A stretch of 25,492 bases of DNA. Origin: a virus. The position numbers were made by a program, and so were the translations under genes. Under the pieces are notes generated by a model, which saw only the letters and a list, made by a program, of their open reading frames with translations, did no database searches and was not told where the DNA came from. The DNA is taken from positions 17,471-42,962 of IMG/VR virus record IMGVR_UViG_3300030419_003063. One strand, written 5' to 3'. This document shows, piece by piece, positions 1 through 25,492 of the stretch. Numbering within the stretch: position 1 is the first letter of the stretch; each line of letters starts with the position of its first letter.

Positions 1-141
1 CTTGATAGCTCTGTTGGGTATCACAGAGAAAACATCGTACTTTGTTCTAGATTTGCAAATTTGGGCAGAGGGGCATATGATAGAGATGATTTCCGTCCCA
101 GACTTAACAAATTACTAAAGGAAGCAAAAACAAATGAATAA
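1..141 (+). CDS. C-terminal end of an HNH-type endonuclease-like protein (partial)
   Basis: Frame 1 is open from the left edge to a TAA at 139-141 and gives the last 46 residues of a protein whose start lies outside the window. The fragment begins LDSSVGYHRENIVLCSRFAN and continues with a DDF-containing helix. The D-S-x-x-G-Y-x-x-x-N-I/V-V pattern is typical of the C-terminal half of phage HNH / endonuclease VII-like proteins (usually 'DRIDSSKGYTxxNV...'), but the metal-binding His/Cys residues would be upstream and cannot be seen. It overlaps the thyX start by 8 bases, so it belongs to the same transcription unit. The family assignment is inference from a short motif. Confidence 0.55.
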   Translation, partial: LDSSVGYHRENIVLCSRFANLGRGAYDRDDFRPRLNKLLKEAKTNE

Positions 142-865
142 ACAAGTATTTTTATATGAGGATGGAATAGGTTCTGTATCTTATATTGACCACATGGGAG
201 ATGATTTGACAATAGTCAATTCTGCTAGAGTTTCTTTTGGTGTGGAAAAGAAAGAGTTAGACAAGAGGGACAAGAGACTTATTAATTATCTAGTAAAGAA
301 TAGGCACACCTCGACGTTTGAGCATAATGTGGTTACTTTTAAATTTGTCGTACCTTTATATGTGCGCAGCCAACACCATAGACACAGAACGTGGTCTTAT
401 AATGAAATATCCAGAAGATACACAGAGAAAGATATAAAATTTTATGAACCAGAATATTTTAGAACTCAACACGAATCTAATAGACAAGCGTCTAATGAAG
501 ATGATAAAATCAATCCCTCAATGCGAGGAGAATATAACTACACCTTATATCCAGTTTCGGTGTTTACCGCCTCTGATGCGATTAAAGAACATCATATTAA
601 TAGTATAGGTTTGTTTAACAAGCTTATTGATAGGGGGGTTTGTCGAGAACAAGCAAGAGGGGTGTTGCCACAAAATATGTATACTGAATATTATGGCACT
701 TGCAATTTGAGTAATCTATTAAAATTTATAGATTTGAGACTAGATTCCCATGCCCAATGGGAAATACAAAAAGTTGCGGAGGCTTGCTTGTTGATGGCAG
801 AGGAAATATGGCCAATAGCAGTAAGCTCTTATAGGAATATAAAGTATGGAGAACAAAAATCATAG
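134..865 (+). CDS. thyX: FAD-dependent thymidylate synthase ThyX
   Basis: Makes dTMP from dUMP using methylene-tetrahydrofolate and FAD/NADPH, for phage DNA synthesis. The 243-residue length fits ThyX. The signature RHRx7S is present at residues 83-93 (RHRTWSYNEIS), followed by RRY. The second half carries the usual GVCREQARGVLP stretch and the C-terminal block LSNLLKFIDLRLDSHAQWEIQ. The ATG at 134 follows an AAAGGAAGC stretch and overlaps the end of the previous gene. The next gene starts inside its last 20 bases, so translation is probably coupled. Together with the dUTPase at 6314 it indicates phage control of thymidine nucleotides. No ThyA is in the window. All key residues look intact. 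Confidence 0.96.
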   Translation: MNKQVFLYEDGIGSVSYIDHMGDDLTIVNSARVSFGVEKKELDKRDKRLINYLVKNRHTSTFEHNVVTFKFVVPLYVRSQHHRHRTWSYNEISRRYTEKDIKFYEPEYFRTQHESNRQASNEDDKINPSMRGEYNYTLYPVSVFTASDAIKEHHINSIGLFNKLIDRGVCREQARGVLPQNMYTEYYGTCNLSNLLKFIDLRLDSHAQWEIQKVAEACLLMAEEIWPIAVSSYRNIKYGEQKS

Positions 866-1679
866 AAAAGTTGAACTAAACTATAAAGAGTGTTTGGTGG
901 GACAATCTGTTAATTGTTTGGCATACGCTTATATGCACAATATACCAGTCTTTGGTTTATCTCAATATAAGCCATTGAGATTTGATCATATTGATTGCAA
1001 CGTAGATTTGTCACCTCTTATGATTAAAAATGAAAAAAACATTCTTAAAATGGTTGATGGTCAAACAACTGAAGTGGGTATGGATAGGATTAAGCTGTGG
1101 CATATATTGTGTTCCCATTTGTCTTATGCCGGCCTGCTGCCATGTTTTGGTATGTATGATGCTATCAATATAAAAACAAACAATCTTATTGACTTTTCGG
1201 TTGACAACAAAAAGGTTGTCGTTACTAGTGAATGTTTTATATTTTTTGATGTCATGGACAATATATTATTTGAAGTTAACGATTATTTAAATATTAACAA
1301 AAACAGTAATGTTGAAATTGATTATCACGAATCCCATTCAGAAGATTGGCCATTCTTTAGACAGTTATTTTTCTATAGCACAGAACGAGTTTCGGGAAAT
1401 CACATGAACAAAAAAGATGTTTGTGCAAAATCAATAATTTCTAAAGACAAGCTTGATGATTTTGAATATTCTGAAACAGCGATGAAATTTAGAATTGATG
1501 ATTTTTTAATGAATACATTAAATAGAAAAGCGAACATATCTTTGAACAGAAGAGAGTCTCGCCCAATGTTTGAAAGCGTCTATAAATTAGAAGAGATTTT
1601 GAATTTAGATGTCAAGATGGATGAATTGAGAAGACTGCTATACAAGCACTATATTCATTCCCCATGTGAAATAAAATGA
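846..1679 (+). CDS. Unrecognised protein, 277 aa, in the thyX operon
   Basis: I do not recognise this family. The product is a soluble, slightly basic protein with no signal peptide or membrane helix and several aromatic-rich stretches (for example WPFFRQLFFYS around residue 166). Cysteines are scattered and form no clear metal motif. The ATG at 846 lies within the 3' end of thyX (20-base overlap) and follows AGGA at 833-836; the stop overlaps the next ATG in an ATGA arrangement. The context (thyX before, a possible nucleotidyltransferase-fold protein and a replicative polymerase after) hints at nucleotide or DNA metabolism, but nothing in the sequence proves it. Confidence 0.8.
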   Translation: MENKNHRKVELNYKECLVGQSVNCLAYAYMHNIPVFGLSQYKPLRFDHIDCNVDLSPLMIKNEKNILKMVDGQTTEVGMDRIKLWHILCSHLSYAGLLPCFGMYDAINIKTNNLIDFSVDNKKVVVTSECFIFFDVMDNILFEVNDYLNINKNSNVEIDYHESHSEDWPFFRQLFFYSTERVSGNHMNKKDVCAKSIISKDKLDDFEYSETAMKFRIDDFLMNTLNRKANISLNRRESRPMFESVYKLEEILNLDVKMDELRRLLYKHYIHSPCEIK

Positions 1680-2584
1680 TTTCACCCGGTAATAATAGTC
1701 CATTTTCTTTTCATTTAGCCGGAATTGTTCCTGTCCATGCACAAGAAGTTAAACTAGATGTTCCATGGCCTCCATGCTTGATGCCAATTGATGAAGGGTA
1801 TTCTTTGTTGCATAGATCCATAGTAGAATGCGCTTACGCTGGCTGTGAAACAATATGGGTTGTCTGCAATAATGATATCGCACCTATGGTCAAGCTACAA
1901 ATTGGAGATTACATACACGATCCCTTATATTATTACAGAGGCAAATCCCCTAGACCAACAGAAGAGCAAAAAATGATACCAATATTTTACGTCCCTATTC
2001 ACCCTAACGACAGAAGCAGAAGAGATTCATTAGGTTGGTCTGCTTTGTATGGTGCTTATACATCTTACTTGGTATCTAAGCAATTATCTAAATGGATTAT
2101 ACCGAACAAATATTATGTATCTTTTCCATATGGAGTTTATGATCCGTCAATCTTGGTAAAATATAGGAAGAAAATATCCTCAAAAGATAATTTTGTTATA
2201 AGACATGAAGATCAGTGCGTAAAAGATAATAAATATTTGGGATTTACTTTCGATTCAGAAGATTTTATAAAATGTAGAAAGCACGTCAGATCTCAGGGCA
2301 CCCTGTTGTACAAGAGCGTCCTTAATGACCAAAATATACCTATAGAGAAGTTAGATAAAGAGGACAGATACAGCGGTAAATATTTTAATTTATCTGAAGT
2401 GTTTAGAGAATTGAATGTGACAAATGCCACAGCGATAGATATAGACTTTTACAATAAAGTATTAAATTGGAATGATTACAAAATATATTTCGAATCAGGT
2501 AGTCATGTCAATAAGCCAACAGCAAAGTGGTTTGTCAAAAACTTATATAAAAAGTCAATTTTATACCCAAATATTTTTGAATAA
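1676..2584 (+). CDS. Unknown protein, possible GT-A / nucleotidyltransferase-like fold
   Basis: 302 residues. The N-terminal third has the layout of the nucleotide-sugar pyrophosphorylase fold: a strand with AGIVPV (about 15-20), then PPCLMPI (about 32-38), a helix LLHRSIVECAYAGC, and a strand TIWVVCNN. This resembles the usual AGG...PK.L.PI...I......G...I.VV order. The glycine-rich nucleotide loop (GxGxRL) is absent, so it is either a diverged or inactive member or a chance resemblance. The rest (GWSALYGAYTSYLV, many Lys/Tyr) is not recognised. The start overlaps the previous stop by ATGA. Its 3' end runs into the repeated GAATA...CGTC element that precedes the polymerase gene. Confidence 0.75.
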   Translation: MISPGNNSPFSFHLAGIVPVHAQEVKLDVPWPPCLMPIDEGYSLLHRSIVECAYAGCETIWVVCNNDIAPMVKLQIGDYIHDPLYYYRGKSPRPTEEQKMIPIFYVPIHPNDRSRRDSLGWSALYGAYTSYLVSKQLSKWIIPNKYYVSFPYGVYDPSILVKYRKKISSKDNFVIRHEDQCVKDNKYLGFTFDSEDFIKCRKHVRSQGTLLYKSVLNDQNIPIEKLDKEDRYSGKYFNLSEVFRELNVTNATAIDIDFYNKVLNWNDYKIYFESGSHVNKPTAKWFVKNLYKKSILYPNIFE

Positions 2585-2602
2585 ACAAGTATCTATATCG
2601 TC
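2579..2602 (+). promoter_or_regulatory. Repeated GAATA-N15-CGTC element upstream of the polymerase gene
   Basis: GAATA at 2579 is followed after 15 bases by CGTC at 2599-2602, with ATCT before the CGTC as in other copies. The same arrangement recurs at eight further places, nearly all before a first gene of an operon. The distance to the Shine-Dalgarno AGGAG of the polymerase gene is about 25 bases. The first bases overlap the stop of the upstream gene. It is read as a phage promoter by position and repetition; no transcription start is visible from sequence. Confidence 0.55.
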
Positions 2603-2637
2603 ATATAACCTTGAACACATAAACACAGGAGATTTGT

Positions 2638-5600
2638 ATGGAAGATATCAAGTTTGTAAATTTGCATGCTCATAGTGGTGTAGGTTCCCCGTTCGATGGA
2701 TTTGGATATCCGCAAGAGCATATGGACTATGCATTTCAAAATGGCTCTAAAGCTTTGGCTTTGACAGACCATGGCAATATGAATGGGTTGGCGTACCAAG
2801 TCTTACACGCTAAGAAGATGGAAAAGGAAGGTAAAGACTTCAAACCTATTTATGGAGTGGAAGCCTATTTCATACCTTCAGTAGAGGAGTGGCGCATAAA
2901 GCTAGAAGAACACAGGGCTGACAAGAAGAAAGCCAAGGAGATCTCCAACGAAAAATCTGGTACAAATATAGAAGAAGAAGGTGCATCTAAATCCGCCGGC
3001 CGCAGTGAATTAAACCGTAGTCGACACATGGTTTTATTGGCAATGAACCAGACTGGGCTACAAAACATTTTCAAACTAGTCTCTTTAAGTCACACAAAAG
3101 AGTACTTTTATCGCAAGCCGCGTATCGACTTCAAAGCTTTGGAGAAACATTCAGAGGGTGTTATTGCGCTGTCTGCATGTCTTGGTGGTATATATGCCGG
3201 CTGTTATTGGCAAAACCGAGAACAAGGCTCAGAGGCAGTCCTTGAGTGTATGAGAGATATGACCAAGAAAATGACAAACATTTTTGGCGATCGCTGGTAT
3301 GGAGAAATACAATGGAATCGAGTGCCCGAACAACACGAACTTAATAAGTATGTTATACAAATGCACAAAGAGTTTGGAATTCCTCTTGTGTCAACTGCTG
3401 ATTCTCATTACCCAACTCCACAAGCGTGGAAAGATAGGGAATTATATAAACGTCTTGGCTGGCTTGGCAGAACTAAGCCTGAATGGCTCGACATGGAGCT
3501 TCCGACTGAAGTACAGGAACTTGAATGTGAACTTTATCCCAAGAACGGACAGCAGATGTGGGAAGCATATAATTATTATTCAGAAAAATGTGGAGTAAAA
3601 TACGATGATAAACTTATATTGGATAGTATTCAAGAAACTCACAGGATTTCTTTTGAGCGTATTGAAAGATATTATCCTGATGATACCATTCGTCTACCTG
3701 ACTTTGTGGTTCCTGCTGGATATACTGCCGACGATTATCTTGGGCGGCTAGCCACTGAAGGTTTATTTTCTATGCTGAAGCTCAACAATAACTTGAGTTC
3801 TAAGGAAGAATATAAGCCAAGGCTCGATCGCGAACTTAAGGTCATCGCTGACCGTGGGTTCTCTAAGTACTTCTTGACAATGAAGGCAATCAGTGACAAG
3901 GCTAGCCACATGATGTTGGCCGGCCCGGGCCGTGGCTCTGCTGCCGGCTCTCTGGTAGCTTATGTGCTGGGCATCACTCAGATTGATCCGATTAAGCATG
4001 GGCTTCTATTTTCAAGGTTCTTACGTTCAGATGCAAAGGACTATCCGGATATTGATTATGATGTGTCAGACCCAATGGCTCTGAAAGAGACTCTAATTAA
4101 AGAGTGGGGTTCTAACACAGTAGTGCCAATATCCAATTGGAACACTTTGCAACTTAGATCACTGATCAAAGATATCAGCAAATTCTACGGAATACCATTC
4201 AAAGAATCTAATGTAGTGACTAATAAGATGATCTCTGAAGCCACCCCTGTTGCTAAGAAGAAGCACGGAATCAAGGCTGGAGTATATGTGCCTACTTGGG
4301 AAGAAGTTATGGAATATAGCAACTCGCTTCAAGATTTTCTTAAAAAATACCCTATTGTGGAGAAACATGTCAAGGCTATGGTTGGGCAATATCGGTCATG
4401 CTCTAGACACGCCGGAGGCGTTGTGGTTTCGGAAAATATTGATCGCTATATGCCGCTCATTAGGTCTGGCGATGTAATGCAAACACCATGGAGTGAAGGT
4501 CAGAATGTTAGACAGTTAGAGCCAATGGGTTTTATTAAGTTTGATATTTTAGGACTAAGCACTCTGCGTATGATTGAAAGCTGCATCAGGAGAATTCTAA
4601 TTAAAGAGGGCAAACACAACCCATCGTTTCAAGATATTGTGAAATTTTATAATGAGAAATTACATCCAGATGTTCTTGACACTGATAATCAAGAGGTTTA
4701 TGAAAATGTCTTTCACCAAGGCAAGTGGGCCGGTATTTTTCAGTTTACCGAATCTGGCGCACAGAAATTCTGCCAGAAGGTAAAGCCAAATTCTATCGTC
4801 GACATTTCTGCTGTCACCTCTATCTTCCGCCCCGGGCCACTTTCTGCCGGCGTTGACAGAGACTTTATGGACGCTAGAAGGAATCCGGACGATATTTACT
4901 ATGAGAATAAAGTAGTCGAAGATGTGACCAAGGAGACATATGGTTTTCTGATTTTCCAAGAACAGATTGCATTGCTAGCTCACAAATTAGGTAAGAATCT
5001 GAGCTTGGATGAGGGCAATTTACTTCGCAAACTTTTGACAAAGAAAGGAACAGATAAGGCCAAGCTTAAACATAATATTCGCATTAAGTTTATTACTGGG
5101 GCAACAGAGAAGGGGTTGACGATCGAAGACGCTGAAGACCTATGGCGCCGTTTTGAATATTTCTCAGGCTATGGTTTCAATAAATCTCATGCTGTTTGTT
5201 ATTCTATCGTATCATATCAATGTGCTTGGTTAATGACGTACCACGAGGCCGAATGGCTGGCTTCTTATCTAGACAAAGAGACAGACAAGAAGAAAGAGAA
5301 AGCAATTGCAACAGCCAAATCACTGGGATATAAGATATATCCCGTAAACATCAACACCTCTTCCAGACATTGGGAGGTCAAATCCGGAGCATTATATTCT
5401 CCACTAAGCTCCATTAAAGGATTAGGGGCAGCAGCTATGGATCAAATTATAAAAAACCGACCGTTCAATACTGCTGAGGATTTTTTGTTCCACCCAGAAG
5501 TGACATACAGCAAATTAAATAAAAAGGCATTAGATGTCCTATTTCGTGCAGGAGCATGTCAGCATTTGGTTGACGAAAGATTCACCGGTGCAAAGCACTT

Positions 5601-6090
5601 TTGGTCTGCTGCTATAGTTGACCGCCCAAAGAACAAGAAGAAGTTTAGAGATAATATAGAACTTTATAAAGATGAAGGTGATTTTAGTGTCTCTGAAATA
5701 ATAAGCAACAAGACATCATTGACTGGGGTTTACCCATTTGAAATGATAATGACAGACGAATTGCGTCAACGATTGAATGACTTGAATGTTGTGCCAATCT
5801 CTGAATATGAAACTGCCCTGTCAATGGGCAGCGATTGGAATGTCGATGACGTTTTGTTAGTCTGGTTCGTGCCTCGCAGCCTCAAAAAGAAAAAGACTGC
5901 TAGAGGTGCGGAGTATTGGATACTAGAAGTCATTGATGAAAACAATATCATGACCAGAATTAAGTGCTGGGGTCCAAAAGAGAAAGATAAGATCGACCCA
6001 AATCAACCATATATGGCTAGGATCGACTACAGCGCACAGTGGGGCTTTAGCACTCGATCAGTTTATCACAACTTTAGGAAAATATCTTGA
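2638..6090 (+). CDS. dnaE: DNA polymerase III alpha subunit (DnaE-type) with intact PHP domain
   Basis: A C-family replicative polymerase of 1150 residues, about the size of bacterial DnaE. The N-terminal PHP domain keeps the expected metal ligands: H10/H12 (LHAHS), D44/H45 (LTDHG), E75 (GVEAYF), H130 (SRHMVLL), C181 (LSACLGG) and D255/H257 (TADSHY). A lysine- and glutamate-rich insert sits at about 92-128. The palm has GPGRGSAAGSLVAYVLG, then the catalytic pair D471/D473 in DYPDIDYDV and the third aspartate D636 in IKFDILGLSTL. Fingers motifs FQFTESGAQ, RPGPLSAG and SGYGFNKSHAVCY follow. A helix-hairpin-helix (IKGLGAAAMDQI) and a short OB-like region (YWILEVIDENNIMTRIKCWG) end the protein. 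It is alone between two GAATA...CGTC elements and has an AGGAG ribosome site. It is probably the phage replicase and may proofread through PHP. Confidence 0.96.
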   Translation: MEDIKFVNLHAHSGVGSPFDGFGYPQEHMDYAFQNGSKALALTDHGNMNGLAYQVLHAKKMEKEGKDFKPIYGVEAYFIPSVEEWRIKLEEHRADKKKAKEISNEKSGTNIEEEGASKSAGRSELNRSRHMVLLAMNQTGLQNIFKLVSLSHTKEYFYRKPRIDFKALEKHSEGVIALSACLGGIYAGCYWQNREQGSEAVLECMRDMTKKMTNIFGDRWYGEIQWNRVPEQHELNKYVIQMHKEFGIPLVSTADSHYPTPQAWKDRELYKRLGWLGRTKPEWLDMELPTEVQELECELYPKNGQQMWEAYNYYSEKCGVKYDDKLILDSIQETHRISFERIERYYPDDTIRLPDFVVPAGYTADDYLGRLATEGLFSMLKLNNNLSSKEEYKPRLDRELKVIADRGFSKYFLTMKAISDKASHMMLAGPGRGSAAGSLVAYVLGITQIDPIKHGLLFSRFLRSDAKDYPDIDYDVSDPMALKETLIKEWGSNTVVPISNWNTLQLRSLIKDISKFYGIPFKESNVVTNKMISEATPVAKKKHGIKAGVYVPTWEEVMEYSNSLQDFLKKYPIVEKHVKAMVGQYRSCSRHAGGVVVSENIDRYMPLIRSGDVMQTPWSEGQNVRQLEPMGFIKFDILGLSTLRMIESCIRRILIKEGKHNPSFQDIVKFYNEKLHPDVLDTDNQEVYENVFHQGKWAGIFQFTESGAQKFCQKVKPNSIVDISAVTSIFRPGPLSAGVDRDFMDARRNPDDIYYENKVVEDVTKETYGFLIFQEQIALLAHKLGKNLSLDEGNLLRKLLTKKGTDKAKLKHNIRIKFITGATEKGLTIEDAEDLWRRFEYFSGYGFNKSHAVCYSIVSYQCAWLMTYHEAEWLASYLDKETDKKKEKAIATAKSLGYKIYPVNINTSSRHWEVKSGALYSPLSSIKGLGAAAMDQIIKNRPFNTAEDFLFHPEVTYSKLNKKALDVLFRAGACQHLVDERFTGAKHFWSAAIVDRPKNKKKFRDNIELYKDEGDFSVSEIISNKTSLTGVYPFEMIMTDELRQRLNDLNVVPISEYETALSMGSDWNVDDVLLVWFVPRSLKKKKTARGAEYWILEVIDENNIMTRIKCWGPKEKDKIDPNQPYMARIDYSAQWGFSTRSVYHNFRKIS

Positions 6091-6112
6091 ATAATATCAC
6101 CCTTTAAACGTC
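6089..6112 (+). promoter_or_regulatory. Repeated GAATA-N15-CGTC element, start of the dUTPase operon
   Basis: GAATA at 6089 and CGTC at 6109-6112, with CTTTAAACGTCTAA (6102-6115) identical to the copy at 15840. Only 8 bases separate CGTC from the AGGAGG at 6121. If this is a promoter, transcription must begin almost immediately after CGTC, giving a very short leader. The first bases overlap the stop region of the polymerase gene in a different frame from other copies, so the repeat is not explained by coding. Confidence 0.6.
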
Positions 6113-6131
6113 TAAAACATAGGAGGCAAAT

Positions 6132-6317
6132 ATGGAAGAAAAACCAAAACACAACCCCCAAGCAAAAATTTGGGAGGATGCTGGCTTCTTTGATACATAT
6201 CAAGAAGCAAAAACAAAATCAGAGTCTATGGAATCTGAAACTAAAATTCGTAGGTGTGGCCCCGCCGGAACGAAATTTAAAATCAAAAGGGTCAAAAAAT
6301 ATTTGGAGGCTAAATGA
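6132..6317 (+). CDS. Small charged protein of unknown function, 61 aa
   Basis: A strong AGGAGG at 6121-6126 precedes the ATG. The product is rich in Lys and Glu. Its C-terminal half, KIRRCGPAGTKFKIKRVKKY, resembles small phage proteins of the type 'KVRRCGPGGTxFKVK', known to me only as hypothetical. No catalytic motif is visible. The stop overlaps the dut start (ATGA), so it is the first gene of the dut-methyltransferase-lipoprotein-IMPDH unit. Confidence 0.75.
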   Translation: MEEKPKHNPQAKIWEDAGFFDTYQEAKTKSESMESETKIRRCGPAGTKFKIKRVKKYLEAK

Positions 6318-6871
6318 TTATAGAATATAAAAGGGTTCGTTCCAACGCTCGCCCACCCCAAAGAGCGAACCCTTCCGATGCGGGACTAGACGTTTTCTAT
6401 TCTCCTATTACAAACAACAAGAACAACATCACAATTTCACCGGGACAATCGGCAATTATTCCAACTGGATTAAAATTTGGAGTACCGCATGGTTACATGT
6501 TGGAAGTAAAAAACAGATCCTCAGTTGCTGCAAAGAGATCTTTGGTTGTAGGCGCATGTGTGATAGACTCTGGTTACGATGGGGAGGTTTTTATTAATCT
6601 TCATAATGTTGGCAAAGATACTCAGATTGTTGAAGGAGGTCAAAAAATAGCACAGTTGGTTATGATACCTGTGGTACACTTTAGAGCTTTAGAAACCAGT
6701 GGCAATTTATATGATTGGTATCCCATTACAATGAGCAATAGAGAAGACGGCGCCCTTGGATCGACTGACAGCCATAAAATGCCTGATACTTTTAGGAAAT
6801 CCGCTGGCACACATACTGCTGAACAGATTAGCTTTAAGTGGGTTGACCCTTACTCAAACAACGTGGAGTAA
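6314..6871 (+). CDS. dut: Deoxyuridine triphosphatase (dUTPase), trimeric type
   Basis: Hydrolyses dUTP to dUMP and pyrophosphate, keeping uracil out of DNA and feeding ThyX. All five motifs are visible: SDAGLDV (21-27), NRSSVAAKRSL (67-77), the motif-3 beta hairpin CVIDSGYDGEVFINLHN (82-98, with the catalytic-water Asp at about 85), GQKIAQLVMIPV (109-120) and a C-terminal phosphate-arm motif REDGALGST (143-151). Motif 5 normally ends the protein; here about 34 more residues follow (DSHKMPDTF...FKWVDPYSNNVE), an unusual tail. The ATG at 6314 overlaps the previous stop by 4 bases. Confidence 0.95.
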   Translation: MIIEYKRVRSNARPPQRANPSDAGLDVFYSPITNNKNNITISPGQSAIIPTGLKFGVPHGYMLEVKNRSSVAAKRSLVVGACVIDSGYDGEVFINLHNVGKDTQIVEGGQKIAQLVMIPVVHFRALETSGNLYDWYPITMSNREDGALGSTDSHKMPDTFRKSAGTHTAEQISFKWVDPYSNNVE

Positions 6872-6873
6872 AT

Positions 6874-7893
6874 ATGATTAAATATATAGGATCAAAAAGG
6901 TTATTGTTAGATGACATCGCCACATGTATAACCCCAGAGAGTAAAACATTTGTCGATTTATTTTCGGGAACTTCTAGGGTTGGCCATCACATGAAAAAGA
7001 AAGGTATGTCAGTCATATCTAATGATTATGCAACTTACGCCAAAGTTATAGCAGATTGTTATGTTGTTGCGGATCGCAAGAAGTACATCAAAGATGTGGA
7101 GAAGCTCGTTAAAGAGTATAACGAGTCCGATAAAAAATTCTGCGGCTATTTTACAGAAACCTTTTGTTGCGATTCTCAGTTTTTCAATCCTAAGAATGGA
7201 GAAAAAATAGATTGGATTAGAGAAGATCTAGAGAAAAGATCTCATGACCCGATCTTGAAAAGTATTATGTTGACTTCTCTAATGGAAGCGGCAGACAGGG
7301 TTGACTCAACTTGTGGAGTACAAATGGCATATCTTAAGAAATACGCATCTAGATCATATAAGAAGCTTCATTTAAAAGTGCCGGATATGGTTGATAACAT
7401 AGAGGGCAACACTTACAAATCATACCAGATGGATTCGAATGAATTGGTTAAAATATTAGATCCAGTTGACGTAATTTATATTGACCCACCCTACAATCAG
7501 CATAGCTATTTGGGTAATTATCATATATGGGAGTCGTTGTGTATATGGGATAAATCAGAGCATTATGGTGTAGCTTGTAAACGAGTTGACACTAAAATTA
7601 AGAAATCTGATTACAATATGAAAAGAAAAGCACTGTCAGCTATGAACAATTTGGTTGACAATCTCAATTGCAATTCGGCAATCATATCTTTCAATAATGA
7701 AGGATATATCCCTAGGCATGATATGGAGTTATTATTGAATAAGTATGGCGGCCTATCCGTCAAAGAAATAGACTATAAAAGATATGTTGGTGCCAAGATC
7801 GGCATTCACAATAAGAAAGGTAAAAAGGTAGGCAAAGTCGGCCATCTAGAGAACAAAGAATACTTATACGTTTTAGATTTTGAAGGAGAATAA
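6874..7893 (+). CDS. D12-class DNA adenine N6-methyltransferase (orphan)
   Basis: 339 residues. Transfers a methyl group from S-adenosylmethionine to adenine N6 in DNA. The N-terminal MIKYIGSKR block is typical of the D12 (Dam-like alpha) class; the SAM-binding motif is VDLFSGTSRVG (27-37), and the catalytic DPPY is at 204-207 within YIDPPYNQHSYLGNYHIWE. NQHSY after DPPY resembles methyltransferases of restriction systems more than E. coli Dam. No restriction endonuclease gene is adjacent, so it probably protects phage DNA or marks it. The ATG at 6874 follows a weak GTGGAG. The target sequence cannot be predicted. Confidence 0.92.
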   Translation: MIKYIGSKRLLLDDIATCITPESKTFVDLFSGTSRVGHHMKKKGMSVISNDYATYAKVIADCYVVADRKKYIKDVEKLVKEYNESDKKFCGYFTETFCCDSQFFNPKNGEKIDWIREDLEKRSHDPILKSIMLTSLMEAADRVDSTCGVQMAYLKKYASRSYKKLHLKVPDMVDNIEGNTYKSYQMDSNELVKILDPVDVIYIDPPYNQHSYLGNYHIWESLCIWDKSEHYGVACKRVDTKIKKSDYNMKRKALSAMNNLVDNLNCNSAIISFNNEGYIPRHDMELLLNKYGGLSVKEIDYKRYVGAKIGIHNKKGKKVGKVGHLENKEYLYVLDFEGE

Positions 7894-7894
7894 A

Positions 7895-8242
7895 ATGTTA
7901 ACATTGTTAGTTGGGCTTATTGCCTGCTCAGAGAGCGAACCAGAACCTGTTCTTTTGACAAAAGAATTTTATGAATGGACATGTAATGACTATGAAAATC
8001 ACTCTGAAATTATAGTGAACACTAGTACATGTGAGGATTATGAGACAGGCTTATATTGGCTTATAGCAGAGTCACATTTGACATATGGAAGTGGGTTCAA
8101 AAGAAAATTAGACAAAACAGACAATTGGGATATTGATTGCTTATATCAAACTAAACTTCCACTTGTTGACGATTATTGTATTGAAGTAGAGGGAGTCACG
8201 CTCACTGCTTTTGTTGAGCCAGCCTCTTGGTTTGGAGATTAG
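7895..8242 (+). CDS. Small predicted lipoprotein, 115 aa
   Basis: The protein starts MLTLLVGLIAC; LIAC fits a lipobox with Cys10 as the lipidated residue, followed by SESEPEP. The mature part has four more cysteines, suggesting two disulfides and a periplasmic location. The chosen ATG at 7895 has AAGGAG at 7883-7888 with good spacing. An upstream in-frame TTG at 7880 would add KENK, giving the positive n-region the ATG form lacks, but it has no ribosome site. Phage lipoproteins often act in superinfection exclusion or lysis; which applies here cannot be told. Confidence 0.7.
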   Translation: MLTLLVGLIACSESEPEPVLLTKEFYEWTCNDYENHSEIIVNTSTCEDYETGLYWLIAESHLTYGSGFKRKLDKTDNWDIDCLYQTKLPLVDDYCIEVEGVTLTAFVEPASWFGD

Positions 8243-8243
8243 G

Positions 8244-9272
8244 ATGAAAGAAGGAATTACATTTAATGATGTATTGTTGCAGCCACAATATTCTGACATT
8301 AAAACTAGAAAAGCAATTGATATAGGTAACACATTGTCGGGTTCAACTGTACAATATTTTAAGCTCCCAATTATTTCTGCACCGATGGACACAGTGACAG
8401 AAACATCTATGGTGCAAGCTATAGATGAGTATGGGGGACTAGGTATCTTACATAGATACAACACTATAGAACAACAAGCTAACATGGTTAAGCAAGTAAA
8501 GCTTTTAAGTAAAAATCATAGGGTTGGTGCAGCTATTGGAATAACAGGTGATTTTCTAGAAAGAGCGATTGCTCTATATCATAATGGCGTTGATGTTCTG
8601 TGTCTAGACGTTGCTCACGGCCACCATATATCAACTAAAAACGCATTAGAGAAGCTTTGCAGTCTCTATAAAGGTCATGTACACATAATGGCTGGTAATG
8701 TGGCAACACTGGAGGGCTTTAACGATTTAGCAGACTGGGGAGCCGACTCTATTCGTGTTGGCATTGGTGGTGGCTCTATTTGTTCCACTAGAATTCAGAC
8801 TGGCCATGGCGTACCAACTCTTCAGTCGATTATGGATTGCTCAAGAACCGACAGAAACGCCATGCTAATTGCAGACGGTGGCCTTAAGACTTCTGGTGAT
8901 GTTGTAAAGGCACTCGCTGCTGGAGCAGATTTTGTTATGCTTGGATCAATGCTGGCTGGAACTACAGAATCCCCGGGAGAGTTTATAAGTCGAGGTGCAG
9001 GCAAACAAGGTATGAAAGTATACAGAGGGATGGCCTCTGAGGAAGCCCAGAAGGATTGGAGGGGTAAAGCCAACTCTTTAGAAGGAATTTCTACAACTAT
9101 TTTATACAAAGGAAAGGTTGGAAATGTACTTCAAAGACTAGATAAGGGTATAAGAAGTGGGTTTTCATACTCCGGAGCAAGAAATTTGAGAGAATTGCAA
9201 ACAAAAGCTAAATTTATAAGACAAACAAACTCTTCTATGGTAGAGAGCAGTACTCACATTCTGGTAAAATAA
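8244..9272 (+). CDS. IMP dehydrogenase / GMP reductase family enzyme lacking CBS domains
   Basis: A 342-residue TIM-barrel enzyme of guanine nucleotide metabolism. Visible: the N-terminal [14 protein letters not shown], the substrate block [12 protein letters not shown], the catalytic loop [18 protein letters not shown] with Cys180, [30 protein letters not shown], the flap start [13 protein letters not shown] and C-terminal [17 protein letters not shown]. Bacterial IMPDH is about 490 residues with two CBS domains inserted in the barrel; these are absent, giving the size of GMP reductase. YRGM and ESPGEF recall [15 protein letters not shown] recalls GMPR. The reaction direction is therefore unresolved. 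The ATG at 8244, with GGAG at 8234-8237, is preferred over an upstream in-frame start at 8211 that would overlap the lipoprotein gene. Confidence 0.9.
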
Positions 9273-9273
9273 T

Positions 9274-9591
9274 ATGAAGAAAAAGAAATTAGTTTTTGAA
9301 GAAGATGAGAAGAGACACGCAGATTTAAAAATAAAATTAAAACATTATGGAATTAGTCAGGCCAATTTCTTTAGAGCATGTGTTTCTGGTATGATAAATG
9401 ATGATGTTGAGTTTGTAAAATACTTTAATAAAGTGATAGATGAATACACTTATATTAAATCTAAGAAAAAAACTCAAGAGTCTAAAAAAATGCTAACGAA
9501 AGGACTTAAACAATTGGGTGATTTTGGGTTTGCAGATGGTGAAATTGACAATATTTTTGACCTCATCGAAAAAGAACACCCAGATTTGTGA
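9274..9591 (+). CDS. Small helical protein, possibly ribbon-helix-helix-like, 105 aa
   Basis: Starts one base after the previous stop. It has a very basic N-terminus (MKKKKLVFEEDEKRHADLK) and then KLKHYGISQANFFRACVSGMI. A short strand followed by two helices of this kind resembles small phage ribbon-helix-helix DNA- or RNA-binding proteins, but the match is weak. The C-terminal half is charged and helical (KSKKKTQESKK...DNIFDLIEKEH). It is the last gene of the unit that starts at 6132. Function unknown. Confidence 0.75.
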   Translation: MKKKKLVFEEDEKRHADLKIKLKHYGISQANFFRACVSGMINDDVEFVKYFNKVIDEYTYIKSKKKTQESKKMLTKGLKQLGDFGFADGEIDNIFDLIEKEHPDL

Positions 9592-9594
9592 TTT

Positions 9595-9623
9595 TTGATA
9601 ACATCAAGACTATTTAATATAGA
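9595..9623 (+). promoter_or_regulatory. Sigma70-like promoter for the acidic protein gene
   Basis: TTGATA at 9595-9600 (five of six matches to TTGACA), a 17-base spacer, then TATAGA at 9618-9623 (four of six to TATAAT). It lies in the 67-base gap before 9659 and points at that gene only. This gap has no GAATA...CGTC element, so this gene may be read by unmodified host RNA polymerase. Prediction from sequence only. Confidence 0.5.
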
Positions 9624-9658
9624 AAAAAACCATTTTTTAATTTTAAGGAGATCTAATA

Positions 9659-10297
9659 ATGGCTAAGAAAAAATTGTTACTTAACGAAAGTGTTACTCGC
9701 CGCTTCATGAAGCTTGCGGAGTTGAAGCCCTCATATGTATCTAACTTCCTAAAGGAAGCTGAAGAAGGTATGGAAGAGGAAGAGGAAGAAGCTGGTGAAG
9801 AGCCTGTCGAAGAAGCTCCAGAAGCAGCCGAAGAAGGTATGGAAGAGGAAGCTGCGGACATGGAAGAAGAAATGCCAGAAGATGACATGGAAGAAGGCGA
9901 AGCCGAGGCCGAAGACATTGTAATGGATTTCATTAAGAATGCTGTTGCTCCATGGGCAGAAGAAAATGGTGTTTCTATGGACATCGCTGGCGATGAAGAA
10001 GATGAAGAAGAAGAAGAAATGCCAGAAGATGACATGGGCGAAGAAGATGAAGATATGGACATGGGCGAAGAAGAGCCTATGGAGGAAGAAGAACCTATGG
10101 GAGAAGAAGAACCTATGGGAGAAGAGGCAGAAGCAAACAAGGGAATGTATGAAGCTCGTCGTAGACTCAAAAAAGCCAATGTTTCTGTAATTAACGAAGG
10201 GGAATTGATTAATGAAGTGGTCAAACGTGTAGCTCGTCGTCTTTTAAAAGAATCAAAAGCTCAAAAATCTACTCAAAGACGTACAAAAAGGCGTTGA
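9659..10297 (+). CDS. Highly acidic repeat protein with basic C-terminus (possible virion or scaffold protein)
   Basis: 212 residues preceded by AAGGAG. The N-terminal MAKKKLLLNESVTRRFMKLAELKPSYVSNFLKEAE is basic and helical. Residues about 37-165 are mostly Glu/Asp with Met, Pro and Gly, built from repeated EEEMPEDDM and EEEPMG units, interrupted by one ordinary helix (IVMDFIKNAVAPWAEENGVSMDI, near 85-107). The C-terminus is basic (RRRLKKANVSV...VVKRVARRLLKESKAQKSTQRRTKRR). The N-terminal and C-terminal style resembles hypothetical proteins of marine phages that may be head-associated, but I cannot assign a role. It is monocistronic: own promoter upstream, intrinsic terminator downstream. 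High expression is likely. Confidence 0.8.
   Translation: MAKKKLLLNESVTRRFMKLAELKPSYVSNFLKEAEEGMEEEEEEAGEEPVEEAPEAAEEGMEEEAADMEEEMPEDDMEEGEAEAEDIVMDFIKNAVAPWAEENGVSMDIAGDEEDEEEEEMPEDDMGEEDEDMDMGEEEPMEEEEPMGEEEPMGEEAEANKGMYEARRRLKKANVSVINEGELINEVVKRVARRLLKESKAQKSTQRRTKRR
10067..10120 (+). repeat. Three tandem 18-base coding repeats (EEEPM unit)
   Basis: Three head-to-tail copies of an 18-base unit related to GAAGAAGAACCTATGGGA at 10067-10084, 10085-10102 and 10103-10120; the last two are identical. A second dispersed repeat, GAAATGCCAGAAGATGACATG, occurs earlier in the same gene near 9869 and again near 10015. Such units are prone to slippage, so the acidic region probably varies in length between relatives. 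Confidence 0.85.
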
Positions 10298-10311
10298 AGA
10301 GCAAGTAATAT

Positions 10312-10335
10312 GAATATTTTTTAATGTTCTCCGTC
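10312..10335 (+). promoter_or_regulatory. GAATA-N15-CGTC element next to a terminator
   Basis: GAATA at 10312 and CGTC at 10332-10335, the same spacing as the other copies. It lies after the acidic gene and directly abuts the intrinsic terminator at 10340-10374. If it promotes transcription toward 10386, the transcript would start at or within the terminator hairpin. The interior (TTTTTTAATGTTCTC) is less like the other copies, so this is the weakest example. Confidence 0.35.
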
Positions 10336-10339
10336 TTAT

Positions 10340-10374
10340 AAGAGCATCAAGTTAATATTTGATGCTCTTTTTTT
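10340..10374 (+). terminator. Rho-independent terminator after the acidic protein gene
   Basis: AGAGCATCAA at 10341-10350 pairs perfectly with TTGATGCTCT at 10359-10368 around an 8-base loop, extended by A10340-T10369, and is followed by a run of seven T at 10368-10374. It is the only strong intrinsic terminator I found in the window, and it closes the 9659-10297 unit. Confidence 0.93.
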
Positions 10375-10385
10375 ATGGTGATAAT

Positions 10386-10799
10386 ATGTTAGAAGTAATT
10401 TTAGTGTTGGTGCTGATGTTTGTATCTTTCTTTTTCGGAGCCTTTGTAACATTTCTTGGAAATACATCGATGTGTCGAAAGTACTCAAAGGAGATATGTG
10501 TTAAAATGTTACTAATACTCCACTCAATTAACGAAAATATGAAAAAAATCGATTCTGAAAAATATATTAAGATGAAGGAGTCCGGATTTTCCAATAATGC
10601 CATTAAAGGCCAAAGGAATATTGATTCCTACGATTTGCAAAAATGGAGAAACGACATTATAACTCAAATTATTACACGATACCCATTCCCACAAGATTTA
10701 AAATTCAGAGATTATGATGGGGCATTAGACTTTATGCATAATTATTATGCAGAGTTATCAAACATCCCCCCAAAAGAAAAACTTAATAAACAAATATAA
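10386..10799 (+). CDS. Small membrane-anchored protein of unknown function, 137 aa
   Basis: The N-terminus MLEVILVLVLMFVSFFFGAFVTFLG is a single strong transmembrane segment (about residues 2-25), followed by a mostly helical, charged cytoplasmic or periplasmic domain. The ATG at 10386 is preferred because an earlier in-frame TTG at 10359 lies within the terminator stem; its ribosome site is weak (GGTGAT). Near its middle is ESGFSNNAIKGQRNIDSYDLQKW. It is followed after nine bases by the ClpP-like gene. Function unknown. Confidence 0.75.
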   Translation: MLEVILVLVLMFVSFFFGAFVTFLGNTSMCRKYSKEICVKMLLILHSINENMKKIDSEKYIKMKESGFSNNAIKGQRNIDSYDLQKWRNDIITQIITRYPFPQDLKFRDYDGALDFMHNYYAELSNIPPKEKLNKQI

Positions 10800-10808
10800 G
10801 GAGATATT

Positions 10809-11471
10809 ATGAAGTTAACATGGAACAACGGTGAAAAAGAGAAAGTTGATAAAGATAATGAGGAAGAATCTATTGAAGAGGCTAAGTCTGCCCTATTGCA
10901 ACAACTAGAGAGTCCTATGGATAGCATGAGGTCTATGGCGTTGTATGGAGATATTCATGAAGAGAAAGCCTCTGAGATTGTTGGAGGTCTGTTAGCCTTG
11001 CAGCACATGGGTAAATCATGCGAAGAAGAGAGTGATCGGGCCATCGAGATGTTTATTTCAACTTACGGAGGCTGCGCTGATGACATGTTCTCAATTGTTG
11101 ATATTATGTCAGTAGTAAAACAAACTTGTACAATTAAGACAATTGGTATTGGTAAAGTTATGTCTGCTGGTGTACTGGTTCTCGCCTCTGGTACAAAGGG
11201 AGAGAGATATATTGGCAAAAACTGTCGGGTAATGCTTCACTCTGTTAGTGCAGGACATCATGGAACTTTACATAATTTAGAAAATGAGATAGAAGAAGTG
11301 AGAAAATTGCAAGATTTGTATATTGAAAACCTAATTACAAAGACAAACTTAACTAAAAAGCAAATTCGTGCCTTTTTGAGAAGAAAGTCTAATGTCTATC
11401 TTAGTGCAGAAGAAGCTATTAAGTACGGCATCGCAGATAAAATATACGGAGTAGAAGAGGATGGTGAGTGA
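10809..11471 (+). CDS. S14 / ClpP-like serine peptidase
   Basis: 220 residues. It has the ClpP core: FISTYGGCADDMFSIVD (oxyanion GG), the nucleophile Ser119 in GKVMSAGVLVLASG, His144 in VMLHSVSAG and the C-terminal LSAEEAIKYGIADKI. By alignment with E. coli ClpP (DRFLSAPEA), the catalytic Asp position is occupied by Asn195 (NVYLSAEEA); Listeria ClpP1 is known to carry such an Asn. The first 35 residues are charged and have no clear ClpP counterpart. The RBS is AAGGAG. No ClpX or ClpA is in the window. It could be a head-maturation protease of the S14 type or a protease acting on host proteins; the neighbours do not decide. Confidence 0.9.
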   Translation: MKLTWNNGEKEKVDKDNEEESIEEAKSALLQQLESPMDSMRSMALYGDIHEEKASEIVGGLLALQHMGKSCEEESDRAIEMFISTYGGCADDMFSIVDIMSVVKQTCTIKTIGIGKVMSAGVLVLASGTKGERYIGKNCRVMLHSVSAGHHGTLHNLENEIEEVRKLQDLYIENLITKTNLTKKQIRAFLRRKSNVYLSAEEAIKYGIADKIYGVEEDGE

Positions 11472-12363
11472 CAAAGAATTTTACAACGAAGCGTCAGCAG
11501 CAAAATTAGGATGGGAGCCGGAATGGTTTGGTGTCTCTACTTTTGATGAAAGATTAACAAAAGCCGTTAGAGCATGGCAAAGAAAGAATGCTTTGAAAGC
11601 AGATGGGTTGGTAGGTCCGATGACTTATCGTAGGATATGGACAGAAAGAGAAAGTGAGATTTCTGATTACATTAATAAATGTCCACCAGAAAAAGATCAA
11701 TCTTTTATAATCCACAACGGAAAGCCTTATGTTATCAACTGGCCAAAGGTTGTTCTTTGGGACGAAGAGGGGGGACTAAAAGCAGCACAAGGTTCATATA
11801 CCAGTTTTGCCGGCCATGCCGATAGGAAACCAAAGATGTTTGTCAACCACTGGGATGTTTGTCTTAACTCACATTCATGCCAAAAGGTCTTGACGCGTCG
11901 AGGTATTAGCATACACTACATGATAGATAATGATGGTACCATATATCAAGCTCTTGATACGCAACACTCGGCATGGCATGCCGGAGCTAGGAAGAATAAC
12001 TTGGCTTCTATAGGAGTTGAAATAAGTAACGCATATTATGTCGACAAATATCAGAAGTGGTATGTCAAGAATGGATTTGGGGAAAGACCAGTGATTACTG
12101 ATGGCCATGTGCATGGTAGAAGCATGAAACCTTTCATGGGATTTTACGATGTACAAATACAAGCCCTTAAAGCCCTCTGGGAAGCTGTTCACAATGCAAC
12201 AGGTATACCCTACCAAACTCCAACTGGAAGCGAAAAATGGGCGGTTTCTCGCGATGCATCAAGGGCTAAATATAATGGCTATGTATCACACTTCCATTTA
12301 ACCCGAAAAAAGATAGATTGTGCTGGTTTGGATATTGAAAAATTATTAGGAGAAATAAAATAA
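11461..12363 (+). CDS. N-acetylmuramoyl-L-alanine amidase with peptidoglycan-binding domain (endolysin-like)
   Basis: Cleaves the bond between N-acetylmuramic acid and L-alanine in peptidoglycan. Residues about 10-60 form a PG_binding_1 domain (FDERLTKAVRAWQRKNALKA, then DGLVGPMTYRRIW). The amidase_2 domain follows from about 95 to 290: FVNHWDVC with His130, ISIHYMIDNDGTIYQ, the HSAWHAG block, IGVEISN, and SHFHLTRKKIDCAG with His279 and Cys287. The eight-residue H-to-C spacing equals that of the zinc ligands in T7 lysozyme. There is no signal peptide, so it needs a holin or is a virion component. The gene overlaps the ClpP-like gene by 11 bases and the next ATG by 1. Confidence 0.93.
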   Translation: MVSDKEFYNEASAAKLGWEPEWFGVSTFDERLTKAVRAWQRKNALKADGLVGPMTYRRIWTERESEISDYINKCPPEKDQSFIIHNGKPYVINWPKVVLWDEEGGLKAAQGSYTSFAGHADRKPKMFVNHWDVCLNSHSCQKVLTRRGISIHYMIDNDGTIYQALDTQHSAWHAGARKNNLASIGVEISNAYYVDKYQKWYVKNGFGERPVITDGHVHGRSMKPFMGFYDVQIQALKALWEAVHNATGIPYQTPTGSEKWAVSRDASRAKYNGYVSHFHLTRKKIDCAGLDIEKLLGEIK

Positions 12364-14261
12364 TGTCAGATGCATTTGAAAAAATTCTAAATGAAGAAGT
12401 TCTAAGGTTCGTTGAGTACGCTAAAAGCGCCGGTAATTATGATATAATATATGAAGAGAAGGAACCTCTCGTCAAGGCCGACCCAAAGTCAAAAAATCAA
12501 TTTTCTCAAAAAGTAAAGGACTTAATGAAGTACATTCCAAAGTTTGTACCCAATGAGGCATGGGGAAACCCAAATTCGCTTGAGAGACAACAGGTTGATG
12601 ACTTATTTAAGTGGGTTAGAGAAGATGCTGCAAAACAGAAGACGGGCATGGAAGCGGTTGCAACAGCTTTTAAATTTATAACTGACTTGCAAACGAACAA
12701 AGAAGTCCAAGGGACTCGCTTTCAAGCGATGGGTGGCATTCTTCGAAGATTGATCATGTTGGAGTCATTGCGGCACATGATAGAGTCTTATACAGATTCT
12801 TCGGCTGGCTTTGTATTTGAGGGCTTTTTATCAGCTTTGCTGGGCGGCAAGCAACATATTGAAAAAGAGGGCGGAGAACTTCTTATTACTGATGTTACGG
12901 GATTTGCGGGAACTAATGTCCCGGTTGATATAAGTTTAAAATTACTTTCTGGCGGCAAGCCAACTGGAGATAAACTTACACCAGCCACAGGGATTCATGG
13001 GTCATATAAAAATATGCTTGTGCAACTTAACAGCAAGGGCTATATTGTTTATCTAATTGCGTATAAGCAATATATCGAGGGGAAAGAAGGCGCACAATCT
13101 TTATCATTAGGTCAGTTTAACATTGATAGAAATAATTTCTTTGATATAATGCTTGAAACAGGTAATGCTAAAAAACTGATGAGTGTTAAGAAAGAAACAA
13201 TTATAAATATTTTAACTGAAAAAAGAGATTCTGATTTAGCTAAGACAATTATGAGTTTAGAATCCTTTGGTGCTTTAGCTAAAGAATATGAAAAGATGAA
13301 ATCCTATGGCAATGAGCAGCCAGAAGAAGTCGTCACTGAAGAAACAGAGCGCCAAGCTGCTCCAGAAGACCTCAATACCCGCAAGCTGGAGGTTGACCCT
13401 GCTGGTCATTGGCTTAAAGTTGTAAACAAGAGATTAGCCAAATGGGATGCCTATGATGACGGGTTGAGGTTGTTATCGGATTTGAACCAGATGGCCGCCG
13501 CAGAAGGCGGCATGAACCCGGGCGATAGTGGTGAGCGTCTATGGAAAATTCTTCATGATTTAATGGCGGCCACTGGGGAAGCAACAGAAAAAACGCAGTG
13601 GACGATTGGTCGAGATCATTATGAGAAGTTTTCCGGAATGGCTTATGAAAGAGGAGAGGGAACAGAAAAGGTAAGGAAAGATCCAAGGCTCACATACACA
13701 GACTCAGAAGGAAAAGAAGTCCCAGTGACGAGTGTTGGCTCCGCCAAGGCTTATTTCAAAAGTCTCGCCCCCGAAAAGCAAGCTGAATTTGGTAAACAGT
13801 TTGGATTGAGTGGTCGTGCCCTATCAGCAGCCTCTATCGGTCGAGCCTACACAGCCTCGAAAGAACAAGATTATAAACCATTCAGATCTAAGGAGGTTAA
13901 AGCAAGGTACGACTTTACTGACTTAGGAAGTATCACAGTTAATCAAACAAAAATTATGGAGATCGCACAATATTATGCAGATCAAATAACACAGCAAATT
14001 GTTGATGCTTTTAGGTTGCTTACGAGTATCACAGAAAATACAAATCAATATTTTACTCAAACCAATAGACAGTCAGCAGCAGCTAATGCAAGCCAAGCGG
14101 CCGATGGAGCCTCTGGGTTTGAAACAAGAGCAAGGGGTGAATTTGGCTTTAAAGGTCAGTCAGCAAAGCCAGACACACAAGACACTCAGGCGGCATCAGA
14201 CTTTAATTTAAGAAGCGTCGACGCAAGTGGGCGATCAATAAACGAAACAAAGAATAAATAA
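12363..14261 (+). CDS. Large unrecognised protein, 632 aa (possible structural or nuclease-like domain)
   Basis: I cannot name this protein. The N-terminal 150 residues are helical and charged. Around residues 146-200 lies SAGFVFEGFLSALLGGKQ, then GGELLITDVTGFAG and VPVDISLKLLSGG. The D...(D)ISLK arrangement recalls a PD-(D/E)XK nuclease core, but this is a weak motif. The C-terminal 100 residues are Gln/Ala/Ser-rich and low-complexity (TQTNRQSAAANASQAADGAS). The start overlaps the amidase stop by one base; groEL follows after 12 bases. Position between an amidase and a chaperonin makes a virion or assembly role plausible, as inference only. Confidence 0.8.
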   Translation: MSDAFEKILNEEVLRFVEYAKSAGNYDIIYEEKEPLVKADPKSKNQFSQKVKDLMKYIPKFVPNEAWGNPNSLERQQVDDLFKWVREDAAKQKTGMEAVATAFKFITDLQTNKEVQGTRFQAMGGILRRLIMLESLRHMIESYTDSSAGFVFEGFLSALLGGKQHIEKEGGELLITDVTGFAGTNVPVDISLKLLSGGKPTGDKLTPATGIHGSYKNMLVQLNSKGYIVYLIAYKQYIEGKEGAQSLSLGQFNIDRNNFFDIMLETGNAKKLMSVKKETIINILTEKRDSDLAKTIMSLESFGALAKEYEKMKSYGNEQPEEVVTEETERQAAPEDLNTRKLEVDPAGHWLKVVNKRLAKWDAYDDGLRLLSDLNQMAAAEGGMNPGDSGERLWKILHDLMAATGEATEKTQWTIGRDHYEKFSGMAYERGEGTEKVRKDPRLTYTDSEGKEVPVTSVGSAKAYFKSLAPEKQAEFGKQFGLSGRALSAASIGRAYTASKEQDYKPFRSKEVKARYDFTDLGSITVNQTKIMEIAQYYADQITQQIVDAFRLLTSITENTNQYFTQTNRQSAAANASQAADGASGFETRARGEFGFKGQSAKPDTQDTQAASDFNLRSVDASGRSINETKNK

Positions 14262-14273
14262 ACTGGAGGAAAA

Positions 14274-15845
14274 GTGAAAACATATTCTAATAACACATGC
14301 TTACATCAATCAATAGTGGAGGGAGTTAATAAGTTGGCAGACAATGTTGCAACAACATTAGGGCCAAAAGGGAGGAATGTAATTATTAAATATAAAAACA
14401 AGATCCCTTTTGTAACCAAAGATGGTGTTACAGTCGCTAAAGCTGTTACACTAAAAGATCCCTTTGAGAACGCTGCGGCAGAGATTATCAAACAAGCGAG
14501 CCTACAGACCAATTCAGAGGCTGGTGATGGCACAACAACTTCTACTGTTTTAGCCAGAGCAATTATAAATAAAGCTCAAGCTTATATTGCTGCTGGTGTT
14601 TCCCCGGTGGAACTCAAAAGGGGTATGGATAAGGCAGCAGTTCGTATAATGGAGCGATTAACTGAAAACGCAACCCCCATAAAGTCGGTTAAAGACATCA
14701 AACATGTTGCTACAATTTCGGCCAACAATGATTCGGTCATTGGTGACTTAGTATCAAAAGCTGTTGATTTGGCTGGAAAAGACGGTTCTGTGATTATCGA
14801 AGAGGGAAGGAGCAATCAAACCTCACTCGATGTTATAGAGGGCTTTAGGATCGATTCTGGCTATGCTGCTGGTGCTTTCGTGACAGATGAGCGTAGAGCT
14901 ACATGTTATTATGAAAAGCCATTGATTCTTGTGACAGAAGATAAATTAGAAACAGTCGAAGAGATGCTACCAGTACTTGAGCAAGTAGCCAGAGATGGTA
15001 GGCCATTGGTAATTGTCGCTGATGATATTGTTGAGCAAGCACTTGCTGCGCTTATAATGAACGCAGTACGGGGTACCATGAAAATTGTTGCAGTAAAGGC
15101 TCCGAAATATGGAGAAGAAAGAAAAAGCATATTAAAAGATTTGGCTATTTCAGTCGGCGCTACTTATATTAGTAGGGAGTCTGGTGTGCAACTTAATAAA
15201 GTTACATTAGAAGATTTAGGTTCTGCTAAATCTGTAGAAATAAATAAAAATGACTCTTGCTTTGTTGGAGGTAAAGGTGACTATGAAAAAATTGAAAGAA
15301 GGATTGAAGCGGCTAAAGAACAGCTTCGCAATACAGATTCTCCTTACGAAGGCGAAAGAATACAGGATAGAATTACTCGCCTTGCTTCTGGTGTTTCTGT
15401 TATACGAGTTGGTGGTTCTACAGTCGTTGAGATGACAGAAACAAAGCACAGAGTTGAGGATGCACTTGAAGCTGTCAAGGCAGCACAAAAAGAGGGAGTT
15501 GTTTCTGGCGGAGGTGTCGCCCTGTTGAACGCTGTAAAAAACTTAACTGTTGAAACTGAAAACCAAGATCAATCAAGGGGAGTTGACATTATTACCAGTG
15601 CCTGTCAAGAGCCAATCCGACAAATGGCTCGTAACTGTGGAAAATCAGAAGATATAATCATAGACATGTTGACTAACGAAGAGTCAGATGTTGTTGGTTA
15701 TGATTTTAGAAATAGCTCAATTGTTAATATGGTTGAAGCTGGCATCATAGATCCAGTTAAAGTGACTCGGTGCGCACTCAAAAACGCAGTCTCAGCAGCA
15801 GGGACATTGCTAACAACAAACTATGCTGTAATTGAAGTTGAATAA
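14274..15845 (+). CDS. groEL: GroEL-type chaperonin encoded by the phage
   Basis: 523 residues, near the 548 of E. coli GroEL. ATP-site motifs are present: TTLGPKGRNV (28-36), TKDGVTVAK with Asp50, and AGDGTTT with Asp85. The ATPase Asp396 lies in VEDALEAVKAA, followed by EGVVSGGGVAL. The apical part has the usual SGYAAGAFVTDE and KAPKYGEERKSILKDLA. It ends at AVIEVE without the flexible GGM repeat tail. Translation starts at GTG 14274 after GGAGGA; an ATG alternative is not in frame nearby. No GroES is recognisable in the window, so it may use host GroES, an unrelated co-chaperonin, or none. It probably folds phage virion proteins. Confidence 0.96.
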   Translation: MKTYSNNTCLHQSIVEGVNKLADNVATTLGPKGRNVIIKYKNKIPFVTKDGVTVAKAVTLKDPFENAAAEIIKQASLQTNSEAGDGTTTSTVLARAIINKAQAYIAAGVSPVELKRGMDKAAVRIMERLTENATPIKSVKDIKHVATISANNDSVIGDLVSKAVDLAGKDGSVIIEEGRSNQTSLDVIEGFRIDSGYAAGAFVTDERRATCYYEKPLILVTEDKLETVEEMLPVLEQVARDGRPLVIVADDIVEQALAALIMNAVRGTMKIVAVKAPKYGEERKSILKDLAISVGATYISRESGVQLNKVTLEDLGSAKSVEINKNDSCFVGGKGDYEKIERRIEAAKEQLRNTDSPYEGERIQDRITRLASGVSVIRVGGSTVVEMTETKHRVEDALEAVKAAQKEGVVSGGGVALLNAVKNLTVETENQDQSRGVDIITSACQEPIRQMARNCGKSEDIIIDMLTNEESDVVGYDFRNSSIVNMVEAGIIDPVKVTRCALKNAVSAAGTLLTTNYAVIEVE

Positions 15846-15863
15846 AAAATATCTTTAAACGTC
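15840..15863 (+). promoter_or_regulatory. Repeated GAATA-N15-CGTC element, start of the small-gene operon
   Basis: GAATA at 15840 and CGTC at 15860-15863. CTTTAAACGTCTAA matches the copy at 6089 exactly over 14 bases. The AAGGAGG of the next gene begins 8 bases after CGTC, again placing any transcription start very close to CGTC. The first bases are the E-stop codons of groEL. Confidence 0.6.
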
Positions 15864-15887
15864 TAATCATTAAGGAGGAATAACATT

Positions 15888-16283
15888 ATGAGAGTGACAG
15901 TTAATTACAATATTGATTTTAAAGAGGTTGAAAATCTCTTGAACGGTATGCTGGATGAATGTGAAAATAAAATGAAAAAAGTTAATGGACTTTTGGCCAC
16001 AGTTTCTTACGCATTTAATAAGGGTAACCTGATTTTTATGAATGAAGCAATGGACGAACTGCGCCAAACAATGGCTCAAGTTGATTTAGATTTGGCTGAG
16101 GTATCTGAGATGGCTGCTTCTTACTTGCAGGCAAAGAGTTCCTTAGAAGAACCAGCAGAGAAACCTCCAGAGGAGGATCCCACGCCAGCCCAAGAAGATG
16201 TAGAACCCCCAATTCAAGAAGAAGCGGAAGAGGTTATTGATTTGGAAAGTCCGATAATTGATGAAGACTTAGACAATGAGTAA
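15888..16283 (+). CDS. Coiled-coil protein with acidic proline-rich tail, 131 aa
   Basis: First gene after the element at 15840, with a strong AAGGAGG. Residues 1-85 form amphipathic helices (KEVENLLNGMLDECENKMKK and EAMDELRQTMAQVDLDLAEV); residues about 90-131 are Glu/Pro/Asp-rich and probably disordered. No enzyme motif. It overlaps the next start by 8 bases. Function unknown. Confidence 0.75.
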   Translation: MRVTVNYNIDFKEVENLLNGMLDECENKMKKVNGLLATVSYAFNKGNLIFMNEAMDELRQTMAQVDLDLAEVSEMAASYLQAKSSLEEPAEKPPEEDPTPAQEDVEPPIQEEAEEVIDLESPIIDEDLDNE

Positions 16284-16524
16284 TTTTTTTCAAGGCGACT
16301 TGCTGGTCATAAAGCAATCGGCAATCCTTTTTGGCACAGGAGGCTCTGCTTCTATACGAATTATGCAAGAACCAAAGGTTGCATTATGTTTAGGGCATCA
16401 AGGGCAAGATCGTAATACGTTGAGAATTTTGATGGGAGAAGACAAGTGGCTGGTAAAGCCCAAAGATTGTGCCCATTATAATAAACGATTTTACGAAAAT
16501 CACTTTAAAATGGAGGAAGTATGA
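16276..16524 (+). CDS. Small beta-rich protein of unknown function, 82 aa
   Basis: The N-terminus NFFQGDLLVIKQSAILFGTGG and KVALCLGH suggest a small SH3-like barrel, in style similar to the GDLV proteins at 21516-25492. It was considered as a GroES replacement because of its size and closeness to groEL, but no GroES mobile loop or roof motif is visible. The ATG overlaps the previous gene; its stop overlaps the next ATG (ATGA). Confidence 0.7.
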   Translation: MSNFFQGDLLVIKQSAILFGTGGSASIRIMQEPKVALCLGHQGQDRNTLRILMGEDKWLVKPKDCAHYNKRFYENHFKMEEV

Positions 16525-16820
16525 AAACAGTAACTAAATTAGTCGAAGTGGCTACCACAAATGTATATAATCGAGACAAAAAATATTCTCTGAGGGAGGT
16601 TTTTGTTAACCCTGACTTTGTTGTGTCTCTAATGCCGGACAATAATATGAACCGATTGTTGCAAGAAGGTAATCTACCCGAAGGTTTAGACAAAAGACAA
16701 CAGTTTACGAGAGTTTTGATGCACAAAGGAAACGCTGGCTTAGAAATGACTGTCGTAGGTAACATAGAATCAATTAGAGATAAGTTGTTTTCAAACGGCA
16801 CAACTTTGTTGAAGGGGTGA
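16521..16820 (+). CDS. Unrecognised small protein, 99 aa
   Basis: Preceded by GGAGG and overlapping the prior stop by four bases. The sequence has a strand-rich pattern: YSLREVFVNPDFVVSLMPD, then QFTRVLMHKGNAGLEMTVVG and a C-terminal helix SIRDKLFSNG. The order (strand, 'NP..VVSL', strand, 'VVG....I..KL') resembles small FlbD-like or phage hypothetical proteins; this is a loose comparison. Function unknown. Confidence 0.75.
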   Translation: MKTVTKLVEVATTNVYNRDKKYSLREVFVNPDFVVSLMPDNNMNRLLQEGNLPEGLDKRQQFTRVLMHKGNAGLEMTVVGNIESIRDKLFSNGTTLLKG

Positions 16821-16823
16821 CTC

Positions 16824-17093
16824 ATGCCATTTTATTTTGTTGTATATGCAAAGACTGATTGTGACTATTGCTTAGAGGCGATCAACATACTTAATGAAAA
16901 CGGATTTGATTATGTACTGACCTTATTGGATAAATCCCCAGATTATCATCATGCTTTAAAGCTGGAACACGATTGGCCAACTGTGCCTTTGATTTTTAAA
17001 ACTAATAAGCAGACTCACGAAAATAAAATGATAGGTGGCTGTGATGATTTTAAAAAATGGGTATCTGCTTTTAAATCGGATGGAAAATGTTAG
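16824..17093 (+). CDS. Glutaredoxin-like thiol-disulfide oxidoreductase
   Basis: 89 residues with a thioredoxin fold: the first strand FYFVVYAK, active site CDYC at 13-16, the cis-proline loop TVPLIF with Pro55, and a C-terminal IGGCDDFKKWV helix. Phage glutaredoxins usually supply electrons to ribonucleotide reductase, but no reductase gene is in this window. The start lies three bases after the previous stop, with AAGGGG upstream. It overlaps the metallopeptidase start by 7 bases. Confidence 0.9.
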   Translation: MPFYFVVYAKTDCDYCLEAINILNENGFDYVLTLLDKSPDYHHALKLEHDWPTVPLIFKTNKQTHENKMIGGCDDFKKWVSAFKSDGKC

Positions 17094-17572
17094 ATTATAA
17101 ATATCCAGTGAAAACATATAAAAAATGGTTCAACTTATTGAAGGAGCATATAGAAGAAAAATATGCGGGTACTAATGTAGAGGTTGAAAGTGCGAAGTCT
17201 GGTATCTTGTATGAGTCATATAACAAATTACATGATGACGAATATATATTTTCAGCAACAATTTGTATAAATAAGGAACTCTATCCCAGAACCAGACTAT
17301 ATGCTTTGCTTCATGAGGCCGGCCATATAGAAAGGATGGTTCAAGATAGAGATCAGGTAACATTCTTTTATCGCTACTTTGACAATGCACCTGATAACAT
17401 AAAGCTTAGAACAAGAACAGTTATTGAAGAGGTCTTGGCTTGGCACAAAGCTGAACAAATCGCTAATTCACTTGATATAAAATTAGAAAATAGACCATGG
17501 CAAATTGAAATTGAAAAGGCTATAAGATTGTATACCCTGTGGTGTGCAGAGAAAGGAGACAAGAATGGATAA
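17087..17572 (+). CDS. Putative zinc metallopeptidase (HEAGH motif)
   Basis: 161 residues. The zinc-binding HExxH motif is H76-E77-A-G-H80 in YALLHEAGHIERM. A likely third ligand is Glu114 or Glu115 in TVIEEVLAWHKAEQIA. Spacing and style fit the ImmA/IrrE-like or small phage metallopeptidase type; IrrE/ImmA proteins cut repressors, but no DNA-binding domain or repressor partner is seen here. The ATG at 17087 overlaps the glutaredoxin gene and has no strong ribosome site, so coupled translation is likely. Confidence 0.8.
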   Translation: MLDYKYPVKTYKKWFNLLKEHIEEKYAGTNVEVESAKSGILYESYNKLHDDEYIFSATICINKELYPRTRLYALLHEAGHIERMVQDRDQVTFFYRYFDNAPDNIKLRTRTVIEEVLAWHKAEQIANSLDIKLENRPWQIEIEKAIRLYTLWCAEKGDKNG

Positions 17573-17933
17573 GAAAATCACCAGAAAAAAAGTAAACAAA
17601 CCTTGGGGCTATGAAGACCGTTGGGCAATTACAGAAAGATATTTAGGTAAGGTGCTTCACATCGAAGCTGGCCAGCGATTGAGTCTTCAGTATCATGAAA
17701 AGAAAGATGAAAGTGTCTATGTGCTTGATGGTGTTCTAATTATAGAGCATAGGAGTTTAGAAGATGAAAAGCTTAAGCATATGGTTTTGGAGAAAGGCGA
17801 CACATACAGAATTGAGCCGCTCACAGTGCATCGCTTTTCCGCTCCCAAACTTAGCCATGCGACAGTCATCGAGGTTAGCACTGGAGAAATTGATGATGTT
17901 GTCCGACTTGAAGATGATTATGGGAGGGCATAA
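17565..17933 (+). CDS. Cupin domain protein (mannose-6-phosphate isomerase-like)
   Basis: 122 residues from the ATG at 17565, chosen because AAAGGAG precedes it; an in-frame start at 17544 would lie inside the previous gene. The N-terminal KPWGYEDRWAITERYLGKVL is typical of the cupin of type II phosphomannose isomerase / GDP-mannose pyrophosphorylase. Cupin motif 1 is GQRLSLQYHEKKDESVYVLDG with metal ligands near His44 and Glu49; motif 2 has His89 in PLTVHRF. Likely substrates are phosphosugars. It may help make or modify surface sugar, but no partner sugar gene is recognised here. Confidence 0.85.
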   Translation: MDKKITRKKVNKPWGYEDRWAITERYLGKVLHIEAGQRLSLQYHEKKDESVYVLDGVLIIEHRSLEDEKLKHMVLEKGDTYRIEPLTVHRFSAPKLSHATVIEVSTGEIDDVVRLEDDYGRA

Positions 17934-18697
17934 TGGATTGGAATGATGAGATAAATATAGTGCCACATATGTTAACGAGGGCAATCATATGGGAATCGAA
18001 TATCCCACCAGACTTATTGCTTGACCTTAAGGTGTATTGCCATAAAAACAAAGATAATCCTGCTATGTCGGATTATGCTGATTCTTTAGCTGGAAGGTTT
18101 TCACATGGAAAGCAGGTTGGGATATTTAATTCAGCAACTAAATACGAAGAGATAGAAAAAAACCCTGATTGCATTAAGAGATTTTGCTTATACCTTAATA
18201 CAATGGCTCAACACTATTATGAAAATTATATTTCTGGCCTTTATTCTGGAGCAGTAACTGATACTGACGGAGCTACCGTCGATGGTGAAAAGTTGATCCA
18301 CGTTGATGTCAATGATTTATGGTTTAACATGATGCGGCCGGGAGATTATAATCCACTACATTCACATGGTAATTCTTCTCCAACTGGATTGTCTTTCTTT
18401 CTTTATATTGACATTGAAAACATAGATTCAACTACGGGTGACGGTACAACAGATTTGTTGCATTCGGCAGATCCATTGACTGCAAAGCAGCAAAAAGAAA
18501 ACTTTATGTTTCCGAATACAATTCACGTTCCACCTAAAAATGGTAGAATGTTGATGTTCCCTTCATGGCTATTGCATCAAGTTTACCCCTTCAAGGGCAA
18601 TAAAGATAGAATTAGCTTTGCTGGTAATATAAATGTTTGGACAAGTGATTACACTCATAAAATAATATTAGATCACTATGTAAGGAGTAAAAGATGA
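17933..18697 (+). CDS. Putative 2-oxoglutarate/Fe(II)-dependent oxygenase
   Basis: 254 residues. The double-stranded beta-helix motifs of the phage 2OG-Fe(II) oxygenase group (2OG-FeII_Oxy_5 type) are visible: LWFNMMRPGDYNPLHSHG with His143/His145 as candidate iron ligands, LSFFLYIDI, GRMLMFPSWLLHQVYPF with His215, and RISFAGNI with Arg226 as the 2-oxoglutarate anchor. Family members hydroxylate proteins or small molecules; the target is unknown. It begins on the last base of the cupin stop and overlaps the next gene by ATGA. Confidence 0.88.
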   Translation: MDWNDEINIVPHMLTRAIIWESNIPPDLLLDLKVYCHKNKDNPAMSDYADSLAGRFSHGKQVGIFNSATKYEEIEKNPDCIKRFCLYLNTMAQHYYENYISGLYSGAVTDTDGATVDGEKLIHVDVNDLWFNMMRPGDYNPLHSHGNSSPTGLSFFLYIDIENIDSTTGDGTTDLLHSADPLTAKQQKENFMFPNTIHVPPKNGRMLMFPSWLLHQVYPFKGNKDRISFAGNINVWTSDYTHKIILDHYVRSKR

Positions 18698-19146
18698 ACA
18701 ATAGAAAATGGAAGAATTATTTTTACAAACTTAACGAGACACAGGATGACAACTATGTTCAAAAATTATATAAATTGCCTGTTAGGTTTAAAGTGCAAAA
18801 GATGGTCGGCGGTAATAAATCTGAAACGGAAGATGACTTGCGGGCGTTAAATTATGTTACCTCCTTAAGTTTACCGAGAGATAGAAAGACAGATGCAGAA
18901 AATTGGTATTTCACTTTAGATATTAAATTTGAATATTATGATAAGGAGTTAAGTATTGATGAATTTATCAGGAACAAATTGTTGAGCAGTGTACGGAGTG
19001 TTCCGGGGGTTCAAATAATTTCTTATGGTGAGCCTGAGTTTGTCTATGATGCACAAAATCCAGATATTGGTAAAGAAAAACAAAGAAGTAGAGAATTTGG
19101 CGGAGATGAAAGGAAGATAAGTAAAAGAGATACTGAGGAGATTTAA
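18694..19146 (+). CDS. Unrecognised protein, 150 aa, ferredoxin-like fold possible
   Basis: Starts with ATGA overlap and TAAGGAG upstream. The middle has a strand-helix-strand pattern: WYFTLDIKFEYYD, IDEFIRNKLLSSVRSV, PGVQIISYGEP. This resembles a small alpha-beta domain seen in uncharacterised phage proteins. The N-terminus is basic, and the C-terminal 30 residues are charged (KEKQRSREFGGDERKISKRDTEE). No catalytic motif. Function unknown. Confidence 0.75.
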   Translation: MNNRKWKNYFYKLNETQDDNYVQKLYKLPVRFKVQKMVGGNKSETEDDLRALNYVTSLSLPRDRKTDAENWYFTLDIKFEYYDKELSIDEFIRNKLLSSVRSVPGVQIISYGEPEFVYDAQNPDIGKEKQRSREFGGDERKISKRDTEEI

Positions 19147-19148
19147 GT

Positions 19149-19370
19149 ATGAACAATAATGATAAACCAAAATACACAAAGGAACTTTTAGAAAAGAAAA
19201 CGAAAGAAGAGCTTATAGAATTAGTTCTTTTGCTTGAAGAAGAGAAGGGCTTGCTTAACTTTCTTATTGATGAATACGAGAATGCCCAAGAGTCTCTTGG
19301 AAAAGCAGTCGAATCCCAACTATCAGAATATTTAAGTAGCATGGTGACAAAAACTGTTGGAGAGGCATAA
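19149..19370 (+). CDS. Small coiled-coil protein, 73 aa
   Basis: Preceded by GAGGAG. Almost entirely helical with heptad-like leucines (TKEELIELVLLLEEEKGLLNFLIDEYENAQ), so probably a short coiled coil that multimerises or binds a partner. Its final base is shared with the next ATG. Function unknown. Confidence 0.7.
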   Translation: MNNNDKPKYTKELLEKKTKEELIELVLLLEEEKGLLNFLIDEYENAQESLGKAVESQLSEYLSSMVTKTVGEA

Positions 19371-19720
19371 TGAGTACCACAACGGAGCCAACAGAACAGG
19401 AAAGTATAGATAGTTTAAAACCAAAACCTCCTCCAAAGTTGGCCCCCAGAGGTATTAGTACATTTACGGTTTGTAGAAATTATGATGAAACTGGCGTTTC
19501 TGGGGATGGTGTGGTGATCGAAGGAGTCATAATGGCAACCGGACATTGCATAATACACTGGCTTTATCCACCACCGAGAGGCGGCATCGCAATTTTTGAT
19601 TCTCTTGATGATTTTTTAAAAGTACATGTGCTGCCGCATCCAAAGAATAAGACCGTTATTACATTTGATGATGGTGAGCAAAGAAAGTTTGGCGATGGAT
19701 GGGAAAATGATCAAGATTAA
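19370..19720 (+). CDS. Unrecognised protein, 116 aa
   Basis: A Thr/Pro-rich disordered N-terminus (about 1-27) precedes a beta-rich domain: STFTVCRNYDETGVSGDGVVIEGVIM, ATGHCIIHWLYPPPRGGIAIF, then DSLDDFLKVHVLPHPKN. This resembles uncharacterised phage proteins in which a 'VCRDxDxTGVSGTGxVxEG' strand pair is followed by 'xHWxxPPRG'; I know no function. GGAGAG precedes the ATG. The HAD gene starts 14 bases before its stop. Confidence 0.75.
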   Translation: MSTTTEPTEQESIDSLKPKPPPKLAPRGISTFTVCRNYDETGVSGDGVVIEGVIMATGHCIIHWLYPPPRGGIAIFDSLDDFLKVHVLPHPKNKTVITFDDGEQRKFGDGWENDQD

Positions 19721-20465
19721 TGTTGGGCAACGTAGAATATTATATGTATTTGACTTTGATGACACAATAGCAGAGACAGAAGAGGCAGTCCTTGTTAAGG
19801 ATAAAAAGACCAATAAGATTGTAGATCACATTCATTCACAACAAGAGGCAGACAACTATATTTTAAAACCCAATTTATACTATGACTTTTCAGAATTTGT
19901 AAATGTTGAGGGTGCAAAGGAAATAGAATTGGTTACAACTTATCTTAGAAAATTGGCTTTAGAAGGTCACAAGATTATTGTTTTGTCTGCCAGACAACCA
20001 CAAGCCAGATTTGCCTTAAAAAATTACCTAAGAAGCATTAATATTGTTACCGAACCTATCACATTTGGCTGTGTCGATGGGTCTAAGAATAAATACGCAT
20101 ATTTAAAAAGAATGATTAAAAAATTTAATCCTAAAGAAAGGGTTGTGGTGTTTGAGGATACATTAAAAAATATACAAATGATGTTACCCTTAGAAGAAGA
20201 CTATCCAGATTTAGTATTTGATTTTGTTCATGTGCATACGCCCGAAACAGACGAAGAGTTAGAAGAGGCCAACAGGAATCAATATCATCGTAAAAACACT
20301 GTTGCTCAGTACGGCACAGAAAAATACCAAAGAACACTGAAGAGGGTTCACCCGAAAATGAAGAGAAGATTGATTGGCTTGGGTGATAACAAACACAGTG
20401 AAAAAAGAGTAAAGAAAGTCAAAGATTTTAAGAGGGCAAAATCCGCACCACCGGGAGGCGCATGA
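19707..20465 (+). CDS. HAD-superfamily phosphatase-like protein with basic tail
   Basis: 252 residues from ATG 19707; in-frame ATGs at 19695 and 19626 lie deeper in the previous gene. HAD motif I is FDFDDTIAE with Asp16 and Asp18; motif II is in IIVLSARQP; motif IV is VVVFEDTLKNI. The 3' phosphatase half of phage polynucleotide kinases has this layout, but no kinase domain is attached. Residues from about 180 are strongly basic (KRVHPKMKRRL, KRVKKVKDFKRAK), suggesting nucleic-acid binding. Substrate unknown. It overlaps the previous gene by 14 bases. It ends in PPGGA, whose codons supply a GGGAGG ribosome site for the next gene. Confidence 0.85.
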   Translation: MIKINVGQRRILYVFDFDDTIAETEEAVLVKDKKTNKIVDHIHSQQEADNYILKPNLYYDFSEFVNVEGAKEIELVTTYLRKLALEGHKIIVLSARQPQARFALKNYLRSINIVTEPITFGCVDGSKNKYAYLKRMIKKFNPKERVVVFEDTLKNIQMMLPLEEDYPDLVFDFVHVHTPETDEELEEANRNQYHRKNTVAQYGTEKYQRTLKRVHPKMKRRLIGLGDNKHSEKRVKKVKDFKRAKSAPPGGA

Positions 20466-21257
20466 ATGGGTAACTATAAAAAAACGGTTAAATGCAGTTG
20501 GTGCCACACTCATGGTCATAATAAGGTTACATGCCCAAAATTGAAAGAATATGTTGAATCTTGTAGGCAACTTTACGGTAATGATCACAAGGTTGTACAA
20601 GAATATGACAGAGTTAAAAAGAGATATAGCAAAAAATCATCCAATAATGCAAGAAAGAAAAGGCTTTGTTCATACTGCTTTGAGCCTCATCACAACAGGA
20701 GAACATGCACTCATCTTGAAGCTCACAAGAAAGCTCTAATTGAGAAAAATGTTGTCTGGAGACAAGCTGTACTTGATATTTTAAAAGATAGCGATGTAAG
20801 TGTGGGTTCGCTTATAATGCATGATACTGAAAAATATTGCGTTACGGATATTTTGCCCCACATACAATCATCCAATAAAGATTTGTGGATGATTATAAAA
20901 ATTAATTGGCAAGATGTCGTGTTCTTTGAGCCTTGCGATGAAATTTTTACTATTTCTCTCATGAAAAGGCCGTCCACAAAAAGAAATATAAATTTGGAAA
21001 GCCTACTTTTTCACAATTCTAAAACTTATCATAGCTCTGATTGTATTTGGAGAGTAGTTTCAAAAGGCGGCTCTCTAAATGTACCCAAAGATTGGCTATC
21101 TAAAGATAAGAACATAATTAATAAAGTAGATATATTCTTCAATGACCTAACCAAGGAAGCCTATGAAGACGTATTTTCGGCAAAAAATTCTGATAGGGAC
21201 AACAACTTACTTACTTCCATATTAAAAGAGAAACAAGATGACGAAAAAGAAAGATAA
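20466..21257 (+). CDS. Double CCHC zinc-knuckle protein, probable RNA or ssDNA binder
   Basis: 263 residues. Two perfect CX2CX4HX4C knuckles of the retroviral Gag type: C10-C13-H18-C23 (CSWCHTHGHNKVTC) and C68-C71-H76-C81 (CSYCFEPHHNRRTC). They are joined by a basic linker with KKRYSKKSSNNARKKR. Residues from about 105 form a separate domain with DVSVGSLIMHDTEKYCVTDI and KDLWMIIKINWQDVVFFEPCDE, which may be a small SH3-like barrel. Knuckles of this class bind single-stranded nucleic acid. GGGAGG lies before the ATG. Role unknown; regulation of phage RNA is one possibility. Confidence 0.88.
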   Translation: MGNYKKTVKCSWCHTHGHNKVTCPKLKEYVESCRQLYGNDHKVVQEYDRVKKRYSKKSSNNARKKRLCSYCFEPHHNRRTCTHLEAHKKALIEKNVVWRQAVLDILKDSDVSVGSLIMHDTEKYCVTDILPHIQSSNKDLWMIIKINWQDVVFFEPCDEIFTISLMKRPSTKRNINLESLLFHNSKTYHSSDCIWRVVSKGGSLNVPKDWLSKDKNIINKVDIFFNDLTKEAYEDVFSAKNSDRDNNLLTSILKEKQDDEKER

Positions 21258-21516
21258 AATTACACTAACACCCTTTGAGGTCGCATCAGAGAACAGTCAA
21301 CAGTTCGCAATAAATATGTATACATTCTACCTATTTCAGAAATCATGCAATGAGTTATTGTTGGCCGATAAAGTTATAAAAAGAGCTTTGGCTGTTACTG
21401 AGGACGAGGTAGAAATGGAAAGATTACTGAAGGAGTTCGACAAAAATACTTTGGCATGGGATATGATTATGAAACTTGATGCTTTGTCTGGAAGCTCTTG
21501 TTATGCGGAGGCTTAA
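21238..21516 (+). CDS. Small helical protein, 92 aa
   Basis: The ATG lies inside the 3' end of the zinc-knuckle gene (20-base overlap). The product is helical with a charged C-terminal part (TEDEVEMERLLKEFDKN) and no recognisable motif. The last codons GCGGAGGCT supply the ribosome site for the next gene. Function unknown. Confidence 0.7.
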   Translation: MTKKKDKITLTPFEVASENSQQFAINMYTFYLFQKSCNELLLADKVIKRALAVTEDEVEMERLLKEFDKNTLAWDMIMKLDALSGSSCYAEA

Positions 21517-21758
21517 TGCTGTATGAAGTTGGTGATTTGCTAAAATTTAAAGACAAATGGTGGTCAGTCTATGAAATGGAAGACGTATGGGAATATGGTA
21601 TCCTGATTGATAAGTCATTTATATTTGATAAAACTAATTGCCCCGATTGGGGTGATGGCATTAGAGTGGATGAGTTTACGGTATATAATTTTTCCACAGG
21701 TGCGAAGTATTTGATTGATACTTCTAAATATGATATAGAGATAGTTGTCAAAAAATGA
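21516..21758 (+). CDS. GDL-type small SH3/KOW-like protein, divergent first member, 80 aa
   Basis: The ATG at 21516 overlaps the previous TAA by one base and follows GGAGG; an in-frame start at 21498 is less likely. The N-terminus MLYEVGDLLKFKDKWWSVYEM resembles the MKVGDLVK start of the array proteins downstream. It ends DIEIVVKK, where array members inside an operon would have EVISESR; it is the last gene before the element at 21757. Confidence 0.75.
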   Translation: MLYEVGDLLKFKDKWWSVYEMEDVWEYGILIDKSFIFDKTNCPDWGDGIRVDEFTVYNFSTGAKYLIDTSKYDIEIVVKK

Positions 21759-21781
21759 ATAAATGTTGATCTTGAATCGTC
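21757..21781 (+). promoter_or_regulatory. Repeated GAATA-N16-CGTC element, start of the GDLV array
   Basis: GAATA at 21757 and CGTC at 21778-21781, with ATCTTGAAT before it. GAGGTG at 21790 is the ribosome site for 21801, 8 bases after CGTC, as in the copies at 6089 and 15840. Spacing is one base longer than in those copies. Confidence 0.55.
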
Positions 21782-21800
21782 TGAGTATTGAGGTGTGACA

Positions 21801-22004
21801 ATGAAAAGACTTTGGCCAAAACAGGGCGACATTGTAAAAATAACCGCAGAGCATCATTATAAACTTGGTGCCATTGGCGTTGTTGTGGGTGACTATGCAA
21901 AATCTAAACATAACGCTGGCAAGGCTTATCATATAAGGTTTTTCGATGGCACTAAGCGCACCTGTTTTAAAAAGAATTTTGAGGTGATCAGTGAAAATAG
22001 GTGA
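21801..22004 (+). CDS. GDLV-family small protein 1, 67 aa
   Basis: The ATG at 21801 follows GAGGTG with a 5-base gap, the same geometry as the internal junctions; an in-frame GTG lies at 21795. The protein starts MKRLWPKQGDIVKIT, has GAIGVVVGDY and IRFFDGTKRTCF, and ends FEVISENR. The strand pattern fits a small SH3/KOW-like barrel. Its last 14 bases are also the first 14 of the next gene. Confidence 0.8.
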   Translation: MKRLWPKQGDIVKITAEHHYKLGAIGVVVGDYAKSKHNAGKAYHIRFFDGTKRTCFKKNFEVISENR

Positions 22005-22167
22005 TTTAGTTAAAGTAAAGGATGTGTTGCCCTTGAAACACCTTGTCGGTCACGTTGGTGTCATTACCAAAGAAAGGTATAATAAGCATTGGGTGAAAGT
22101 CCATATCTCAGGAGAGACAAAAGGTATTAGAGTAGGTGACTTGGAGGTGATCAATGAAAGTAGGTGA
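21991..22167 (+). CDS. GDLV-family small protein 2, 58 aa
   Basis: GTG start at 21991, 14-base overlap with the previous gene; GAGGTG at 21981-21986 is the ribosome site and also codes Glu-Val of the upstream protein. The product starts (M)KIGDLVKVKDVLPLKHL, has GHVGVITKERYN and WVKVHISGE, and ends LEVINESR. The Asn codon AAT creates an ATG start for the next gene instead of GTG. Confidence 0.82.
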   Translation: MKIGDLVKVKDVLPLKHLVGHVGVITKERYNKHWVKVHISGETKGIRVGDLEVINESR

Positions 22168-22369
22168 TTTAGTGAGATACAAATGGCAAAAGATGTGGAA
22201 TAAATACTCTTCTGCTCTTGGCAAACAAGAGTGGCATGAGAGGTTTGACAATTATTATGGAGTCATATATAAGATAGATTCAGTCATGTCTACAGTTTGG
22301 ATTAAATTCAGCGATAAAACTACATCACTCAAAGCCAGTGAAATCGAGGTTGTGTCTGAGTGTCAGTAG
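22154..22369 (+). CDS. GDLV-family small protein 3, 71 aa
   Basis: ATG start at 22154, 14-base overlap. Starts MKVGDLVRYKWQKMWNKY, then YYGVIYKIDS, TVWIKFSDKTTSLKA, and ends IEVVSECQ, a drifted version of the usual tail. The barrel-like pattern GVI...VWI.F.D is clear. Confidence 0.85.
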   Translation: MKVGDLVRYKWQKMWNKYSSALGKQEWHERFDNYYGVIYKIDSVMSTVWIKFSDKTTSLKASEIEVVSECQ

Positions 22370-22569
22370 AATTGGTCAAAGTAGGGGATCTTGTGCAGCT
22401 TAACCAAGACTGCACCAATATTCTTGGTTTGTGCGTAGGTATATCAAAGAGCAAAAAGCGTTGGACAAGGCGGGCAAAGATACTCTGGATAGGGAGCAGC
22501 AGAGTCTCTTCTATATTAATTATGCGTTTAAAGACAGCACATCGAGGTTATAATACAATAGAAGTATAG
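22360..22569 (+). CDS. GDLV-family small protein 4, diverged, 69 aa
   Basis: GTG start at 22360, 10-base overlap instead of 14; an in-frame TTG at 22372 would give VKVGDLVQ directly. The protein has VELVKVGDLVQLNQDCTN, GLCVGISKSKKRW and AKILWIGSS. It stops right after NTIEV, lacking ISESR, and the next gene begins 7 bases later. This is the one internal junction that has decayed. Confidence 0.7.
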   Translation: MSVELVKVGDLVQLNQDCTNILGLCVGISKSKKRWTRRAKILWIGSSRVSSILIMRLKTAHRGYNTIEV

Positions 22570-22576
22570 TTATTAT

Positions 22577-22819
22577 GTGTGTGATGAACTTGAAATAGGT
22601 GACTTAGTGCTTTGGCATAACTCAAAAGAATTTATGGGAATTGTAGTAGATTTAAACTCAGGCTCTTATGTCGATAGAGCTTTTATCTATTGGTTTACAG
22701 CAAGCACCGAAGCACACAAAATACTTGGTGGCGGCCTTCCATTGGTCGGTGCTGGCTGGGAGCCTGTAACATTTTTAAAAGTTTTTAAAAAAGGAAATTT
22801 GAATAAAAACAAATCTTAA
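22577..22819 (+). CDS. GDLV-family small protein 5, operon-terminal, 80 aa
   Basis: GTG start at 22577; nearby ATGs are out of frame. Starts (M)CDELEIGDLVLWHNSKEF, then GIVVDLNSGS and RAFIYWFTAS. It ends in LKVFKKGNLNKNKS without the SESR tail; the 3' end runs into the GAATA...CGTC element at 22801. The ribosome site is weak, so reinitiation after the gene at 22360 is likely. Confidence 0.7.
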   Translation: MCDELEIGDLVLWHNSKEFMGIVVDLNSGSYVDRAFIYWFTASTEAHKILGGGLPLVGAGWEPVTFLKVFKKGNLNKNKS

Positions 22820-22825
22820 TCCGTC
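22801..22825 (+). promoter_or_regulatory. Repeated GAATA-N16-CGTC element
   Basis: GAATA at 22801, CGTC at 22822-22825 preceded by ATCTTAATC. The leader after it contains TGAACCTAAGCAACTGGAG, a near copy of the TGAACCCAAGAAAGAGG leaders at the next three elements. CGTC to ribosome site is about 21 bases. Confidence 0.6.
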
Positions 22826-22856
22826 TGATATATGAACCTAAGCAACTGGAGAAAAA

Positions 22857-23243
22857 ATGGCTTATTTGAAGAAAGATGATATTGTATTGTTTAAAGGTGC
22901 TGGTACTATACAGTCAATCGTTACCGATGTGCGATTCCGCAGATACAGAGGAAAATATACAGATAAGAAAACAGGCGAAAAGAAGAAGAAATGGAAATCA
23001 ATGCCTTATGCTATCTGTAAAGTATTCTCTACTAACGATAATAGTGTTAAAGTATCGCAAGAATTCTTGATTCCGGGCTATAAACTTAGAAATACCTTTA
23101 AGGAAGGCAAGAAAGTTTTGGTTTTACACGACAAATATGTAGCAGAATTCCAAGGCCAATATGGTGCGGAGTGGGCTTCTAAGATCATTGAAGAGAGCCA
23201 GAAATTTAGGAGCAAAGGAGGTGACAATGAGGAAGAGGAATAA
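22857..23243 (+). CDS. Larger GDLV-related protein, 128 aa
   Basis: Preceded by CTGGAG. Starts MAYLKKDDIVLFKGAGTIQ, close in style to the GDLV family but with KDDIV. It continues IVTDVRFRRYRG, a basic stretch TDKKTGEKKKKWKS, YAICKVFSTN, and a C-terminal extension KKVLVLHDKYVAEF...EESQKFRSKGGDNEEEE. Basic and acidic ends suggest nucleic-acid contact or disorder. It overlaps the next gene by 17 bases; its last codons (AGGAGGTGA) are that gene's ribosome site. Confidence 0.8.
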   Translation: MAYLKKDDIVLFKGAGTIQSIVTDVRFRRYRGKYTDKKTGEKKKKWKSMPYAICKVFSTNDNSVKVSQEFLIPGYKLRNTFKEGKKVLVLHDKYVAEFQGQYGAEWASKIIEESQKFRSKGGDNEEEE

Positions 23244-23538
23244 ACATATAGTTTGCGCTGATGGCTTTAAAATGTCAGTCCAAGCTCATGAAGGAGCATA
23301 TTGTACCCCAAGGATAAGTGATGCTGATTATTATTCTCATGTAGAGATAGGTTATCCAAGTCATGTTGAGCCTTTAATCCTCTCTTATGCTGAACAAAAA
23401 GATCGGCCAATGGATACTGTTTATGGATATGTGCCAAGGGAAAGGGTAATGCTGGTGGTCTTAAAGCATGGTGGCCAGATTTCTGGTCAAATGCCCAATG
23501 GAATACCAATTTTGCCTCCGCCGAAAAAAAATGAATAA
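23227..23538 (+). CDS. Uncharacterised conserved-type phage protein, 103 aa
   Basis: The ATG at 23227 has a perfect AAAGGAGGTGA (23214-23224); a longer in-frame reading from 23161 is rejected. The product (HIVCADGFKMSVQAHEGAYC, ISDADYYSHVEIGYPS, TVYGYVPRERV, HGGQISGQMPNG) resembles a family of phage hypothetical proteins with DGF.MSVQA, VE.GYPS and TVYG.VP blocks; no function is known to me. It is the last gene before the next element. Confidence 0.8.
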   Translation: MRKRNKHIVCADGFKMSVQAHEGAYCTPRISDADYYSHVEIGYPSHVEPLILSYAEQKDRPMDTVYGYVPRERVMLVVLKHGGQISGQMPNGIPILPPPKKNE

Positions 23539-23557
23539 ATATAAATCCTAATCCGTC
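23533..23557 (+). promoter_or_regulatory. Repeated GAATA-N16-CGTC element with conserved leader
   Basis: GAATA at 23533 and CGTC at 23554-23557, followed by TGAACCCAAGCAAGAGGTGC and the ATG at 23587. The leader is nearly identical to those at 24522 and 25086, so element, leader, ribosome site and KVGD coding start repeat as one block. Confidence 0.62.
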
Positions 23558-23586
23558 AAAGTAATGAACCCAAGCAAGAGGTGCTT

Positions 23587-23769
23587 ATGAAAGTAGGTGA
23601 TTTGGTTAAATATTGTGGATTACTAAAAGGCGAAGAAGAATTGCCTACTGATACTGGGATTATCCTCTCTATTAATGAAGATGGGTACTATAAAGTCCTA
23701 TGGTCTGATGGTAACTATGATGAAGATTTGATCTACTCAGAATTAGAGGTGATCAGTGAAAGTAGGTGA
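23587..23769 (+). CDS. GDLV-family small protein 6, 60 aa
   Basis: ATG after GAGGTGCTT. Starts MKVGDLVKYCGLLKGEEE, then TGIILSINEDGYYKVLWSDG, and ends LEVISESR. This is a textbook member: MKVGDLV, GIIL, V.W.DG, EVISESR. The 14-base 3' overlap with the next gene is exact. Confidence 0.88.
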   Translation: MKVGDLVKYCGLLKGEEELPTDTGIILSINEDGYYKVLWSDGNYDEDLIYSELEVISESR

Positions 23770-23926
23770 TTTGGTTATGCACGAAATGTGGGGGCTTGCC
23801 ATAGTATTCAAGAAGGTCAGTCCACACGTTAATAGGTGGTGGATTAGAGTTTTAGATAAACAATGTTATAAGCAAGATTATACTTGCTGGGCGGCAGAAT
23901 GTGAGGTGCTAAGTGAAAGCAGGTGA
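23756..23926 (+). CDS. GDLV-family small protein 7, 56 aa
   Basis: GTG start at 23756 with GAGGTG at 23746. Product (M)KVGDLVMHEMWGLAIVFKK, then WWIRVLDKQCYKQ, and end CEVLSESR. The serine codon AGT again provides the GTG of the next gene. Fourteen-base overlaps on both sides. Confidence 0.85.
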   Translation: MKVGDLVMHEMWGLAIVFKKVSPHVNRWWIRVLDKQCYKQDYTCWAAECEVLSESR

Positions 23927-24137
23927 TTTATTAAGAAATGTGGCAACTGGTGAGTTAGCGATAATACTATCAACTTTTACTAAGTTTTTTCAAGACCCAG
24001 ATGCTTATGGTTGTGATTATGACTGTGGTGTAGCAGATACAGCAATTCGCATCAAATGGATAGAAAACGGTCACGAAAGAACCATTAGAAGAAATAGATT
24101 AAAATACAATTGGGAGGTGATTAGTGAAAGTAATTGA
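23913..24137 (+). CDS. GDLV-family small protein 8, 74 aa
   Basis: GTG start at 23913 with GAGGTG upstream. Starts (M)KAGDLLRNVATGELAIILS, has a longer loop DPDAYGCDYDCGVAD with two cysteines, then AIRIKWIENGHERTIRRN, and ends WEVISESN. Coupled by the 14-base overlap to an unrelated Smr-like gene. Confidence 0.87.
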   Translation: MKAGDLLRNVATGELAIILSTFTKFFQDPDAYGCDYDCGVADTAIRIKWIENGHERTIRRNRLKYNWEVISESN

Positions 24138-24336
24138 TTTGCATGGAGTTAGACATAAGGATGTATATGGATTATTAGAAAAGCCTTGCATAAACGATGA
24201 TATACCATTTGCGGTTATCACAGGAAAGTCTGATACAATGAAAAAGATTGTAACACAAATTGTTGCAACCTTTGGGCTACATACCAAAGAGAAGCTGGGT
24301 AATAGCGGGAGGCTAATAATCTGTGAAAGTAGGTGA
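24124..24336 (+). CDS. Smr-like domain protein inserted in the array, 70 aa
   Basis: Not a GDLV barrel: the sequence is (M)KVIDLHGVRHKDVYG, then PFAVITGKSDTMKKIVTQIV. DLHG (5-8) followed by a strand and the loop ITGKSDTM (32-39) is the layout of the Smr (small MutS-related) domain, which binds or cuts nucleic acid; the usual HGxG is changed to TGKS. It uses the same GTG junction with 14-base overlap at both ends, and ends LIICESR, so it carries the last part of the array tail despite its different fold. Confidence 0.78.
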   Translation: MKVIDLHGVRHKDVYGLLEKPCINDDIPFAVITGKSDTMKKIVTQIVATFGLHTKEKLGNSGRLIICESR

Positions 24337-24523
24337 CCTAATAAAGATATATCCGAAAGATGGAGCGGTTTCTTGTGTCGTTGGTATATATCTTGGTGAC
24401 GAGAGAGAACCATACCAGACGGACACCAAATTTTGGATTAAAAGTCCTGTTTTTTTAGTGAACGGTCAGCGAAAAACATATAATAAGCTTGACTACAGAT
24501 TTGAAATTATAAAAAAAGATTGA
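24323..24523 (+). CDS. GDLV-family small protein 9, operon-terminal, 66 aa
   Basis: GTG at 24323, 14-base overlap with the Smr-like gene; GGGAGG at 24307-24312 is the probable ribosome site. Starts (M)KVGDLIKIYPKDGAVSCVV, then GIYLGDEREP and FWIKSPVFLVNGQRKTY. It ends FEIIKKD, without SESR, immediately before the element at 24522. Confidence 0.85.
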   Translation: MKVGDLIKIYPKDGAVSCVVGIYLGDEREPYQTDTKFWIKSPVFLVNGQRKTYNKLDYRFEIIKKD

Positions 24524-24545
24524 ATATATAAATTTTTCACACGTC
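24522..24545 (+). promoter_or_regulatory. Repeated GAATA-N15-CGTC element with conserved leader
   Basis: GAATA at 24522, CGTC at 24542-24545. From GAATA through the following ATG this block is almost identical to the one at 25086 (TATAAATTTTTCA, then CGTCAAAATAGTGAACCCAA). TATAAAT recalls the T4-type late promoter box, but other copies lack it. Confidence 0.62.
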
Positions 24546-24574
24546 AAAATAGTGAACCCAAGAAAGAGGTGCTT

Positions 24575-24730
24575 ATGAAAGTAGGTGACTTAGTAAAAAC
24601 ACATAGAGGTAATCTTGCCTTTATTACAGAAGTTGGTCGTGATTGGTGCAATATATTATTTATCACTTCCGGTAACCATAGGACAGGCTTTCCCATAGAG
24701 TGGATCAGGGTGCTAAGTGAAAGTCGGTGA
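24575..24730 (+). CDS. GDLV-family small protein 10, 51 aa
   Basis: The shortest member: MKVGDLVKTHRGNLAFITEV, then WCNILFITSGNHR, ending IRVLSESR. ATG after GAGGTGCTT in the conserved leader. The stop overlaps the next GTG start by 14 bases. Family membership at both ends supports it despite its size. Confidence 0.83.
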   Translation: MKVGDLVKTHRGNLAFITEVGRDWCNILFITSGNHRTGFPIEWIRVLSESR

Positions 24731-24911
24731 TTTAGTTAAATGGATTGATTATAAAGCAGACATTCCGGTTGAGCATATAGGGATTGTTCTAAAATTTTAC
24801 AAAAGCACTATGAGAGACTATGTTGATTGGTCTGATATGGTTGTATTGTCTGGAGGCAGACAACAAACATGGACTTCTTGGCAATGCGAGGTGATACATG
24901 AAAGTAGGTGA
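24717..24911 (+). CDS. GDLV-family small protein 11, 64 aa
   Basis: GTG start at 24717; ribosome site AGGGTG. Product (M)KVGDLVKWIDYKADIPVEH, then IGIVLKFYKST, VVLSGGRQQTW, and end CEVIHESR. The histidine codon CAT creates the ATG of the next gene. Confidence 0.86.
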   Translation: MKVGDLVKWIDYKADIPVEHIGIVLKFYKSTMRDYVDWSDMVVLSGGRQQTWTSWQCEVIHESR

Positions 24912-25095
24912 TTTAGTGGGTATTGGCTGGAGCGGAATAAAAAAACAACCATTCCCAGCAATAATTACAAAGGTACACAAAAAGTTTAGCTATCAACAAT
25001 CCAAGTCTTATACTGTTTATATATTTAGTAATTGCAAGAAGGCATTTGCTACAGAGAGAGATTTGAAAAAAATTGAAGATTATTTGAATATATAA
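24898..25095 (+). CDS. GDLV-family small protein 12, operon-terminal, 65 aa
   Basis: ATG at 24898 with GAGGTG upstream and 14-base overlap. Starts MKVGDLVGIGWSGIKKQPFP, then AIITKVHKKF and YTVYIFSNCKKA, ending KKIEDYLNI. The SESR tail is missing; the element at 25086 overlaps its 3' end. Confidence 0.86.
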   Translation: MKVGDLVGIGWSGIKKQPFPAIITKVHKKFSYQQSKSYTVYIFSNCKKAFATERDLKKIEDYLNI

Positions 25096-25109
25096 ATTTT
25101 TCATGCGTC
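25086..25109 (+). promoter_or_regulatory. Repeated GAATA-N15-CGTC element with conserved leader
   Basis: GAATA at 25086 and CGTC at 25106-25109; differs from the block at 24522 by only about two bases through to the ATG at 25139, indicating recent duplication. Here GAATA is read in a different coding frame (Leu-Asn-Ile-stop) than in other copies. Confidence 0.62.
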
Positions 25110-25138
25110 AAAATAGTGAACCCAAGAAAGAGGTGCTT

Positions 25139-25306
25139 ATGAAAGTAGGAGATTTGGTCAGACACAAACCATCAAAGACTTTAGGTTTGATTACTTATGT
25201 TTTCTTTTCTAAGAATTTGAAAGGCTTAGTGGAAGTCCGGTGGCTCGATGGCCTTGCCGGTGACATTGAATGTAGGCACATTGAGGTGGTCAGTGAAAGT
25301 AGGTGA
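25139..25306 (+). CDS. GDLV-family small protein 13, 55 aa
   Basis: ATG at 25139 after GAGGTGCTT; an upstream in-frame ATG at 25103 would read through the leader and is rejected. Product MKVGDLVRHKPSKTLGLITY, then LVEVRWLDGLAGD, ending IEVVSESR. Confidence 0.87.
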   Translation: MKVGDLVRHKPSKTLGLITYVFFSKNLKGLVEVRWLDGLAGDIECRHIEVVSESR

Positions 25307-25481
25307 TTTAGTAAAAGATAAAGAATACGATGACGCTGCTTCGTATGGTGTGATTATCCGCATTGGAGATTTGAGAACGAAAAATCCTTACCACATTTTA
25401 TGTTTTCGAGGTGGTGTTCTATCTAAATTTCCAAAGGATTATGTGCAGAACCACTGTGAGGTTATCAATGAAAGTAGGTGA
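25293..25481 (+). CDS. GDLV-family small protein 14, 62 aa
   Basis: GTG at 25293 with GAGGTG upstream; a longer in-frame reading from 25248 is not needed. Product (M)KVGDLVKDKEYDDAASYG, then VIIRIGDLR and YHILCFRGGVL, ending CEVINESR. The Asn codon supplies the next ATG. Confidence 0.86.
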   Translation: MKVGDLVKDKEYDDAASYGVIIRIGDLRTKNPYHILCFRGGVLSKFPKDYVQNHCEVINESR

Positions 25482-25492
25482 TTTAGTAAAAG
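25468..25492 (+). CDS. GDLV-family small protein 15, cut by window end
   Basis: ATG at 25468 with the exact 14-base overlap; the visible part encodes MKVGDLVK. The array therefore continues beyond the window. Confidence 0.8.

Follow-up and report, generated by a model that had tools for sequence, protein, structure and literature searches.

It has long been asked how phages trade genes so that the breaks fall neatly between them; the usual answer is random exchange followed by selection. Homologous recombination at short shared boundary sequences has been proposed to drive mosaicism at phage module junctions; most mosaic boundaries, by the same account, lack a recognizable one (PMC3029335). 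In T4-type phages, the mobile regulatory cassettes known as promoter-early stem-loop elements (PeSLs; Arbiol et al. 2010; Comeau et al. 2014, both as cited in PMC4503421) are described as promoter and stem-loop motifs. Start-Associated Sequences (SAS) are 13-bp elements (GGGATAGGAGCCC) found at gene starts in cluster K mycobacteriophages (PMC3203893), and integron cassettes use a 59-base element (PMC1382264).

Here, we describe viral arrays of small genes linked by a repeated joint (consensus, GAGGTNATNARTGAAAGTMGGTGA), found in a 25,492-nucleotide window (the whole stretch of DNA analyzed). As described there, PeSLs are, like the joint, short repeats that bear expression signals and provide homology by which genes are shuffled within the accessory regions of large myoviruses, and shuffling is tied to the element here too; unlike a PeSL, the joint lies inside a coding overlap and carries a ribosome site, start, and stop without a terminator. 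No promoter-terminator stem-loop separates the genes: at 21400 to 25492 there was no terminator-like hairpin, and matches to ordinary sigma-70 promoters did not exceed those in shuffled sequence. Set against conserved boundary sequences, the joint is a single dual-coding sequence at hundreds of junctions, linking unrelated genes in long arrays, and homology breaks between relatives coincide with it. SAS are likewise short repeats: they mark the starts of numerous small genes from different families and probably help to initiate translation, but they are not reported as a coding overlap or a point of partner change (PMC3203893), and the starts in our arrays carry the joint consensus rather than a GGGATAGGAGCCC-like 13-bp element. 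Integrons, too, hold single-gene cassettes in arrays, and these cassettes lack promoters, can be exchanged, and carry the same short element at both ends (PMC1382264); unlike integrons, the joint arrays show no apparent separate recombination site between genes, the repeated element being the gene ends themselves. An Rfam search of 19000 to 25492 of the window gave no match, and the direct overlap of the genes leaves no room for an attC site. A literature search for this joint found no published description.

Anatomy and distribution of the joint

Exact 14-nt overlaps were confirmed at ten gene junctions (21991 to 25492, plus strand), each beginning on the downstream start codon, as the original prediction had stated. 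The first joined gene (21801 to 22004; tail, SENR) runs through joint 1 (21991 to 22004; GTGAAAATAGGTGA) into an SH3-like cassette (21991 to 22167; start, KIGDLV; tail, NESR), which joint 2 (22154 to 22167) links to a terminal SH3-like cassette (22154 to 22369) ending in SECQ and followed by a 10-nt overlap. The span is not joined throughout, as genes at 22360, 22577, 22857, and 23227 have other arrangements. New strings start with the genes at 23587, 24575, and 25139, each behind a repeated leader (GAATAAATATAAAT..CGTCAAAGTAATGAACCCAAGCAAGAGGTGCTT; 23533 to 23586), of which further copies lie at 21757, 22801, 24522, and 25086 and none in the rest of the 43-kb contig.

The first of these strings opens with an SH3-like cassette (23587 to 23769) and continues through joint 3 (23756 to 23769), a second such cassette (23756 to 23926; tail, LSESR), joint 4 (23913 to 23926), a third (23913 to 24137; tail, ISESN), and joint 5 (24124 to 24137; variant, GTGAAAGTAATTGA) to a heterologous cassette with a Smr-like fold (24124 to 24336; KVIDLHG...ICESR). 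Joint 6 (24323 to 24336), with its ribosome site displaced upstream, then leads to a terminal SH3-like cassette without an ESR tail (24323 to 24523). Behind the next leader, SH3-like cassettes at 24575 to 24730, 24717 to 24911 (tail, HESR), and 24898 to 25095 (terminal) are linked by joints 7 (24717 to 24730) and 8 (24898 to 24911). The last string holds SH3-like cassettes at 25139 to 25306 and 25293 to 25481 (tail, NESR), linked by joint 9 (25293 to 25306), and joint 10 (25468 to 25481), whose downstream gene runs off the contig because the window comprises bases 17471 to 42962 of a 42,962-nt record.

The predicted structure of the joint, a coding tail, a start, and a ribosome site in one sequence, held up, and its motifs did so with exceptions. 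The upstream tail is strictly SESR at four of the ten joints, the others being SENR, NESR (twice), SESN, CESR, and HESR. GAGGTG precedes the start exactly at seven; it is AGGGTG at 24717 and GAGGTT at 25468, and at 24323 there is only GGGAGG, farther away. At 24124 the downstream N terminus reads KVIDLHG instead of KVGD. Aligned as the original prediction had proposed, the ten 14-mers had a mean pairwise identity of 0.90, while DNA from the array-gene interiors matched in 0.63 of aligned columns, no better than shuffled sequence (0.61).

A 24-base joint pattern matched 68 IMG/VR DNA stretches (reversed pattern, 0); the joint links about 570 small SH3-like genes at 65 loci. All 16 large virus records searched carried it, in one orientation (control pattern, 0/16), and chance origin of the matches is excluded. 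Nearly all sequences compared were metagenomic contigs. The window virus groups with phages of 180 to 203 kb, a little-known set of large viruses. Among named phages (INPHARED), tblastn with the window cassettes gave no match at E values up to 1, and joint DNA gave short matches at chance level only; bacterial and archaeal genomes held one joint match, on a Methanocellales metagenome-assembled contig.

Start module and cassette products

The module that opens these genes (ATG/GTG-AAA-GTN-GGT-GAY) contains stops in both other frames, so that an upstream gene overlaps it by 4 or 14 nt. This property was found in 446 of 569 family genes versus 58 of 399 other genes. The exactness of the 14-nt overlap follows from these stops, the TGA being carried by the Gly-Asp codons, and 14 nt was the commonest overlap length (332/1,615); a second joining mode in the same family is the 4-nt overlap ATGA. 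ESR ended 266 of 308 genes that have a downstream gene versus 7 of 261 that have none. Terminal genes do not have ESR, which led us to give up an initial idea of a functional tail; both this ending and the exact 14-nt length arise as by-products of the start module.

The overlapping Glu codon was GAG in 236 of 243 joints versus 258 of 647 (40%) inside genes (P = 5e-64), which indicates selection on the ribosome site, and the spacing from GAGG to the start codon was tight. Between orthologous cassettes, 10.6% of sites differed in the overlap versus 31.5% in interiors; the outcome that would have refuted the original prediction, junctions no better conserved than interiors, was thus not seen. 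Cassette genes had a pN/pS of 0.33, which together with the codon bias supports translation of the internal genes, as judged from sequence.

The cassette protein modeled from the gene at 23587 (AF2; pLDDT, 87) has five strands and the form of an SH3-like/KOW/Tudor small barrel, and Foldseek matched it to SH3, KOW, Tudor, and PWWP domains (probability, about 1.0; best E value, 0.01). Pfam, PHROGs, and NCBIfam gave no informative family: no Pfam family was common to more than 2 of 102 members, and at most 3 shared a PHROG. Relatives at the structure level among viral proteins included several A0A516M* entries of about 50 to 66 amino acids. We suggest that these are diversifying accessory binding proteins, putatively serving host takeover or counter-defence.

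That any gene fitted with joint ends can enter the chain, as originally proposed, agrees with the presence between joints of unrelated GIY-YIG, SWIM, and Smr-like genes and of a tRNA. The Smr-like product (24124 to 24336) had no significant match to Pfam or NCBIfam profiles; its predicted fold (beta-alpha-beta-alpha-beta-beta; pLDDT, 87) matched Smr domains best in the PDB (E values, 0.035 to 0.064), and it carries VIDLHG, which includes the DLHG motif of that domain. In three relatives, the gene stands alone outside an array.

Cassette exchange and competing explanations

Rather than keeping one gene order and number, relatives differ in array content, in line with the predicted gain, loss, and reordering of cassettes at joints. 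Homology blocks shared between relatives ended within 30 nt of a joint in 68 of 71 cases (49% expected) and within 20 nt in 65. Four whole-cassette indels ran from joint to joint (three in L014/L046 and one in L060/L067), one cassette had seven different upstream partners, and two cassettes stood in opposite order in L074 and L075. The same partner was kept in only 33/174 and 33/196 comparisons, neighbor comparisons being nonindependent.

It is highly improbable that the arrays arose by tandem duplication of one ancestral gene that overlapped its own copies by 14 nt, its interiors diverging and its joints staying alike through dual coding with no exchange. Such an origin would fit the single SH3-like fold of most members and the few within-locus pairs above 50% identity (in L081, L027, L008, and L025). 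These are 7 of 3,415 pairs, however, and adjacent joined genes average 22% identity; recent local duplication is thus rare, and arrays owe most of their growth to diverged cassettes brought in from elsewhere. The permuted orders and partners of orthologous cassettes, and heterologous inserts that cannot stem from an SH3 ancestor, leave this origin largely refuted. Conservation of the joint purely as an efficient overlapping start (in-frame ribosome site, coupled initiation), with incidental shuffling, also seems very unlikely as a full account: it matches the strong GAG bias and tight spacing but leaves unexplained the tRNA cassette and the exact joints kept through partner change. As a function, it is compatible with exchange at joints rather than exclusive of it.

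A better contender, which we still rate as rather unlikely, is illegitimate, sequence-independent exchange, after which selection spares only products whose genes are intact. Since the gene boundary is also the joint position, such selection would leave breakpoints there as well; survivors in overlapping arrays must break at the joint, which would then be a passive scar left by exchange instead of the substrate on which recombination acts. This is the classic view of phage mosaicism (PMC3029335), and several observations fit it: gene gains and whole-gene indels also occur at other, non-joint small-gene boundaries, a cassette swap between L015 and L063 (98 to 99% identical) has an irregular right end, and core and other small genes throughout these loci likewise change neighbors often. 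A plain neighbor-retention count with identity classes pooled did not distinguish joints from other boundaries; the two separate below 80% identity of the anchor genes, where the partner was kept in 6 of 214 comparisons at joints versus 34 of 197 at the remaining boundaries of that gene family. Against a passive scar, the other genome also had an exact 14-nt joint at 34 of 52 partner changes at joints, and the joint of the cassette-free allele was a hybrid of left and right joints, clearest in three of the four indels, with the switch point inside the shared core.

Proposed mechanism and significance

The original reading of the array is thus partly supported, and we consider it likely that a reusable start module underlies the array, a chain of mini-gene cassettes that are exchanged at the joints. 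The module (GAGGTG, ATG/GTG, AAA-GTN-GGT-GAY) encodes the first strand of the SH3-like barrel, MKVGDLV. An upstream gene in either out-of-frame register ends 4 or 14 nt into it. In the 14-nt register that gene acquires an (S/N)ESR tail for which it has no other need, and its Glu-Val codons double as ribosome site for the gene that follows. Shared start module and dual-coding tail together therefore give about 32 nt of near-identical DNA at every junction. Exchange at this stretch, between genomes and within arrays, would insert, delete, swap, or reorder whole genes without loss of gene ends, stop, ribosome site, or start. Crossing-over in the joint is presumably mediated by a virus-encoded RecA/UvsX-type recombinase, as a RecA family member is encoded in 16/16 records; RecT, considered as an annealing recombinase, was absent from the 16 records.

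We propose, tentatively, a broader reading: an integrase-free gene-cassette platform of a new category, in which a coding adapter stops both foreign frames and restarts translation, permitting trade in single genes through short homology. The adapter would have evolved and been kept because it opens a shared pool from which phages can trade genes one at a time, tRNAs and unrelated enzymes included.

Block ends can be measured at the recurring joint, and hybrid joints and permuted orders can be seen there, so that homologous and illegitimate models of phage gene exchange can be compared on it. The joint may also serve as a sequence tag for retrieving accessory phage genes from metagenomes, and placing stops for both other frames in the start module would be a simple route to extensible gene chains.

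Occurrence of the joint and its leaders

Ten junctions between small genes (window positions 21991 to 25481) are overlaps of exactly 14 nt, and a recount bore out the original prediction in both their number and their coordinates. The ten 14-mers agree pairwise at 90% of positions, and similarity among the interiors of the array genes does not exceed that of shuffled DNA (0.63 versus 0.61 of aligned columns). The SESR tail and the GAGGTG ribosome site are the commonest forms and not invariant ones (exact in 4/10 and 7/10 junctions, respectively). The array is cut by the contig end, the window being the terminal part of a 42,962-nt IMG/VR record.

A degenerate joint pattern (GAGGTNNTNARTGAAAGTAGGTGA) matched 68 IMG/VR stretches; its reversed-letter control matched none. 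Joints were present in 16/16 virus records, in a single orientation within each, with zero control matches in the same records. Among neighboring-gene overlaps (simple gene caller, nonredundant loci), 14 nt was the commonest length (332/1,615), with 237 of 4 nt. The only match among 84,980 prokaryote genomes was a 25-kb contig in a Methanocellales metagenome-assembled genome (L073), perhaps a mis-binned virus.

Strings of joined genes in the window start behind a repeated leader (GAATA..TATAAAT..CGTCAAARTARTGAACCCAAG), found in five copies (21757, 22801, 23533, 24522, and 25086), each with a TATAAAT-like stretch and TGAACCCAAG, and nowhere outside the array region of the 43-kb contig. The leader's 3′ end, GAGGTGCTTATG, is one form of the joint. 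Its TATAAAT-like stretch suggests, from sequence, a phage promoter; no sigma-70 promoter enrichment was detected in the array region. The gene HIVCADGFKMSVQAHEGAYC (23227 to 23538) occurs in ten IMG/VR loci, with family genes near it in 7, and is a possible anchor for finding arrays.

Anatomy and translation of the joint

Across 349 distinct joints, a conserved island spans about −12 to +19 relative to the start codon and comprises, in order, the ribosome site GAGG, ATG/GTG, AAA, GTA/GTC, GGT, GAY, and Leu-Val codons. This start module holds TGA in the +1 frame (xTGA), giving an overlap of 4, and in the +2 frame (GGTGA), giving an overlap of 14; both other frames are stopped within 14 nt at 446/569 family starts versus 58/399 other genes. 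Of the family starts, 365 have a 14-nt join and 92 a 4-nt join. Because the module stops both other frames, the 14-nt exactness stems from the downstream start itself and not from a separately measured spacing. The ESR tail is a by-product: ESR-like tails end 266/308 family genes whose final 14 nt overlap the start of a following gene, versus 7/261 of those not overlapped in this way, and in the predicted structure the final strand stops at residue 57, with ESR (residues 58 to 60) outside it.

In 236/243 joints, the LEV motif's Glu is encoded by GAG, which accounts for only 258/647 interior Glu codons. GTG is commoner at joined family starts (189/365, versus 27/204 unjoined) since bases of the start codon double as part of the tail Ser/Asn codon. 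Sites differ less in the overlap (10.6%) than in the interiors (31.5%), where a pN/pS of 0.33 (121 ortholog pairs) indicates protein-level selection on the small genes. Translation of joined genes is presumably coupled.

Cassette exchange and array growth

Ends of homology blocks between loci of relatives fell ≤30 nt from a joint in 68/71 cases (49% expected by random placement) and ≤20 nt in 65/71 (37% expected). Single-cassette indels run joint to joint at L014/L046 (three) and L060/L067; further joint-associated indels were found at L008/L013 and L007/L057. The cassette-free alleles of L014/L046 and L060/L067 carry a hybrid joint, its left part that of the carrier's left joint and its right part that of the carrier's right, most clearly in 3/4 events. 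In L015/L063 (98 to 99% identical), one cassette is swapped for another; the left end of the swap is clean, the right end irregular. Two homologous cassettes stand in opposite order in L074 and L075, and the SFKPKSFG cassette has varying upstream partners across L074 to L078. In nonindependent comparisons across loci, the joined partner was the same gene across cassette clusters in 33/174 (downstream) and 33/196 (upstream), and neighbors (anchor genes, <80% identity) were retained at 6/214 joints, versus 34/197 of the family's non-joint boundaries and 92/509 larger-gene boundaries. Separately, two 99.9% identical contigs differ by 215 bp away from any joint (L025, about 2163 to 2377; L039, about 2967), a segment containing a tiny open reading frame and a tRNA-Thr.

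Non-SH3 folds also carry joint ends, among them a GIY-YIG nuclease (L052, 388 to 648; E value, 1.5e-16), a SWIM zinc finger (L028, 2434 to 2745; a match at its cutoff), and a KLVRDGIPEII gene (L027, 3745 to 4050) that looks MazG-like, an identity that profile searches did not confirm. A tRNA-Ala lies in a joint-to-joint unit of L048 (oriented positions 10668 to 10743 within 10635 to 10778; original minus strand, tRNA at 1737 to 1812), whose open frame still has its VKVGDM start and LEVISESR end. Window gene 24124 to 24336 has a predicted Smr-like fold; related genes form array cassettes in L022/G007 (89% identical), L027, and G008 (48%, with a 4-nt join on one side), and others stand alone, outside the array and tailless, in G009, G006, and G004. 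Most simply, the gene was captured into the array, a direction that is inferred. Stand-alone Smr-like genes in two relatives (L085 and L087) adjoin a gene resembling, by eye, an SbcD/gp46-47-type nuclease. Import of diverged cassettes outweighs local duplication in array growth: mean identity between adjacent joined genes is 22%, and it is above 50% in just 7/3,415 within-locus pairs, with local duplication seen in L081 and L027.

The favored mechanism is exchange by crossing-over, which would take place inside the roughly 30-nt joint; a RecA-family recombinase gene occurs in 16/16 records, and RecT was absent from all 16 searched. Since joint and gene boundary fall at the same place, the chief rival is still illegitimate exchange with subsequent selection for intact genes. 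The system operates like boundary-sequence (PMC3029335) or PeSL-mediated (PMC4503421) modular shuffling, and like SAS elements (PMC3203893) the joint marks small-gene starts, but it lacks those defining features of the PeSL and SAS systems that were checked. No description of this joint was found in the searched literature.

The virus and its cassette proteins

The virus clusters with IMG/VR records of about 185 to 203 kb, sharing 61 to 72% identity in its DnaE-like polymerase and 57 to 66% in GroEL. The GroEL-like gene (14274 to 15845) has <60% identity to any phage record compared and is kept in 9/9 large array-bearing records tested. Window open reading frames 134 to 865, 2638 to 6090, 8211 to 9272, and 10809 to 11471 resemble, by eye, ThyX, DNA polymerase III alpha, IMP dehydrogenase, and ClpP, a cell-like gene set for a phage. 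No cassette family members were found in the named phages searched. The family is modeled as a five-stranded SH3-like barrel (pLDDT, 87), closest, with weak E values, to KOW, Tudor, PWWP, and SH3 domains. With low confidence, we propose that the SH3-like cassette proteins may be fast-turnover accessory binders acting in host takeover or counter-defense.

Follow-up and report, generated by a model that had tools for sequence, protein, structure and literature searches.

The window, by which we mean the whole stretch of DNA analysed here (25.5 kb out of a 43-kb IMG/VR record), comes from a large marine-type phage with a long row of tiny overlapping genes. This array (21516-25492, plus strand) runs past the window end and consists of SH3/KOW-like KVGDLV genes, which we call barrel genes, together with a few non-barrel genes. 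From about 21516 onwards its genes are small and lie on the same strand, and successive members overlap by 14 nt. The majority of the array proteins are 55-75 aa long, start with [MV]KVGDLV and end with LEVI-[SN]-E-S-R. The start motif had 22 matches in the window, compared with 6.3 ± 2.3 in shuffled sequences, none of which (0/100) reached 22. With a neutral gene caller, the 14-nt overlap accounted for 434 of 643 barrel-barrel pairs. A search of the literature library for published descriptions of such barrel arrays found none there.

Sigma-70-like promoters and terminators were no more frequent within the array than expected by chance. An element composed of TATAAAT, a spacer and YGTC was observed ahead of non-overlapping array-gene runs at 23540-23557, 24527-24545 and 25091-25109 (three matches, 0.37 expected); it is part of a 75-nt repeat and resembles the -10 box of phage late promoters. 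The array member at 22360-22569 looks frameshifted, with a KVGDLV start and its natural barrel end (..FYINYAFKDSTSRL) in another frame. Elsewhere in the window, an apparent DnaE-type polymerase (2638-6090), ClpP-like protease (10809-11471) and full-length GroEL-like chaperonin (14274-15845) were recognized by eye.

The gene of interest (24124-24336, plus strand) encodes a protein of 70 aa (VKVIDLHGVRHKDVYGLLEKPCINDDIPFAVITGKSDTMKKIVTQIVATFGLHTKEKLGNSGRLIICESR, followed by the stop codon); it starts with GTGAAAGTAATTGA, ends with CESR, and is flanked by two barrel genes, with each of which it shares an overlap of exactly 14 nt. The upstream barrel gene (23913-24137, plus strand; VKAGDLLRN...NWEVISESN; barrel profile E 1.2e-5) has the C-terminus EVISESN rather than ESR. 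The downstream barrel gene (24323-24523, plus strand; VKVGDLIKIYPKDG...; barrel profile E 7.5e-5) is the last in its overlapping run. The initial annotation had given the gene these same boundaries, a GTG start joint, a CESR end and a 14-nt overlap into the next member, all of which we found to be correct.

A mini-Smr protein encoded between two barrel genes

The initial annotation had also proposed that the protein is an Smr domain and not a GDLV barrel, and structure prediction agreed. The AlphaFold2 model (pLDDT 88.9) showed a β-α-β-α-β-β arrangement, that is, an Smr fold and no SH3/KOW barrel. The best structural neighbours in VIA-align were the Smr domains of MutS2 (4och, Z 9.9; 2zqe, Z 9.6), with an rmsd of 2.1-2.2 over 70 residues; a human Smr domain (3fau, Z 8.4), YdaL (3qd7, Z 7.6) and SmrB (7qgr, Z 6.6) ranked lower. 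Unrelated folds reached Z 8.4 (SirA/TusA-like) and Z 7.7 (Alba), and the best Foldseek E value of 0.04 is weak if used alone.

Relatives gathered by protein search yielded a family alignment of 17 members, 10 of which matched Pfam Smr (PF01713; best 1.3e-7). The window protein itself fell below the reporting level in the Pfam scan, and its membership in PF01713 is thus by way of intermediates. A PHROGs scan gave nothing useful, a profile search of PDB sequences returned no Smr chain, and no relative was found in the genome-contig collection. Weak matches in the annotated phage collection were limited to two unannotated records of 630-640 kb, and the window DNA matched none.

The D5-L6-H7 codons (24136-24144, plus strand) encode the DxH motif, and the residues D5, L6, H7 and G8 are invariant in all 17 members, so that the LDxH/DxH signature is present. 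The ITGKS codons (24217-24231, plus strand) occupy the position of TGxG/HGxG; I32, T33, G34 and S36 are invariant in the 17 members, and every one of them reads ITG[KN]S in place of the HGxG/TGxG loop-3 motif of Smr subfamilies 1-3 (PMC3200294). Because the second glycine is replaced by serine, we filed the protein as a divergent Smr relative and not under subfamily 1, 2 or 3. The likeness to PF01713 proteins (the Smr domains of MutS2, YdaL, SmrB and N4BP2/Cue2) extends to the predicted fold, the DLH(G) motif, the core-domain size and the Pfam matches of the relatives, whereas the window form differs in being a stand-alone protein of 70 aa, in having TGxS for TGxG/HGxG, and in its lack of an N-terminal extension. 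The predicted fold and the family links together confirm gene 24124-24336 as Smr-like.

Anatomy of the joints on either side of the Smr gene

At the 5' end of the Smr gene, the Shine-Dalgarno sequence GGAGGTGAT (24113-24121, plus strand), which forms the 5' half of the joint, lies in the last strand of the upstream barrel, in codons E-V-I. It is followed by the 14-nt overlap between the barrel end and the Smr start (GTGAAAGTAATTGA; 24124-24137, plus strand). A stop/start overlap with a Shine-Dalgarno sequence inside the upstream gene is the arrangement of a coupled pair, and translation of the Smr may be coupled to that of the upstream barrel. At the 3' end, an internal Shine-Dalgarno sequence, GGGAGG (24307-24312, plus strand), is located 10 nt ahead of the next barrel start, and a second 14-nt overlap (24323-24336, plus strand) joins the Smr end (ESR and stop) to that start (GTGAAAGTAGGTGA), the 3' half of the joint. 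Although the initial annotation was right about the 14-nt overlap into the next member, the standard joint is incomplete at the 3' end: upstream of the start stands the Smr's own GGGAGG, not the barrel tail GAGGTGAT. Similar purine-rich runs were seen in the array Smrs of the related loci L001, L002 and L022.

An overlap of this kind might in principle permit +1 frameshifting and so yield a fusion of the upstream barrel with the Smr, and natural barrel-Smr fusions do exist in relatives (see below). Against this, no stable RNA fold was predicted at the joint (z 0.51), the Smr has its own strong Shine-Dalgarno sequence and start codon, and the same overlap is common to hundreds of barrel-barrel pairs; we regard frameshifting as very improbable.

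The pattern of conservation shows of what the joint is made. Barrel-to-barrel joints keep both halves, TTGGAGGTGATCA ahead of the start codon and RTGAAAGTCGGTGATTTGGT behind it, while barrel-to-non-barrel joints keep only the first half and non-barrel-to-barrel joints only the second. This pattern indicates that the first half is the last strand of the upstream barrel (LEVI) and the second half is the N-terminus of the downstream barrel. The coding sequence of the LEVI strand also spells a near-perfect Shine-Dalgarno sequence. The barrel N-terminus, read in one other frame, gives E-S-R-stop (14-nt overlap); in the third frame a stop comes immediately (GTGA, 4-nt overlap).

The ends of the array Smrs follow from this arrangement. 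The window protein ends with ICESR, and those of L001, L002 and L030 end with VCECR, ISESI (next gene VKAYD) and ISESR; L022 has VDEV (next gene MKYS, 11-nt overlap) and L090 has VEDR (4-nt overlap). Since E-S-R is the start of the next gene (RTGAAAGTNGGTGA) in another frame, the ESR tail is an automatic read-out of that gene and not, as the initial annotation implied, a tag of the captured gene. A search among free-standing Smr relatives for an ESR ending, which that annotation had suggested, returned only TEQEFVI, KEH, IEH, VLG, TRR and VTH, none of them ESR. Judged from the free relatives that end with ..TEQEFVI, ..KEH and ..IEH, the terminal glutamate is native to the Smr. The MKVIDLHG start is also present in the free-standing Smr of L004, and the suggestion that KVIDL suits the coding constraint of the joint was borne out: native MKxID starts give TGA once codon 4 ends in T.

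Exchange of genes at the joints and history of the Smr slot

The comparison set consisted of 110 related loci fetched by the joint pattern, so that conservation of the joint is partly selected for; nor are the pairs independent of one another. Among 270 orthologous barrel pairs from different loci (50-95% identity), 227 were followed by unrelated genes. Both joints measured 14 nt in 162 of these swaps. When these were aligned on the start codon, DNA identity was 0.59-0.70 upstream, 0.75-0.89 across the joint and 0.63 at +14 to +20, and it fell to the chance level of 0.26-0.32 from +21. The barrel directly upstream of the window Smr, for example, has a 62% orthologue in L049/L025 that leads through the same 14-nt overlap into a barrel and not into an Smr. 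The unrelated genes found in array slots encode a SWIM finger, a MazG-like protein, a gp32-like SSB, an N6/N4 DNA methylase, a ligase-Ia-like domain and a DUF2061 membrane protein, and the foreign folds that lie between joints are Smr (window, L001, L030), MazG-like, SWIM, DUF2061, L022:548 and L108.

Two groups of these genes had further features. The DUF2061 membrane protein of L118 (reverse strand, 1752-1952 in reverse-complement coordinates; Pfam 9.5e-8) has a grafted barrel start, VKVGD, and an EDESR end that runs into the next barrel, and thus looks like a two-sided chimera made at joints. The MazG-like genes (KLVRDxIPEII) of L022 (3745-4050), L091 and L123 overlap barrels by 14 nt with the overlapping stop TAG, not TGA.

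By these comparisons the 14-nt overlap behaves as a cassette boundary in the array, and homologous recombination at the joint is what we infer from the breakpoints only. We found no closely related phages of which one has the Smr at a given site and the other lacks it, and hence did not observe the insertion directly. The overlaps could instead have arisen by compaction with no cassette mechanism, the 14 nt of the Smr being due solely to the TGA that MKxID and MKVGD starts happen to carry in the overlapping frame. Many non-barrel genes that run into a barrel start do get a 14- or 4-nt overlap automatically, and when a gene caller that favours 1-, 4- and 14-nt overlaps was replaced by a neutral one, the 14-nt enrichment for non-barrel genes became weaker, remaining modest (p 2e-4 for pairs, p 0.034 for families). 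However, compaction does not explain why neighbours change systematically and why the breakpoints lie at the joint, nor does it account for the hybrid start in L118, and we consider it an unlikely explanation; the joint/cassette mechanism appears quite probable. In the form put forward by the initial annotation, a general cassette joint, one part of the idea stood, in that the boundary accepts other folds and neighbours are widely swapped, but the joint is not one self-contained element: its halves travel with the upstream C-terminus and the downstream N-terminus.

Taken as a mechanism, every array gene bears half a joint at either end. The Shine-Dalgarno sequence and start codon of the next gene lie within the 3' end (barrel tail LEVI-[SN]-E, GGAGGTGATHARTGAA), the stop of the previous gene is contained, in another frame, in the 5' end (RTGAAAGTNGGTGAT), and cassettes have been exchanged across phages at the joints. 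Recombination within about 20-35 nt of shared sequence would swap genes and leave the ribosome-binding site, start and stop intact, and for this reason any gene with first codons giving RTGAA...NNT-GA/RA would fit. The Smr would fit because its native N-terminus (MKVIDLHG) and its C-terminal strand (L-I-x-x-E) already satisfy the demands of the joint, its last residues (SR, CR, SI, V or DR) being set by the following gene.

Six array Smrs from different phages fall on one side of a branch with support of 100/100, apart from the free-standing and fused forms. Their 5' and 3' joints are 14/14, 14/14, 14/14, 14/11, 4/14 and 4/4 nt, and the neighbouring barrels were not orthologous among the four array Smrs compared. 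Because all six group together, no more than one entry has to be assumed, and the simplest reading is that the Smr entered once and that reshuffling around it followed. In a comparison of G000 with G001, the Smr was 90% identical, while most other shared proteins were at 28-79% and matched barrels below 40%, with the exception of a 31-residue stretch of another protein that reached 87%. The Smr codon differences comprised 28 synonymous and 7 non-synonymous changes, a pattern that points to old divergence under strong purifying selection. We considered recent horizontal transfer of the Smr between G000 and G001 and rejected it: despite the 90% protein identity, 32 of 71 codons differ at the third position. 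In G001, the non-barrel genes shared with the window (22857, 23227 and 24124) appear in reverse order on the same strand.

Two of these genes, 22857-23243 and 23227-23538, are kept in G001 at 45% and 54% identity, in a different order, and relatives of the latter come after barrels in other arrays (L090, L097, L125, L131). In one phage group (L068-L076) free-standing Smr genes keep a constant position upstream of a RecA-like gene, at a distance of one to three small genes.

These data also bear on the idea that the Smr is a foreign gene taken up by a self-contained 14-nt joint, with the ESR tail as the mark of capture. The 14-nt overlaps on either side of the Smr, the free relatives that lack ESR, and the grafted VKVGD start and ESR end of the L118 DUF2061 protein all favour it. 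On the other hand, the tail reflects the next gene's start in another frame and changes whenever that start does, the 3' joint of the Smr shares nothing with the standard joint upstream of the start, and the Smr start is native. Moreover, overlaps of 4 and 11 nt also occur in the array Smr clade, and entry specifically through a 14-nt joint is thus not supported. Such a capture seems unlikely to us, and we favour, with a probability of roughly 0.7, the view that the gene is a divergent phage mini-Smr, a long-standing resident in a swappable array of overlapping small genes.

Barrel fold, fused relatives and likeness to known systems

The AlphaFold2 model of the barrel member at 23587-23769 showed a five-strand SH3-like barrel (pLDDT 86.8). 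Its structural neighbours included the KOW domains of Spt5 (Z 8.1), of MutS2 on a collided disome (8r55_z; Z 7.5, rmsd 1.5) and of NusG, and also PsaE and NdhS. SH3-like barrels all look alike at Z 7-8, and the KOW match is consequently generic rather than specific.

Three array-bearing loci encode a KGD barrel and an Smr in a single ORF: L018 (1951-2376), L159 (reverse strand, 5197-5622 in reverse-complement coordinates) and L040 (6057-6497). Each has an N-terminal KGD barrel, a basic linker of KRRR type and a C-terminal Smr. The fused barrels matched the array profile weakly (3.6-8.5 bits), and the fused Smrs belong to a clade other than that of the array Smrs. DxH Smr domains of E. coli, yeast and worm act on collided ribosomes, where they cut the mRNA, DxH being catalytic in domains of the SmrB/Cue2 type; KOW domains help to recruit MutS2 to collided ribosomes, and Bacteroidetes carry KOW-SMR proteins (PMC10897456). 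The fusions parallel the KOW-SMR end of MutS2 and suggest that Smr and barrel are partners in function, and that the Smr is not a foreign gene inserted at random. The earlier description of the Smr gene as "unrelated" to the array is thus hard to maintain, and it is doubtful that its fold is foreign, given these fusions in related phages and the known pairing of KOW with SMR (PMC10897456).

With its intact DxH, the protein could tentatively be a small nuclease of the SmrB/Cue2 kind, directed at RNA or ribosomes and probably with a KOW-like partner; because GxS stands in place of the GxG found in nuclease-active Smr domains, we keep this assignment below even odds. A stronger version makes the Smr the functional partner of the barrels and not a guest, a split KOW-SMR in which the KOW-like barrels would be interchangeable guides that bring one fixed Smr effector to its ribosome or RNA targets. 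The fusions argue for it, as do the MutS2 Smr and KOW domains among the structural neighbours of two array proteins, the role of the KOW and SMR pairing in recruiting MutS2 to collided ribosomes (PMC10897456), and the strong conservation of the Smr beside diverging barrels. However, most of the fetched arrays contain no Smr, the barrel neighbours of the Smr are not conserved, and the fused forms are related to the array at best by 8.5 bits for the barrel and by another clade for the Smr. This reading therefore remains rather unlikely. Less likely again is a full split KOW-SMR machine, in which a conserved Smr nuclease would stand beside shuffling KOW-like adaptors for ribosome, RNA or host-defence targets, and the 14-nt overlap would couple the synthesis of effector and adaptor.

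The array, with its long-resident mini-Smr, has partial counterparts in known systems. Conserved boundary sequences are a feature of the lambda nin region. As in phage mosaicism (lambdoid phages; relaxed homologous recombination, PMC2327257), related phages exchange genes where they have a short boundary sequence in common, but in this array the boundary consists of an overlapping coding joint that holds the Shine-Dalgarno sequence, start and stop, is repeated along one array and is common to paralogues. Like integron gene cassettes, the array presents interchangeable small genes in a single row; unlike them, with their attC-type folded site, it has no recombination or non-coding site between genes, and the shared sequence is coding and unstructured. 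The overlapping stop and start, with a Shine-Dalgarno sequence inside the upstream gene, resemble termination-reinitiation coupling (PMC6728339, PMC10666635). Coupled genes usually overlap by 4 and 1 nt, and overlaps of more than 8 nt are rare (PMC10666635), whereas the array is dominated by 14 nt. The pairing of an SH3/KOW-like barrel with an Smr recalls the Bacteroidetes KOW-SMR proteins and the KOW-SMR end of MutS2 (PMC10897456); the window differs in having separate overlapping genes with a variable barrel partner, fused only in L018, L159 and L040, and sequence gives the barrel relationship weak support.

Overall, the joint is a 14-nt coding overlap that carries a ribosome-binding site, start and stop and doubles as a homology boundary, and genes of any fold would thereby be exchangeable without breaking expression. 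It represents a compact natural design for modular operons, and it makes phage gene shuffling testable at base resolution. The conserved Smr slot amid fast-changing barrels, together with the KGD-barrel fusions, offers a handle on what barrel arrays may do, possibly RNA or ribosome targeting.
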